The notes beneath the pieces are model-generated. The model made no database searches and was not told the DNA's origin. It saw only the letters and a program-made list of their open reading frames with translations. A stretch of 64,000 nucleotides of DNA, taken from contig NZ_JABEQE010000001.1 in the NCBI RefSeq assembly GCF_014174375.1, positions 62,001 to 126,000 on the forward strand, given 5' to 3'. Position numbers and translations under genes: made by a program. Origin of the DNA: Gluconacetobacter asukensis (GTDB lineage: Bacteria > Pseudomonadota > Alphaproteobacteria > Acetobacterales > Acetobacteraceae). Shown piece after piece: positions 1 to 64,000 of the stretch (the stretch's first letter is position 1; the number at the start of each line of letters is the position of its first letter).

Positions 1-246
1 ACGTGAAAATATCGAATATTGTGTCTTTATACCCCAACCTCAGTAACAGACACGAGAGACCATCCCGGCTACCATATTCATGCAATCGGACAAGCCGGCC
101 CCTGGTCATGCTGAGCGAGAGCGGCATCCCGCCCACGCCTGGCTGGCAAGCCGCATGAATTCTGCTCGCGTGGCGGGGTGAGGCAGATGCAGTGATCTCT
201 CCTCACCCCGCATCCCCGAGCGCCCGCAACCGAACCGGGAGAGCCG
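1..246. other. non-coding left edge
   Basis: I see no convincing gene, RNA or repeat here. The short open frames lack coding character and partly overlap the 3' end of the LysR gene that follows on the minus strand. Confidence 0.5.
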
Positions 247-1140
247 TCACCCCCTGTATCGCAAGGCCTCCACCACCAGCCGGAAGGCCGCGGAAGACTG
301 CCGCCGGCTGGGATAATAAAGATGGTAGCCGGGAAATGGCGGACACCAATCCTCCAGCACCCGCACCAGGCGCCCCGCCTTCACATCATCCGCGACGTGA
401 TCTTCCACGACGCAGGCCAGGCCAAAGCCCGACAGCACCGCCGACATGATCATGGGCACGGTGTTGAACGTCAGTTGTCCCCCCACCCGGACATGAAGGG
501 AGCGTTTTCCTTTCTCAAGCTCCCATGCATACACCCCGCCCGACGTCGAGAGACGCAGATTGATGCAGCTATGCCGGGCCAGATCCTGGGGCTTTCTCGG
601 GATCGGACGCTTTTCGAAATAGGACGGCGCGCCGATAACGGCCATGCGTAGCGGTGGACCGATCGGAACGGCAATCATGTCCCTGGCGATGGTCTCCTCC
701 AGCCTGACCCCCGCATCGAACCGCTCTGCCACGATATCGGTCAGGCCGGGATCGACGGACAGCTCGACATGCAGGTCCGGATAATCCGGCAGCAGCCTGG
801 CCAGCGCCGGCCACAGCAGCGTCCGGGCGGCATGCTCGGATGCCGTGATGCGCACCGTGCCCGACGGCTTGCGGGACAATTCGCTCAACGATGCGATTTC
901 CTCGGCGATACTGTCCAACGCGGGGACCAGCGTCTTCAGCAGCCGTTCGCCCGCTTCGGTGGGCGCCACCCGCCGGGTCGTACGCGTCAGCAGGCGCACG
1001 TCCAGTCTCGCCTCCAGCCGCCGGATCGTATGGCTCAGGGTGGATTGCGAGGTCCCGAGCCGGGCGGCCGCCCGCGTGAAGCTCTGCTCTTCCGCGACGA
1101 CCAGGAACGCATTGAGATCGACCAGTTCCTCGCGTCTCAT
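247..1140 (-). CDS. LysR-family transcriptional regulator
   Basis: A 297-residue LysR-type regulator, normal length for the family. An N-terminal winged helix-turn-helix (about residues 5-65, with the typical AAARLGTSQSTLSHTIRRLE segment) is followed by a periplasmic-binding-protein-like effector domain (about 90-295). It is divergent from the cupin / aldo-keto reductase genes with about 113 bp between the starts, the usual arrangement for a LysR protein controlling its neighbour. The natural inducer cannot be read from sequence. A role in controlling the 1.25-4.7 kb oxidoreductase/efflux genes is inference from position. Confidence 0.9.
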   Translation of the reverse strand: MRREELVDLNAFLVVAEEQSFTRAAARLGTSQSTLSHTIRRLEARLDVRLLTRTTRRVAPTEAGERLLKTLVPALDSIAEEIASLSELSRKPSGTVRITASEHAARTLLWPALARLLPDYPDLHVELSVDPGLTDIVAERFDAGVRLEETIARDMIAVPIGPPLRMAVIGAPSYFEKRPIPRKPQDLARHSCINLRLSTSGGVYAWELEKGKRSLHVRVGGQLTFNTVPMIMSAVLSGFGLACVVEDHVADDVKAGRLVRVLEDWCPPFPGYHLYYPSRRQSSAAFRLVVEALRYRG

Positions 1141-1253
1141 TCATGAATTTCCGATATAGCATCAAGCGAACGATAGCATCTAATCCACATCAATAGAATG
1201 CGCCACCATGAACAAGAGAATTCCCGCTGCGGACACATGACTGGAAAAACCGC

Positions 1254-1676
1254 ATGAAAATCGAACGTCCCGGCTTCGCGCCGTCCATCACCGGTCCGTC
1301 GGAATGGTTCACCGGCACCGTGCGGATCGATGCCCCTTTCCACGGAAGCGGCGCCCTGTCCTGCGCAACGGTAACGTTCGAGCCCGGCGCACGCACGGCA
1401 TGGCATACCCACCCTCTGGGACAGACAGTGCTGATCACCGCCGGCCTGGGCTGGGTCCAGCGTGCCGGCGCGCCGATCGAGGAAGTACGACCCGGCGATA
1501 TCGTCTGGTTCGAACCGGACGAAAAACACTGGCACGGCGCCTCGCCCACCTGCGCGATGAGCCATGTCGCCATTACGGAATCAAAGGACGGTAAAGCCTC
1601 CGACTGGCTGGAGCATGTCAGCGAAGCGCAATACCGGCACACACCGACATCCCATTCCGAGGGAACACCGAACTGA
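1254..1676 (+). CDS. small cupin-domain protein
   Basis: A 140-residue single-domain cupin. It carries the first cupin motif (about residues 45-65, with the metal-binding [10 protein letters not shown] stretch and a downstream E) and the second motif near residues 85-100 ([16 protein letters not shown]). Such proteins bind a divalent metal and include carboxymuconolactone-decarboxylase-associated cupins and (R)-mandelonitrile-lyase-like proteins; the substrate is unknown. The stop codon overlaps the start of the aldo/keto reductase by one base (TGATG), so the two are probably co-translated. It is the first gene of the cluster divergent from the LysR gene. Confidence 0.85.
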
Positions 1677-2572
1677 TGGTTCGATACAGCCCGACAATCA
1701 GACTGAACTCCGGTCTGGACCTGCCCGCGCTGGGCTTTGGCGTCTACCGCGCCGCCCCCGAGGAAACCGTCGGCGCGGTGCGGACGGCCCTCACCGCCGG
1801 CTATCGCATGGTCGACACGGCCGCCGCCTATTTCAACGAGGCGGAAGTGGGCCAGGCCATCCGCGAAAGCGGCCTCCCGCGCAACGAGATCATCGTCCAG
1901 ACCAAGGCATGGATCACCGATTACGGCACGCGCGAAATCCGCCATGCCTATGACCGCAGCCGCCGCAAACTCGGTCTCGACCGGATCGATGTCTATCTGC
2001 TGCACCAGCCCGCCACGCGCGATTTCACACCGATGATCGCCGCATGGCGGGAACTGGAGAAAATGCTCTGGAACGGCGAAGTCGGAAGCATCGGCGTCTG
2101 CAATTTCAGCCCCGACCATCTGCGCAGGCTGGTGGCGGCAACCGATATCCCCCCGGCCCTGAACCAGGTGGAACTTCACCCGTTCTTCACCCAGTCGGCC
2201 CTTCGCGCATACGACCGGACGTCGGGCATCGTGACCCAGGCCTGGTCGCCCATCGGGGGCGTCATGCGTTACTGGGGTGATGACAGGCCGCCGGAAGACA
2301 ATCCGCTGACGCACCCCACCATCATGGCAATCGGACGAAAATACGACAGGACCCCGGCGCAGGTCATCCTGCGCTGGCAACTGGATATCGGCAATTCCGC
2401 AATCCCCAAATCGACGCATCCCGATCGCATCCGGGAAAATTTCGCGGTGTTCGACTTCACGCTCACAGCCGACGACATCGCCGCGATCGAGACCCTGGAT
2501 CGCGGCCGGCGCGGCGGCCCCGACCCCGATCATCTTCCCGATGCATTCTACAACCGTACGATCCCCGACTAA
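1676..2572 (+). CDS. aldo/keto reductase
   Basis: A 298-residue NADPH-dependent aldo/keto reductase of the 2,5-diketo-gluconate reductase / AKR5 type. The catalytic tetrad is visible: Asp and Tyr in [11 protein letters not shown], Lys in VQTKAWI and His in YLLHQPA. The C-terminal NADPH signature is [13 protein letters not shown]. The length is typical. It follows the cupin gene with a one-base overlap and precedes an SDR gene, giving a small carbonyl-reducing cluster. The substrate is not determined; sugar-derived ketones or reactive aldehydes are plausible in an acetic acid bacterium. Confidence 0.92.
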
Positions 2573-2670
2573 GGAACTGTCTGCAAAGTCCCCCTGCCGG
2601 CGGGCGGCACTCTCGCTCGGCGGACCGGCTTTTCAACCAGCCTCCAGGCCTGAAGAAGGAAAAGATCGCC

Positions 2671-3411
2671 ATGAGCAACCGCATCGAAAACAGGATCATC
2701 GTCATCACCGGCGCCAGCAGCGGCCTCGGCGAGGCCGCCGCGCGCCATCTGGCGGCCAACGGGGCGAAGCTGGTTCTCGGCGCGCGCCGCCTCGACCGGC
2801 TCCACGCTCTGGCAAAGGACATCGGACAGCCCGCATCGGCCGCGATCGAGACCGATGTCACCGACAGCGCACAGGTGAAGCACCTGGTCGATGCAGCCGT
2901 CGCAGCCCATGGGCGGATCGACGTCATCATCAACAATGCCGGCCTCATGCCGCAATCCCTGCTCGAACATGGCCGGATCGACGATTGGAACCGGATGATC
3001 GACGTCAACCTGAAGGGCACGCTCTACGGCATCGCAGCCGCCCTGCCCCATATGACGCGGCAGAAGAGCGGCCATATCATCAACGTCTCCTCGGTGGCCG
3101 GCCACAAGGTCCGCCCGGGCAGCGCCGTCTATGCCGCAACCAAGGCCGCCGTGCTGATGCTGTCGGAGGGCCTGCGGCAGGAAGCCAAGCCCCACAACAT
3201 CCGCACGACAGTCATCTCGCCCGGGGCCGTCCAGTCCGAATTGCCGCGGAGCGTCACGGACCCCGACGCCGCGCGCAACATCGCGGCGTTCTACAAGAGC
3301 TACGCCATCCCGGCGGACAGCTTCGCCCGCGCCGTCGCCTTCGCCATCAGCCAGCCGGACGACATGGACATCAACGAGATCCTGTTCCGCCCCACAGCGC
3401 AGGAATTCTGA
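2671..3411 (+). CDS. SDR-family NAD(P)-dependent oxidoreductase
   Basis: A 246-residue classical short-chain dehydrogenase. The Rossmann motif TGASSGLG lies near residue 14, NNAG near 88, the catalytic Ser in NVSSVAG, and YAATK supplies Tyr and Lys. The overall length matches YdfG/serine-dehydrogenase-like SDRs. A purine-rich stretch (AAGAAGGAAA) about 10 bp upstream serves as ribosome binding site. It is followed within 6 bp by an MFS exporter gene. The substrate is unknown. Confidence 0.92.
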
Positions 3412-3416
3412 ACGGC

Positions 3417-4712
3417 ATGACACACGCGGCCCCCGGGCAGGTCGCGGAACGGCCGGAGGACGTCGAGACCGCCGGCACGATACAGGCTGCCAGGCAGGAG
3501 GCGATCGATCATCGCTGGTGGGTACTGGGCATCCTCAGCCTGCTGATGGGATTCGCGTCGATTTCGACCGATCTCTACCTTCCGGCCATGCCTGCCATGG
3601 GCCAGGCCCTCGGTGCCAGTCCCGGCCTGGTCGAATGGACCGTCTCGGGCTACCTGATCGGCTTCAGCTTCGGGCAACTCTTCTGGGGGCCGGTCAGCGA
3701 CCGCCACGGCCGCCGCCTCCCCGTCGCGCTCGGCCTCGTGCTGTTCATCCTCGGTTCGGCAGGCTGCGCGGTCGCCGGCAGCGGCGCCACCCTGATCGGC
3801 TGGCGGATCCTGCAGGCCGCCGGCGCATCGGCCGGCGTCGTCCTCTCCAGGGCCATGGTGCGCGACCTCTATGCAGGGCACCGCGCCGTGCAGATGCTCT
3901 CGACCCTGATCACGGTCATGGCCATCGCCCCGCTGCTGGGGCCGATCGTGGGTGGCCAGATCCTGCTCCTTGGCGGATGGCGCGCGATTTTCTGGACCCT
4001 GGTCGGGGTCGGCATGCTGACGCTGGCCGCCGTGCCGAGCCTGCCGGAAACGCTCGCGCCCGCGTATCGCAACCATGAGCCCCTGACACGGGCACTCCTG
4101 CGCTACGGCGAACTCCTGAAGCAGCCGCGCCTTCTGGGCTATGCGGGCGCCGGCGGCTTCTTCTATGGCGGCATGTTCGCCTACGTGGCCGGCACGCCCT
4201 TCGCCTACATCACGTACCACCATGTGCCCGCCCGGCTCTACGGGCTGCTCTTCGCGCTGGGCATCGTCGGCATCATGGCGACGAATACCGTCAATTCCCG
4301 CCTGGCCGCACGGGTCGGCGGCGATCGCCTGCTCGTCCTGGGGGCAATCCAGGCCGCACTGTCGGGGCTGCTTGTTGCCGGAGCGGCATGGACCGGCCAG
4401 GGAGGGCTCTGGGGGCTCGTGGTCCCTCTCTTCCTCTTCGCCTCCACGACAGGCTTCATCGTCGCGAATTCCATTGCGGGCGCGCTCAACGGCTTTCCCG
4501 AACGGGCAGGCGCCGTCTCGGCGCTGGTAGGCGCCATGCAGTATGGCAGCGGCATTCTCGGCTCAGGCCTGGTCGGCGCTTTCGCCGACGGCACCCCCTG
4601 GCCGATGGGCTGGGTCATCGCGCTGTCGGGCGTGGGCAGCCTGCTCTGTACGCGCCTCGTCCACGCCCGGCCGGGAAAAACAACATCAGCACCCCGGCAC
4701 ACCCTCAGCTAG
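3417..4712 (+). CDS. MFS drug-resistance transporter (Bcr/CflA type)
   Basis: A 431-residue major facilitator with 12 predicted membrane segments. The MFS motif A (GPVSDRHGRRLPVALG) lies between TM2 and TM3, and the early D-LYLPAMPAMG segment is characteristic of the Bcr/CflA multidrug/H+ antiporter family (DHA1). The open frame extends far upstream through the SDR gene, but the ATG at 3417, six bases after the SDR stop, gives a normal family N-terminus with a polar leader of about 33 residues. It is probably co-transcribed with the cupin, AKR and SDR genes and may export a product or toxic aldehyde precursor; that role is inference. Confidence 0.88.
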   Translation: MTHAAPGQVAERPEDVETAGTIQAARQEAIDHRWWVLGILSLLMGFASISTDLYLPAMPAMGQALGASPGLVEWTVSGYLIGFSFGQLFWGPVSDRHGRRLPVALGLVLFILGSAGCAVAGSGATLIGWRILQAAGASAGVVLSRAMVRDLYAGHRAVQMLSTLITVMAIAPLLGPIVGGQILLLGGWRAIFWTLVGVGMLTLAAVPSLPETLAPAYRNHEPLTRALLRYGELLKQPRLLGYAGAGGFFYGGMFAYVAGTPFAYITYHHVPARLYGLLFALGIVGIMATNTVNSRLAARVGGDRLLVLGAIQAALSGLLVAGAAWTGQGGLWGLVVPLFLFASTTGFIVANSIAGALNGFPERAGAVSALVGAMQYGSGILGSGLVGAFADGTPWPMGWVIALSGVGSLLCTRLVHARPGKTTSAPRHTLS

Positions 4713-4897
4713 ATCGCACGTTCATCCGGCCAGCCTCCCGCATCGGGCTTCGGCGGCGTCAGTCGCTACATATTTCCCTTTGACCATCCAAATCATTCAT
4801 GACAACACAAGAAAATTCCTCTTTCGATCAGGCCGGAACATAAGCCCGGCAAGCCGCCACCAGCCGGTTCGGCCCATCAATCGGATCCATCCGCCTT

Positions 4898-5563
4898 ATG
4901 AACAGTGACGGGCCAGCGCCCTACGATGCCTCGCCCCTTGCCTATATGCGCCAGAAGATGGACCAGGCCGATTCAGCGTTCAGGCGCGATCTGCAAGCCG
5001 CCACCGGCGAGGCCGATCTCGTCCTTCTGGCCCGGCGCATCCTCCAGCTCTGCGATGAGGTCGCGGAGACGTTGAAACGCATGAGCCCCACCGCGCCGCT
5101 GGCCTGCACGAAGGGCTGCGATACGTGCTGCCACAGCCTTGTGCAGGTCAATCCGCTGTTCGCGATCCTCGCCGTTCACGAGGCATGGCACACATTCCCG
5201 CCGGAGCGCCTCCAGGTCCTGAAGGAACGGCTGGCCTCGCCTCCAGCTTTCTGTCCGTTCCTCTTCGATGGAAGCTGCTCGATCTATGCCGCCCGCCCCA
5301 TGGTGTGCCGAGGCTATTACAGCCTGAATTTCGACTCATGCCGGCAGGGAGAGTTCTGCGAGAAACATCTCGGCTATCAGGGCGACCAGGCGCACGCCGC
5401 CCACCAGCTCATGATTTTCCTGTTCGCACTGGAAAAACGCCTGGAAAGCATCGAAACGGAGTTCGGCCTCCAGGGCGAACCCGTCTTTCTCAACATGGCG
5501 GCACGCACCCTGCTGGACACGCCCGAGGCGCCAGAACGCTGGCTGGCGGGCACTCAGCCCTGA
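4898..5563 (+). CDS. YkgJ-family cysteine-cluster protein
   Basis: A 221-residue protein with the Zn/Fe-binding cysteine cluster of the YkgJ / UPF0153 family: CTKGCDTCCHSL near residues 68-79, a Cys-Pro-Phe (CPFLF) near 114, a Cys in DGSCSIY, and the diagnostic RPMVCRGYYSLNFDSC near 133-148. The function of the family is not established; some members are linked to metal-cluster or protein maturation. It stands alone between the MFS gene and the next regulator, with 185 bp upstream and 343 bp downstream. Confidence 0.85.
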   Translation: MNSDGPAPYDASPLAYMRQKMDQADSAFRRDLQAATGEADLVLLARRILQLCDEVAETLKRMSPTAPLACTKGCDTCCHSLVQVNPLFAILAVHEAWHTFPPERLQVLKERLASPPAFCPFLFDGSCSIYAARPMVCRGYYSLNFDSCRQGEFCEKHLGYQGDQAHAAHQLMIFLFALEKRLESIETEFGLQGEPVFLNMAARTLLDTPEAPERWLAGTQP

Positions 5564-5906
5564 ACCCAGGGCGACCCCGATTTCCCGCCCGCCCCGATCC
5601 GCCGTCCGGTAAAAGCGCGCCCCCTCCCGCGTCCTGCGCCCTGCCCGGCAAGAGCCGCCGTACGGGACCACACGCGCCGAAGCACAGGGAACCCACCGGG
5701 CCGCTCGTCCGTTGACCTATGCTTTTTTATGCACAAGGCATGCCTGTGGGCTATTTGAAATTGCACGCTCATTACGGGGATGCTTCGATACGATCGTCGG
5801 TCGCTATTTTTTCTATCAACACTCTCTTTCTGTAATTATACGGAGCCAATCGTATTATATCCGACACGAAACGACGTTATTCATATTGTCATAAGGCTCC
5901 GTAGAA
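5564..5906. other. intergenic region upstream of the thiohistidine operon
   Basis: 343 bp without a gene. The first half is GC-rich and featureless. The second half (from about 5712) is clearly AT-richer than its surroundings and is the likely promoter region for the operon starting at 5907. An 8-bp inverted repeat in it is listed separately. I cannot assign a confident -35/-10 pair. Confidence 0.6.
5840..5902 (+). promoter_or_regulatory. 8-bp inverted repeat in the operon leader
   Basis: ACGGAGCC at 5840-5847 is an exact inverted partner of GGCTCCGT at 5895-5902. The second arm ends four bases before the ATG at 5907, where a ribosome binding site would lie, and no strong Shine-Dalgarno sequence is visible there. 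It could be an operator for the tandem-HTH LysR protein encoded next, or a stem that limits translation initiation. Function is inference. Confidence 0.35.
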
Positions 5907-7163
5907 ATGGAACTTCCGGCCCTGATCTATTTTACGAGCCTGATCAACGAAGGCTCCGCCGCCTCGGCCGCCCCGGTGCTTGGCGTCAGCGCATCCACGC
6001 TCAGCCACAGCGTGTCCGCCCTGGAGCAGGCCATGGCGACATCGCTGCTGTCACGCTCGTCACTGCGCCGGGGCAGCAGGGCCGTCACGACCGCGCAGGG
6101 CGAGAGCCTGTACCGTTCCGCCCTGCACCTGCTGGGCTGGTGCCTGACCCTGATCGAGGACGATAATCGTTCCCACCTGGCCCCGCCGGAACGCGACACT
6201 GCCGGCCCGCTGCCGACGCACCGCCTGCGCGCATTGCTGAGCTCGGGCCTGACGCTGCGCATGATCGGCTATTTCCTGTCCGTCTACGAAACCCGGCGGA
6301 TCGCCGCCGCCGCGCAGCGTCTGTCGCTGACCCAACCCACGCTCTCCCGCCAGATCGGCCGGCTGGAGACGATTCTCGGCCGGATATTATTTGTACGCAG
6401 CCCCCATGGCGTCATGCCGACGGCAGAGGCCGAGGCGCTGCGCCAGGGCTGCCAGCAGGTGGACCAGACCCACCGGCAGATCATGCGCGACGAGAATTTC
6501 AGCTATTTCCGCGCGTTCAGGACCCTGAAACTCGCCTCCATGATGCCGACCAGCAGCGACAGTTCCCTGACGGTCCTGCTGGCCAATCTGGTCCGGCTGT
6601 GGCGCCACCGCCGCTACCAGCCGCCCCTGACGATCTCGACCATCGCCGCGCCGCAGATGGTGGAGGGGCTGCTGGACGGACGGTTCGATGCCGGCCTGTC
6701 CGACCTGATCGACATCCCGCTGGACCTCGACAGCGCGGAACTGGAAAAATCCGCGATCTTCCTCGTCTTCGGCCGGGCGCACAGCCCGCCGCCCGGCCAG
6801 ACGCCCCGGATCGCCCTGGCCTCTTACCTGCTGGCGGTGCCCGCCCTGGGCACGGGGCTGCGCCGGGTCACGGACCGTTACCTGGATCAGGAAGGCATTA
6901 CGCCGGGCGGCATCTTCGAGACCCAGTCGCTTTCACTGATGCTGCGCCTGGTCGAGGACGGCACCTGCTGCGCCATCCTGCCCGCCGGCTCGTTCCGCTC
7001 CCACGCGGTCCACGCCATCCCCCTGCCCGATCGCTACCGGATGACGACGCGCCTGATCTGGAAGAAGGAGCACCCCAACCTCGCCATCATCGGCCGGTTG
7101 CAGGCCGGCCTGGCGGAAATCCAGGCCGAGGCCGGTTCCGCGGGACGGAAATCCGTCGCATGA
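5907..7163 (+). CDS. LysR-like regulator with two tandem HTH domains
   Basis: 418 residues, about 120 longer than an ordinary LysR protein. The extra length is a second LysR winged-helix domain: the first covers about residues 1-82 (FTSLINEGSAASAAPVLGVS, then STLSHSVSALEQ), the second about 108-190 (IAAAAQRLSLTQPTLSRQI, then GRLETILGRILFVRS). A single LysR substrate-binding domain follows (about 205-400). Both HTH copies retain the helix spacing of the family. It is first in the operon and overlaps the next gene by four bases (ATGA). It probably senses the operon substrate or an intermediate (inference). Confidence 0.88.
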   Translation: MELPALIYFTSLINEGSAASAAPVLGVSASTLSHSVSALEQAMATSLLSRSSLRRGSRAVTTAQGESLYRSALHLLGWCLTLIEDDNRSHLAPPERDTAGPLPTHRLRALLSSGLTLRMIGYFLSVYETRRIAAAAQRLSLTQPTLSRQIGRLETILGRILFVRSPHGVMPTAEAEALRQGCQQVDQTHRQIMRDENFSYFRAFRTLKLASMMPTSSDSSLTVLLANLVRLWRHRRYQPPLTISTIAAPQMVEGLLDGRFDAGLSDLIDIPLDLDSAELEKSAIFLVFGRAHSPPPGQTPRIALASYLLAVPALGTGLRRVTDRYLDQEGITPGGIFETQSLSLMLRLVEDGTCCAILPAGSFRSHAVHAIPLPDRYRMTTRLIWKKEHPNLAIIGRLQAGLAEIQAEAGSAGRKSVA

Positions 7164-8512
7164 GCACCATCGCGTCCATCCTCTCTCCCGCCCTGCGCCG
7201 CCGGCGCCAGATCACGCTCCTGCTCCTGATGGCGGCCGGATGCGTCAGCTATATCGATCGCGCCGCCCTGTCGGTCAGCAATACGGCCGTGATGGCCGAC
7301 ATGCACATGTCCTACACCCAGATGGGCCTGCTGCTGTCCGTCTTCGCCTGGGCCTATCTGGCCGGGCAGGTCCCGACGGGCCTGCTGGCCGACCGGTTCG
7401 ACAGCCGCTTCCTGCTGGGGGCGGGCCTGGTCCTCTGGTCGTGCGCACAGATGGCGTTCGGTCTGATGCACGGCATCGCCGGCCTGTTCCTGGCGCGTAT
7501 CGGGCTGGGACTGGGCGAGACCCCCTTGTTCCTGTCCGGCACCCGCGCATTGGTCCGGTGGTACCAGCCGCGCGAACGCGGGCGGCCCCTCGGCCTCTTC
7601 AACGGGTCCGCCGCCCTCGGGCCGGCCCTGGCCCCGCCGCTGCTGCTCGCGATCATGGCACTCTGGGGCTGGCGGGGCATGTCGGTCGCGATCGGCGCCG
7701 CCAGCCTGGTGCTGGCCTTCGTGTGGATCCGCTTCTATCGCGACCCCGCCGACCTGGACCTGAGCGTCGCGATGCGCAAGGCCCTGCCCCGCTCCGACGC
7801 TCCGGTGCCGGCGAGTATCACGCAATCGCTGCGCGCCGATCTGGGCCATCTGCTGCGCCAGCGTTCAAGCTGGGTCCTGACGGCGGGCTATGCCGGAGTG
7901 ATCTATCTGACCTGGCTCTATGCCACATGGATGCCCGCATGGCTCCAGACCTCCCGTCACCTGACGATCGGGCAGGCCGGGATGCTGTCCGCGCTGCCGC
8001 AATTCTGCGGTTTCGCGGGCAGCGTGCTGGGTGGTGTGGTCGTCGACCGCCTGGCCGCCAGGGGCGTGGGGCTGCTGAATGCCTGCCGTGCCCCCCTGGT
8101 GCTGGCCATGCTGGTGGCCGCCATCGCAACCACGCTGACCACGCTGCACACGCCACTGGCCGTCATGGTCGCCTTCATGGCCATCGCCCTGTTCGCGGGC
8201 GGCCTGGCCATCAGTTGCGGCTGGATGCTCGGCACCGTAATCGCGGCCGAACACCGGGTCGCGACCCTGCAGGCCATCCAGAATACCGGGGGCTCGCTCG
8301 GCGGCGCACTGGCCCCGGCGATAACCGGGCTGCTGGCCGACAGGTTCGGCAGTTTCACCCCTTCCCTGCTCACCGCCGGCGCCATCGGATTGGGCACCGT
8401 CGCGATCTACCAGATCGGCCTGCGCCCTGAAGACGTCGCCACGCACGCCTCCCTGCCGAACGGCCAGCCTCCCTCCCGCCTCTCCGGCACCACAGGATGC
8501 AACAAGGAATGA
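7160..8512 (+). CDS. MFS transporter, anion:cation symporter-like
   Basis: A 450-residue major facilitator with 12 predicted membrane helices. The N-terminal segment (CVSYIDRAALSVSN) and motif A (GLLADRFDSRFLLG) fit the ACS/phthalate-permease group that imports organic anions such as sugar acids and aromatic acids. The ATG at 7160 overlaps the regulator's stop codon, and the gene is followed after four bases by a TonB receptor gene. Inner-membrane import of the operon's substrate is the likely role; identity of the substrate is inferred only from the downstream enzymes. Confidence 0.88.
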   Translation: MSTIASILSPALRRRRQITLLLLMAAGCVSYIDRAALSVSNTAVMADMHMSYTQMGLLLSVFAWAYLAGQVPTGLLADRFDSRFLLGAGLVLWSCAQMAFGLMHGIAGLFLARIGLGLGETPLFLSGTRALVRWYQPRERGRPLGLFNGSAALGPALAPPLLLAIMALWGWRGMSVAIGAASLVLAFVWIRFYRDPADLDLSVAMRKALPRSDAPVPASITQSLRADLGHLLRQRSSWVLTAGYAGVIYLTWLYATWMPAWLQTSRHLTIGQAGMLSALPQFCGFAGSVLGGVVVDRLAARGVGLLNACRAPLVLAMLVAAIATTLTTLHTPLAVMVAFMAIALFAGGLAISCGWMLGTVIAAEHRVATLQAIQNTGGSLGGALAPAITGLLADRFGSFTPSLLTAGAIGLGTVAIYQIGLRPEDVATHASLPNGQPPSRLSGTTGCNKE

Positions 8513-8516
8513 CCCG

Positions 8517-10889
8517 ATGACATCACGACGGATTCTCGCGCTCTCCACCATGCTCGGCGGCCTCGCGATCGCGCCCCAGCTCCACGCCGCCACGCCCACG
8601 CCGGCACAGGCGACGGCCCCGCGCCCGAACGCCCCGGCCCCCAGCCATCGCGCCGCCGGCACGACCGGCGCGGGCAAGGCGGCGGCAGCCGGCACCCCGG
8701 CCCCCGCCAACGAGGCCATCTCGGTCTTCGGCCATGGCTCGACCCGGCAGATGACCAGCGTGACGCGCACCATGATGCAGCAGAGCGTGCCGGGCACCTC
8801 GCCGCTGAAGGTCCTCAGCCAGCTTCCGGGCGTGCTCTACCAGTCCGCCGATCCGTTCGGCGCCTATGAATATTCCAGCCAGCTGTTCATGCGCGGCTTC
8901 AACCAGTCGCAGCTCGGCTTCACGCTCGACGATATTCCCCTGGGCGACCAGCAGTTCAACAATTACAATGGCCTGTCCGTCACACGCTCCATCATCTCCG
9001 ACGATGTCGGCGGCGTCGACGTCTCGCAGGGTGCGGGCGCGATTGACGTGGCCTCGACCAGCAACCTGGGCGGCGCGATCCAGATCCGTTCGATCGATCC
9101 GTCCCATGTGCGCGGCGGCACCGTCGCCCAGACCTTCGGCAGCAATTCGACGATGCGCACCTACGCGCGCTTCGAAAGCGGCGATCTCAATCCAACCGGC
9201 ACCCGCTTCTACGTCGCCTATGCCCGGCTGAACGGCAATCTGTGGAAGGGCGGCGGCTATGACCATTCGGACCAGGTGAACGCCAAGCTGGTCCAGCCAC
9301 TGGCGCGCGGTTCGTCCCTGAAACTGTTCTTCGACTGGAGTTCGATCCAGCAGTTCGACTATCAGGACATGACCAAGAACTGGCTGAACACGGTCGGCCC
9401 CAACCTGGCGAACTACTACCCCAACTATACGGCCGCGTACAACGCGGCACTCGGGACCTACCCGGCGGAACTGCAGAAAACGAACGACCCGTTCGATGCC
9501 GCCTATTACGCCGGCACCGCCAACCGCACCGATTATCTGGGCGGCCTCACCCTCGACGAAAATCTCAGCGAGACCCTCAACTGGAAGACGACGTTATACG
9601 GCCACGCCAATAACGGCTACAGCACCTGGACGACGCCCTACATGCCCTCGCCCAACGGCGCGCCGCTCTCCCAGCGTATCCAGACGCCCAACGTCGCGCG
9701 CGGCGGCCTCCAGAGCGCGGTCACGTGGAAAATCGCACGCCATGCCGTCAATGCCGGCGTCTGGTACGAATACGGCAATTTCAACGAAGGCCGCTATTTC
9801 TCCGAAGCCCCGCTGCTGGGCCAGGGCACGCTTGGCAACCCCACCACCGGCTTCCCGGCCGACAAGGTATTCGCGACCGCCTGGCAGGAAGCATTCTCGA
9901 CCCGGACCTTCGTGTTTCACCTGCAGGATACCTACAAGGTCACGGACAATCTGACGATCAATGCCGGCTTCAAGTCCATGATCGTCAATTCTGGCAATTC
10001 GGTGCCGACGCAGGACGGCACCATCAACGGCACCCGGCTCGCCCAGGGTCATCTGGAAGCCTCGAACGCCTTCCTGCCGCAGGTCTCGGCCAACTGGCGC
10101 TTCCTGCCGCATAACGAACTGTTCTTCGACGTGTCGCACAATATGCGGTCCTTCCCGCTCGACGGGTACGGCACCAATGTGTCGGCCACGCCGTGGACCG
10201 CGTCGCAGGCCTCGTTCCAGGCCACCCGCAACACGCTGAAGCCCGAAACCGACTGGGTCTATGAAGGCGGCTACCGCTACACCTCGCCCCTGATCAGCGC
10301 GCTGGCCTCGCTGTATCGCGTCAATTTCTCCAACCGCCTGCAATTGATCACCAGCCAGGCCGGCATCAATCCGGTCACCGCGGTGCAGAATGTCGGCGGG
10401 GTCACGACCAACGGCGCCGAGGCGAGCGTGACACTGCGCCCGGTGCGCGGGCTTTCGATCTACAATTCGTTCTCCTACGCCCATTCGACCTACGACCAGA
10501 ATGTCATGACCGCGACGGGGCTGCAGCCGACGCGCGGCAAGCTGGTGCCGAACTATCCGCAGTTCATGTACAAGGGCAACATCTCATACGCCATCGGCAA
10601 TTTTGACGCCCATGTCGATGGAACCTACCTGTCCCGCCGCGAGCTGACCTACACCAACGACCTGCGCGTTCCGGGCTATTTCCTGATGAATTTCGGCATG
10701 CGCTATCATTTCGGCCAGGTGGGGCCGTTCAGGGGCCTGACGGCCAGCTTCAACGTCTACAACCTCACCAACAAGACCTACATCGCCACCACGAACGAGC
10801 TGGGAAACAATTTCGTCAATACGGACTTCAATTATTTCCTGATGGGCGCCCCCCGCCAGTTCTTCGGCACCGTCAGCGCGGATTTCTGA
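8517..10889 (+). CDS. TonB-dependent outer-membrane receptor
   Basis: A 790-residue outer-membrane receptor. A signal peptide (about residues 1-24, ending in LHA) precedes an Ala/Pro-rich linker; the plug domain (about 85-200) contains LPGVLYQSADPFG and FMRGFNQSQ, and the remainder forms a 22-strand barrel ending in an aromatic-terminated strand (GTVSADF). Such receptors take up large or scarce ligands using TonB energy. Encoded between two MFS transporters and upstream of catabolic enzymes, it probably brings the same substrate across the outer membrane. No siderophore genes are nearby. Confidence 0.92.
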   Translation: MTSRRILALSTMLGGLAIAPQLHAATPTPAQATAPRPNAPAPSHRAAGTTGAGKAAAAGTPAPANEAISVFGHGSTRQMTSVTRTMMQQSVPGTSPLKVLSQLPGVLYQSADPFGAYEYSSQLFMRGFNQSQLGFTLDDIPLGDQQFNNYNGLSVTRSIISDDVGGVDVSQGAGAIDVASTSNLGGAIQIRSIDPSHVRGGTVAQTFGSNSTMRTYARFESGDLNPTGTRFYVAYARLNGNLWKGGGYDHSDQVNAKLVQPLARGSSLKLFFDWSSIQQFDYQDMTKNWLNTVGPNLANYYPNYTAAYNAALGTYPAELQKTNDPFDAAYYAGTANRTDYLGGLTLDENLSETLNWKTTLYGHANNGYSTWTTPYMPSPNGAPLSQRIQTPNVARGGLQSAVTWKIARHAVNAGVWYEYGNFNEGRYFSEAPLLGQGTLGNPTTGFPADKVFATAWQEAFSTRTFVFHLQDTYKVTDNLTINAGFKSMIVNSGNSVPTQDGTINGTRLAQGHLEASNAFLPQVSANWRFLPHNELFFDVSHNMRSFPLDGYGTNVSATPWTASQASFQATRNTLKPETDWVYEGGYRYTSPLISALASLYRVNFSNRLQLITSQAGINPVTAVQNVGGVTTNGAEASVTLRPVRGLSIYNSFSYAHSTYDQNVMTATGLQPTRGKLVPNYPQFMYKGNISYAIGNFDAHVDGTYLSRRELTYTNDLRVPGYFLMNFGMRYHFGQVGPFRGLTASFNVYNLTNKTYIATTNELGNNFVNTDFNYFLMGAPRQFFGTVSADF

Positions 10890-10900
10890 CCGGAACCGCC

Positions 10901-12265
10901 ATGACGCAACAGCCACAGGGACGGAACGGAAAAGCGCTGATTGCCGCTGCCTGCATCGGCAATCTTCTGGAGTGGTACGATTTTTCGGTCTACGCCCTGT
11001 TCGCGCCCTATATCGCCCACGCGCTGCTGCCCCCGGCCGACCGCCTGTCGCAACTGGCGCAGAGCCTGCTGGTCTTCGCGCTCGGGGCGGTCGCCCGCCC
11101 CCTCGGCGCACTCCTTCTGGGCCAGCTTGCCGACCGTCGGGGGCGCGGCCCGGCATTGATGCTGACCTGCCTGCTGATGGGGGCAGGCACGGCGCTGATC
11201 CTGTTCGATCCGCCCTATGCCACGGCGGGGCGCGCCTCCATCGTCATCCTCTGTCTTGCCCGGTTATTGCAGGGCATTTCGGCAGGCGGCGAGATCGGCG
11301 GCGCCGCCTCCTTCCTGGTCGAAGGCGCGGGCAATGGCCGCCCCGGCTTCGCCGGCTCGTTCCTGCAAGCCACCATGGGCCTGTCCAACATGCTCGGCGC
11401 CGCCGTCGCCGCCGGCCTGACCGCGCTGCTGAGCGATGCGCAGATGGCCCAGTGGGGCTGGCGGGCGCCTTTCGCCATCGGGCTGCTGATCATCCCCTTC
11501 GGCATCATCCTGCGTCGCGGCAACGCGGCGCCGAAGCGCCCCGCCACCGACCACGGGCCCATCCTGCGTGACCTGGCCCGCCACCATGGCGGCCGCTTCG
11601 TCGCGGCACTCGGCCTCTCCCTGCTCTGGGGCGCGGCGCCCTATGCACTCGTCATCTACCTGCCCCTTTACGCCCAGCGTTTCAGCGGCGTCACCCCCCA
11701 TGGCAGCTATGTCGCCGCGCTGGCCGGCAATCTCGCCCTCGTCGCCGGTTCACTGACGGCGGGGGCACTGGCAGACCGGATCGGCGTCCGGCGCCTGCTG
11801 GTGGCGGCGACGCTGATGCTCATCGCGCTCCCCGCTCCGATCCTGGGCATCCTGAAATATGACCATGGCACGGCCGCGATGATCGCGGTCGCGGCCAGCC
11901 TGTGCGGATTGGTGGCGCTGTTCGTCGGCGCCGCCCCGCTCGGCATCGCCAGCCTGTTCCCGACCCGTATCCGCGCGACCGGTATCGCCCTGTCCTACAA
12001 CGCCTCCGTTTCGCTGTTCGGCGGCTTCGCCCCCGCGCTGCTCGCCAGCCTCGGGCTGGCCTGGCACGGCCTGCCCAGCCCGGCCGTTTATGTCGCGCTC
12101 GCCGGGCTTCCGGCCCTGGCGGCGCTGCTGTCACCGCCCTTCGCCCCCGCCCGCGCGGCCCAGATTGCAGAAAATTCTATAGGCCTTGCACAAAAAAGCA
12201 TAACCGCGCCGATGCCCCGGAATGGGAGACTGGCTTCGGCAACCAGGGACGAAACGCTGTCGTGA
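10901..12265 (+). CDS. MFS transporter, metabolite:H+ symporter (MHS) type
   Basis: A 454-residue MFS protein with the MHS-family opening (GNLLEWYDFSVYALFAPYIA) and QLADRRGRGPAL motif A, as in proline/betaine, shikimate and citrate symporters. Twelve membrane segments are apparent. Betaine carriers belong to this family, of interest because ergothioneine is a trimethyl-betaine; that link is inference. The stop codon overlaps the GTG start of the lyase gene (GTGA). Confidence 0.9.
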   Translation: MTQQPQGRNGKALIAAACIGNLLEWYDFSVYALFAPYIAHALLPPADRLSQLAQSLLVFALGAVARPLGALLLGQLADRRGRGPALMLTCLLMGAGTALILFDPPYATAGRASIVILCLARLLQGISAGGEIGGAASFLVEGAGNGRPGFAGSFLQATMGLSNMLGAAVAAGLTALLSDAQMAQWGWRAPFAIGLLIIPFGIILRRGNAAPKRPATDHGPILRDLARHHGGRFVAALGLSLLWGAAPYALVIYLPLYAQRFSGVTPHGSYVAALAGNLALVAGSLTAGALADRIGVRRLLVAATLMLIALPAPILGILKYDHGTAAMIAVAASLCGLVALFVGAAPLGIASLFPTRIRATGIALSYNASVSLFGGFAPALLASLGLAWHGLPSPAVYVALAGLPALAALLSPPFAPARAAQIAENSIGLAQKSITAPMPRNGRLASATRDETLS

Positions 12266-13797
12266 CCCCCCTCTCCCTTTCCGGCGAAACGCTGCCGCTG
12301 ACCCGGCTCACCGCCATCGCCGATGGCGCGCCGGTCGTGCTCGGCCCGAACGGCATCGCCCGCCTGCGCGCGGGCGAACGGGCACTGCACGAGGCCCTGG
12401 CCCGGGGCGACGGCATCTACGGCACCACCAGCATGGTGGGCGCCTTCAAGGATAACGGCGTCACGGATGACGACCGGCCGAAATACGCCCTGCGCCTCCT
12501 GCGCTCCCACCTGCTCGGCACCGGGTCCTACCTGCCGCGACGGGTGGTCCGGGCCGCGATGGCGATCCGCCTCAACACGCTGCTGACCGGTCACGCCGGG
12601 GCCAGCCTCTATCTGGCCACGGCCCTGGCGGACCTGCTGAATGCCGGGATCACCCCCGCCGTGCCCGAATACGGCTCGATCGGCTGCGCGGATGTCGGTC
12701 TCATGAGCCATATCGGCGCAACGCTGCTGGGCGAGGGCCTGGCCTTCGGCCCCGAGGACGGCCCGGCGCTGCCCTCCGCAACCCTGCTGGCACGGTTCGG
12801 GCTCAAGCCCATGGTGCCCGGCCCGAAGGATGTCATGTCGGTCCTGTCCAGCAACGCGCTGGGGGTCGCCGGGGTGGCGCTGGCAACGGCCGACCTGCGG
12901 GGCCGCATGCCGCTGCTGCTGCACGTCTTCGTCCTGGCCGCCGCGGGTTTCGGCGCCTTCGGCATCCCGTGGGAAACCGCCCGCCTGGACGGGTTGCGGG
13001 ACGAAGCCCGCATCGCCCGCTACCTGCAAGGGCTGACAAGTCCCGGCGACTGGACGCCCCGCCGCAATCTTCAGGACCCGTTGAGTTTCCGCTGCATGCC
13101 GCAGATCGCGGGCGCCCTGGTCACGGCGCTCGATCGTGTCGAGGCCACGCTGGCCCACAACATCGCCCACGCCGACGACAACCCGATCCTGTTCGACGGA
13201 CGGGCCATGACCTCCGGCGCCTCCCTGCCGCTCGCCCTGGCGCTGGACGCACAGGCCCTGGTGATCGCGCTGTGCCATTACGCCCGCAGCACGCTCAGCC
13301 GTATCCTCGCCTCCTGCCGCGAGGACCTGTCCGGCCTGCCGCGCAACCTCACGCTCGACCCCGGCCGGCAGGTCGCCTTCGGCGCCGCGACCAAGCTGGC
13401 CGCCGACCTCACGACGGCGATCCTGCGCGAATCCACCCCGGCCTCGCTCTACCAGATCCCCGTCGCCAACGGGTTCGAGGACGAGGCCAGCTACCTGCCC
13501 TCAGTCGCCCGCGCGCTGGGCCTGCAAGCCAATCTGCTGTCCCCCCTGATCGCGCTGGAAGCCCTGGCCGCCCGGCAGGCCATCCGCCTGTCGGACGCAA
13601 GGCCGACCGGCAGCCCCGGCACATTGCTGGCTGAACTCGACCGTCATGTGCCGCTTCTGGACGATAGCGGCGCCGTGTCCGACGCCGTGCACCGGACGGA
13701 AGACATCCTGGTCCGCTTCGCCGCCCGCCTTGCCGACCCGCTCCCGGCGGATCTCGCCTTTCCGCCACCCCCGTTTCAGGAGAATGCCCGTGCATGA
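12262..13797 (+). CDS. MIO-less histidine ammonia-lyase homologue, probable ergothionase
   Basis: A 511-residue member of the HAL/PAL superfamily; the GTG start overlaps the previous stop. Family landmarks are present: the catalytic-loop Tyr53 (IYGTT), QDPLSFRCMPQ around residues 272-282, DDNP, and an acidic GFEDE near 413. The segment that should hold the Ala-Ser-Gly triad forming the MIO electrophile reads GSIGCADVG (residues 138-146), so the triad is Cys-Ala-Asp and MIO cannot form. Ergothionase, which eliminates trimethylamine from ergothioneine to give thiourocanate, is a known MIO-independent member. With a urocanase homologue and two hydantoin-type hydrolases in the operon this is the preferred call; direct histidine deamination is unlikely. 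Confidence 0.78.
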   Translation: MTPLSLSGETLPLTRLTAIADGAPVVLGPNGIARLRAGERALHEALARGDGIYGTTSMVGAFKDNGVTDDDRPKYALRLLRSHLLGTGSYLPRRVVRAAMAIRLNTLLTGHAGASLYLATALADLLNAGITPAVPEYGSIGCADVGLMSHIGATLLGEGLAFGPEDGPALPSATLLARFGLKPMVPGPKDVMSVLSSNALGVAGVALATADLRGRMPLLLHVFVLAAAGFGAFGIPWETARLDGLRDEARIARYLQGLTSPGDWTPRRNLQDPLSFRCMPQIAGALVTALDRVEATLAHNIAHADDNPILFDGRAMTSGASLPLALALDAQALVIALCHYARSTLSRILASCREDLSGLPRNLTLDPGRQVAFGAATKLAADLTTAILRESTPASLYQIPVANGFEDEASYLPSVARALGLQANLLSPLIALEALAARQAIRLSDARPTGSPGTLLAELDRHVPLLDDSGAVSDAVHRTEDILVRFAARLADPLPADLAFPPPPFQENARA

Positions 13798-15154
13798 CCT
13801 GCTATTCAAAGGCCATGTCGTCACCGCGAATACGGTGCTCGAAAATGGCTGGGTGGCCGTCGATGCCGGCCGCATCAGCCGCGTCGGCCAGGGCCTTCCC
13901 CCCACCGCCCGCCATGTCGAGGATCACGGCGACGCCCTGATCCTGCCCGGCGCCATCGATGCGCAGGTCCATTCCCGCTCGCAGAAAGGGCAGGAAGATT
14001 TCGTGTGGAGCACCCGCGCCGCCGCCGCCGGCGGCGTCACGACGATTGCCGACATGCCCTATGATGACGGGTTCCTGGTCTGCACGGCCGACAATCTGCG
14101 CCAGAAGGCACGGGAAGCCGGCGAACAGGCCCGCGTCGATTTCGCGCTGTGGGGCACCATCGCCCCCGATGACGGCCCGCAACACATCCCCGAAATGGCA
14201 CGGGCCGGCGCCTGCGGCTTCAAATTCTCGACCTTCGGCACCGATCCCGTCCGCTTCCCCCGCATCCCGCCGGACCTGCTGGCCGCCTGTTTCGAAGCCG
14301 TGGCGCAAACCGGGCTGATCGCCGGCGTCCATAACGAGGATGACGAGATGGTCCGCGCCCGGATCGCGGCGGTCACCCGGTCGGGCATCACCGACTGGCG
14401 CGCCCACGGCCTGTCCCGCCCGGCGCTGGCCGAAACGCTGGCCATGGCCCAGATCTACGAAACGGCAGCCGCCACCGGCTGTTCGGGACACGTCGTCCAT
14501 TGCTCGGTCGCACGCGGCTATGCGCTGTGCGAGGCCTATCGCCGCCAGGGGTTCGACACCACTGTGGAGGCCTGCATCCACTATCTGGTGCTGGACGAGG
14601 AGCATGACGTCGCCCGGCTGGGCGGCCGTGCCAAGATCAATCCCCCCGTCCGCCCCCGCGCCGAGGTCGAAGGGATCTGGGCTCACCTGGCCGCCGGCAA
14701 CGTCACGATCGTCTCGACCGACCATGTCTCCTGGTCGCTGACCCGCAAATCCGATCCCGACATGCTGAAGAACGCGTCCGGCGTGCCGGGGCTGGACGTA
14801 CTCTACCCGCTCCTGCTGACCGAACTGTCCCGCCGCAACCTGTCCCTCACCCACGCCAGCCGCCTCCTGTCCGAGAACCCGGCCCGCCTGTTCCGCCTCA
14901 CCGCCGGCAAGGGCGGGTTGGTTCCGGGCCGGGACGCCGACATCACCATCGCTCGGGGCGAGACCTGGCGCTACGACCCCGCCGCCAGCGACAATGTCCT
15001 GACGGACTGGAGCCCCTATGCGGGCCGCGAACTGAACTGGCGCATCGCCGGAACATGGCTGCGCGGCCAGCAGATCTTCGATGGGCAGACCGTCCTCACC
15101 ACCCCGGGCACCGGCCGCTTCGTCACGCCCGAGCAACCCTCCGGCCTGCAATGA
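13790..15154 (+). CDS. hydantoinase / dihydropyrimidinase-like amidohydrolase
   Basis: A 454-residue cyclic-amide hydrolase. The GTG at 13790 is preferred over the ATG at 13784 because the AGGAG at 13778-13782 is well spaced only for the former. Metal-site residues: DAQVH (57-61), where the first His of the usual HxH is Gln; carboxylated-Lys candidate Lys145 (GFKFSTFG); His in VHNEDD and VVHCS; Asp in STDHVS. A Gln in place of the first His also occurs in some dihydroorotase-like proteins. In this operon the expected substrate is hydantoin-5-propionate, opened to N-carbamoyl-glutamate (inference). It overlaps its neighbours on both sides. Confidence 0.85.
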   Translation: MHDLLFKGHVVTANTVLENGWVAVDAGRISRVGQGLPPTARHVEDHGDALILPGAIDAQVHSRSQKGQEDFVWSTRAAAAGGVTTIADMPYDDGFLVCTADNLRQKAREAGEQARVDFALWGTIAPDDGPQHIPEMARAGACGFKFSTFGTDPVRFPRIPPDLLAACFEAVAQTGLIAGVHNEDDEMVRARIAAVTRSGITDWRAHGLSRPALAETLAMAQIYETAAATGCSGHVVHCSVARGYALCEAYRRQGFDTTVEACIHYLVLDEEHDVARLGGRAKINPPVRPRAEVEGIWAHLAAGNVTIVSTDHVSWSLTRKSDPDMLKNASGVPGLDVLYPLLLTELSRRNLSLTHASRLLSENPARLFRLTAGKGGLVPGRDADITIARGETWRYDPAASDNVLTDWSPYAGRELNWRIAGTWLRGQQIFDGQTVLTTPGTGRFVTPEQPSGLQ

Positions 15155-16404
15155 GCATCGCCGCGCACGTCCGGCCCGACCGGCTCCAGGCCGATCTCGA
15201 CGCCCTGGCCGCCATCACCGATCCCGGCCGCCCCCACACACGCCGCTCCTTCTCGCCCCGCTTTCTCGAAGGCCGCGCATGGCTCACGGCGCGCTTCCAG
15301 CAGGCCGGCCTGACCACCCACATCGACGAGTCCGGAAACCTGATCGGCCGCCGCGCCGGCACCACGCCCGGCCTCGGCACGCTCATGAGCGGCTCGCATT
15401 CCGACACGGTCCCCGATGGCGGCCGTTTCGACGGCATCCTGGGCGTGCTGGCGGCGCTGGAGGCCGCACGCGCCTTCGCCGATGCCGGGATCGCCCTGCG
15501 CCACGATCTCGAAATCGTCGATTTCCTGGCCGAGGAACCCAGCGATTTCGGCCTGTCCTGCATCGGCAGCCGTGGCATGGCCGGCGCCTTGTCGGCCGAG
15601 CATCGCACCCTGCGCGCACCGTGGGACGAAAGCCTGGCCGACGCCCTGGCCCGCATGGGCGGCGATCCCGGCCAACTGGACACACCACGCCGCACCGATA
15701 TCCGGGCCTTTTTCGAACTGCATATCGAACAGGGCATCGTCCTGGAGCAGGCACAGGTCCAGATCGGCGTGGTCGACGCCATCGCCGGCGTCACCCGGCT
15801 GGAAATCGTCTTCTCCGGCCGCGCCGACCACGCCGGCACCACACCCATGGACCTGCGGCAGGATGCCGCCGTGCCCGCCGCCGTGATCATCTTCTTCGTC
15901 CACCAACGGGCCAGCGCGCTGGCCCGTTCCGGCGCCGGCCATGTCACAGCCACCTGCGGCGTGCTCGACCTCTCCCCCGGCGCCTCCAACGTCATCCCAC
16001 GCTCCGCCCGGCTGATCGTCGATATCCGCGTCTCCGAACGCCCGGTTGCGGAAGAACTGGTCGCATCGATCCACGCCGCCTGCACCGACGCCGCCCGGGC
16101 CAGCCGCACCACCCTCGCCCGCTTCGCGATCCAGTCCGACACGCACCCCACGCCATGCGACCCGGCACTGGCCGCACTGGTCGAGGCCGCAGCCCACGCG
16201 CAGGGCTTCACCACCCGCCACATGGTCTCCGGCGCCGGGCACGACGCCGCCTTCGTCGCACGGCTGGCGCCGATGGCCATGCTCTTCGTCCCCTGCCGCG
16301 ACGGCCGCAGCCATGACCCGGAAGAATGGTGCGCGCCCGAAGACGCCACACGCGGAACGATGGTCCTGGCCGAAGCCATGGCCATGCGCGACCGCACGGA
16401 CTGA
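15151..16404 (+). CDS. Zn-dependent M20 hydrolase, N-carbamoyl-amino-acid amidohydrolase type
   Basis: 417 residues of the M20 / HyuC-AllC family, starting in an ATGA overlap with the hydantoinase gene. Metal ligands are visible in GSHSDTVPDGGRFDG (His, Asp), EEPSDFG (Glu), HIEQG (His) and SGAGHDAAFVA (His near the C-terminus); the dimerisation domain sits between. These enzymes hydrolyse N-carbamoyl amino acids, allantoate or ureidopropionate. Paired with the preceding hydantoinase it would convert N-carbamoyl-L-glutamate to glutamate, CO2 and ammonia (inference from context). Confidence 0.88.
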   Translation: MSIAAHVRPDRLQADLDALAAITDPGRPHTRRSFSPRFLEGRAWLTARFQQAGLTTHIDESGNLIGRRAGTTPGLGTLMSGSHSDTVPDGGRFDGILGVLAALEAARAFADAGIALRHDLEIVDFLAEEPSDFGLSCIGSRGMAGALSAEHRTLRAPWDESLADALARMGGDPGQLDTPRRTDIRAFFELHIEQGIVLEQAQVQIGVVDAIAGVTRLEIVFSGRADHAGTTPMDLRQDAAVPAAVIIFFVHQRASALARSGAGHVTATCGVLDLSPGASNVIPRSARLIVDIRVSERPVAEELVASIHAACTDAARASRTTLARFAIQSDTHPTPCDPALAALVEAAAHAQGFTTRHMVSGAGHDAAFVARLAPMAMLFVPCRDGRSHDPEEWCAPEDATRGTMVLAEAMAMRDRTD

Positions 16405-16431
16405 ACCAGGAACACACAGGAAAGAACCAAG

Positions 16432-17538
16432 ATGGGCCGTATACTGGTTGAAAAGGATGTCGAATCCGCCATCGCGGGCGGTTCCATCTTCGCCTGCGGC
16501 GGCGGCGGCTGGGTCGAGCATGGCCGCATGCTGGGCACGGCCGCAGTCAATGCGGGCCAGCCCGAACTGGTCGGCGCCGACGAGATCGCCGATGACGCCA
16601 TCATCGCCACCGCCGCCGCCATCGGCGCCCCCGCCAGCACCACCGAATGGCAGATGCTGGGCGTCGATTACGTCAACGCCGTCCGCCTGGTGGAAAAAGA
16701 ACTGGGCCGCTCCATCTACGGGCTGATGATCGGCCAGAACGGCAAGTCCAGCACGCTGAACGCCTGGCTGCCGGGCGCCATCCTGGGCACCAAGGTCATC
16801 GACGCGGTCGGCGACATGCGCGCGCACCCGACAGGCGACATGGGCTCGATCGGCATGGCGGGCTCGCCCGAACCCATGATCCAGGCCGTGGTAGGCGGCA
16901 ACCGCGCGAACGGCGCCTATCTGGAAGTCGTCGCCAAGGGCGCGACCGCCCGCGTCTCGCCCATCCTGCGCACGGCCTCCGACATGTCCGGCGGCTTCAT
17001 CGCCTCCTGCCGCAACCCGCTGCCGGCCGCCTACGTCAAACGCCATGCCGCATGGGGCGGCATCTCGCGCGCCCTGGCATTGGGCGAGGCCGTGCTGGCC
17101 GCCCGCCCCAAGGGCGGCAGCGCGGTCATCGATACCATCACCCGCGCGCTGGACGGCGCCATCGTGGCCCAGGGCAAGGTCTCGCGGAAATCGGTGGTCT
17201 ACACGCCGGAAGCCTTCGATATCGGCACCATCACCGTCGGCACCGGCGAGAAGTCCGTCACGCTGCACGTGATGAACGAATACATGGCCCTGGACGATGC
17301 GGGCGGGCGGCGGATCGCCTCCTTCCCCGACATCATCACCACGCTGTCGCCCGACGGGCATCCGCTCAGCGTCGGCGAAATCGTCGAAGGCATGGAAATC
17401 CTTGTCCTGCACGTGGAAAAGACCAAATTCCCGCTCTCGTCCAGCGTGCTCGACCCCGCGGTTTATCCCCCCGTCGAACGCGCGCTCGGGATCGACCTGA
17501 CCAGTTACGCCCTCAACGGCATCAGCGACAGGGGCTAG
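16432..17538 (+). CDS. DUF917 protein, candidate thiohydantoin desulfurase
   Basis: A 368-residue DUF917-family protein with a glycine-rich N-terminus (ACGGGGWVEHGRMLG) and conserved GDMGSIGMAGSPEP segment. DUF917 proteins are usually found beside hydantoinases and have no assigned general activity. In ergothioneine catabolism a distinct enzyme must replace sulfur by oxygen in the thiohydantoin-propionate intermediate; this is the only operon gene left for that step, so I propose it by elimination. It lies between the M20 hydrolase (27 bp upstream) and the urocanase homologue (3 bp downstream). Confidence 0.7.
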   Translation: MGRILVEKDVESAIAGGSIFACGGGGWVEHGRMLGTAAVNAGQPELVGADEIADDAIIATAAAIGAPASTTEWQMLGVDYVNAVRLVEKELGRSIYGLMIGQNGKSSTLNAWLPGAILGTKVIDAVGDMRAHPTGDMGSIGMAGSPEPMIQAVVGGNRANGAYLEVVAKGATARVSPILRTASDMSGGFIASCRNPLPAAYVKRHAAWGGISRALALGEAVLAARPKGGSAVIDTITRALDGAIVAQGKVSRKSVVYTPEAFDIGTITVGTGEKSVTLHVMNEYMALDDAGGRRIASFPDIITTLSPDGHPLSVGEIVEGMEILVLHVEKTKFPLSSSVLDPAVYPPVERALGIDLTSYALNGISDRG

Positions 17539-17541
17539 ACC

Positions 17542-19209
17542 ATGACGAAGCAACAGTTCGGCGTCACCTCGGGCAGCAATCTGCGATGTCGCGGCTGGCG
17601 GCAGGAAGGGCTGCTGCGCCTGCTGGAAAACGTGCTGTCAGTCGGCGAAGATCCCGCCAACCTGGTCGTCTACGCAGCCCTGGGCAAGGCCGCCCGTGAC
17701 TGGCCATCGCACGACGCCATCGTCCGCGCCCTGACCACCATGGGCGATGATGAGACCCTGATCGTCCAGTCCGGCAAGCCGATCGGCGTGGTGAAAACGC
17801 ACGAGCGCGCGCCCATCGTCGTCATGGCCAACTGCAACATCGTCGGCCAGTGGGCCCGCGCCGAGGAATTCTACCGGCTGGAAAAACAGGGGCTGATCTG
17901 CTGGGGCGGGCTGACGGCGGGCGACTGGCAATATATCGGCTCGCAGGGCGTCATCCAGGGCACCTACGAGATCTTCCGCCGCATCGCCGAACGGCATTTC
18001 GCCGGCGACCTGACCGGGCGGCTGATCCTCACCTCCGGCCTCGGCGGCATGGGCGGCGCCCAGCCCCTGGCCGGGCACCTGGCCGGCGCGATCATCCTGT
18101 GCGTCGAGGTCGATGACGCCCGCATCGGCCGCCGCATCGAAAGCGGCTACCTGCAACATCGCGCAACCTCTCTGGACGACGCCCTACGTCTGGTCGAGGA
18201 GGCCCGCGCGGCGGGCGATGCCCGTTCCATCGGCCTGTGCGGCAATGCGGCGGATATCTTCCCCGAGTTGCTGGCGCGCGGCATCATCCCGGACATCGTC
18301 ACCGACCAGACCTCGGCCCATGACCTGGTCTACGGCTACGTGCCGGCCTCCCTCACCCTCGACCAGACAAAGGCCCTGCGCCAGAGCGACCCGGAATCCC
18401 TGTCCCGCCTGGCCCTGCAATCGATCGCCCGCCATGTGCAGGCGATGCTCGATTTCCGCGCCGCCGGCGCGGTCGTCTTCGACAATGGCAACCTGATCCG
18501 CACCCAGGCCAAAAAGGCCGGGATCGCCCACGCCTTCGACATCCCGATCTTCACCGAAGCCTATCTCCGCCCGCTCTTCGCGCGCGGCATCGGCCCCTTC
18601 CGCTGGATCGCGCTCTCCAATGACGAAGCGGATCTGCGGAAAATCGACGAATACCTGCTGGAAACATTCGCCGACAATCCATCAATCGTAAACTGGATCA
18701 CGCTCGCCCGCCGCTTCATCCCCATCGAAGGCATGCCCGCCCGCATCGCATGGCTGGGCCATGGCGACCGGACGAAAGTGGGGCTGGCCGTCAACCGCAT
18801 GGTGCGCGAGGGCATCCTCTCCGGCCCGGTAGCCTTCACCCGCGACCATCTGGACGCGGGCGCGATGGCCCACCCCAACATCATGACCGAAAACCTCAAG
18901 GACGGCTCGGACGCCATTGCCGACTGGCCGCTGCTGAACGCCATGCTCGCCTGCTCGTCACAGGCCGACCTGGTGGCCATCCATTCCGGCGGCGGCGGCT
19001 ATGCCGGCTACATGACAAGCGCCGGTGTCACCACAATCGCCGACGGCTCGTCGGAAGCCGACGAACGCCTGCGCCTGACCCTGACCAACGACACCAGCCT
19101 GGGCGTCATGCGCTACGCCGACGCCGGCTATCAGGAAGCATTCGAAGAAATCAACCGCCAGCACATCCCCTATATCAACCTCGCCACGCCGTCCCCCGAG
19201 AAAGCCTGA
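17542..19209 (+). CDS. urocanase homologue, probable thiourocanate hydratase
   Basis: A 555-residue protein collinear with bacterial urocanate hydratase (about 557 residues), NAD+-dependent. Conserved blocks: QSGKPIGVVKTH, YIGSQG, GLGGMGGAQP (166-175), VTDQTSAHD and GPFRW. Departures from HutU are at substrate-facing sites: YGG near the N-terminus is YAA (44-46), TAGSW is TAGDW, the PARICW block with the active-site Cys is PARIAW (Ala403), and the late HHGGGVG loop is HSGGGGY. Such changes fit hydration of the thioimidazole thiourocanate instead of urocanate. It is last in the operon; no hutI, hutF or canonical hutH is present. The stop codon lies inside a palindromic repeat. Confidence 0.8.
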   Translation: MTKQQFGVTSGSNLRCRGWRQEGLLRLLENVLSVGEDPANLVVYAALGKAARDWPSHDAIVRALTTMGDDETLIVQSGKPIGVVKTHERAPIVVMANCNIVGQWARAEEFYRLEKQGLICWGGLTAGDWQYIGSQGVIQGTYEIFRRIAERHFAGDLTGRLILTSGLGGMGGAQPLAGHLAGAIILCVEVDDARIGRRIESGYLQHRATSLDDALRLVEEARAAGDARSIGLCGNAADIFPELLARGIIPDIVTDQTSAHDLVYGYVPASLTLDQTKALRQSDPESLSRLALQSIARHVQAMLDFRAAGAVVFDNGNLIRTQAKKAGIAHAFDIPIFTEAYLRPLFARGIGPFRWIALSNDEADLRKIDEYLLETFADNPSIVNWITLARRFIPIEGMPARIAWLGHGDRTKVGLAVNRMVREGILSGPVAFTRDHLDAGAMAHPNIMTENLKDGSDAIADWPLLNAMLACSSQADLVAIHSGGGGYAGYMTSAGVTTIADGSSEADERLRLTLTNDTSLGVMRYADAGYQEAFEEINRQHIPYINLATPSPEKA

Positions 19210-19356
19210 CCGGAAATGCGCGCTGGCGGCGATCCGACGCGCGTTTTCTGCGCTTCGGTGCTCACGGCCATCAAGGCCGCTCCGCTCCGATGCTCGGAAA
19301 CCCACGCCGGGCGCGGCCCTCTGGGCCGCTCTCGCTCGCCAGCCCACCGGTCAGGC
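19204..19356. repeat. palindromic dispersed element, copy A
   Basis: A 153-bp element with exact 10-bp inverted ends (GCCTGACCGG and CCGGTCAGGC) and a core shared with copies B-D (AAGGCCGCTCCGCTCCGATG). The left end contains the Ala codon and stop of the urocanase homologue. It lies between convergent genes, so the hairpin may act as a bidirectional terminator. No transposase is encoded; it is non-autonomous. Confidence 0.8.
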
Positions 19357-19395
19357 TCTGAGAGGAACGCTGGACCGTCGGCTCCAGCCCAGGTG

Positions 19396-20442
19396 TCAGA
19401 TCCCCGGCAGATCCCGATGCCCCTCATCCTGCCGGGATATTTCTTCCTCGCCATGCGCCCGCAGCAGGGCCAGAAGCCGCTGGCGCATGATCAGCCCCGG
19501 ACGATCCGACGCCATGTGCATCTCGACCCGGCGGGAGACATCCAGGATCGCATCGCAATCGGTCGCCTCCAGGATCTCGCGATCCTCCTCGATGATCGCC
19601 CTGTCCCAGGCGATCAGTTTTTCCGTGCTGCACTCGGCCTCGGTATCGTTGCGATAAAGAAGCTGGATGAGTTGGATCTTCCCATCTTCCACCGGGGTCG
19701 CGCAATTGATGATGATGTGCCGAATCCCCGAGGGATACAGCATGTCCATCCGGCGCGCGAAGGGCAGGTACCAGTGATTATGCATCGTGCGCGTCGTCGT
19801 GGGATTCGGATCGCCCGTAATCGCCACCGCATGCGGCGGATTGACGACATCGACAATGGTCGTCGCCTGGAATCCGTAATCGGTTTCCTCGATCTTGTAG
19901 ACGCGCGGCCGGGGTTGCGCCATGTCGCCGAACGTGCCGCGATGGACGAAGGCGAAATGCGCGTTATCGAATGAATTTTCCATCAGACGCAGCGGCGCCG
20001 TATTCCACTGGTCGTAAAACTGGAAAATGCGCCGGAATCCCGGGTCGCGATCCTCGGGAATATCGAACAGTTCGACCAGCGGCTCATCCAGCGCGACCCA
20101 GGCATAGCCATAGCGCGCCTGGCATCCATACGCCCGCGCGCAAAAATCCGGCAGTGCCGCGCCGGGCGCCTGCTGCGGAATCGCCACCACCGCGCCCGTC
20201 CCGTCATAGCGCCAGCCGTGATAGCCGCAGACCAGATCACCCTTGTCGCACCACCCTTTGGACAGTTTCGCGGTGCGATGGCAACAGCGATCCTGCAAGG
20301 CCCTCGGCGCGCCTTCGGCGTCGAGGAACAGCACGATATCCTCGCCCATCAGCCGAAAGGGTTTCGGACCGTCCGACAGATCCGCCAGCGGAACCGTCGC
20401 ATACCAGAACCGGCGCAGGACTTTCTGTCGGGTCGTCAGCAT
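19396..20442 (-). CDS. Rieske (2Fe-2S) non-heme iron oxygenase
   Basis: A 348-residue ring-hydroxylating-oxygenase alpha-subunit-like protein. The Rieske cluster motif is Cys53-x-His55 ... Cys72-x-x-His75; the mononuclear iron site is in SFDNAHFAFVHRG with His162 and His167. Length and layout resemble vanillate O-demethylase-like and other single-component Rieske oxygenases that demethylate or hydroxylate small molecules with a separate reductase, which is not encoded here. It is the last gene of the minus-strand operon, 9 bp after the amidohydrolase. The substrate is probably an N-methylated or N-heterocyclic compound (inference). Confidence 0.88.
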   Translation of the reverse strand: MLTTRQKVLRRFWYATVPLADLSDGPKPFRLMGEDIVLFLDAEGAPRALQDRCCHRTAKLSKGWCDKGDLVCGYHGWRYDGTGAVVAIPQQAPGAALPDFCARAYGCQARYGYAWVALDEPLVELFDIPEDRDPGFRRIFQFYDQWNTAPLRLMENSFDNAHFAFVHRGTFGDMAQPRPRVYKIEETDYGFQATTIVDVVNPPHAVAITGDPNPTTTRTMHNHWYLPFARRMDMLYPSGIRHIIINCATPVEDGKIQLIQLLYRNDTEAECSTEKLIAWDRAIIEEDREILEATDCDAILDVSRRVEMHMASDRPGLIMRQRLLALLRAHGEEEISRQDEGHRDLPGI

Positions 20443-20451
20443 CGCGCTCTC

Positions 20452-21840
20452 CTATCCTGCAAGGGACATCAACCGTGCGACCACGGCGCGGGCACGCGCC
20501 ATCAGGCGCGGCAGGTCCAGACCGGGAATGGCACCGTCCACCACCACGGGCCGCCCCGCGCACAGCACATGCCGCACCGATGACGGGCCGCAGATGACGG
20601 GGGCAAGCAGCGGATCATGCAGCCCCGCATGGCGCGGCGCGTCCAGCGCATGGATCGCCAGGTCCGCGATCTGTCCGACCGCGACCGTCCCCAGTTCCGC
20701 AAAGCCCAGCATGGCGGCGCCGGATGCGCTAGACCAGCGCAGCACGTCCTCGACCCGCGCCGCACCGGGGCCACCTACGGCCCGCTGGATCAGCCAGGCA
20801 TTGTGCATCTCGCTGGCCATGTCGCACGCCTCGTTCGACGCGGCCCCATCCACGCCGATCGCCACCCGCCCGCCGGCACGCTCCAGCGCGCTCGCCGGCG
20901 CCACGCCGGAGCCGAGGCGCCCATTGCTCTGCGGACAATGGACCATGAAGGTGCCGGTGGCCGCCAGCAGCGCGATCTCATCGGCATCGATATGCACCAG
21001 ATGCGCGAAGGACACATCGGGCCCCACCCAGTCGCAGCCGGCGACGAACGCGACCGGACGGCAGCCATGGGTTTCGGCGCAGAACGTCACGTAATTGGTG
21101 GTTTCCGACAGATGGGAATGCAGCCCGATCCCCAGGCGGCGGCCGGCGGCCGCCATCTCCTTCAGCTCGGCCGGCGTCGCCCCCCAGGTCGGCGTGTTCG
21201 GCGCCAGCAACACGCGACGCATGCTGTTCGGGCCGCTGTCGTGATAGCGCGCGGCCAGCCCCTCGACATGGCGCAGCATGCCGTCCAGCGTCTCGACGGG
21301 CATCGGCACGACATCGTCATTGTCATAGACCCGGTCGCGGGTGGTGCCGCCGCGCGACAGGCACAGGCGGATGCCCATCCGCTCCGCCGTCTCGAACAGG
21401 ATCGCCGCCGGGTCGTATCCGCTTCCCCCGGCGGGCGAAAAGGATGCGAAAGGATAATGATGGTCGTTGACCATCGTGCAGCCGGACAGCAGCAATTCCG
21501 CCATCCCGACCTCGGCGGCGGTGCGCAGCGCCTCCTCGTCGAAACGGTGCCAGTAGCGCACGGGCACCAGCCGCAGCCAGGTTTCCAGCCGGGCGTCGAT
21601 CGCGGCGGGCACGGCCTTGAGCATGCTCTGGAACAGATGATGATGGGCACTGACCAGCCCCGGCGTCACCACCCCGCCGGCGGCATCCAGCACACGGTCT
21701 CCCGGCCGGGCCGCAACCGCCCCGATCTCGGCAATGCGCCCGTCATGGATGCGGATATCGCCCCGGCACCGCTCCCCGGGGCCGCGCAGCCCGGTCAGGA
21801 TGCCGACGGCATTGCGAATGACCAGATCGGCGCCCGTCAT
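20452..21840 (-). CDS. amidohydrolase, 8-oxoguanine deaminase-like
   Basis: A 462-residue metal-dependent deaminase of the TrzN / 8-oxoguanine deaminase / SAH deaminase group. Zinc ligands: His66-x-His68 (SAHHHLFQ), His in HSHLSETTNY, a later His in FAHLVHI, and Asp in GVDGAASNE. The remote residues around DHHYPF are typical of 8-oxoguanine and isocytosine deaminases. The start overlaps the stop of the preceding binding-protein gene. Probable action: hydrolytic deamination of an oxidised purine or related heterocycle. Confidence 0.82.
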   Translation of the reverse strand: MTGADLVIRNAVGILTGLRGPGERCRGDIRIHDGRIAEIGAVAARPGDRVLDAAGGVVTPGLVSAHHHLFQSMLKAVPAAIDARLETWLRLVPVRYWHRFDEEALRTAAEVGMAELLLSGCTMVNDHHYPFASFSPAGGSGYDPAAILFETAERMGIRLCLSRGGTTRDRVYDNDDVVPMPVETLDGMLRHVEGLAARYHDSGPNSMRRVLLAPNTPTWGATPAELKEMAAAGRRLGIGLHSHLSETTNYVTFCAETHGCRPVAFVAGCDWVGPDVSFAHLVHIDADEIALLAATGTFMVHCPQSNGRLGSGVAPASALERAGGRVAIGVDGAASNEACDMASEMHNAWLIQRAVGGPGAARVEDVLRWSSASGAAMLGFAELGTVAVGQIADLAIHALDAPRHAGLHDPLLAPVICGPSSVRHVLCAGRPVVVDGAIPGLDLPRLMARARAVVARLMSLAG

Positions 21841-22838
21841 GCCGGCACCACCTGCGCCGCGTCGGCAAAACGCGTATCGAATGCCGCGCGCCAGTCCACC
21901 CCCGGCGCGATCAGCCCGTTGCCGACCATGAACTCATATGTCGCCCGCCAGCGCGCCTCGGTCATCGACCCCAGGGCCCGCAATCCAGCCTGCCCGCCCG
22001 TCAGCACACTGGCGGCACGCATGGTCGCGATGCCATAGGCCAGCCGCGCCTCGTCCTCGCGCGCCGAAGCCTGCCGGATCAGCGCATTGCCCGGTGCCGG
22101 ATCGCCATGCAGATAATCCCGCCAGCCCATCATCGACGCCCGGACAAACCCCGTCACCGAAGCCGGATCACCACCCGCCAGCGCGCGGGTGGTCACGATG
22201 GTCGTGCCATAGGGCGGATAGCCCTCATCGGAAAAAGCAAAGAAGCGCGCGGCAACGCCCGCCTGTCGGATATCGAACATTTCGGAACTAGCATAACCCT
22301 GCACCGCGACGTCAGGAGAAACCAAAAAAGGCTGAAGATTGAACGTATAGGGCGCCGCCTGCGCAGCACTGAGCCCATAGCGCCGGCTGAGCCACGGCCA
22401 GAATGTCTGGCGCGACGAACTGGCGATCAGGACCCGCCGCCCCTTCAGGTCGGCCAGCGACCGGGCGGGCTCATGCAAAATCATGCCCTGAAGATCGTGC
22501 TGGAACGACGCACCCACCGTCACCAGCGGCATGCCGGCGGCAACGCCATGCAGCGTCTGGAAATCATAACCGGTGATCAGGTCGCATTGCCCGGCCAGCA
22601 GAAGCTGGACCGCATTCACCTGCGGCCCACCGTTCGAGATCGTCACGTCCAGCCCGGCATCGCGATAGAATCCCCGCGCCAGCGCCTGGAAGAATCCCCC
22701 GACCGGGGCCTGGGCATACCATGCCAGGTTCAGGTGCAGCGGCTTCAGCCCCTGCGCGCGCGACGGGCGGGCACGCCCCATGCCGGTCAGCAGCATGGCG
22801 CCGAGCACCGCGCGACGCCCGGTCTCCGACGCACTCAC
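21837..22838 (-). CDS. ABC transporter substrate-binding protein, ThiY/NMT1-like (paralogue 1)
   Basis: A 333-residue NMT1/THI5-like periplasmic binding protein. The GTG at 22838 overlaps the preceding stop (GTGA) and gives a twin-arginine-like leader (TGRRAVLGAMLL). The mature part begins with the family signature (LNLAWYAQAPVGGFFQALARGFYRDAGLDV). This family binds pyrimidine precursors of thiamine, riboflavin precursors and related heterocycles. It is one of three similar binding proteins in the operon that share one permease and one ATPase. Confidence 0.88.
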   Translation of the reverse strand: MSASETGRRAVLGAMLLTGMGRARPSRAQGLKPLHLNLAWYAQAPVGGFFQALARGFYRDAGLDVTISNGGPQVNAVQLLLAGQCDLITGYDFQTLHGVAAGMPLVTVGASFQHDLQGMILHEPARSLADLKGRRVLIASSSRQTFWPWLSRRYGLSAAQAAPYTFNLQPFLVSPDVAVQGYASSEMFDIRQAGVAARFFAFSDEGYPPYGTTIVTTRALAGGDPASVTGFVRASMMGWRDYLHGDPAPGNALIRQASAREDEARLAYGIATMRAASVLTGGQAGLRALGSMTEARWRATYEFMVGNGLIAPGVDWRAAFDTRFADAAQVVPA

Positions 22839-23839
22839 GCCACCACCGAAGTCAATGCGTCGGCGAACGAGAAATCGCAGGCATCCTGCCACCGCGCATC
22901 GGCGGGCAACTGCCGCGTCGCCACCAGAAAATCGCGGATCGCCTGGCAGCGCGGGGCCGTGATCGTGCCGTAGCGGGCGCCGGCCGGCCCGAACACCCCC
23001 ATGGCGCGGAAACGCTGGCGCGACCACATGATCTGGTCCAGCCCCATCTGCGGATTGGCCGCCCGGATGGAATCATTGCCCGACGTGGGGTCGCCGCTCA
23101 TCCAATCCGCCCAACCGCGCATGCTGGCCTGGAGAAACCGCGCGACATCCTCGCGACGGCGCGTCAGCACATCGCGCGTCGTCACCAGCGGATTGCCGTA
23201 ATCATGATAGGTGGCATCATCCAGAGGAAAAAACCGGCAGGGCACGCCCGCCTTCTGCAACGCATAAGGCTCCGACGTCGCATAGGACTGGATGACCAGC
23301 CCGGGATCGAGGATGAAGGGCTGGATATTGAAACTGTAAGGCCGGACCTGGCTCTCATCGAACCCGTAATGATCGCGCAGCCACGGCCAGAACGCGGCAC
23401 GGATCTCGGTACTCAGCAGGATCGTATGCCCCTTGAGGTCCGCCAGCCGCGTAATGTCGGGATGGGTCAGCAGCCCCACCAGCGAACTCTGGAAACTGGT
23501 CGCGACCGCAACCGTCGGCATCCCCCGCGCCGCCGCCATCATCGTCGCACCGATCGACCCGATGACGACATCATAGCGCCCGGCGACCAGAAGCTGCGTA
23601 TTGTTGCTCTGCGGCGCACCGTGCTCGATCACCACGTCCAGCCCGACGTCACGATAGAACCCGCGTGCCAGCGCCTGATAGAACCCCGCATGCTCGGCCT
23701 GGGCATACCAGTTGGTCAGGAAGCGAAACGGGGCGGGTGCCGCACGCGCAAACCGGCTCCCGCCGACGGCCGCCAACGGCGCCGCCGCCAGCAAGGCGCG
23801 ACGAGACAGGAGGGCGCGCGACAGCACAGGCCGGGTCAT
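22835..23839 (-). CDS. ABC transporter substrate-binding protein, ThiY/NMT1-like (paralogue 2)
   Basis: 334 residues, start ATG at 23839 in an ATGA overlap with the amidase gene. A twin-arginine leader (LSRRALLAAAPLAAVGG) precedes the NWYAQAEHAGFYQA signature of the ThiY family. Close in length and organisation to the other two binding proteins of the operon, but the pocket residues differ (for example HGAPQSNN versus NGGPQVNA), suggesting a different ligand. Confidence 0.88.
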   Translation of the reverse strand: MTRPVLSRALLSRRALLAAAPLAAVGGSRFARAAPAPFRFLTNWYAQAEHAGFYQALARGFYRDVGLDVVIEHGAPQSNNTQLLVAGRYDVVIGSIGATMMAAARGMPTVAVATSFQSSLVGLLTHPDITRLADLKGHTILLSTEIRAAFWPWLRDHYGFDESQVRPYSFNIQPFILDPGLVIQSYATSEPYALQKAGVPCRFFPLDDATYHDYGNPLVTTRDVLTRRREDVARFLQASMRGWADWMSGDPTSGNDSIRAANPQMGLDQIMWSRQRFRAMGVFGPAGARYGTITAPRCQAIRDFLVATRQLPADARWQDACDFSFADALTSVVA

Positions 23840-24606
23840 GCCCCCTCCTCCGGCGCATCCAGCGGAAACGCATCGGCACGCGCGGTAAAACCGAAACATT
23901 GCCGGACATTGTATAGCGTCGCCTCGGCGCAGAAGCCGGGCGATGTCGTCGCCACGCAATCCTCCAGCAGCACGACGTCATATCCCAGCCCGTTGGCGTC
24001 CATCAGCGTGCCCAGCACGCACTGGTCGCTGTTCACCCCGGCGAAAAGCAGCGTATCGACGCGCAGATTCCGCAGGATCGAATCCAGCGGCGTATCCCAG
24101 AACCCGCTCATCCGATGCTTGGCGATCCGGATATCCTCCGGCAGCGGGGCCAGTTCGTCCACCACCTCCGCATTCCAGCTTCCATATTGCAGGACGGCAC
24201 CGCTGCCCCCCGGCAGCGTGTCGCCAATCCCGCCCCCCGCGCCGGCGGGATCGTAGACATGCAGCACCGACGGGCTCAGGTTCAGCCGGTCGGGCCGCGC
24301 CCCCCAGTTCACCCACAGGACCGGCACCCCGGCCTGGCGCAGGCGCGGCAGAAAGGCGCGCAGGGGTGCGATCGGCGCGCGAAGGGGCGCGATATCGGCG
24401 CCGATGCCGGCCAGCCAGCCATCGGGGTGGCAAAAATCGTTCTGCATATCGATCACGATCATCGCCGTGCGGGCAAGGTCGATCGTCAGCGCCTGCGGCA
24501 GCGCCGGAACCGCCACCGGCCGCGCGCCGCGCGCCGGGCGCACCAGGCTGACCGCGTCCTGCGACACCTGCCAGCGATTGGCCGCCGTCGGGCCCAGGCT
24601 CTTCAT
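23836..24606 (-). CDS. isochorismatase-fold cysteine amidohydrolase
   Basis: A 256-residue member of the isochorismatase-like hydrolases with the catalytic triad Asp53 (VIDMQNDF), Lys163 (IAKHRMSGF) and Cys196 (NSDQCVLG). Within this fold, RutB-type ureidoacrylate amidohydrolase, biuret hydrolase and N-carbamoylsarcosine amidase have this residue set; isochorismatase itself lacks the Cys. The start ATG at 24606 overlaps the cupin stop. It probably removes a carbamoyl group from a ring-opened heterocycle; which one is unknown. Confidence 0.85.
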   Translation of the reverse strand: MKSLGPTAANRWQVSQDAVSLVRPARGARPVAVPALPQALTIDLARTAMIVIDMQNDFCHPDGWLAGIGADIAPLRAPIAPLRAFLPRLRQAGVPVLWVNWGARPDRLNLSPSVLHVYDPAGAGGGIGDTLPGGSGAVLQYGSWNAEVVDELAPLPEDIRIAKHRMSGFWDTPLDSILRNLRVDTLLFAGVNSDQCVLGTLMDANGLGYDVVLLEDCVATTSPGFCAEATLYNVRQCFGFTARADAFPLDAPEEGA

Positions 24607-25019
24607 GCGCACAGCACCCGCCGATCCTCGTCATCCAGCACCACCGGCGTTCCGCTGCGGATCAGCGCCCCGAACGCCTCGTCGGGCATCATCACCGTCA
24701 GCGTATAGAGCTTTCCCGCCCCCGTATTCTCCACCACATGCTCGCTGCCGGGCTTGACCAGCAGCGCATCGCCTTTCTTCAGCGTAGTCCGCTCGCCATC
24801 GCACCAGGCCACCCCCTCCCCGCTGAGGACGAAGAACAGCTCGTCCGCCGCCTGATGGGTATTGGGCGGCGTCCTGCCACCAACGGCGAAGATCTCGACC
24901 ACGGCGACCGACGCGCAATCCCCCGCCTGCCGGTCGGCCAGGATCGCGAAATAATTGCTGTCGGACGGCGAGATGCGAAAGGCTTCGATCTGGTCGATCG
25001 ATCTCTTGAAGAACGGCAT
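24603..25019 (-). CDS. single-domain cupin
   Basis: A 138-residue cupin with the metal-site pattern HQAADELFFVLSGEG ... GSEHVVENTG. No enzyme activity can be assigned; small cupins in catabolic operons are often isomerases, hydrolases or sensors. It is four bases downstream of the CocE-like hydrolase gene and overlaps the amidase gene by four bases. Confidence 0.82.
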   Translation of the reverse strand: MPFFKRSIDQIEAFRISPSDSNYFAILADRQAGDCASVAVVEIFAVGGRTPPNTHQAADELFFVLSGEGVAWCDGERTTLKKGDALLVKPGSEHVVENTGAGKLYTLTVMMPDEAFGALIRSGTPVVLDDEDRRVLCA

Positions 25020-25023
25020 GGGG

Positions 25024-26667
25024 CTACTCCTGGTCGGATCGGCGCAATGGCGCGTGCAGGCGCGATCCCGCGCGCCGGATGGTCAGGATCAGGACCTGCT
25101 GGTCGGCCAGCGCCGCCATCCATGGCGCGGCGCCGGTGCCGGGATTGACGGGAAAGGCAGGAAAACAGGCCGGCGACAGAGACAGCCGCAGCCGTTCGCC
25201 CACATCCAGCGTGCAGCATGTCGCGCGCATCGCCACGCACCCGCGCCCGGGCGCCAACGTCGCGTAACCCTCGGCCAGCGGATAGGCGGCGCCCGACGGC
25301 GTAACGCGCGACAGCGTGGCCAGCAGGTCGAAGGACAATGCGTCGGTCTCGACCTCCACCGTCACCGAAACTGGCCCGGCCAGAAGCGCGGGCCGTTCGA
25401 ACGGCGCCGAGGTGAAGGTCAGCACATCCGACCGCGCATCCACCTGCGCCCGGTCCACCGGCCCCGGCGGCTGGCCGAACGCACCGCCGCACGGGCCCAC
25501 CGGGCGCCAGGGGTCCAGCGTCAGGCGCTCGGTCGCGGTTACCGCTTCTGTCTCCACCGCCATTTCGTCCAGTTCCAGGCCGCCATCGCGCATGTCGATC
25601 GCCGCCCGGCCCGTGCCACTGAGCGGCAGCGCAATCGTATCCTCGGGAAAGGACGGGAAATCGCGCCAGACCGCCGCACCCATGTCGAACAGGCACACAC
25701 CGCCATCGGGACCGGATGGCTGGTCCTTCAGCCAGCGATCGAACCAGGCGACCTGCTGCCGGTCGATATCGGTAACGGCGGCATCGCCGAAATCCAGGGC
25801 GCCGATCTTGCGATCCCACGGAAAATGCGCCCACGGCCCCACGACCAGGCGCGACGGCACTGCGCCCTCCAGCGCGCGATAGGCGGCCAGCGTCCCGGGC
25901 AGGTGGCTGTCATACCAGCCACCGACAAACAGGATCGCCGGCCTCGCCGCGACGATCCGTTCCAGCCGCGCGGCGGGCGAAATCAACCGCCAATAAGGAT
26001 CGTCCAGCGGCGTATCGCGCCAGCGCGCATAATGGCTGTAACGGGCCAGCAAGTCCTCATGCGCGGGAAAAGCCGGCCGCGCGCCGGAAAAGGACAGCGC
26101 CCGGCTGGCCGCGAACAAGGCGGCCTGCACGTCATGGTCGCCCGCCAGCCGCGCGGTCTCGGCGGCAAGCTGCGTCGCCCAGCCGACATTCCCCCGCAAC
26201 CCGAAGGCGCCGCCTTCATAGGCCCAATCTTCCGCCAGATCCCAACCGATCATGGCCGGCGCCAGCGCCCGCAGCGCAGGGCACCCCTCGCCCGCCGCCA
26301 GAAGCTGGTTGCTGCCCTGGAACGAGAAGCCGAACATGCCCACGCGGCCATTGCTGCCCGGCAGCGCCGCCGCCCAGGCCACGCTGTCGGCCCCATCCTC
26401 GGCCTCATGCACGAACAGGTCGAACCTGCCCTCGGACGCACCCCGGCCGCGCACGTCCTGAATCACGACGATATAGCCCTGCGCGGCATACCATTCGGGC
26501 GGCGCATAGCACAGCGAGGTGCCGATCCGCCGTCCATAGGCCTGGCGCATCAGCAGCACGGGAAACGGCCCCGGCGCATCGGGCTGCCAGATATCGGCCA
26601 CCAGACGGGTCCCGTCGCGCGTGCGCATCGCCTCCGTGCGCGGCTTCAATACCGAAAAGCCCGTCAT
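25024..26667 (-). CDS. CocE/NonD-family serine hydrolase (X-Pro dipeptidyl-peptidase S15 type)
   Basis: 547 residues. The open frame runs on upstream, but the ATG at 26667 overlaps the permease stop and gives the normal family start (MTGFSVLKPRTEAMRTRDG). An alpha/beta-hydrolase domain with nucleophile elbow GFSFQGS is followed by the jelly-roll C-terminal domain of the X-Pro peptidase family (about 320-540). Cocaine esterase, cephalosporin acylase and glutaryl acylases belong here; they hydrolyse esters or amides. It may release a heterocycle from an acylated carrier form (inference). Confidence 0.85.
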   Translation of the reverse strand: MTGFSVLKPRTEAMRTRDGTRLVADIWQPDAPGPFPVLLMRQAYGRRIGTSLCYAPPEWYAAQGYIVVIQDVRGRGASEGRFDLFVHEAEDGADSVAWAAALPGSNGRVGMFGFSFQGSNQLLAAGEGCPALRALAPAMIGWDLAEDWAYEGGAFGLRGNVGWATQLAAETARLAGDHDVQAALFAASRALSFSGARPAFPAHEDLLARYSHYARWRDTPLDDPYWRLISPAARLERIVAARPAILFVGGWYDSHLPGTLAAYRALEGAVPSRLVVGPWAHFPWDRKIGALDFGDAAVTDIDRQQVAWFDRWLKDQPSGPDGGVCLFDMGAAVWRDFPSFPEDTIALPLSGTGRAAIDMRDGGLELDEMAVETEAVTATERLTLDPWRPVGPCGGAFGQPPGPVDRAQVDARSDVLTFTSAPFERPALLAGPVSVTVEVETDALSFDLLATLSRVTPSGAAYPLAEGYATLAPGRGCVAMRATCCTLDVGERLRLSLSPACFPAFPVNPGTGAAPWMAALADQQVLILTIRRAGSRLHAPLRRSDQE

Positions 26668-27440
26668 CCCTGCGCCTGCCAGCGACGCAGGACCAGCCGT
26701 TGCAGGGCCGCCGTCGCGCCATACAGGACCAGCCCGGCGACGGTAATCAGTGCAAGTGCCGCGAACATGCGAGGAATATCCATCTGGAAACCGGATTGCA
26801 GGATCTCGTACGCCAGCCCGGCACTGCTGCCGCCGGTGCCGGCGACGAATTCCGCCACCACCGCGCCGACCAGGGCCAGCCCGCTGGAAATCCGCAGCCC
26901 GGCCATGAACATCGGCAGCGCACTGGGAATGCGCAGGCGCAGCAGCATCTGCAACCGCGACGCCTTGTGCATGCGAAAGAACGATTCCAGCCCCGGATCG
27001 ACGCTGCGCAATCCCTGAAGCGTGTTGGAGATGATGGGAAAGATCGCAATCAGCGTAGCACAGACCACCAGGGCGGGCATCGTGGCCTTGACCAGGATGA
27101 TGATCAGCGGCGCAATCGCCACGATCGGCGTCACCTGCATGATGATCACGTACGGCATCAGGCTGGTTTCGATCAGCCGGCTCTGCACCAGCAGAAACGC
27201 CGACAGCACCCCACCAGCCACCGAAATCGCCAGCGCCGCCATCGTCACCGCCAGCGTGCTGCGCAGCGCATGCAGCAGCGCCGGCCCGTTGGCGGCCAGC
27301 GACGCACCGATATCGGTCGGCGCCGGCATCAGATAGGGCGGAATATGCCACAGGCGGCACGCCGCCTGCCACGCCAGCAGGACCAGCACCCCAACGGCAA
27401 TGGGCGCGGCAACGGCAATCGCACGCGGTGACACTGTCAT
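26664..27440 (-). CDS. ABC transporter permease (SsuC/TauC/ThiX type)
   Basis: A 258-residue permease with about six membrane segments and the EAA-type loop in the second half (LRIPSALPMFMAGLRISSGLA). This size and sequence type goes with NMT1-like binding proteins. Start overlaps the ATPase stop (ATGA). It presumably serves all three binding proteins of the operon, since no other permease is encoded. Confidence 0.9.
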   Translation of the reverse strand: MTVSPRAIAVAAPIAVGVLVLLAWQAACRLWHIPPYLMPAPTDIGASLAANGPALLHALRSTLAVTMAALAISVAGGVLSAFLLVQSRLIETSLMPYVIIMQVTPIVAIAPLIIILVKATMPALVVCATLIAIFPIISNTLQGLRSVDPGLESFFRMHKASRLQMLLRLRIPSALPMFMAGLRISSGLALVGAVVAEFVAGTGGSSAGLAYEILQSGFQMDIPRMFAALALITVAGLVLYGATAALQRLVLRRWQAQG

Positions 27441-28264
27441 AGTCCATCCTCCCCGGCGCGGTGAGGCGAAACCTCGCTCAACAGCGCCGTCAGGTCGCGG
27501 CAGATCCGCGCAAAGGCATCGCTCATACGAAAGGCCTCGTCACGCGGCATGCCGGGATCAATGACGTATTCAGCATGAATCCGCCCCGGATCGGCCGCCA
27601 TGACGATAACGCGCGAGGACAGGAACGCAGCCTCGTAGAGCGAATGGGTGACGAAGATCGTGGTCAGCCCGTCGCGGGCGCACAGCCGCGCCATATCCTC
27701 GTCCAGGCGGTTGCGGGTAAACTCGTCCAGCGCGCCGAACGGCTCGTCCATCAGCAGCAGGTCCGGCCGCGTCACCAGCGCCCGCGCGATCGAGACACGC
27801 ATGCGCATCCCCCCCGAAAGCTGGGCGGGATAGCGCTTCGCCGCATGCTCCAGCCCCACCTGCCGCAGCGCCGGCATGATTCGTGCCTCGGCCTGGGCAC
27901 GCGGCACGCCGTCCAGGTCCAGCGGCAGGCGCACATTCGTCGCGACGTTCGACCACGGCATCAGGGTCGGGTCCTGAAAGACGAAGGACAGGCGCCGCCC
28001 CTCCCGCCCGATCGCCGAGAAATCCTCGCCCCACCAGCGGACGGCGCCGCCGCTGGGCTGGTGCAGATTGGCGATCAGCTTCAGCAGCGTGCTCTTGCCG
28101 CAGCCGGACGGCCCAATCAGGCTGACCAGCTCGCCCTGCCCCACGGCCAGGTCCAGCGGCGCCAGCCCGCGCACGCCATTGGGAAAAACCTTTTCCACGG
28201 ACTGAAGATGTATAGTCGGTGCGGGTGCGAGCATGGAAAGCAATTCCTCTCCGGCGCGTTTCAT
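27437..28264 (-). CDS. ABC transporter ATP-binding protein
   Basis: A 275-residue ATPase: Walker A GPSGCGKST, Q-loop FVFQDPTLMPW, signature LSGGMRMRVS, Walker B LLLMDEPFGALDE and switch His in VTHSLYEA. Closest in type to SsuB/TauB/ThiZ. The ATG at 28264 overlaps the stop of the first binding-protein gene. Confidence 0.92.
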   Translation of the reverse strand: MKRAGEELLSMLAPAPTIHLQSVEKVFPNGVRGLAPLDLAVGQGELVSLIGPSGCGKSTLLKLIANLHQPSGGAVRWWGEDFSAIGREGRRLSFVFQDPTLMPWSNVATNVRLPLDLDGVPRAQAEARIMPALRQVGLEHAAKRYPAQLSGGMRMRVSIARALVTRPDLLLMDEPFGALDEFTRNRLDEDMARLCARDGLTTIFVTHSLYEAAFLSSRVIVMAADPGRIHAEYVIDPGMPRDEAFRMSDAFARICRDLTALLSEVSPHRAGEDGL

Positions 28265-29274
28265 GCGGGCAGCGTGGCGGTCAGTTGCCTGACCAGGTCC
28301 AGCGTATAGGCCCCCTTCCAACGGCCGGTATCGGCGATGCCGGCCGTCTGGCAGACCATGGCACCAATCCGCCCCCATTGATGGTCGTCCATCGCCATCG
28401 CCAGCCCGCCCGCCGGCCCCATGCCATGGACGGCCCGCAACCGCGCCCGCGACCAGGCCAGATGATCGGCGGTGACATTCGGATTATCGGCATGGATCGC
28501 CGCATCCCCCGGCCGGGCGTCACCATGCAGATAGTCGATCCACCCCGCGGCCGACGCCCGCAGAAAACGCAGCAGCATGTCGGGCCGCTGCTCCAGCAGC
28601 CGGCGCGAGACCACGACCGCATTCGAATAGGACGGATAGCCGGCGTCGTCGAACAGCAGAAAACGGAAGGGAATGCCCTGGCGCTCCGCCGCATAGGGCT
28701 CCGAGGAAATAAAGGACTGGATCGCCATCGCCGGATCATGGACGAAAGGCTGCATATTGAACGTATAGACGCCCGCCTGCGCATCGCTGTAGCCGAACGT
28801 CCGGCGCAGCCATGGCCAGTAGGTCGCCCGCGCCTCGGTACTGATCAGGATCGGATGCCCCTTCAGCGCCGCCAGATCCGCAATGTCGGGATGGACCAGA
28901 AATCCCGTCATGCATTTCTGAAAGGTGGCGCCGATCGTCACTACCGGCAGGCCATTCAGCACCGCCGTCACCACCGCCTCGGGCTGGGCAATGATCAGGT
29001 CGCATTGCCCACCCAGCAGAAGCTGCATGGCATTGACCTGCGGCCCTCCCGACCGGATGGTCACGGCCAGCCCCTGCCTCTGGTAGCACCCGGTGGCGAC
29101 GGCACTGTAGAACCCGCCCAGCTCGGCCTGCGCATACCAGTTGGTGGCCAGCGTCAGCGGCTCGGCGGCCTCAGCGCGGCGCGCACCCGCCACGCCCATC
29201 GCGGCCATCCCGGCCAGCAGCGAACGCCGACCGATGAACCGTCCCCCCGGGGAATGCGATACGACAGAAGCCAT
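28261..29274 (-). CDS. ABC transporter substrate-binding protein, ThiY/NMT1-like (paralogue 3, first gene of operon)
   Basis: 337 residues from the ATG at 29274, which has GGAG five bases upstream; an ATG at 29298 is a weaker alternative. A twin-arginine leader (GRRSLLAGMAAMG) precedes the NWYAQAELGGFYSA signature. First gene of the minus-strand operon that runs to the Rieske oxygenase. Together with paralogues 1 and 2 it makes three binding proteins for one transporter. Confidence 0.88.
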   Translation of the reverse strand: MASVVSHSPGGRFIGRRSLLAGMAAMGVAGARRAEAAEPLTLATNWYAQAELGGFYSAVATGCYQRQGLAVTIRSGGPQVNAMQLLLGGQCDLIIAQPEAVVTAVLNGLPVVTIGATFQKCMTGFLVHPDIADLAALKGHPILISTEARATYWPWLRRTFGYSDAQAGVYTFNMQPFVHDPAMAIQSFISSEPYAAERQGIPFRFLLFDDAGYPSYSNAVVVSRRLLEQRPDMLLRFLRASAAGWIDYLHGDARPGDAAIHADNPNVTADHLAWSRARLRAVHGMGPAGGLAMAMDDHQWGRIGAMVCQTAGIADTGRWKGAYTLDLVRQLTATLPA

Positions 29275-29388
29275 AGACGCTCCACACTCCGTGACCATAT
29301 TGGCAGCGTAACGGAAGCGCGTGGAATTTTTACAGAGGCATTTTCAGGGCGCGCCGCTGCCTTTTCGGCAGCACTGCACGCAGTGCCC

Positions 29389-29469
29389 AGGAGCCTGTTT
29401 GGAAATGTGGGCTGGTGAGCGAGAGCGGCCCAAAGGGCCGCGCCAGCGCACACTTCCAAACAGCCTCCT
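29389..29469. repeat. short palindromic element, copy E
   Basis: An 81-bp short version of the dispersed palindrome: the outer arms AGGAGCCTGTTTGGAAATGTG... and its inverted partner at 29449-29469 match in 19 of 21 positions, and the inner part (GGGCTGGTGAGCGAGAGCGG) matches the right part of copies B and D. The central core is missing. It overlaps the stop of the DUF2165-like gene. Confidence 0.65.
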
Positions 29470-29989
29470 ACTCCTCCTGCATCACATAGATGCAGACCGC
29501 CAGCATGGTAATGAAGAAACGAAAGGCCGGCTGCTGGCCGTTCCAGGTCGGGGACTGCCACATCACGAACCACTCGCCACCAACCACCGAAAAACCGAAG
29601 AACCAGACCAGAAAGCCCAGCGCCGTGCCCAGCGGAACAAACCGCTTCGCCCGCGCGAAGGCAGCACCATCGCCCCGGAAGGCCCGCACCATCGCATAGG
29701 CAGCCACCGCAAACGCCACGCCAGTCGCAGCCTCGCCCACGATGATCAGCGCATAAAGCGCATGCCAGGCCCATTCGGCAGAAATCGCCCGCCACATCAG
29801 CCGATTGCCGGAAAAAGTCGTGTCCATGCTCAGAACATGCCGAACGAACAGGAAATTGGACCGATAGTCGGTCACGTTGTTGAACGCGACCAGCAGGCCG
29901 AAGACGGACAAGGCCGCAACCATGACGAGCTTCGCCGCCCGCGCCGGCCACGCATCTTCACGGGAATCGATCGGACGGGTCATTTTCAT
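29468..29989 (-). CDS. DUF2165-family small membrane protein
   Basis: A 173-residue integral membrane protein with four predicted helices; conserved features of the DUF2165 family include NNVTDYRSNFLFVRHVLSMDT and FFGFSVVGGEWFVMWQS. The start is placed at 29989 because residues encoded further upstream are basic and not family-like. Function unknown. It is separated from the ABC operon by 113 bp and a partial palindromic element. Confidence 0.75.
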   Translation of the reverse strand: MKMTRPIDSREDAWPARAAKLVMVAALSVFGLLVAFNNVTDYRSNFLFVRHVLSMDTTFSGNRLMWRAISAEWAWHALYALIIVGEAATGVAFAVAAYAMVRAFRGDGAAFARAKRFVPLGTALGFLVWFFGFSVVGGEWFVMWQSPTWNGQQPAFRFFITMLAVCIYVMQEE

Positions 29990-30206
29990 TCCATGACGAT
30001 CAGGGCGGAAACCCGCATTTACCGCGCGGAGGCGGCGATCGAGCAAGCGTCGTCGCGCGGCAAAAAAGGCAGCGCACGAGGCGCAATTTGATGCTTCATG
30101 TGCTGCACGGCCTGCCCCATCATAACGGATAGGAAAAGAAACGGTATCGACCCGACCAGGCGCGTCCCGCATTCATCCGGGGCCCGTCCGGGGATATGGA
30201 AGGACC

Positions 30207-31031
30207 ATGGGAATGACCGACACCCTGCCCCGCCACCGGTGGGAAGACATGGCTTCGCGCGATTTCCGCACGCTGACGCCGGCAACGGTCGCCGTGCTGC
30301 CGGTCGGCGCGATCGAACAGCACGGGCCGCATCTTCCCGTCTGCGTCGATAGCTGCATCAATGCCGGCCTGCTGTCCCTGGCGCTGGAACGCGCGCCCGC
30401 CAACCTGCCCATCACCGCACTACCGATCCAGACGGTCGGCAAGAGCGACGAGCACATCGCCTATCCCGGCACGCTGACCCTCTCGGCCGCCACGCTGACC
30501 GCGATCCTGCTGGAACTGGGCGCCAGCGTGCACCGCGCCGGCATCCGGCGGCTGATCCTGCTCAACTCGCATGGCGGACAGCCGCAGATCCTCGAAATCG
30601 TCGCGCGCGAACTGCGCCGCACGCACCAGATGTTCGTGGTCACCACAGCCTGGTGGGCCTTCGGCACGCCCGAGGGCATGTTCACGCCCGAGGAACGCCG
30701 TTTCGGCATCCATGGGGGCGATGCCGAAACCTCGATGATGCTGTTCCTGCGCCCCGACCTGGTCCATATGGACCGCGCGGCCCATTTCCGCCCGTGGTCG
30801 CAGGACATGACCGAGCAGTTCCGCTGGCTGGAACCGGAGGGCCGCATCGGCTTCGGCTGGCATGCGCAGGATCTGCATCCCGCCGGTGCGGCCGGCAATG
30901 CCGCCAACGCCACGGCGGAAAAGGGCCGGCAGATCGCGGACAAGCTGGTCGCCGGCTTCCTGGAACTGGTCGACGAAGTGTCGCGCTACCCGCTGGACCG
31001 GCTGCGCCCCGCCTCGGCCGATCTCGGCTGA
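30207..31031 (+). CDS. creatininase-family protein
   Basis: A 274-residue creatininase-fold protein. Zinc ligands of the family are seen in GAIEQHGPHLPV (Glu, His), CVDS (Asp), NSHGGQ (His) and HGGDAETSM (Glu). Members include creatinine amidohydrolase, 3-dehydro-scyllo-inosose hydrolase and MftE; the exact substrate cannot be fixed. It heads a three-gene plus-strand cluster with an FAD oxidoreductase and a CodA-like deaminase, which points to a cyclic amide or guanidine substrate. Confidence 0.87.
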   Translation: MGMTDTLPRHRWEDMASRDFRTLTPATVAVLPVGAIEQHGPHLPVCVDSCINAGLLSLALERAPANLPITALPIQTVGKSDEHIAYPGTLTLSAATLTAILLELGASVHRAGIRRLILLNSHGGQPQILEIVARELRRTHQMFVVTTAWWAFGTPEGMFTPEERRFGIHGGDAETSMMLFLRPDLVHMDRAAHFRPWSQDMTEQFRWLEPEGRIGFGWHAQDLHPAGAAGNAANATAEKGRQIADKLVAGFLELVDEVSRYPLDRLRPASADLG

Positions 31032-31049
31032 CCCGGCCAGGGATCGATC

Positions 31050-32420
31050 GTGCCCGCCGCCAATATGGGATTTCCCGACATGACGCAGCCCTTCCTTTCG
31101 CTTCTCGGCGATATCCCCACGGTCACCGATCCCGCGATCGTCCGGCGCAAAAGCCGCGATTTCTACTGGTACAGCCCCCTGCTGAAGACCCTGCTGGACG
31201 GGCTGCATGCCGACTGCCTGGTCGTCCCGCGCGACGAAGCCGACGTGCTGGCCGTCGCGCGCGCGGCCCGGCAGACCAGCACCTACCTGACGGCGCGCGG
31301 CGGCGGCACCGGCAATTACGGCCAGGCCGTGCCATTGCATGGCGGCGCGGTGGTGGACATGTCGGCCCTGGACCGGATCCTGTGGGTCCGCGACGGGGTG
31401 GTGCGGGTCCAGGCCGGGATGAACATGCTGGCGATGGACCGCGCCCTGCGGGAGCAGGGTTATGAGCTGCGCATGTTTCCCTCCACCAAGCGCACGGCGA
31501 CCATCGGCGGCTTCATCGCCGGCGGCTCGGGCGGCATCGGCTCGTTGGTCTGGGGCGGATTGCGCAATATCGGCAACGTGCTGGGCGCCCGGGTCGTGAC
31601 GCTGGAGGCCGAGCCCCGCGCCGTCGAACTGCGCGGCGAGGAAACACGCGCGATCAACCACGCCTACGGCACCACCGGCCTGATCACCGAACTGGAACTG
31701 CCGGTGGCGCCCTTCACCGACTGGCAGGACCTGGCCTTTTCATTCCCCACCCTGGCGATGGCCGCACGCTTCGCCCGCACCCTGGCCATGCAGAACGGCA
31801 TCGACAGGAAACTGGTCTCGCTGTCCGACGGCGGCCTGCTGGCCTATTTCGCCCCCCTGCGCGACATGGCCCCGGCGGGCCATTCCGTCGTCATCGCGAT
31901 GATCGCGCCATCGGGGCTGGAAGCCACGCGCGCGCTGGCCGATGCCCATGGCGGCGCCCTGGCCTATCACGCCAGCACCCGCGAGGCCGAGGACGATCCG
32001 GGACGCATTCCGCTCTACGAACTGACGTGGAACCACACGACCCTGCAGGTCCTGAAGAAGGACCGCACCTACACCTATCTCCAGGCCGCCTTCCCCCCGC
32101 GCGACACGCTGGCGCTGGTCGAGGAGATGGCCCGCCTGCTGCCCGACGAGATGATGACCCACCTGGAATTCATGCCGATGGACGGCGAAATCTCCTGCGC
32201 GGGCCTGCCGGTGATCCGCTTCACCTCGACCGAGCGGCTGAAGGAGATCATCGCCCTGTATGAACAGAACGGCATCCTGATTGCCAATCCCCATGTCTAT
32301 ACCATCGAGGATGGCGGCACCCACCGCGTCGTCTCGCCGGCGCTGGCGGCGGACAAATGGCGCTTCGACCCCGCCGGACTGCTCAATCCCGGCAAGATGC
32401 GCAGCTTCGCCCAGGGCTAG
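31050..32420 (+). CDS. FAD-binding (PCMH/VAO-type) oxidoreductase
   Basis: 456 residues from GTG 31050 (AGGGA six bases upstream); ATGs at 31065 and 31080 are alternatives and 31080 matches the start of the conserved region. The PCMH-type FAD domain covers about residues 45-230 (ARGGGTGNYGQAVPL, then MFPSTKRTATIGGFIAGGSGGIG). Related proteins are glycolate/D-lactate dehydrogenases and other flavin dehydrogenases. No covalent-flavin His is evident. Encoded 18 bp after the creatininase homologue and 3 bp before the deaminase. Confidence 0.82.
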   Translation: MPAANMGFPDMTQPFLSLLGDIPTVTDPAIVRRKSRDFYWYSPLLKTLLDGLHADCLVVPRDEADVLAVARAARQTSTYLTARGGGTGNYGQAVPLHGGAVVDMSALDRILWVRDGVVRVQAGMNMLAMDRALREQGYELRMFPSTKRTATIGGFIAGGSGGIGSLVWGGLRNIGNVLGARVVTLEAEPRAVELRGEETRAINHAYGTTGLITELELPVAPFTDWQDLAFSFPTLAMAARFARTLAMQNGIDRKLVSLSDGGLLAYFAPLRDMAPAGHSVVIAMIAPSGLEATRALADAHGGALAYHASTREAEDDPGRIPLYELTWNHTTLQVLKKDRTYTYLQAAFPPRDTLALVEEMARLLPDEMMTHLEFMPMDGEISCAGLPVIRFTSTERLKEIIALYEQNGILIANPHVYTIEDGGTHRVVSPALAADKWRFDPAGLLNPGKMRSFAQG

Positions 32421-32423
32421 CCG

Positions 32424-33737
32424 ATGGGCGAAACTCCCTCCCTGATCCGAGACGTGCGGATTCCGGACGACCTGCTGGCGGCGGCGCCCGACGGAGCGCA
32501 GCCGACAAACGGGCTGACGCGCTGCGACCTGCTGGTCGAACAGGGCCGTATCGGCGCCATCTTCGGCCACGGCACCGCGCCGGAGGGCCTGCCGGTCGCG
32601 CACGACCATGGCGGCCGCATCGTCCTGCCGCTGTTCGCCGACATCCACACCCATCTGGACAAGAGCTTCATCTGGGACCGCACCGCCAATCCCGACGGCA
32701 CCTTCGCCGGCGCCATCGCCGCCGTCACGCATGACCGGGAAGGGTTCTGGACCCCGGACGATGTCCGCCGGCGCATGATGTTCGCCCTGGAATGCGCCTG
32801 GGCCCACGGAACCGGCCTGCTGCGGACCCATCTCGATACGATCGGCAGCCATGGCGAGGCCGTCTGGCCCCTCTTTCGCGAGATCGCGGCCCAATGGCAG
32901 GGCCGGATCGCCTTGCAGGCGGTCGCATTGGTCATGGTCGAACGCTATCTCGAACCCGGAGCCGACGCCCTGGCCCGCACGGTCGCCGACACGCCGGGCG
33001 GCATGCTGGGCGCCGTCATCATGCAGGACAACGCAACCGACGAACGGCTGGACGCGCTGATCGGCCTGGCCGCCGACCATGGCTGCGACCTCGATCTGCA
33101 TGTGGACGAAAACGGCATCGCCCCCGGCACGGCGCTGGAACGGGTCGCCGACCGGGTAATGGCCGCGCGCTTTTCCGGCCGCGTCCTCTGCGGCCATTGC
33201 TGCAGCCTGGCGCGGCAGGATGACGCGGACCAGAAGCGGATCGTCGCGAAGGTCCGCGATGCCGGCATGGGAATCGTCAGCCTTCCCACCTGCAATCTCT
33301 ATCTGCAGGATCGCGGTGCGGGAAAGACCCCCCTGTGGCGCGGGGTCACGCTGGTGCAGGAACTGGCGGCCGCCGGCGTACCCGTCATGTTCGCCAGCGA
33401 CAATGTGCGCGATCCGTTCTTTCCCTATGGCGACTACGATATGCTGGACGTCTTCGCGCAGAGCGTCCGCATCGCCCAACTCGACGCCCCGCCCGGCGAC
33501 TGGCTGACCGCGGTGACCACCCGTCCGGCGGCCTGGATGGGCCACGACCTCACGATCCGCGCGAACGGACCGGCCGACCTGGTGCTGACCGACGCCCGAA
33601 CCCTCAACGAACTTCTCAGCCGCCCGAAATCGCCGCGCCGCGTGCTGCGCAATGGCGTCATGACCATGCCGACACCCCCGCCCTACGAAAAGATGGACGA
33701 ACTTCCCGGCATGCATCCCGTTTCGGTCATTTCATAG
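32424..33737 (+). CDS. amidohydrolase, cytosine deaminase (CodA)-like
   Basis: A 437-residue deaminase: metal ligands in DIHTHLDKSF (HxH), the CodA-type HVDENG segment, GHCCSL (His) and the SDNVRDPF Asp. CodA-type enzymes deaminate cytosine, isocytosine, creatinine or related ring amidines. Because it follows a creatininase-family gene, creatinine or a similar cyclic guanidine is a possible substrate (inference). Start codon ATG three bases after the FAD enzyme's stop. Confidence 0.85.
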   Translation: MGETPSLIRDVRIPDDLLAAAPDGAQPTNGLTRCDLLVEQGRIGAIFGHGTAPEGLPVAHDHGGRIVLPLFADIHTHLDKSFIWDRTANPDGTFAGAIAAVTHDREGFWTPDDVRRRMMFALECAWAHGTGLLRTHLDTIGSHGEAVWPLFREIAAQWQGRIALQAVALVMVERYLEPGADALARTVADTPGGMLGAVIMQDNATDERLDALIGLAADHGCDLDLHVDENGIAPGTALERVADRVMAARFSGRVLCGHCCSLARQDDADQKRIVAKVRDAGMGIVSLPTCNLYLQDRGAGKTPLWRGVTLVQELAAAGVPVMFASDNVRDPFFPYGDYDMLDVFAQSVRIAQLDAPPGDWLTAVTTRPAAWMGHDLTIRANGPADLVLTDARTLNELLSRPKSPRRVLRNGVMTMPTPPPYEKMDELPGMHPVSVIS

Positions 33738-34222
33738 AAAGCCAGACCGACGAAGGCCGGCGGCACGGCTCCCCCCACATTAATTGTATCGTTATCGAAA
33801 CATTAAACCCCAGCCGTCTGGCCTCCAGGGCGGATTATCCGCGTCCGTGTCACGCATACCCGGCCCCATCACCGGGCCAGCCCCATTCTCCTCGCCGGAC
33901 GGACAGCGGGCGCATAACGATTGACATCGTTTCAATAGATACAAAGCATCTCTTCACGTCACGGGGCACGATCTGGGCACGCTGGACAACGCCCCACCCG
34001 GCGCGCGCACCCCATCTCCCTCCCGGACCGACCGCCCGCCCTCCCCCCACGCCGGTTCGCGACAGGAGCGGATTTCTGTCCATACGATCAGAATCATGTT
34101 GCGGGTTCGAACAGACATGTCTACGGTTCGTAATGAATTCGGATGCGGGATCGACACAAGATTTCACGTCCGTCCGGCCAGGCCAGATGCCAGGCCCGCG
34201 ATGTTACGATTAGGAGACCTTC
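33738..34222. other. 485-bp intergenic region before a TonB receptor
   Basis: No gene recognised. The interval includes AT-richer patches (33780-33810 and 33915-33955) and a TTGACA at 33923 that could be a -35 element, but no convincing -10 at proper distance. No RutR-like box was found. A strong ribosome binding site (AGGAG, 34212-34216) precedes the receptor start. Confidence 0.5.
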
Positions 34223-36568
34223 GTGAGGTTCCATACACAGATATTGCTGGTCGGCACGATCCTCGCCTCATGTTCCGGGGGGCATATGGTCTGGGCCGCG
34301 ACAGCCGCACACCACTCCACCCCGCTGGCAAACGCCACCAAGAAAAGCCCGGCACCGGCCAGGGCGCCCGCGGCCCGCAAGCCGGCCGCGGTCCAGTCCG
34401 ACCCCGAAGCCATCACGGTGCAGGGCAGCCAGGCCGCCCGCGATGGCGGCGGCGGCATGATGCGGATGGAAACCGCCGCCCACGCGGTGCAGAGCGTCGG
34501 CCGCCAATATATCGAGATGCGCAGCCCGACTTCGACGGGCCTGGACCTGGTGCAGAACCTCCCCAGCGTCAGCGTCGCGATGCCCGACACCAGCGGCTTC
34601 AAGGGCGGCGCGATCTATCTGCGCGGCCTGAACGATTCCGACATGGCGCTGCTGCTCGACGGCGCGCCGGACTCGCTCGCCGCCTACCTGCAGCAGAATG
34701 TCGATCCCGAAAATATCGAAAGCGTCAACATCACGCCGGGCAGTTCGCCGGTCGACGCGCCGGCATCCAACGCAGCAGCGGGTACGCTGGAGGAACGCAC
34801 CATCACACCCAGCCAGAAAATGGGCGGAATGGTCGATTTCTCATACGGCACGAACAATCTGTCGCGTGAATTCATCCGCCTGGAATCTGGTCAGATCGGC
34901 AATTCGGGTGTGCGGGCCTATATTTCCTTCTCCAACGCGCATGCGCGGCAATGGATGGGCGCCGGGACCAACGAACGCAAGCATGTCGATGTCGGAATCC
35001 AGAAGGATTTCGCCAACGGCTCGTATCTCAAATTCTTCGGCTCATGGCACAATTCGCTGTTCACGATCGACGCCTATCCGACCGAAAGCCAGTTCTTCGC
35101 CTACAAGCATACGGGGCAAGGCTATAACCGCACCAATGTCTGGGACCCGACATCGCCGACCGCCGGAAATTACTGGAAATCCAACCTCGATTCCTGGAAC
35201 CAGTTCTTCCTGACCGCGCCGATGCATTTCGTCGTGAACCGCTCGCTCGATTTCGACCTCACGCCCTATTTCACCACCGGGTTCGGCTGGGACGGGTCCA
35301 CGGGGGGCACCGTCGGCACGTTCGGCGCATGCACGGGCGGATGTTTCTACGGCAACGGCACCCAGGCCTCCGCCGGCCAGCAGCTCAGCACCTACTGGTC
35401 GCAGGGCTGGTCCCCGGATGTCGGCCTGACCGCCAAGGTGAACTACCGGATCGACCGTCACAACCAGCTGACATTCGGCTACTGGTACGAAAACAACGCC
35501 ATCGATTACGCCTTCCCCTACCAGGCCACCATGCCGGACGGCCGCAATCCGACATCCAACAACAACGCCTACAAGCTCTATACCGCCGACGGCGTGCGGA
35601 CGACTTTCCAATATAATGCCGGCTATGAACTGAATTCCTTCTTCATCGAGGATACGGCCAAATATCTCGACGACCGCCTGACCATCAATGGCGGCTTCAA
35701 ATATGTGATGTCGAACTACTGGGACCGCGCATCCGGGCTCAGCAACTATACGATCGGCGCCAACAGCACCGCCCCGCTGCCGCATCTGTCGATCAGCTAT
35801 CGCTTCAACGAACACCACCAGATCTATATCAACGCGGAAGGCGATTTCCGCCAGCCCTCGCCTTCGGCCCTGTCGAACGCGACCACGATGCCCAAGAACC
35901 AGTATTCGATCACCGAACAGATCGGCTACCGCTACAACAACAAATGGTTCCTGTTCGATATCGCCGCCTTCAACGCCAGCATCACCAACCGCCTCCTCAG
36001 CATCTATCTGCCCAACACGGCCTACGCGACCACCAATGCGGGCAACCAGACGATCCGCGGTTTCGACGCCATGATCGCAGGGCGCGAATTCCACCATTTC
36101 AGCCCGTACGCGTCCGTCGAATATCTCCACGGCACATTCGACAGCAACATCCCGTACGGCGACACCTACCTGCCGACGAAAGGCAAGGAATCGATCCTGA
36201 CGCCCCGGGTGATGGCGAATTTCGGCCTGACCTATAACAGCAGCGGCTTCTTCGGCAATTTCAGCCTGCATTATACCGGCCCGCAATCGGTCACCCTGGT
36301 CGATGACCAGCGGATGCCCGGCTTCGTCACCAATACCCTCGCCGTCGGCTATCATTTCAAGCCCTTCATGTTCCTGAAATCGCCGACATTCCGCCTGAAT
36401 TTCTCGAACATCACCGGTTCGATCATCCGGGTGGGCACCACCGGACCGGCCAACAATTACCGGCCCGTCACGCTTCTGGACGGGTCCACCCTGGCCGCCG
36501 GCAGCGGCGCGCAGTTCTACGTCCTGCCGCGTTTCTCGATGACGGGCACCATCTCGACCTCTTTCTGA
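34223..36568 (+). CDS. TonB-dependent outer-membrane receptor
   Basis: A 781-residue receptor, GTG start with AGGAG six bases upstream. Signal peptide about residues 1-27, low-complexity Ala/Pro/Lys linker, plug (about 60-190; LRGLNDSDMALLLDG, VDPENIESVNITPG) and beta-barrel ending GTISTSF with a C-terminal Phe. A perfect hairpin terminator follows. Placed between the creatininase/CodA cluster and the RutR-like regulator of pyrimidine catabolism, it probably imports a nucleobase-like or related ligand (inference). Confidence 0.9.
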   Translation: MRFHTQILLVGTILASCSGGHMVWAATAAHHSTPLANATKKSPAPARAPAARKPAAVQSDPEAITVQGSQAARDGGGGMMRMETAAHAVQSVGRQYIEMRSPTSTGLDLVQNLPSVSVAMPDTSGFKGGAIYLRGLNDSDMALLLDGAPDSLAAYLQQNVDPENIESVNITPGSSPVDAPASNAAAGTLEERTITPSQKMGGMVDFSYGTNNLSREFIRLESGQIGNSGVRAYISFSNAHARQWMGAGTNERKHVDVGIQKDFANGSYLKFFGSWHNSLFTIDAYPTESQFFAYKHTGQGYNRTNVWDPTSPTAGNYWKSNLDSWNQFFLTAPMHFVVNRSLDFDLTPYFTTGFGWDGSTGGTVGTFGACTGGCFYGNGTQASAGQQLSTYWSQGWSPDVGLTAKVNYRIDRHNQLTFGYWYENNAIDYAFPYQATMPDGRNPTSNNNAYKLYTADGVRTTFQYNAGYELNSFFIEDTAKYLDDRLTINGGFKYVMSNYWDRASGLSNYTIGANSTAPLPHLSISYRFNEHHQIYINAEGDFRQPSPSALSNATTMPKNQYSITEQIGYRYNNKWFLFDIAAFNASITNRLLSIYLPNTAYATTNAGNQTIRGFDAMIAGREFHHFSPYASVEYLHGTFDSNIPYGDTYLPTKGKESILTPRVMANFGLTYNSSGFFGNFSLHYTGPQSVTLVDDQRMPGFVTNTLAVGYHFKPFMFLKSPTFRLNFSNITGSIIRVGTTGPANNYRPVTLLDGSTLAAGSGAQFYVLPRFSMTGTISTSF

Positions 36569-36598
36569 CCCCGCCCGCCGTCAAGGCGCTTCGATCCC

Positions 36599-36638
36599 GG
36601 AAAGCCGGATGCGTGACAAACGCATCCGGCTTTCCTTT
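36599..36638 (+). terminator. intrinsic terminator after the TonB receptor gene
   Basis: A perfect 15-bp stem (GGAAAGCCGGATGCG / CGCATCCGGCTTTCC) with a 7-base loop, followed by TTTAT. Rho-independent terminator of the receptor transcript. Confidence 0.88.
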
Positions 36639-36778
36639 ATCCTGGCAAGCTCGGCCCTGAACCTCCGGGCAGACATATATTGCGGTTCCGGACGGAAAAA
36701 ACCGGGTGCAACCGCGCAGGGTTGCCGAACAGCGTGCCGTCTGTCACAAAACTCGGACCACATGCAGGCAGGTGAGGT

Positions 36779-37564
36779 GTGAGCCCAGAACGAAACGCGA
36801 GAACGCCGCGACAGAACAAGGACTCGGAACGCGTGGGCGTGCGCCGGCGCAATATCGTGCCGCAGATTCTCGACGCCGCCGAACAGATCTTCGCCGCGCG
36901 CGGCCTGACCGGCACCCGGGTCGAGGACATCGCCCGCATCTGCGACATCCCCAAGGCCAACATCCTGTATTATTTCGGCACCAAGGAAGACCTCTATCGC
37001 GCGACCCTGTTCCGGGTCCTCGAACTCTGGCTGGCCGATGCCGATGACTGGCTGCTGGCGGACAAGGCACCCCTGGACGCCATCGAAGGGTATGTGCGGG
37101 CCAAGATCGGGTTTTCGGCCTCCCGCCCCGACGCATCATCCCTGTTCTCGCAGGAATTGCTGTCAGGCGCGCAGATCATCCGGCCGTTCCTGGAAAACGA
37201 ACTCCGCGCCCATGTCGACCGGCGCGCCGAGATCTTCCTCGGCTGGCAGCGGGCCGGCCTGATGGTCGAAATCGATCCCCGCCATTTCCTGGTCCTGCTG
37301 TGGTCGATGACGCAGGCCTATGCCGACATGCGCGTCCAGTTCCAGGCCGTACTCGGCAAGGCTCATCTGGCACGCCCGCAATATGAAACGGGCGTCCGCA
37401 CGGTCATGACAATGGTCTCTTCCCTGTTCCCCCGCCCATCGGCAGCCGGCACGGACGAGACACCGCCGCCACGGAAATCCCGGCGAACCGCGAAAAACCC
37501 CACGCCCCTCGTCAGGCGGCCGGAACCCCCTCGTCCCGCCGCCGCGATTGACGACATCCCCTGA
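36779..37564 (+). CDS. TetR-family repressor, RutR-like
   Basis: 261 residues. The HTH (about 28-72; RVEDIARICDIPKANILYYFGTKEDLY) and C-terminal domain (SRPDASSLFSQELLSGA, WSMTQAYADM) align well with E. coli RutR, the uracil/thymine-responsive repressor of pyrimidine degradation. An additional Pro/Arg-rich tail of about 45 residues is absent from E. coli RutR. Two sites close to the RutR consensus occur in front of the reductive pyrimidine genes at 40015 and 44204, supporting a role as pyrimidine-sensing regulator. GTG start. Confidence 0.85.
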   Translation: MSPERNARTPRQNKDSERVGVRRRNIVPQILDAAEQIFAARGLTGTRVEDIARICDIPKANILYYFGTKEDLYRATLFRVLELWLADADDWLLADKAPLDAIEGYVRAKIGFSASRPDASSLFSQELLSGAQIIRPFLENELRAHVDRRAEIFLGWQRAGLMVEIDPRHFLVLLWSMTQAYADMRVQFQAVLGKAHLARPQYETGVRTVMTMVSSLFPRPSAAGTDETPPPRKSRRTAKNPTPLVRRPEPPRPAAAIDDIP

Positions 37565-37629
37565 CTGTTCTTACCTGAACCGCCGATCGTCGCGGCGCCC
37601 TGATGCAGGAAAAATGAGGGAAAGCCCCG

Positions 37630-38523
37630 TTGCATAGTCGCATCCTGCTCTACCTCGACACCGTGGCCCGCTGCGGCTCGATCCGCAAGGCGGGCGAACA
37701 GCTCAATGTCGCGTCGACGGCCATCAACCGCCGCATTCTGGCCCTCGAGGAAGAACTGGGGACGCAGCTCTTCCAGAGACTGCCGCGCAAGCTGGTCCTG
37801 ACGGCGGCCGGCGAACTTCTCGTCGCCCATGCGCGCGAAACCATGAAAGCCATGACGCATACCAGGCGCCTGATCGAGGAAACGCGCGGGCTGCATCGTG
37901 GCGAACTGACCATCGCCGCGATGGCCGGCCCCACCTCGGCGCTGCTGCCGATGGCGCTGGCCGATCTGCGCCGCACCCACGGCAATGTCCGCGTACACGT
38001 CAAGATGCTGGGTCTGCACGAACTGATGCGCGCGGTTCACGAGGGCGATGCCGATCTGGGCATCGGTTTCGACCTGCCGCGCGAAACCGGCCTGAACGTC
38101 CTGGCCTCGCGCGCCGCCCAACTGGGCGCGGTGATGAGCATCAATCATCCGCTCGCCTACCAGGAATCGGTGGGGCTCAAGGATTGTGACGCCTGGCCGC
38201 TGGTCGTCGGCGACAGCACAATGGCCATCCGCCCGCATCTCGAAGCACTCTATGCCCGCCTCGGCGCCACACTGCTGCCGACGATCGAGACGAATTCCAT
38301 CGAACTGATGTGCAAGATGGCCATGAGCGACGAGGCCATCACCTTCCTGACGCCGCTGGACATCATCACCGAACTGCACACGCGAAAATTGAAATACCTG
38401 CCGTTCCGCGACACGGGCCTGCGCCCCCAGCATCTGGCGCTGGTCGCCCACGCCCGCAACACCAATCCCCTCGTCCCGCTCCTGGTCGACCGGATCGAAT
38501 CCCTGCTGTCCGATCTCGGCTGA
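37630..38523 (+). CDS. LysR-family transcriptional regulator
   Basis: 297 residues, TTG start with GAGGGA about ten bases upstream. N-terminal HTH (GSIRKAGEQLNVASTAINRRILALEEELG region, residues 16-45) and a standard effector-binding domain. It is convergent with the dihydropyrimidinase gene (20 bp between stops) and lies 65 bp after the RutR-like gene; regulation of the pyrimidine genes or the adjacent receptor is plausible. Confidence 0.9.
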   Translation: MHSRILLYLDTVARCGSIRKAGEQLNVASTAINRRILALEEELGTQLFQRLPRKLVLTAAGELLVAHARETMKAMTHTRRLIEETRGLHRGELTIAAMAGPTSALLPMALADLRRTHGNVRVHVKMLGLHELMRAVHEGDADLGIGFDLPRETGLNVLASRAAQLGAVMSINHPLAYQESVGLKDCDAWPLVVGDSTMAIRPHLEALYARLGATLLPTIETNSIELMCKMAMSDEAITFLTPLDIITELHTRKLKYLPFRDTGLRPQHLALVAHARNTNPLVPLLVDRIESLLSDLG

Positions 38524-38542
38524 CCTTCAGATCGCCGCTGTG

Positions 38543-40009
<1,467 letters not shown>

Positions 40010-40014
40010 TTATT

Positions 40015-40030
40015 TTGACCATCCGGTCAA
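40015..40030 (-). promoter_or_regulatory. RutR-box-like operator upstream of dihydropyrimidinase
   Basis: TTGACCATCCGGTCAA is a perfect 6-bp inverted repeat around ATCC and matches the E. coli RutR consensus TTGACCANNTGGTCAA at all but one specified position. It sits 63 bp upstream of the dihydropyrimidinase start codon, between that gene and the carbamoyl-amidohydrolase gene. Probable binding site of the RutR-like protein encoded at 36.8 kb. Confidence 0.75.
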
Positions 40031-40189
40031 TCTATCGTCGGCCCTGAAAACCGAAATTCCCTGGTAAAACACGGCCAGGACAAAACAGGCCAATCTTTCA
40101 GCCCCTTCGCGCACCCCATCCAGCCCCCCCGCGGAAACACCGGGGAGACGAAAACCATGCCGCTCGCCACCCCGGCTTCGGCCCGGGGG

Positions 40190-41440
40190 TCAGAACGCGG
40201 CGTCAGCCCGCAGGATCGCACCCAGCAGCACATTCGCACCCGCCTGGGCATCCGCCTGGGTAATGCTTTCCTCTTCGTTATGGCTCAGCCCGTCCTTGCA
40301 CGGCACGAAGATCATGGCGGTGGGGGCAACGCGCGCGACATAGGCCGCATCATGCCCGGGCCCCGAGACGATCGAACGCGGCGCGAAGCCCGCCTCGCGC
40401 GCGGCGTCCGTCACCATGGCCACGCAGGCAGGGTCGAAATGCACCGCCGGCGCATCCCAGATCGGCACGATCTCCACATCCACGCCACCGGTTTCGGCAA
40501 TCGCGCGGAAACGCTCCTGGAACGCGGCCTCCATGGCCGCCACCACATGATCCTCGGGATGGCGGATATCGACCGTAAAGAAGGTCTCGCCCGGCACGAC
40601 ATTGTTGCTGTTGGGACGGTTCTCGATCAGCCCCACGGTGCCGACCGCCGGCGCGTGGGCGCGCGCCACCTCGGCCAGGGCCGCGATCATGTGGGCGGAT
40701 GCCAGCAGCGCGTCATGGCGCAGGGGCATCGGTGTGGAGCCCGCATGCGCGTCGCGGCCGCGCACCGTCACCTCATACCAGCGCATGCCCTGCACGCCCG
40801 CCACCGCGCCGATGGTCAGCTCCTCGGCCTCCAGGATCGGCCCCTGCTCGATATGCAGCTCGAAATAGGCGGCAATCGGATGCTGGCCGCAGACTTCCCC
40901 GCCCCGGTAGCCGATGGCCTCCAGCTCGTCGCCGAAGCGCAGGCCCGCGCGGTCGCGCTTGTCCAGCACCTCCTGCTCGGTGAAAATCCCGGCGAACACG
41001 CCCGAACACATCATCGGCGGGGTAAAGCGCGAGCCCTCTTCGTTGGTCCAGTTGATCAGCTCGATCGGATGCCGGGTCACATGGCCCGCCTCGCGCAACG
41101 CCCGCAGCACCGCCAGGCCACCCAGCACGCCCAGAATGCCGTCGAACTTGCCGCCCGTGGGCTGGGTGTCCAGATGGCTGCCCATGGTGATGGGCGGCAG
41201 GCTGTCATCCAGGCCGGGACGGCGCGCGAACAGATTGCCCATGGAGTCGCAGGACACGGTGCAGCCAAGCTCTTCGCAGGTCTTCACGAACCAGTCGCGC
41301 ACCTGCCTGTCTTCCGCCGTCAGCGTCAGCCGCTTCACGCCGCCCTTCGGCGTGCCGCCGAAGCGGGCCGTCTCCATCAGGTCGGCCCACAGCGCCTCGC
41401 CATCCACACGCAGGTTGCTGCCGCTCGTCTTAAGCCCCAT
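40190..41440 (-). CDS. M20-family N-carbamoyl-beta-amino-acid amidohydrolase (beta-ureidopropionase type)
   Basis: 416 residues of the AmaB/HyuC/AllC family. Metal-binding segments: GSHLDTQPTGGKFDG, NEEGSRF, HIEQGP and SGPGHDAAYVA. In this gene set (PreT, PreA, dihydropyrimidinase) it should convert N-carbamoyl-beta-alanine and its methyl homologue to beta-amino acids, CO2 and ammonia. It is 47 bp downstream of preA in the same orientation and 237 bp upstream of the dihydropyrimidinase gene, with the RutR-like box in between. Confidence 0.87.
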   Translation of the reverse strand: MGLKTSGSNLRVDGEALWADLMETARFGGTPKGGVKRLTLTAEDRQVRDWFVKTCEELGCTVSCDSMGNLFARRPGLDDSLPPITMGSHLDTQPTGGKFDGILGVLGGLAVLRALREAGHVTRHPIELINWTNEEGSRFTPPMMCSGVFAGIFTEQEVLDKRDRAGLRFGDELEAIGYRGGEVCGQHPIAAYFELHIEQGPILEAEELTIGAVAGVQGMRWYEVTVRGRDAHAGSTPMPLRHDALLASAHMIAALAEVARAHAPAVGTVGLIENRPNSNNVVPGETFFTVDIRHPEDHVVAAMEAAFQERFRAIAETGGVDVEIVPIWDAPAVHFDPACVAMVTDAAREAGFAPRSIVSGPGHDAAYVARVAPTAMIFVPCKDGLSHNEEESITQADAQAGANVLLGAILRADAAF

Positions 41441-41487
41441 GTCGCTCCCTTTCCAAAATACCGCCGTGACCGGGGAAGCTGCCGCCG

Positions 41488-42756
41488 TCAGGCAGTGACC
41501 CGGCTGGGATTGTTGGGATGGTCCCGCCAGGTCTGCACGCCGTCAACCGGCTGCGGCTCCATCGTGATGCATCCATCCACCGGGCAGACATGCGCGCAGA
41601 GATTGCACCCCACACATTCCTCGTCGATCACCTCGTACCGCCGGGCCTCGCCGTCCCGCAGCCGGGCGATCGCCTGATGCGAGGTGTCTTCGCAGGCAAT
41701 ATGGCACAGGCCGCATTTGATGCAGGCATCCTGGTCGATCCGCGCGAGGGTCCGGAATTTGAGGTTCAGATCGTTCCAGTGCACGTAACGCGGAATGGCG
41801 CGCCCCGTCACATCGTCGATCCCGGCATAGCCCTTGCCGTCCATCCAGCTCGACAGCCCCTCGATCATGTCCTCGACGATGCGGAAGCCATAATGCATCG
41901 CCGCCGTGCAGACCTGCAGCGTCGTCGACCCCATGGCCAGGAATTCCGCCGCGTCGCGCCAGTTGCTGATCCCGCCGATACCCGAGATCGGCAGGGCCGA
42001 CAGCTCCGGATCGCGGGCAATGTCCCCGATCATGCGCAGGGCGATGGGCTTGACGGCGGGCCCGCAATAGCCGCCATGCGTGCCCTGCCCGCCCACCACC
42101 GGCATCGGCGCCATGGCGTCCAGATCGACCCCGATCACCGACTGGATGGTGTTGATCAGCGACACCGCATCCGCCCCCCCCGCCAGCGCGGCCCGCGCGG
42201 GAGCCAGGATATTGGTGATGTTGGGTGTCAGTTTCACGATCACCGGCATGCGCGTGTACTGCTTGCACCAGCGCGTGACCATCTCGACATATTCGGGCAC
42301 CTGGCCCACCGCCGCGCCCATGTTCCGCTCGGACATGCCATGGGGGCAGCCGAAATTCAGCTCGATCCCGTCGGCCCCGGTCTCCTCGACGATCGGCAGG
42401 ATGGACTTCCAACTGTCCTCCTGGCACGGCACCATCAGGCTGACCACCAGGGCACGATCCGGAAAATCCCTTTTCACGCTCTTGATTTCAGCGATATTCG
42501 TCGCCAGGGGCCGGTCCGAGATCAGCTCGATATTATTCAGCCCCGCCATGCGCCGCCCCTCATAGGCCAGCGCACCATAGCGGGAACTGACATTGACCAC
42601 CGGCGGGTCTTCTCCCAGCGTCTTCCACACCACACCGCCCCACCCGGCCTGGAAGGCACGGCGGACGTTATATTCCTTGTCCGTCGGCGGGGCGGACGCC
42701 AGCCAGAACGGATTCGGCGAAGAAATTCCGGCAAAAACCGTGCGCAGATCAGCCAT
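41488..42756 (-). CDS. preA: NAD-dependent dihydropyrimidine dehydrogenase, subunit PreA
   Basis: 422 residues (E. coli PreA 411). An FMN-binding TIM barrel of the dihydroorotate dehydrogenase family (about 1-300; NFGCPHGMSERNMGAAVG, then LTPNIT) is followed by a ferredoxin-like domain with two 4Fe-4S motifs (CIKCGLCHIAC near 343, CVGCNLCAHVCPVDGC near 380). With PreT it reduces uracil and thymine to the dihydro forms. Start codon overlaps the preT stop by one base. Confidence 0.95.
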   Translation of the reverse strand: MADLRTVFAGISSPNPFWLASAPPTDKEYNVRRAFQAGWGGVVWKTLGEDPPVVNVSSRYGALAYEGRRMAGLNNIELISDRPLATNIAEIKSVKRDFPDRALVVSLMVPCQEDSWKSILPIVEETGADGIELNFGCPHGMSERNMGAAVGQVPEYVEMVTRWCKQYTRMPVIVKLTPNITNILAPARAALAGGADAVSLINTIQSVIGVDLDAMAPMPVVGGQGTHGGYCGPAVKPIALRMIGDIARDPELSALPISGIGGISNWRDAAEFLAMGSTTLQVCTAAMHYGFRIVEDMIEGLSSWMDGKGYAGIDDVTGRAIPRYVHWNDLNLKFRTLARIDQDACIKCGLCHIACEDTSHQAIARLRDGEARRYEVIDEECVGCNLCAHVCPVDGCITMEPQPVDGVQTWRDHPNNPSRVTA

Positions 42757-44150
42757 TATCCGTTCTCCTGCTCCACGCCGCGTCCTCGCCCGTCCCCGGC
42801 GCGCAACGCCTTGTCAATCGCCTCGGCCGCGTCGCGCCCGTCACGCACGGCAGCCACGGTCAGGTCTTCGCCCACAATGCAGTCGCCGCCGGCATAGACG
42901 CCGGGCATCGAGGTCCGGTACTGCGCATCCACCACGATCCGCCCGCCTTCGACGGCGATATGCTCGCCCTCGGCATGCGCGGGCAGGAAAACCTGGCCGA
43001 TGGCCTTCAGCACCATATCCGCCGCCAGCGTAAAACTATCCTCGGGGTCGTAGACAACCCGCCCGTCCGCACCGGCCCGGCCACGCGCGAAGGCAATCCC
43101 CGTCAGCGCCCCATCCTCGGACAGCAGGCCCTGCGGCGCGGCCCACAGCCGCACGGTCACACCGTTGGTCTGCGCCCACTCGCGCTCCACCGAGGTGGCG
43201 GACATATGCTCCACCCCCCGACGATAGACCAGCGTCACCTCGTCGGCACCCAGGCGCCTGGCCTGCACCGCCGCATCCACCGCCGTGTTGCCGCCGCCGA
43301 TCACCACGACCCGGCGCCCCACGGGCACGTCCTTCTTGTCGTTCGACCGCAACGTTTCAATGAACGACACCGCATCCATCACGCCGTCCAGCGTCTCGCC
43401 CGCCAGCCCCAGCGCACGCACACCCGCCAGTCCCATCGCCAGGAAAACCGCGTCATATTCCACAGCGAGAGCGGAGACGGTGACATCGCGCCCCACCGTC
43501 ACCCCGCCCTGGAAGGTAATGCCGCCGATCTCCATCAGGAACGCGACCTCGCGCTGGGCGAAATCGTCCGCCAGCTTGTAGGCGGCCACACCATAACTGT
43601 TCAGCCCGCCCGGCTGCGTATGCCGATCGAACAGCACCACATCATGCCCATGCATCGCCAGGCGATGCGCGCAGGCCAGCCCCGCCGGCCCGGCACCCAC
43701 CACGGCGACACGCCGCCCCGTCAGCGGCGCGCGGGTAAAGGGCTGGCCGCCATGGTCCATCTGCCAGTCGGTCGCAAAACGCTGCAGCGCCCCGATCCGC
43801 ACCGGCTTGCCCGCCTCCAGGCTGTTATGCACGCAGACCTGCTCGCACAGGATTTCGGTCGGGCAGACACGCGCACACGACCCGCCGAGAATATTGGATT
43901 CCAGGATCGTACGGGCCGAGCCGGCCAGATTGCCCGAAGCAATAGCCTTGATGAATTTCGGAATATCGATGCTGGTGGGGCAGGCTTCCATGCACGGCGC
44001 GTCGAAGCAGTAGAGGCACCGGTCGGCTTCCAGTGCCGCCTGCGGTGCCGTCAGCGTCGGATGCGCGTCCGCGAAATTCTGTGAAAGCTCCAACGCACTC
44101 AGGCGGCCACAGGCGATGTCTGGTGTCGCGTTCATGGAAGTCTCCGCCAT
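42756..44150 (-). CDS. preT: NAD-dependent dihydropyrimidine dehydrogenase, subunit PreT
   Basis: 464 residues, about 50 longer than E. coli PreT. N-terminal Fe-S domain with CLYCFDAPCMEACP and CARVCPTEILCEQVC, then FAD (VVGAGPAGLACAHRL) and NAD(P) (VIGGGNTAVDAA) Rossmann sites, and a C-terminal FAD segment (MPGVYAGGDC). It feeds electrons to PreA. The 5' flank, shared with the divergent nucleoside hydrolase gene, contains a RutR-box-like site. Confidence 0.95.
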   Translation of the reverse strand: MAETSMNATPDIACGRLSALELSQNFADAHPTLTAPQAALEADRCLYCFDAPCMEACPTSIDIPKFIKAIASGNLAGSARTILESNILGGSCARVCPTEILCEQVCVHNSLEAGKPVRIGALQRFATDWQMDHGGQPFTRAPLTGRRVAVVGAGPAGLACAHRLAMHGHDVVLFDRHTQPGGLNSYGVAAYKLADDFAQREVAFLMEIGGITFQGGVTVGRDVTVSALAVEYDAVFLAMGLAGVRALGLAGETLDGVMDAVSFIETLRSNDKKDVPVGRRVVVIGGGNTAVDAAVQARRLGADEVTLVYRRGVEHMSATSVEREWAQTNGVTVRLWAAPQGLLSEDGALTGIAFARGRAGADGRVVYDPEDSFTLAADMVLKAIGQVFLPAHAEGEHIAVEGGRIVVDAQYRTSMPGVYAGGDCIVGEDLTVAAVRDGRDAAEAIDKALRAGDGRGRGVEQENG

Positions 44151-44203
44151 TCAATCCATGTCCGGCACGATAAAGCCACTCTGTCCGGAACCGCAACTTT
44201 TTT

Positions 44204-44219
44204 CTGACCAAATGTTCAA
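44204..44219. promoter_or_regulatory. RutR-box-like operator between preT and nucleoside hydrolase
   Basis: CTGACCAAATGTTCAA matches the RutR consensus (TTGACCANNTGGTCAA) at 12 of 14 specified positions. It lies 54 bp upstream of preT and 133 bp upstream of the divergent nucleoside hydrolase gene, so one site could control both directions. Confidence 0.65.
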
Positions 44220-44351
44220 ATTCCGGCGTAACTGCCTTGCACCCTATGGCGTCACGCCGAACAATACGTTCTAGTGTCACAATGATTCGCCTTCGGCCTG
44301 TCGCGCAGCGCTTCCCGGACCCGATGGCGAATCCTTCCAGCGGGAGGGACC

Positions 44352-45293
44352 ATGCCACGCAAGATCATCATCGACACCGATCCGGGACAGGACGACGCCG
44401 TCGCGATTTTCCTGGCCCTGGCATCGCCCGAGCTGGATGTGCGCGCGATCGTCGCCGTGGCGGGCAACGTGCCCCTGCCCCGCACCAGCGAGAACGCACG
44501 CCGCGTCCTGGAACTGGCCGGGCGGACCGATATCCCGGTCTATGAGGGCGCCAGCCGCCCGCTGGCGGCCGCCCAGACCACGGCGGAACATGTCCATGGC
44601 CCCACCGGGCTCGACGGGCTGGACTTCACCGCACCCCCCGCCATCGCGGCCCAACCCGAAAGCGGCATCACTTATCTGATCGACACGATCCGCGCCGGCA
44701 CGCCGGGGGAGTATACGCTGGTGGCGCTGGGCCCGCTGACCAACCTGGCGATCGCGCTGACCCTGGCCCCCGACATCGCCCCCCTGGTGCGCGAGATCGT
44801 GCTGATGGGCGGCGCCTGGTCCGAGCTGGGCAACATCACCCCCGCCGCCGAATTCAACATCTACGCCGATCCCAAGGCCGCCGAGATCGTGTTCGGCGCC
44901 GGCATCCCGCTGGTGGTCCTGCCGCTGGACGTGACCCATCGCTGCCTGGCGACGCCCGCGCGCCTCGCCGCCTTCCGCGCTGGCGGCAATCGCTGTTCGC
45001 TGGCCGCCGCGGACATGCTGTCCTTTTCGGAGCGTTTCGACCTCGCGAAATATGGCTGGGACGGCGCGCCCCTGCACGACCCATGCACCATCGCCTGGCT
45101 GCTCCAGCCGGAAATCTTCGGCGGCCGGTCGGTCAATGTCCGCATCGAGACCGAAAGCCCCCTCTCGCGCGGCATGACGGTGGTGGACTGGTGGAAGGTC
45201 ACCGACAGGCAAGCCAACGCCCTGTTCCTGCGCGATGTGGACGACACCGCCTTCTACGACCTGCTGACCACACGCCTGGCGCGCCTGCCGTGA
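44352..45293 (+). CDS. inosine-uridine-preferring nucleoside hydrolase
   Basis: A 313-residue nucleoside hydrolase with the calcium-binding DTDPGQDDA signature at residues 8-16 and conserved MGGAW, EFNIYADPKAA and a C-terminal Asp-containing HDPCTIAW segment. It splits ribonucleosides into base and ribose, supplying uracil to PreTA. First gene of a plus-strand cluster with psuG and a CNT transporter; its stop overlaps the GTG that once started a kinase gene. Confidence 0.92.
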   Translation: MPRKIIIDTDPGQDDAVAIFLALASPELDVRAIVAVAGNVPLPRTSENARRVLELAGRTDIPVYEGASRPLAAAQTTAEHVHGPTGLDGLDFTAPPAIAAQPESGITYLIDTIRAGTPGEYTLVALGPLTNLAIALTLAPDIAPLVREIVLMGGAWSELGNITPAAEFNIYADPKAAEIVFGAGIPLVVLPLDVTHRCLATPARLAAFRAGGNRCSLAAADMLSFSERFDLAKYGWDGAPLHDPCTIAWLLQPEIFGGRSVNVRIETESPLSRGMTVVDWWKVTDRQANALFLRDVDDTAFYDLLTTRLARLP

Positions 45294-45379
45294 GCCGGGA
45301 CCCGGGCCATGACGCGCCGCCACCGCGCGTGGCGTGCGTCGGCGCCGCCGCGATCGACCGCAAATTCTGCCTGCTGGGC
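45290..45379 (+). pseudogene. 5' remnant of a PfkB-type (pseudouridine) kinase
   Basis: From the GTG at 45290, which overlaps the nucleoside hydrolase stop (GTGA), the frame reads a 30-codon start of a PfkB-family kinase, with PRVACVGAAAIDRKFCLLG as its family-typical first strand. Homology ends abruptly at about 45379, where PsuG coding sequence begins in another frame. The rest of the kinase, including substrate and ATP sites, is missing. Interpreted as the left edge of an internal deletion. Confidence 0.72.
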
Positions 45380-46238
45380 CGTCGTCGCGCTGGAATCCAC
45401 CATCATCACCCACGGCATGCCGTGGCCCAGCAATGTCGAGACGGCAAAGAAGGTCGAACAGGCCGTGCGCGACGCCGGCGGCGTACCCGCCACCATCGCG
45501 CTGCTGGACGGCAAGATCCGCGTGGGGCTCGATGACGACACGCTGCTGTGGCTCGGCCAGGCCCGATCGGTGCTGAAGGTCAGCCGGGCGGATCTGGGCT
45601 TCGCGCTCGCCTCGGGCGCCGCTGGGTCCACCACGGTCGCGGCCACCATGATCTGCGCCCATCTGGCGGGCATCGACGTCTTTGCCACCGGCGGCATCGG
45701 CGGCGTGCATCGGGGCGTGGAACATACGATGGACATTTCCGCCGACCTGACGGAATTCGTCCAGACCCCCGTCACCGTCGTCTGCGCCGGGGCCAAGGCG
45801 CTGCTGGATCTGCCCCGCACGCTGGAATATCTGGAAACGATGGGCGTGCCGGTCGTGGGCTACGGCACCGACCAGTTTCCCGCCTTCTGGAGCCGCTCCA
45901 GCGGCCTGACCCTGCCGCTGCGCGCCGACGGCGCGGCCGATATCGCCTCCATGATCGCAATGCGCGGCAGGCTGGGGCTGGCGGGCGGCGTCGTGGTGGC
46001 CAACCCGGTCCCCGCCGCGCACGAAATCCCCCGCGAGGAAATGGAATCCCTCATCCTCCAGGGCGTGGCCGACGCCACGCGCGAGGGGGTGAGCGGCAAG
46101 AGCGTGACCCCCTACCTGCTCGGCCGCATGCTGGAACTGACGGGCGGCCGCAGCCTGGCGACGAATATCGAACTGGTGCTCAACAACGCCCGCGTCGCCA
46201 CCGAAATCGCCCTCGCCCTGCGCAGTCTCTCCCGCTAG
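45309..46238 (+). CDS. psuG: pseudouridine-5'-phosphate glycosidase, N-terminally altered
   Basis: 309 residues. From VVALESTIITHGMPWP (coding from 45381) to the end the sequence is a normal PsuG, which reversibly splits pseudouridine 5'-phosphate into uracil and ribose 5-phosphate; conserved parts include ATGGIGGVHRG and the FWSRSSG loop. The first 24 residues from the ATG at 45309 are translated from the out-of-frame kinase remnant and replace the first 25-30 native PsuG residues. Whether a stable enzyme results is uncertain. Upstream psuK is deleted; a CNT transporter follows, as in E. coli psuK-psuG-psuT. Confidence 0.8.
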   Translation: MTRRHRAWRASAPPRSTANSACWAVVALESTIITHGMPWPSNVETAKKVEQAVRDAGGVPATIALLDGKIRVGLDDDTLLWLGQARSVLKVSRADLGFALASGAAGSTTVAATMICAHLAGIDVFATGGIGGVHRGVEHTMDISADLTEFVQTPVTVVCAGAKALLDLPRTLEYLETMGVPVVGYGTDQFPAFWSRSSGLTLPLRADGAADIASMIAMRGRLGLAGGVVVANPVPAAHEIPREEMESLILQGVADATREGVSGKSVTPYLLGRMLELTGGRSLATNIELVLNNARVATEIALALRSLSR

Positions 46239-46268
46239 CGCCGGACAGGTTCAGGAGGGCCGCCGCCC

Positions 46269-47513
46269 ATGCCGTCTCATCTGCGCCCGCTCCTGGGTAT
46301 CGCGGCGCTGCTGGCCATCGGCGTGCTCTGCTCGGCCAATCGGCGCCAGATCCGTCCGCGCGTGGTGCTGCCCGCATTGGCCTGCCAGGTGCTGGCGGGG
46401 CTGCTGATGCTGGGCGTCGCCCAGGGGCGCGATGCCCTGGCCGCCGTCGCACGGGGCGTCTCCTGGATCATTTCCTTCGGCCATGCCGGGATCGATTTCG
46501 TGTTCGGGGCGCTGGCGGGGCCGGACCTGGCGCGGGTGGTACCGTCGGCCGCCTTCATCTTCGCCCTGCATGTCCTGCCCCAGATCATCTATCTCAGCGC
46601 GCTGATCTCGGTCCTGTATCACTACAAGGTCATGCAGTTGATCGCCCGCATGCTGGGCGGCCTGCTGACGCGGACGATCGGCGTCAGCTCGGTGGAGGGG
46701 TTTTCCGCCGTCATGGCCATGTTCCTGGGCCAGACCGAGGTGCCGATCGCCATCCGCCCCTACCTGGCCGGCCTCAGCCAGGCCGAGCTGTTTTCGGCCC
46801 TCAGCAGCGGCACCGCCTCCATTTCCATGTCCATGCTCGGAGCCTATGCCGGGCTGGGCGTCCCGATGGACGATCTGCTGGCCGCCTCCTTCATGGCGAT
46901 ACCGGGCGGCCTGCTCTACGCCAAGATCCTGATGCCCGCATCGCAGGTCCACCAGCACATCCCGCCGGCGGGAGAACAGGACGAAATCCGCTCGGCAAAC
47001 CTGTTCGACGCGCTGGCGGTGGGCGCCGCCAACGGGCTCAAGGTCGCCCTGTCGGTCACGGCGATGCTGATCGCCTTCATCAGCGCCATCGCCCTGCTGA
47101 ACGCCCTGCTCGGCCAGTTCGGGCAGCAGATCGGCCTGTCCGGCCTCAGCCTCAGCGGGGCCATCGGCTTCCTGCTGAAACCGCTGGTCTGGCTTCTAGG
47201 CACACCGTGGGACCAATGCCAGGCATTGGCAGGCATCATCGGCACCAAGATCGTGGTCAACGAATTCGTGGCCTATGGCAGCCTCTCGCCCCTCATCCAC
47301 GCCCACGCGCTGGACGCGCGCGTGCTGGCCATCGCATCCTTCGCGGTGTGCCGGTTCGCCAACCTCTCCTCCATCGGCATCCTGATCGGCGCCTTCGGCA
47401 GCCAGTGCCCCGAGCGCAGGCAGGATGTCGCGATCCTGGGCGGACGGGCAGTGCTGGCCGGCACGCTCTCCAACCTGACGAGTGCCGCCATCGCCGGGCT
47501 CGTCATGTCCTGA
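46269..47513 (+). CDS. CNT-family nucleoside transporter (NupC/PsuT-like)
   Basis: A 414-residue concentrative nucleoside transporter with about ten membrane segments. Family motifs are present: GQTEVPIAIRPYL with the substrate-binding Gln/Glu, the SGTASISMSMLGAYA re-entrant loop, and NEFVAYGSLS near residue 325. In E. coli the PsuT transporter of the pseudouridine operon belongs to this family, and the gene follows psuG here, so pseudouridine or general nucleoside uptake is likely. Supplies the nucleoside hydrolase. Confidence 0.9.
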   Translation: MPSHLRPLLGIAALLAIGVLCSANRRQIRPRVVLPALACQVLAGLLMLGVAQGRDALAAVARGVSWIISFGHAGIDFVFGALAGPDLARVVPSAAFIFALHVLPQIIYLSALISVLYHYKVMQLIARMLGGLLTRTIGVSSVEGFSAVMAMFLGQTEVPIAIRPYLAGLSQAELFSALSSGTASISMSMLGAYAGLGVPMDDLLAASFMAIPGGLLYAKILMPASQVHQHIPPAGEQDEIRSANLFDALAVGAANGLKVALSVTAMLIAFISAIALLNALLGQFGQQIGLSGLSLSGAIGFLLKPLVWLLGTPWDQCQALAGIIGTKIVVNEFVAYGSLSPLIHAHALDARVLAIASFAVCRFANLSSIGILIGAFGSQCPERRQDVAILGGRAVLAGTLSNLTSAAIAGLVMS

Positions 47514-47546
47514 AAGCCCCCGCCTCCCAGCCCGGAGATGACGAAC

Positions 47547-48278
47547 ATGGCCCAGAATATCTACGACAATCCCGCTTTCTTCGCAGGCTACAGCCAGCTT
47601 CCCCGGCAGGTGCACGGGCTGGCCGGCGCGCCCGAATGGCCCGCCATCCGCAGCATGCTGCCGGACGTCACGGGCAAGCGCGTGGCCGATCTGGGCTGCG
47701 GCTTCGGCTGGGCCGCGCGCTGGTTCCGCGAACAGGGCGCGTCCTCAGTCCTCGGCTTCGACCTCTCGCAGAACATGATCGCCCGTGCCCGCACCGATAC
47801 GGACGATCCCGCCATCACATACCAGATCGCCGACCTGGAAACGCTGGACCTGCCCACGGCCGCATGCGAACTCGTCTACAGCGCCCTGGCCTTCCACTAT
47901 GTGCGCGACTTCGGGCGGCTGATCCGCATGATCCACGCGGCACTGGTCCCAGCGGGCGAACTGGTCTTCACCATCGAACACCCGATCTTCATGGCGGCGG
48001 CCCACCCGCACTGGGTGCTGGACGAGGACGGCCGCAAGACCTGGCCCGTCAACGGCTACGCGACCGAGGGCGAACGCCGCACCGACTGGTTCGCCAAAGG
48101 CGTCCTGAAATATCACCGCCGGCTGGCCACCACGCTCAACACCCTGACCGACACAGGCTTCACCCTGCGCCGGATCGACGAATTCGCACCGACACAGGAA
48201 CAGATCGCACAGATGCCGACCCTGGCGGAGGAAATCGAACGGCCCATGATGCTGCTGGTGTCAGCGACCCGAACATGA
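47547..48278 (+). CDS. class I SAM-dependent methyltransferase
   Basis: 243 residues from the ATG at 47547, chosen because the GGAG at 47534 abuts the alternative ATG at 47538. SAM-binding motif I VADLGCGFGWAARW is near residue 48; a methyltransferase domain type 11 follows, with EHPIFMA downstream. Substrate unknown. It follows the CNT transporter by 33 bp and may be its operon partner. Confidence 0.85.
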   Translation: MAQNIYDNPAFFAGYSQLPRQVHGLAGAPEWPAIRSMLPDVTGKRVADLGCGFGWAARWFREQGASSVLGFDLSQNMIARARTDTDDPAITYQIADLETLDLPTAACELVYSALAFHYVRDFGRLIRMIHAALVPAGELVFTIEHPIFMAAAHPHWVLDEDGRKTWPVNGYATEGERRTDWFAKGVLKYHRRLATTLNTLTDTGFTLRRIDEFAPTQEQIAQMPTLAEEIERPMMLLVSATRT

Positions 48279-48311
48279 CCCGACCATGATCCTGCCCCGA
48301 CGCAAGGCCGA

Positions 48312-48851
48312 TCACCCGGCCGTCGGTCCGCTCAACGATCCATCGACGCGGCCGCCTGTCGGCGCCGCCGGCTCGTTCACCGTGATGGTGGCTTCATTGG
48401 CAAAGGCGATGACATCCGCCGGCCGGTCCTTGTTCTCCTGCTCGGTCCGGGCAATGCCGGCGGTGAAGGCACGCAATTGCGCCAGTTCCTCGCGCACATC
48501 GTTCAGGATCTCGACGAGCGCCGTATGGTCCTCGATCGCCCGCTGGTCGGTGCCACGCGCAATGACCGCATTGCCGACCATCAGCGCGGGCAGCGCGACG
48601 AGCTGAATGCAGTTGCTGATATACAGCAGCGGCCCCTGCCACGACGCATGGAGCACCGGCAGCAACGAAAAGACCGTGAACATATAAACACACCAGATAC
48701 TACCGAACATCACCGTCATCTTGACGGCCAGCCGATCGTTGAACGTGTCGATCCATCGCGGAGCACTGGGCGGCCGATCCGCCCGATGGCGATCGCGGTA
48801 GAACCAGTTGAGCGGCTTCCAAGCATGGGGCGGCTTCAGGGGCATGTCCAT
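48312..48851 (-). CDS. small two-helix membrane protein (DUF1003-like)
   Basis: 179 residues with two hydrophobic helices (about 48-72 and 78-98) followed by a charged segment (AIEDHTALVEILNDVREEL) and a disordered C-terminus. Topology and the helix-loop sequence resemble DUF1003-type membrane proteins; the function is unknown. Convergent with the methyltransferase gene. Confidence 0.65.
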   Translation of the reverse strand: MDMPLKPPHAWKPLNWFYRDRHRADRPPSAPRWIDTFNDRLAVKMTVMFGSIWCVYMFTVFSLLPVLHASWQGPLLYISNCIQLVALPALMVGNAVIARGTDQRAIEDHTALVEILNDVREELAQLRAFTAGIARTEQENKDRPADVIAFANEATITVNEPAAPTGGRVDGSLSGPTAG

Positions 48852-49096
48852 CGTCCTCTATACAACCGGCGGCCCACCGGCACGCCGATCGTTCCCAGCC
48901 ATTCCCACACAGTCAACTGCCAGCGCCCCACTTGCGGCGACTACCAGCCCCTCAATGCGCGCAGCCCGGAATGGGGCCGGGCCTCTGGGCGGGAAACCGC
49001 ACTGCACCAGCCGGGTGGGATACCCCGCTCCGCAGGGGTGTGGACCTGTCCTGCGCGCGGATTCATGTGACGTGATCGGAGAGGGGGCGCCCGGCG

Positions 49097-50047
49097 TCAT
49101 GTGTCGTGTGGATCGATACTTTTGAAACCATAAGTCTCGTAACGCGTGCTTACGCGGCCATTGGCCACATCGACGACCAGAAAGCCTTCCCGGGTGCCCA
49201 AACGTGTGCCATGCCACCAATTGCCGCTTACCGCGCCACCGGTAATATAGGGCACGCCGTGCCAGTCGACCCGTTCGAGCACATGCGTGTGTCCCTGCAG
49301 CACCGCGATGACATTCACAGTGTCGAACAGGTCGAGGATCTCGCCCGAATTGACGACCCGCAAGGATTGATGGCGTGGCGGAATCTCTGGTGCAGGCAGA
49401 TACACATCCAGTGCGGTGACGAGAGGAATGTGAACGGATACGACGACCGGCATGCCAGCGGGAATGGTCGCAAGATCATGACGAAGCCAATCTATCTGTT
49501 CCGCGTCGATCCGACCTTCATATGCGCGGTCGCCGGTGATCCCAATCGAATCCAGGACGACGAAATGCACGCCCTTATGGTCGAATGAGTAATGCAGAGA
49601 ACCGAAACAGTCCTGAAAATACTTCTTTCCGTATAGTACATCTTTTGGCGATACGCCACTTTTTGTATAGATGCCCAGGCAATCGTGATTGCCGATCGTA
49701 TGATGAACCGGAAGACCTAGATCCAGTTCGGTCTTCAGGTAAAGTTTCATCAGATCCATTGCACGCGGACGACCTACGCCGAGCGCGTCGAAGACATGAT
49801 CGCCACCCTGCATGACGAAATCGGCCGGAATCATATGCGCATGCCGGAAGCAGTCGTGACAACCGCGCGCTGCCGCCAGTTCAGGCTGGATATGCGCATC
49901 GGTGATGAACAGGAACGTGAACGGTTCATGGGGTAACAGCGGAGGACGGTCAGGAACCGCCCCCAGGGAACGCGGCGGTCGTGACAGGCTGGCAAGGCCA
50001 GTCATCCCGGCGAGCTTCATAAGCTGTCGCCGATCAAGATCCATCAT
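49097..50047 (-). CDS. secreted metallophosphoesterase
   Basis: A 316-residue calcineurin-like phosphoesterase. Twin-arginine-type leader (LDRRQLMKLAGMTGLA). Metal ligands: FITDAHIQ (Asp, His), GGDHVFD (Asp), TIGNHDCLG (Asn, His), SVHIPL (His) and GHTHVLER (two His). Periplasmic hydrolysis of phosphomono- or diesters is likely. It is 54 bp downstream of the beta-propeller phosphoesterase gene on the same strand and adjoins a Fec-type receptor locus. Confidence 0.88.
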   Translation of the reverse strand: MMDLDRRQLMKLAGMTGLASLSRPPRSLGAVPDRPPLLPHEPFTFLFITDAHIQPELAAARGCHDCFRHAHMIPADFVMQGGDHVFDALGVGRPRAMDLMKLYLKTELDLGLPVHHTIGNHDCLGIYTKSGVSPKDVLYGKKYFQDCFGSLHYSFDHKGVHFVVLDSIGITGDRAYEGRIDAEQIDWLRHDLATIPAGMPVVVSVHIPLVTALDVYLPAPEIPPRHQSLRVVNSGEILDLFDTVNVIAVLQGHTHVLERVDWHGVPYITGGAVSGNWWHGTRLGTREGFLVVDVANGRVSTRYETYGFKSIDPHDT

Positions 50048-50101
50048 GCAGGTGCCTTTCGTGCGAAACGTCTCGGGTCAACGGGCAATGCGGGTTCGCC
50101 C

Positions 50102-52711
50102 CTAATCATCGCCGTCGATATCGGCGATATCGACGATCGGCCGAAAGCGATGCGCCGGCAGGGGCATGACGGAATCCATGCCTCTGATATCTTTCCAGAT
50201 CACTTCGCTCAGGGCATGCATGGGGGCCTTGTCGAGACCGGAAAAATCCATCCGAAGGCTCTGTCCCGCGCCATAGGCATGGGCGGTGTTGATCGCGTTC
50301 ACATCGACTCTCGGTGCGATAACCGTAAAAGGCGTCGGGTCGCTGTCGACGCCGAAGGCCGCATACATCGGCATGGCCGCGGCATCATACTGGCTCATCG
50401 GCGGCAGGCCCAGCAGCAGCTCCATGGACCGGATCATGGAGCTGGTGGTATAGAGCGTGCTGTCGACGCGACTGCGCCGCGTATAGGGGCTGATGACCAA
50501 ACCCATCGTGCGGCGCGCGTCGATATGGTCGGGACCGCCACCCGGATCGTCCTCGATGATGAAGATCGCCGTCTGTGGCCAGTATGGGCTGTGACTGACC
50601 GCATCCACAACCTGCCCGATCGCGTAGTCGCTGTTGGCGACCATGGCAATGGGGGTATTGGCACCCGGCCGCGTCCCCATCGTGTGGTCCTCGGGCATGC
50701 TCATGATCACGAAATTGGGCAGACGTTGTTCCGGATCCGGACTGCGATAGTTTCTGTCATAGACATGGAGATCGCGGATGAAAATTCGGGCCCGGTCGGT
50801 ATCCCGGTCCGGGAACCAGTTGAAATAGTCGCGAGCGACATGGCCCTTCAGATTTTCCGCCCCCGGAGCAGCCTCCATCACGGTCGGTCCCGTACTGACG
50901 CGGGTGGCGAATTCGCCGTAGGAACGATATGTCAGTCCCTTTTTCCTGGCCAGGTCCCAGATATGCCCAGCCGAAGGGACCATCGCCTTGACGTTGTAAT
51001 CGCCCACACTGTAGCCGCCATAGAGCGGTGGCCATTGTTTTTCATTGAAGTCGGTCGCATAGGCTGAATCGGACCAGGAATGGCCATCGACGCTGACCTC
51101 GCCGTCGCAATAGAGATTGTCGAAAATCATGTAAGTACTGGCCAGCCTGTGCTGGTTCGGCGTCACATCCCAGCCGAACAATGTCAGGCTGGGGTCCCCG
51201 TCCGCCTGACGCAGATCGCCGAACAGATTATCGTAACTATGATTTTCCTTGATAATATAAATGACATGCTGGATCGGCGACGGCGCGCCTACCCGCTGGG
51301 GCAGGATGCTGGGTTCGCGCGGAGGGCGTGCCTCGGACAGCAGGGAGTCACGATAGGGCGTATTCTCCACGACCTGCCGCGTCCAGGCAGGCAGCCGGCG
51401 TTTCAGGTCGGTCAGGGACAGCGAGGCGATGGTACTCAGTTGCAGCGCCATCGTGCTGGTCTGTTTCTCCAACTCATCCATCCTCGCGCCGTCGCGTAAC
51501 GGGCTGAAGGAACCGTAGGGATTGGGACCGCGTCCGCGTTCGCCTTTCGCGTCGGCGATGTAGAGGACGCGTCCGTTATCGCCCAGGGCCAGCGCGGACG
51601 GGTACCAGCCGGTCGGAATGAAGCCCAGGACAGCACTATTATCCGGACGCGCGATATCGACGACCGCGATCGCGTTGTTCCCAGCATTGGCGATATAGAG
51701 CAGATGCCGTTCCCCGTCGATCGCCAGCGCATCGGGCGTGGCCCCTTCCGGCGCCTGGGGCGTCTGCGTGGTCAGGATTCTGTCCATGACCTTCAATGTC
51801 CGCCCATCGATCACAAAAACCGAATTGTCATTCGAACAGGCCACGAACAGCCGATCATCCGACGACATGACCATCGCATTGGGATTGGCCCCGACGCGCA
51901 GCGTCTGGAGCACGCTGCTGGTCCGGGTATCGATGACGCTGACCGTGCCGTCGGACCAGTTCGAGACAAAGAGCCGCCTTCCGTCCCGGCTGGATACGAT
52001 CTGATAGGGGGTTATCCCCACCCCGACACGCGCCACGGGCTTTCGGGTCGCCAAGTCGAACGCATAGACGCTGCCCGGCTCATGCCCGGTCGTGCGGTCC
52101 ACGGCGTAAAGCCGATGACTGGACGCATCTTCGACCATGTCCGACCACCAGGTCCTGGCCGGATCGTCATCCCGGGCGAAATGCATCATCCGGTCAGCAT
52201 CCAGCCGACCGCCCCGATAATCGAAGACATAGATCGATGCCTGGTGGTTTCTCCTGTTCTTCGGCCCCGTCGCGTTGCCTCCCGCGACATAGAGCCGCTT
52301 GCCGTCGGCCGACCAATGCAGCCCCTGCCCCACGGCAGGCAGCGTGATCGACTGGATTTTCTCCTGTGTCTTCGTGTCGATGACGTCGATGCCTTCCTTC
52401 AGCCATCCAGGATGACTGGCGACCATGATCTTTCCATCCGGTGACAGGGAGAGGTTCGAGACCATGTCCGACAATTCGACAAAGGCCGTGCCGGCCGGAC
52501 TGATCTTCCAGCCATTGGGCAGGAGCATGCCACCGGAAATGGCACCCGGCTTCGGACCATCACCAATGGCCGTCCTCGCCCTGCCGTCGCCATGCCCCAT
52601 CACGATGGCGGAGGAAATGCAGAACGCGCATAGTGATGCCCTGATGGCAGGCCGACGGGCCGGACGCCCTGCCGCCCTGCATTTTTCGGCAGATGGCGTG
52701 CGGTATGACAT
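50102..52711 (-). CDS. YVTN beta-propeller / phosphoesterase-family protein
   Basis: 869 residues, two domains: a seven-bladed YncE-like propeller (about 55-420, with repeated YVTN-type strands such as RLFVSNWSDGTVSVIDTRT and RLYVAGGNATG) and a C-terminal phosphoesterase domain of the acid phosphatase / phospholipase C type (about 475-850; IQHVIYIIKENHSYDNLFGD and FIIEDDPGGGPDHIDARR with metal-binding Asp/His). An N-terminal export signal follows a basic leader. Probably periplasmic or surface phosphatase acting on organic phosphate. Encoded downstream of the FecA-like receptor and upstream of the metallophosphoesterase. Confidence 0.85.
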   Translation of the reverse strand: MSYRTPSAEKCRAAGRPARRPAIRASLCAFCISSAIVMGHGDGRARTAIGDGPKPGAISGGMLLPNGWKISPAGTAFVELSDMVSNLSLSPDGKIMVASHPGWLKEGIDVIDTKTQEKIQSITLPAVGQGLHWSADGKRLYVAGGNATGPKNRRNHQASIYVFDYRGGRLDADRMMHFARDDDPARTWWSDMVEDASSHRLYAVDRTTGHEPGSVYAFDLATRKPVARVGVGITPYQIVSSRDGRRLFVSNWSDGTVSVIDTRTSSVLQTLRVGANPNAMVMSSDDRLFVACSNDNSVFVIDGRTLKVMDRILTTQTPQAPEGATPDALAIDGERHLLYIANAGNNAIAVVDIARPDNSAVLGFIPTGWYPSALALGDNGRVLYIADAKGERGRGPNPYGSFSPLRDGARMDELEKQTSTMALQLSTIASLSLTDLKRRLPAWTRQVVENTPYRDSLLSEARPPREPSILPQRVGAPSPIQHVIYIIKENHSYDNLFGDLRQADGDPSLTLFGWDVTPNQHRLASTYMIFDNLYCDGEVSVDGHSWSDSAYATDFNEKQWPPLYGGYSVGDYNVKAMVPSAGHIWDLARKKGLTYRSYGEFATRVSTGPTVMEAAPGAENLKGHVARDYFNWFPDRDTDRARIFIRDLHVYDRNYRSPDPEQRLPNFVIMSMPEDHTMGTRPGANTPIAMVANSDYAIGQVVDAVSHSPYWPQTAIFIIEDDPGGGPDHIDARRTMGLVISPYTRRSRVDSTLYTTSSMIRSMELLLGLPPMSQYDAAAMPMYAAFGVDSDPTPFTVIAPRVDVNAINTAHAYGAGQSLRMDFSGLDKAPMHALSEVIWKDIRGMDSVMPLPAHRFRPIVDIADIDGDD

Positions 52712-52771
52712 GACGAGGCAATTCCTTCCTGCGATGCGTTTCGGGAAAGCGAACGGTCGTCCGCAAAGACT

Positions 52772-55636
52772 TCAATCGAAGATCACATGGAAATAGGCGC
52801 CCCGACCGTAGTACTGGTACTGGTTGATAAAGCTGACATGGCCTTCATACCCGTAAGTATTATATGGCTGCTGGTCGGCGACATTCATCAGTTCGTATTT
52901 GAACATCAGATGCGGAATAACCCGGTGCCAGAAGGCCAGGTTCATCGTGAAGAGCGAGCCGAATCCGTAATACAGGCCCGGCGTGGCGCCGAAACTCGTG
53001 ACATAGCCGCCAGAATAATTAGCCGTTACGCGAAGACCGCCATCTATCTGGGGAATCTTCCATGTCACCGCGCCATTTGCCAGGACGGTCGGCTGGTTGA
53101 TCAGACTGTGGGTGGTGGCCATCTGCGTCCCGAACATGTACTGCATGCTGCCGTTCATCCACGTCGCATTGGCGGACAGGTCGAAAACCTGATGCAGGAA
53201 GCGGATATTTCGCTCCGTCGCACTGAATTCCAGCCCCATGATCGTCGATCCGTTGGCATTTTCTGGCCGATTGACCGTATAAAGCTGGTTGTTGATAGTT
53301 TGGAATGAACTAAGAGTATAGATATCGTCTTTAATCTATTTGTCAAAAAACGCCAGGCTGACAAATCCGTTATTGTTGTTGAAATATTTATCGACTGAAA
53401 TGTCGAAATTCTTGGCTCGACGCGGTCGCAGGTTGGGATTGCCCATCGAGATCGAGCAGTCGGTGATGCTGCCCGGCGTGCTGGTGTTCCCGCAGCTGAT
53501 ATATTCGGCGGCGGCCAGCTGGCTTGGGTTGGGGCGGCCCACCGTCATGCTGAAGGATGCATGAAGATTGACCGCGTAGGGAAAGTGATGGATGACATCG
53601 ACGGACGGTAGCGGATTGAGATACCCGCCATGCGTGACCGTCGTCGCTCCCGTCAGCATGCTGTTGCTGATCTGCGGCGTCCAACCGGTATAATTCACCG
53701 CGTCCGTCCTGACGCCGGCGATGATCACCGTACGCGGCAGACGATAGCGCAGCGAGACATAGCCATCATACAGATCTTCCTGATAGGCATAATCCGACGT
53801 GCCGGAATAATATGCCGTCTGCGCGGCATTGAGGGGCAGAGTCGAGAACGGAAAACCGGACACGTTAATGACCGGCAGGGGTTTCGCGAAACCGACCAGC
53901 GTGTAGTCAGGATGCAGGAAGTATTTCGGGTCCAGAACCTGCCCTGTATTGAACATGTCCTCGCTGGCATTGCGGGAGATCGACATTTCACGCCATTCGA
54001 ATCCGGCCGCCACGCCGAAGCCGCGATCGCTCTTTCCGGTGTTCCACGAATAATCCAGCCGCGCGGTCGGCAGCTTCTCAATCGCGCGTTCCGCGTAAAT
54101 GTCAGCGGAGTCGATCTTGAAGACGGCGTTGTTCCAGAAGCCGGGCTGATCATAACCGGTGATATAGGTCATATTATTATTCGGACCACCGCCGCCATAG
54201 GTCAGGGACTGATTGGTCGGGTAGGTCCGGGCTTCGAGGTAGCGTTCGCCATTGGCATAGGTCTCCCATGTGTAGCCAGCCTTCAGCGACAGCAGTGATT
54301 GCCTGCTGCGCCACTCCAGATGGCCGAGTACACCATAGCTGTCGCGCTGCCACGTATCACCGGTGCGTTGGCTGAGATACACACTGCCGATCTTCTCGCG
54401 TCCGCCGGCTCCCGTCTGATTAGTCACGCTGTTGGTGTACATCGTGTCGTAAGAGCCGGTATTGCCCTCACCACGGCGATAGGCCCATCCCATGACGGAG
54501 GCTTGCAGGTTGCTTCTGGTGGGCCTCCACTCGAATCGACCCGAACCGCCGACATTGGTGATTGCATCGGAATAGTCGGCACTTTGAAATCTGCTCGGCG
54601 TCAAAAGGCCATTCCAGCCAGGCAGGGTAGGTGAATTGATGACTTGCCCGGCGGTATTATAATATTGCGAATAGCCAAAGGTCTTGCTGGAGTTTCTAAC
54701 CCGATACTGATAGCGACCCGACAGCACGAAGCCGAATTCGTTGTTCTTGCCGAACTGGTCCGAGATGATTCCCTTGACGCCCTGGCCCCAGTGCGGTGTG
54801 CCGCCTTTGGCGCCATCCTTGCCCGCGATGCCCGCCAGGGTGGAATAGATCGCGTCCGCATCGATGAATTTATAGAATCCCTTATGGTCGTAGGCACTCA
54901 TTGGAATCAGGTCCACGACGCCGCCGATGGCGCCGGCATCCTGCTCTGCCGTGAACGATTTATAGATATCCGTCCGCGCCGTCATGTCGCTCGGGATGTT
55001 CTGCAAGTTCACACGTCGTGCCCCAGTTCCGTTTTCTCCCACGGTTGCCAGTGCGATACCGTCGATACTGGTATGATTAAGGTCAGGAGAAATACCGCGC
55101 AGGCTGACATAACGCGGCTCGTCGCCGTCGGTAATCGCCGTGACGCCAGGCAAAAGGACCAGGGATTGCGCGATGGACGATGCACCGCCCAGCGTCTGGA
55201 TGGGGTCGTAGGCAATACTGTCCACCACGACGTCAGACGCCCTTTTATGCGAGAGAGCGTTGTGATAGCCGATCGCGAAGACGTCCTCCGTTCCCTTGAC
55301 TTTCTGTACAACGGTCTCTCTTTTCGGAGATTTCCTGACAATAACGACGAATTTTCCGTCGAATCGTTCTATGGACAAGGGATTACCCTGCATCATCATG
55401 CGAAGGGCCGCCTGGTCGTCCATGCTCCCCCGCACGGCGTGAAACCTCAGGCCTTCGACATCGGCGCCCTTTGCCAGAACGCCGATTCCGCATTGCTTCT
55501 GCCACCTGGACAGGGCATCCGGCGCGTTTTCGGCCGGAATGTCGAACTGATGCGTTGCCGCCCTGGCCGCATCTGAAAAATAGAGGCTTGTCCCCAAAAG
55601 AATTGCGGAAAAAGGACAAATGAACCGACGCATCAC
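52772..55636 (-). pseudogene. FecA-like TonB receptor interrupted by one in-frame amber codon
   Basis: From the start near 55636 (GTG; ATG at 55633) a 766-residue frame encodes a signal peptide, an STN signalling domain (about 30-105; the part that talks to FecR), plug and most of the barrel, stopping at TAG 53336-53338 after LAFFDK. The same frame continues without another stop to 52772 for 187 codons, beginning IKDDIYTLSSFQ and ending with barrel strands and YFHVIFD. The join is exactly what an intact receptor of about 953 residues would show. One nonsense change has therefore split it; truncation removes the C-terminal strands needed for outer-membrane assembly. Sequencing error or amber suppression are alternatives. 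Confidence 0.85.
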
Positions 55637-55923
55637 GCTCGAACCTCAGGGTTGGTGAAAAGCACAGCTAAGACGAGCGGCGATGTCGTTTTTCCCTCCC
55701 TCGATGACCATAATTATTGTGAAAATTATATGACGGAAATATTGAGGATAATTTCTGTCTCGACGAGTTCGCCTCTAAAGCATGGAAAAGACTTTGTTTC
55801 ATGAGGGCGACTTTTAACAGAACGCGGCGGCGGCCGATCGTCAGCGGCCCGTGCCTGGCTTTAAGGGCGGAAGCGAGGCGTGATACGTAGCCACCGAGAT
55901 CTGGCAGGGGATGCCGCAAGGCC
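55637..55923. other. divergent regulatory region between receptor and sigma factor
   Basis: 287 bp, AT-rich between 55720 and 55760 compared with its surroundings. Likely promoter region for both the FecA-like receptor (minus) and the sigma factor (plus). GGAAAT at 55735 on the plus strand resembles the -35 element of Fec-type promoters but it points towards the sigma gene; I cannot assign a matching -10 element. Confidence 0.4.
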
Positions 55924-56550
55924 GTGGAAGAAACCAGCAGGACAGAACACGGGGAGAGGCCTTCGAAGCCTCTCGATGAGTCCCGACTGGCATGGATCAT
56001 TGACCATGTGTTGCCGCATGAGCGTGAGGTGAGGCAGTGGCTCAGGCGGTTCACGCTGGTCGATCCCGACGACGTCATCCAGGAATGTTATGCCCGTCTT
56101 TGCGCGGGGCCGGAGCGAGAAATCCTGAACGGGAGGGCGCTTTTCTTTCGCTGCGCCCATAATCTGGTCATCGAGGAGGCGCGCAAGGCGAACGTCCGCT
56201 ATGTTGGCCAGGCCCTCGCATTCGATGACGGGCGCGAGCCCATGACCCAGCTTACCCCGGAAAGGCATGCCGCATCGCGACAGGAGATGGCGCGTATCAG
56301 GGGACGCGTGCTGAGTCTGCCGAAGGAATATCGCGACGCTTTTCTGCTGCGTAAGATCTATTGCATGACCTACAATCAGATCGCGAAAAAACTCGGCATC
56401 ACAAGACGCACGGTCGAGCGCCGCGTTCTGCGCGGGCTCAAGCTGATTTCGGATGATCTTGAAATCACAACGATGTCAGTGTCGTCCGAAGAAATGGCGG
56501 GAGATGATACGTTCGATCATGTACGGAAACCCGAGAAGATAAAGAAATAG
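55924..56550 (+). CDS. ECF RNA polymerase sigma factor, FecI-like
   Basis: A 208-residue ECF sigma factor, GTG start. Region 2 (about 30-95; DPDDVIQECYARLC ... ALFFRCAHNLVIEEARK) and region 4 (about 125-175; LPKEYRDAFLLRKIYCMTYNQIAKKLGITRRTVERRV) are complete. It is followed by a FecR-like gene and is divergent from a receptor with an STN domain, the standard cell-surface signalling set. It should activate transcription of the receptor and perhaps the phosphoesterase genes. Confidence 0.9.
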   Translation: MEETSRTEHGERPSKPLDESRLAWIIDHVLPHEREVRQWLRRFTLVDPDDVIQECYARLCAGPEREILNGRALFFRCAHNLVIEEARKANVRYVGQALAFDDGREPMTQLTPERHAASRQEMARIRGRVLSLPKEYRDAFLLRKIYCMTYNQIAKKLGITRRTVERRVLRGLKLISDDLEITTMSVSSEEMAGDDTFDHVRKPEKIKK

Positions 56551-56622
56551 CGACCGATATATGATGGACTTCTATATGCGGGGCAGGAAAATGACACATA
56601 TGATGCATCTCCCGGAGATCGC

Positions 56623-57558
56623 GTGACAGCTGCCGTGCGGAAGATCGGAACACAGCGCGCGAGACAGGCGGAAGAATGGATTATCCGCCAGGACGGCGAG
56701 CCGTTGCCCGCAGCCGATTCCGCGCGTTTGGACGCCTGGCTGGAGGAAGACAGCCGCAATTTTGGCGCATATGTACGGGCTGCCGCGCTTTACCGCGCGC
56801 TGGACTATGCCGCCGCGCCGCAGAGCATGCCGGTCAATGCGCGGTCTCCTGTCTCGCGGCGAATGGCGATCGCCGGGGCCGCCGCCGCGTGCGGGGCCCT
56901 CTTCGTCACGAAGCGCGTGCCGCCGGACCCGCTCTTTTTTGTGCGCCATGCCCATGAAGCGCCCCGGCGCTATGCGTGGCAGGGGAATGTTCTTATCCTC
57001 GACGCGCTGTCGGACATGGATGTACCCCAGAGTTCCAGGGGGACCCTCCAAGTGTTGAGCGGCCGTATCGGGGTGGAAGGAACGGGAAGCGGGTGCCGCC
57101 TGTCCGCCGGCGGTTTCAACGTGCAGACACGTCATGCGGATTTCGATCTGTCGGTACATCGCGACGGGATTGAACTGGTGAATTATGGCGGAGACGTCCG
57201 GGTGTCCTCCCATGGCTCCGTCATGCGCCTGGACGCACCAGCCGTTTACCGGTTGTCGCTGCCTGCCGAAGGCACGCCGGCCGTCGCCCGCCATGACAGC
57301 ATGAAGGATGCCGAATCCCTGACCAGGCGGGCCTGGCGCGGCGGGCAGATCGTGCTACGAAACACGTCCCTTGTCGCTGCTGCGTCGCAGTTTATGAAAT
57401 ATTCGCCGATCGTCATTTCCATCGACAATCCCGTTCTTGCCGACCAGCTTGTGACTGGCCGCTTCAGCCTGCTTCAACCCTACGATTTCGCTCGCGCTGT
57501 GCAGAAACTGTTTCGGTGCGGCCTTCAGGCGACGAAGGACCGGATTGTCCTGACGTGA
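56623..57558 (+). CDS. FecR-like anti-sigma / signal transducer
   Basis: 311 residues, GTG start. N-terminal cytoplasmic DUF4880 domain (about 12-55; ARQAEEWIIRQDGEPLPAADSARLDAWLEEDSRNF), one membrane segment (about 84-100), then a periplasmic FecR domain (GRIGVEGTGSGCRLSAGGFNVQTRHADFDL region) and a C-terminal STN-like part that contacts the receptor. It regulates the FecI-like sigma factor in response to the ligand-bound receptor. Confidence 0.88.
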   Translation: MTAAVRKIGTQRARQAEEWIIRQDGEPLPAADSARLDAWLEEDSRNFGAYVRAAALYRALDYAAAPQSMPVNARSPVSRRMAIAGAAAACGALFVTKRVPPDPLFFVRHAHEAPRRYAWQGNVLILDALSDMDVPQSSRGTLQVLSGRIGVEGTGSGCRLSAGGFNVQTRHADFDLSVHRDGIELVNYGGDVRVSSHGSVMRLDAPAVYRLSLPAEGTPAVARHDSMKDAESLTRRAWRGGQIVLRNTSLVAAASQFMKYSPIVISIDNPVLADQLVTGRFSLLQPYDFARAVQKLFRCGLQATKDRIVLT

Positions 57559-57723
57559 CCGAAGGCTGCGTGTGGCAAATCGCCACATATCGGCTGTTGC
57601 GGATGCGCGTCTACCTGTCGAACGGCGATACGCCCCGTCGATTCAACGACTACACGCAGACAATTGCGCCGTCATCCACTATACGGAGTGCCTGCCCCCG
57701 GCCGGGATCGGGCCGACGCCATG

Positions 57724-57968
57724 CTCGACAACGCCGGTCACAAGGCGCCCAGCCCGGCCATGATCCGACGGTTTTCGCAGGCCATACGCGAGCGCACCCG
57801 GCTCGAAGGGGGCGGCTATCGGCGGGATCACCTGCGCGCTGGCGCAACGTGTCGAAGTTGCCGACTGCGAGATTCGCATCATGGAATCAAAGACCGACCT
57901 GCTGAGCGCGCGTTCTACTGTCCCAGGAAGGAAATCGGCGCCTATTGGCATGCCCAGAGACGAACTGA
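57724..57968 (+). pseudogene. 3' remnant of a site-specific (serine) recombinase
   Basis: Two frame pieces read as the C-terminal end of a family of proteobacterial phage/plasmid-type recombinases: MIRRFSQAIRERTRLEGG and GYRRDHLR in one frame (ending near 57838), then, after a shift of frame, ALAQRVEVADCEIRIMESK and a short tail to KWR. Nothing upstream encodes the catalytic domain. The remnant ends two bases before the 3' CCA of tRNA-Ser, the usual place for an integrase gene end. The family identification is from memory of the conserved tail, so it is moderate. Confidence 0.6.
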
Positions 57969-57970
57969 AA

Positions 57971-58060
<90 letters not shown>

Positions 58061-58340
58061 GTCTTCGCTAGCGGCGATGGATCGGGCTTATAGGGTGGCG
58101 CGGCAGGGCGTGCAAGAGACCTTGATGCGTTTTTCCGACATAATATTCCCCCCTCTCCCGCCCAGCCCATCAATCGGCGGTTGACGGCGCGCGGCAGCCG
58201 GCAGTAAAAGCCGCACCTCGCCCCCGCGCTGACGAGGGGTAGCCGTGTCCGCACGGCCAATAAAAAAAAGCGACTGGGTCGCGTCGCCTGTCCCGCCACG
58301 GGGCCGCACGCGCCAAGAGATCGGAAAGACAGGTTAGAAC
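58061..58340. other. intergenic region upstream of rplU
   Basis: 280 bp with no gene seen. It holds the start-side flank of tRNA-Ser and must contain the promoter and leader of the rplU-rpmA operon. No leader structure could be assigned. Confidence 0.5.
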
Positions 58341-58655
58341 ATGTTTGCAGTCATTCGTACCGGCGGAAAGCAGTATCGCGTTTCCCCCAACACCGTCCTG
58401 AAGGTCGAGAAGCTGGAAGCCGAAGCCGGCTCCACCATCACCTTCACCGACGTCCTCGCCGTCGGCGGCGAGAGCGGCACGACGATCGGCGCCCCGCTGG
58501 TCCCCGGCGCCACCGTGACCGCCACGGTCATCGCGCAGGATCGTCTGGACACGGTCATCATCTTCAAGAAGCGCCGCCGGCAGAACAGCCGCCGCAAGAA
58601 CGGCCATCGCCAGCCCGTCACCGTGCTGCGCATCGCCGAGATCAACGCCGCCTGA
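58341..58655 (+). CDS. rplU: 50S ribosomal protein L21
   Basis: 104 residues; starts [17 protein letters not shown] and contains [17 protein letters not shown], characteristic of bL21, which binds 23S rRNA. First gene of the conserved rplU-rpmA-obgE set. Length is normal. Confidence 0.97.
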
Positions 58656-58724
58656 ACCCGTCAGGCGGCCTAACAGCGCCGCCGACAGGCTTATCAGGTC
58701 AGTTCAGAGTCAGGAGTTCAGGCA

Positions 58725-61290
<2,566 letters not shown>

Positions 61291-61296
<6 letters not shown>

Positions 61297-61448
61297 GCGG
61301 AAATGCGCGCTGGTGGCGATCCGACGCGCGTTTCCTGTGCTCCGATGCTCACTTCCATCAAGGCCGCTCCGCTTCGGTGCTCGGAAACACACGCCGTCCG
61401 CGCCGCTTCGCGGCGCTTTCGCTCACCAGCCCACATTTCCGCCCAGGC
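61291..61448. repeat. palindromic dispersed element, copy B
   Basis: 158 bp with 15-bp inverted ends (GCCTGAGCGGAAATG and CATTTCCGCCCAGGC, one mismatch) and the shared core AAGGCCGCTCCGCTTCGGTG. The left arm includes the proB stop. It lies between convergent proB and the proline-rich protein gene and may serve as terminator. Confidence 0.8.
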
Positions 61449-61476
61449 TGTGGCGGCCTAACGGGAATGGCCGCCC

Positions 61477-62193
61477 TCAGGTTCGGGGTGGCCAACGCAA
61501 GGTGGGCTCCGACCTAGGCCTCTCATCCCATTCATCGTCGCGCTGCGGCCGGACCGCACGCTCGTCAGGCACGCGATAGGCCGGCCGAAACGGCGTCTCT
61601 TCGGCTGCCGTTGGCGCGTCGGGGACGGTCGGCGGCGGCATATGAGGCGGCCGCGCCTCTTCCGGCGGCACGAAAAAAATCGGATCGCGCGGGGCTGCGG
61701 CCGGCCGGTCATGCCAGGGCATGGGCCGGCTGGCGTCATGCGAAGCGGGCGCACTCGAACGCGGAGCATAGGCCGGCGGCTCGACCGGCGGCGCGGCACG
61801 CACGCCGGCCGGCGCGGAAGGCGGCGGATCGAAACGGGTCGGACGTGCCGAAACCGGCCGTTCGGGCCGCGCCACATAGGCATCGCTGGCCGAAACGGGC
61901 CCGGGCGACCGCACGGGCGGCGGCGCGGGGGCCACAGGCTCCACCACCGGCGCGGCAGCCGCCGCCGGGCGCGGAGCCGGCGCCGAAACCGGCACCCGCT
62001 CCTCAGGCCGAAGGGCCAGCACGCGCAATTCGGCCTGCAGATCCTCGATCTGCAACGCCAGGGCATCCAGCCGCCCCTTCACGCCGAACACCGCGAACGG
62101 CACCAGCATCCAGAGGAAGATGAACAACATCCCCAAGATCAGCAGCACAAGCTGCAGCCACCAGGGCATCCAGTCGGAAAATGGAAACGGCAT
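61477..62193 (-). CDS. membrane-anchored proline/alanine-rich protein
   Basis: 238 residues from the ATG at 62193 (MPFPFSDWMPWW), preferred to an upstream start encoding basic residues. One N-terminal hydrophobic segment (about 10-35), a short coiled-coil-like stretch (GRLDALALQIEDLQAELRVLALR) and a long disordered Pro/Ala/Arg-rich tail. No domain of known function. Similar leaders are common in uncharacterised acetic acid bacterial proteins. Confidence 0.7.
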   Translation of the reverse strand: MPFPFSDWMPWWLQLVLLILGMLFIFLWMLVPFAVFGVKGRLDALALQIEDLQAELRVLALRPEERVPVSAPAPRPAAAAAPVVEPVAPAPPPVRSPGPVSASDAYVARPERPVSARPTRFDPPPSAPAGVRAAPPVEPPAYAPRSSAPASHDASRPMPWHDRPAAAPRDPIFFVPPEEARPPHMPPPTVPDAPTAAEETPFRPAYRVPDERAVRPQRDDEWDERPRSEPTLRWPPRT

Positions 62194-62279
62194 CTGCGCA
62201 CGACCACGGAAAAAACGAACCCCGCCGCGCATGTGACCAGATCAGCCACCACCAGCGCAAGGATCGCGTGAACGCCTAG

Positions 62280-62440
62280 AGACTGCTTCAACAGCCCTGC
62301 TGGCGGCTGCCTGACGGCGCTTTTCTGCGCTTCGGTGCTCACGGCCCATAAGGCCGCTCCGCTCCGATGCTCAAAAACCACCGCCAGACGCGCGGCTGAC
62401 GCCGCGCTTCCACTCACCATCAGGGCTTTTGAAGCAATCT
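62280..62440. repeat. palindromic dispersed element, copy C
   Basis: 161 bp; inverted ends AGACTGCTTCAACAGCCCTG and its near-complement ending at 62440; core AAGGCCGCTCCGCTCCGATG shared with copies A, B and D. The outer arms are unrelated to those of A and B, so arms vary while the core is kept. Confidence 0.75.
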
Positions 62441-62473
62441 CTCAATACCCGAGACAAACATCCCTTGAAACGT

Positions 62474-62637
62474 AAAGTCTGCCTTGAAAGCTGGCCTGCT
62501 GAGCGAGAGCGCCGCGCAGCGGCGCGCCCGGCGTGTATTTTCGAGCATCGGAGCGGAGCGGCCTTAAGGGCCGTGAGCACCGAAGCGCAGAAAATGCGCG
62601 TCGGATCGCCAGCAGGGCGGCTTTCAAGGCAGACTTT
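62474..62637. repeat. palindromic dispersed element, copy D (reverse orientation)
   Basis: 164 bp; inverted ends AAAGTCTGCCTTGAAAGC / GCTTTCAAGGCAGACTTT are perfect over 18 bp. Core sequence is the reverse complement of copies A-C. It directly abuts the gapR stop codon, where, with the T-run at 62635-62640 read on the other strand, it may terminate transcripts. Confidence 0.78.
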
Positions 62638-62639
62638 TT

Positions 62640-62915
62640 TTACATGCCGAGGGCGCGGCGATAGATATCGAGCAGCGTCTCCTGCTCTTCCACCTCGGCC
62701 GGCTCCTGCTTGCGCAGGCGGATGATCTGGCGGATGACCTTCACGTCGAAGCCGGCCGATTTCGCCTCGGTGAAAATGTCCTTGATGTCGCCGGCCAGGG
62801 CCTTGCGCTCTTCTTCCAGGCGCTCGACACGCTCGATAATGCTGCGCAGCCGGTCCGCCGCAATCCCGCCGACCGCCGCCGCCTTGTCGTCATCACCGAA
62901 ATTTTCCGCGTCCAT
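62640..62915 (-). CDS. GapR-family nucleoid protein (DUF2312)
   Basis: 91 residues from ATG 62915. Two-helix coiled-coil protein: ADRLRSIIERVERLEEERKA, then AKSAGFDVKVIRQIIRLRK, the DUF2312 signature. GapR binds AT-rich or overtwisted DNA in alphaproteobacteria. Stop codon TAA. Confidence 0.9.
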   Translation of the reverse strand: MDAENFGDDDKAAAVGGIAADRLRSIIERVERLEEERKALAGDIKDIFTEAKSAGFDVKVIRQIIRLRKQEPAEVEEQETLLDIYRRALGM

Positions 62916-63174
62916 GGAACGGCCTGCCTCCAGCATGGGAATGGAATCTGGCCCCTCCGATCCGCCCCGGATCGAGGATCGGGCCGCAACCGGTCAGGGA
63001 ACGGGGGGCTTATCGTGACGGTGGCGGCCGGTCAATGGCAACTTGACAGGGTGCGGGGCCTCGGCCCAAACCCGTGCAGGCAGGTCATCCCCCCTATGAC
63101 AACGGTGCCGGTCTCGACAAAGGCCATGGGCGCCCCCCTAACGCTCCGACCCGATGCAAGGAGGCCTTATTCGA

Positions 63175-64000
63175 TGCCCCAGCTCCCTCCCGTTGATGTT
63201 TTCGACTATATCGTCTTCGGCGCCACCGGCGACCTGACGATGCGCAAGCTGCTGCCGGCGCTGTATTATCGCTACCGCGACGGGCAGATCCCCGATCAGT
63301 CCCGGATCATCGGCACCGCACGCTCCTCCCTCTCGCGCGCCGACTATCAGGAGCGTGCCGAAAAGGCCCTGACCGAGTTCGTCAAGCCGGCGGACCTCGA
63401 CGATGCCACCGTGCGCCGTTTCCTGGACCTGCTGCATTATGTCAGCCTGAACGGCGCCGAAGCCAACAGCACCTGGCCCGCGCTGAAGGACCTGCTGGAA
63501 CAGGCGCCCAAGGACCGTATCCGCGTCTACTACCTGGCCACCGCCCCCGGCCTGTACGGCCAGATCTGCGAGAATCTCAGCACCCAGGGGCTGGTGACCG
63601 AGCAGTCGCGCGTCGTGCTGGAAAAGCCGATCGGCACCGACCTGCAAAGCGCCGACGCGATCAACGACCATGTCGGCCGGCATTTCCCCGAGAACCACAT
63701 CTTCCGCATCGACCATTACCTGGGCAAGGAAACGGTCCAGAACCTGATCGCGCTGCGCTTCGCCAACCCGGTGTTCGAGCGGCTGTGGTCCAGCGACGCG
63801 ATCGACTATGTCCAGATCACGGCGGCCGAGACGGTGGGCGTGGAAAGCCGCGGTCCGTACTACGACAAGTCCGGCGCGCTGCGCGACATGATCCAGAACC
63901 ACCTGCTGCAGGTGCTGTGCCTGGTGGCGATGGACCCGCCCGGCTCGCTGGAAGCCGACAGCCTGCGCAACGAGAAGCTGAAGGTGCTGCGCGCCCTGCG
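63175..64000 (+). CDS. zwf: glucose-6-phosphate 1-dehydrogenase (5' part, runs off the window)
   Basis: 275 codons present from ATG 63175 (GGAGG eight to twelve bases upstream), open at the right edge. NADP site GATGDLTMRK near residue 17, the substrate-binding RIDHYLGKE motif near residue 178, and LEKPIGTD. Oxidises glucose 6-phosphate into the pentose phosphate pathway, the main sugar route in acetic acid bacteria. Confidence 0.95.

Follow-up and report, generated by a model that had tools for sequence, protein, structure and literature searches.

A predicted ergothioneine import-and-degradation operon with a tandem-HTH LysR gene in Gluconacetobacter asukensis

A 64,000-nucleotide stretch of the Gluconacetobacter asukensis genome (hereafter the window) carries nine co-directional genes that very probably constitute a complete operon for the import and degradation of ergothioneine, a fungal antioxidant. 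The five reactions of ergothioneine breakdown follow a known order, which the names of the NCBIfam models also support. This five-step bacterial route, encoded by the ert genes, was described by Beliaeva, Leisinger and Seebeck (2021, as cited in PMC9732360). All five of its enzyme classes are found here in one operon, together with a TonB receptor, two MFS carriers and a tandem-HTH LysR regulator in a fixed order, and with a lyase from a different deep clade than the T. denticola and betaproteobacterial enzymes. The pathway itself is known; the package of receptor, carriers, regulator and candidate operator is new.

The operon occupies positions 5907-19209 of the forward strand, where the first-pass annotation had placed it, and is tightly packed: neighbouring genes overlap at four junctions and lie 3-27 nt apart at the other four. 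The first gene encodes a LysR regulator with an HTH-HTH-substrate domain layout (418 aa, 5907-7163). It is followed by an inner-membrane carrier of the ACS/galactonate type (MFS1; 450 aa, 7160-8512), a TonB-dependent outer-membrane receptor (790 aa, 8517-10889) and a carrier of the metabolite/H+ symporter family (MFS2; 454 aa, 10901-12265). The enzymes come next: a MIO-less aromatic-lyase family protein with a GTG start, predicted to be the ergothionase ErtA (511 aa, 12262-13797), then the predicted hydantoin-5-propionate amidohydrolase ErtD (456 aa, 13784-15154), N-carbamoyl-L-glutamate amidohydrolase ErtE (417 aa, 15151-16404), thiohydantoin desulfurase ErtC (368 aa, 16432-17538) and thiourocanate hydratase ErtB (555 aa, 17542-19209). 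Overlaps of the ATGA or GTGA type join LysR to MFS1, MFS2 to the lyase and ErtD to ErtE, and the lyase and ErtD frames overlap by 14 nt. A Pfam search recovered every domain that had been named beforehand, both for the enzymes and for the carriers, receptor and regulator beside them: two HTH_1 domains with LysR_substrate, two MFS domains (MFS_1 in the case of MFS1), a TonB barrel and plug, Lyase_aromatic, an amidohydrolase, an M20 hydrolase, DUF917 (currently named S-Me-THD_N/C) and urocanase. The two carriers also gave sub-threshold NCBIfam matches, MFS1 to TIGR00893 and MFS2 to TIGR00883.

By analogy with the known pathway, the substrate and the reaction catalysed by each enzyme can be proposed as follows. 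Ergothioneine would enter the periplasm via the TonB receptor in the outer membrane, and one of the two MFS carriers would take it across the inner membrane. The MIO-less lyase would then cleave it to thiourocanate and trimethylamine, and ErtB would hydrate thiourocanate to a thiohydantoin (thioxo-imidazolidinone) propionate. ErtC would remove the sulfur as sulfide to yield hydantoin-5-propionate, whose ring ErtD would open to N-carbamoyl-glutamate. Finally, ErtE would release glutamate, CO2 and ammonia.

The four downstream enzymes are identified by NCBIfam release 20, which holds equivalog models with curated cut-offs for ergothioneine utilisation. ErtB scores 988 bits against the thiourocanate hydratase model NF058530 (cut-off 930) and ErtC 591 bits against the thiohydantoin desulfurase model NF058529 (cut-off 440); ErtD reaches 754 bits with NF058538 (cut-off 600) and ErtE 554 bits with NF058540 (cut-off 520). 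These scores bear out the DUF917, hydantoinase and carbamoyl-amino-acid amidohydrolase classes that had been assigned to ErtC, ErtD and ErtE. The urocanase homologue had been predicted to have an altered active site, and the signature cysteine of HutU is indeed replaced by alanine in ErtB. The resulting IAW is found in essentially all ErtB proteins compared, whereas ICW is kept in six of six HutU proteins. In a PDB search with ErtB, 7ned ranked far above true HutU structures.

The same models speak to whether the true substrate is a relative of ergothioneine, such as S-methyl-ergothioneine, selenoneine or another 2-thio- or seleno-imidazole betaine. Substrate drift in these enzyme families is real, since they include a separate S-methyl branch. 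However, the window proteins exceed the thio cut-offs and fall below those of the S-methyl hydratase (754 bits, cut-off 880) and S-methyl desulfurase (279 bits, cut-off 450). A substrate of this kind is thus improbable, although selenoneine is indistinguishable from ergothioneine by sequence. An observation from the S-methyl branch concerns another locus (L056:7651-17957), in which an S-methyl-thiourocanate hydratase accompanies five tandem MIO-less lyase-family ORFs and a DUF917 desulfurase homologue that is nearest to the S-methyl model but below its cut-off.

NCBIfam contains no ergothionase model, so the membership of the lyase was tested directly. The missing match had at first been taken as a warning sign, which was dropped when the T. 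denticola ergothionase itself proved to match no model either. That ergothionase (PDB 6s7j/6s7q), a MIO-less HAL fold, is the best PDB sequence match of the window lyase (6s7j, E 9e-52), at ∼28% identity. It also ranks first in a fold search with the AlphaFold model of the lyase (mean pLDDT 85.5; E 2.6e-27, TM 0.88/0.90), with tyrosine aminomutase and histidine ammonia-lyase behind it. The window lyase lacks the MIO triad (ASG), since GSIGC-ADVG stands where HutH has GSVGASGDL; together with the Lyase_aromatic match, this upholds the earlier description of a MIO-less HAL homologue. The window and T. denticola enzymes have Tyr53, Lys63, Asn198, Leu274, Lys378 and Glu406 in common (window numbering). 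Lys63, Asn198, Leu274 (at the position of Tyr280 in HAL) and Lys378 are found in all 30 MIO-less ert lyases compared, that of T. denticola among them, and are missing from all ten HutH proteins; Tyr53, Arg277 and Glu406 occur in both groups. The conserved lysines of the T. denticola enzyme have catalytic roles.

Phylogeny points the same way. The first-pass annotation had named clustering with MIO-containing ammonia-lyases as the result that would count against it. In the tree, which leaves out the characterised Burkholderia, Cupriavidus and Agrobacterium enzymes, the MIO-less ert lyases and the T. denticola ergothionase instead form one clade apart from the MIO enzymes (support 100/100). With four of the five enzymes above equivalog cut-offs and the lyase grouped with ergothionase, the earlier reading of a complete catabolic operon stands. 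Two deep groups divide the clade: one holds the T. denticola, betaproteobacterial and Pseudochrobactrum lyases, and the other, with support of 100/99, those of Acetobacteraceae and of rhizobia and their allies. The window lyase belongs to the latter, a deep alphaproteobacterial sister clade on a long stem, and so lies outside the sub-clade of the T. denticola and betaproteobacterial enzymes, placement in which is not a defining feature of ergothionase activity. Some branches are long, which makes the exact branching order inside the clade less certain than the existence of the clade.

This position in the tree is relevant to ergothioneine sulfonate as the true primary substrate, in which case lyase and hydratase would act on the sulfonate and the sulfur would leave as sulfite. 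Such a pathway from Agrobacterium radiobacter has been reconstituted (Yan 2022, as cited in PMC13405746), and rhizobial lyases fall in the same clade as the window lyase. Nonetheless, the operon encodes a thiohydantoin desulfurase and a thiourocanate hydratase, both above their cut-offs and both pointless for a sulfonate, which leaves this substrate unlikely. Ergothioneine itself is the far better fit.

A modified hut operon, with an ammonia-lyase pathway for histidine or 2-thiohistidine, is the least probable of the alternatives and very unlikely indeed. The window enzymes share their fold families with HutH and HutU, but residues and phylogeny contradict such a role: the lyase has no MIO triad, carries leucine in place of Tyr280 and scores 197 bits against the hutH model (cut-off 539). 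The genome (4.39 Mb) agrees with ergothioneine as the substrate. It holds a single aromatic-lyase gene and a single urocanase gene, ErtB, with no hutH, no second urocanase and no hutI above its cut-off, which excludes a role in histidine utilisation. The absence of canonical hut genes noted for the locus therefore holds genome-wide. No egtD, the gene for ergothioneine biosynthesis, was found in the genome either. The organism thus appears not to make ergothioneine by the EgtD route and is expected to be a consumer and not a producer. A different kind of lyase was observed at two other loci (L052:7062-12103 and L094:2444-10000), where ErtC and ErtB stand beside an enzyme that keeps the MIO triad and Tyr280 and also has Lys63, Asp190 and Asn198 like the ergothionases; it is a candidate MIO-dependent 2-thiohistidine ammonia-lyase.

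The locus is nearly identical to its counterparts in Gluconacetobacter tumulicola and G. aggeris. Across the order, the desulfurase was found in 17 of 299 genomes, 14 of which have the full nine-gene order; these 14 are Acetobacteraceae of four genera, and Gluconacetobacter, Acetobacter, Gluconobacter and Komagataeibacter are among the names found. Such an unchanged arrangement of all nine genes in 14 genomes argues against chance. Within the genus of the window, five of 12 sampled genomes carry the operon. Homology at the DNA level with G. sacchari and G. azotocaptans begins at ∼5701-5717, ∼200 nt before the LysR start, and stops at ∼19185-19198, at the last stop codon, so its edges are those of the operon. 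This distribution and the homology ending at the operon edges indicate that the operon is inherited like a single unit. Among 11 plasmid records of ErtC none came from acetic acid bacteria, and there is thus no sign of plasmid spread of their version.

A scan of the wider collection returned 452 desulfurase relatives, of which the best 80 loci were compared; rarer arrangements may exist beyond these. Rhizobia among the best 80 keep the order lyase-ertD-ertE-ertC-ertB seen here, for example in Rhizobium phaseoli (L091), Shinella (L128) and Ensifer (L146), and several of their operons likewise have a tandem-HTH LysR. The rhizobial loci examined have no TonB receptor and no MFS1 or MFS2 homologue. 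Betaproteobacterial loci among the best 80 (Achromobacter, Paraburkholderia, Caballeronia) resemble the window in placing ertC-ertB beside an MFS2 homologue, with a MIO-less lyase nearby in the same locus in most. They differ in having ertD and ertE on the opposite strand, a lyase of the other clade, no TonB receptor found and, where tested (Paraburkholderia), a single-HTH LysR.

The first-pass annotation had also assigned the operon its own regulator and uptake system. The genes are present, and from their linkage to the enzymes we infer a role for the TonB receptor and the MFS carriers in import. The receptor is 70-98% identical across all Acetobacteraceae ert loci, and the position of MFS1 is conserved among the ert loci of the family. 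Among the best 80 of 452 loci, receptor and MFS1 accompany the ert enzymes only in Acetobacteraceae, and an MFS2 homologue adjoins ertB in betaproteobacteria and Pseudochrobactrum. Other lineages have ABC-type import genes at this locus. A glycine-betaine-type system (OpuAC and two permeases) lies between lyase and ertD in Hyphomicrobiales UR115, which fits the expectation of a betaine substrate, and a branched-chain-type system is found in the Bradyrhizobium locus. The TonB receptor and both carriers could nevertheless have another ligand.

The regulator has both LysR domain families, yet two HTH_1 domains in tandem instead of one (39.7 and 67.7 bits, cut-off 26.6), and none of the other LysR frames in the genome, about 66 in all, has two. 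Similar tandem-HTH LysRs of about 400-440 aa occur in ert loci of Shinella, Ensifer, Pararhizobium, Devosia, Martelella and UR115. Longer LysRs (607-680 aa), in which the two HTH domains are set apart, stand beside ert genes in Bradyrhizobium, Pseudochrobactrum, Terasakiella, Cohaesibacter and a Neisseriaceae MAG (L083, L099, L084, L135, L110). That of Bradyrhizobium (L083) contains HTH_1 and LysR_substrate twice each and amounts to two whole LysRs fused end to end. Core Rhizobium ert loci and the Paraburkholderia locus tested have single-HTH LysRs only. An orthologue of the window regulator is found in 17 genomes of the order sample, 14 of them with the operon; the co-occurrence (Fisher p 1e-18) is descriptive only, as the genomes are related. 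A literature search on tandem-HTH LysR regulators returned nothing relevant.

Upstream of the regulator lies a candidate operator, ATGCTTTTTTATGCACAAGGCATGC, at 5719-5743 of the forward strand. It consists of ATGC/TGCA half-sites ∼165-190 nt before the LysR start. An alignment of 17 upstream regions contains a single conserved block, ATGCTTTNTTNTGCA, followed by a gap of a few bases and then ATGC. The pattern matches once in the 64 kb window, against 0.01 matches expected, and a looser form precedes the regulator gene in 12 of 14 ert operons and in three of three variant clusters described below; in two Komagataeibacter-type loci (L172, L173) the sequence has diverged. A scan upstream of the operon found no sigma-70 promoter. 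The tandem-HTH LysR, as the first gene of its own operon, may sense ergothioneine or thiourocanate and act through this repeat as its binding site.

These findings extend ergothioneine catabolism to the acetic acid bacteria, for which a literature search on ergothioneine gave nothing relevant. Their sugary plant, insect and fermented habitats are also those of ergothioneine-making fungi and yeasts. Concrete candidates can now be named for the passage of ergothioneine across the outer membrane and for its sensing by ert genes, and of the whole package it is the regulator and the receptor that merit follow-up. Ergothionase is called rare in a 2026 survey that used one Burkholderia query sequence (PMC13405746). 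Given that single query, the lack of an NCBIfam ergothionase model and the existence of a second lyase clade, our results suggest that trimethylamine release from ergothioneine is more widely distributed than has been reported. A broader picture can be drawn tentatively, with somewhat less than an even chance of holding. Ergothioneine catabolism in Alphaproteobacteria would be controlled by a two-headed class of LysR proteins (HTH-HTH-sensor or fused LysRs), acetic acid bacteria would have the first dedicated outer-membrane receptor for ergothioneine, and an Acetobacter variant would re-use regulator, operator and receptor for a second MIO-less betaine lyase pathway.

This variant was observed in three Acetobacter genomes that have the regulator and no desulfurase (L155:8085-13295, L156:4710-11009 and L157:7148-13463). 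Consecutive genes encode a tandem-HTH LysR (45% identity), a TonB receptor (75%), a MIO-less lyase (31%) and an ornithine-cyclodeaminase-family protein. Genes for an MFS1 homologue (43%), for a member of the fatty-acid desaturase family and for a periplasmic binding protein lie nearby; none of ertB-E was found in the stretches examined. The lyase has valine in place of Lys63 and SE-GD at the MIO triad, and it forms a third branch in the MIO-less clade. The arrangement resembles the uptake and control module of the window operon coupled to another betaine lyase, possibly a second betaine-lyase pathway.

Several minor observations accompany these results. The three remaining desulfurase genomes of the order (genus g8, L032-L034) carry a lone homologue of 57% identity, above the NCBIfam cut-off and without other ert genes, adjoined by an amidase in L032 and an L-lactate-dehydrogenase-family protein in L034. 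In Gluconobacter albidus (L022/L076), ertB is split into two frames at about 12434 and the regulator frame contains one stop, which may reflect decay of the operon in this strain or an assembly error. An assembly titled Bacillus subtilis SK6B4 (L101) contains a Pseudochrobactrum-like ert locus and is probably mislabelled or contaminated. Finally, the convergent neighbours of the window operon (19396-23027, reverse strand) encode a Rieske-type oxygenase, an 8-oxoguanine-deaminase-like amidohydrolase and a periplasmic binding protein. They form a distinct set of N-heterocycle genes, which near relatives have and the G. sacchari block lacks.
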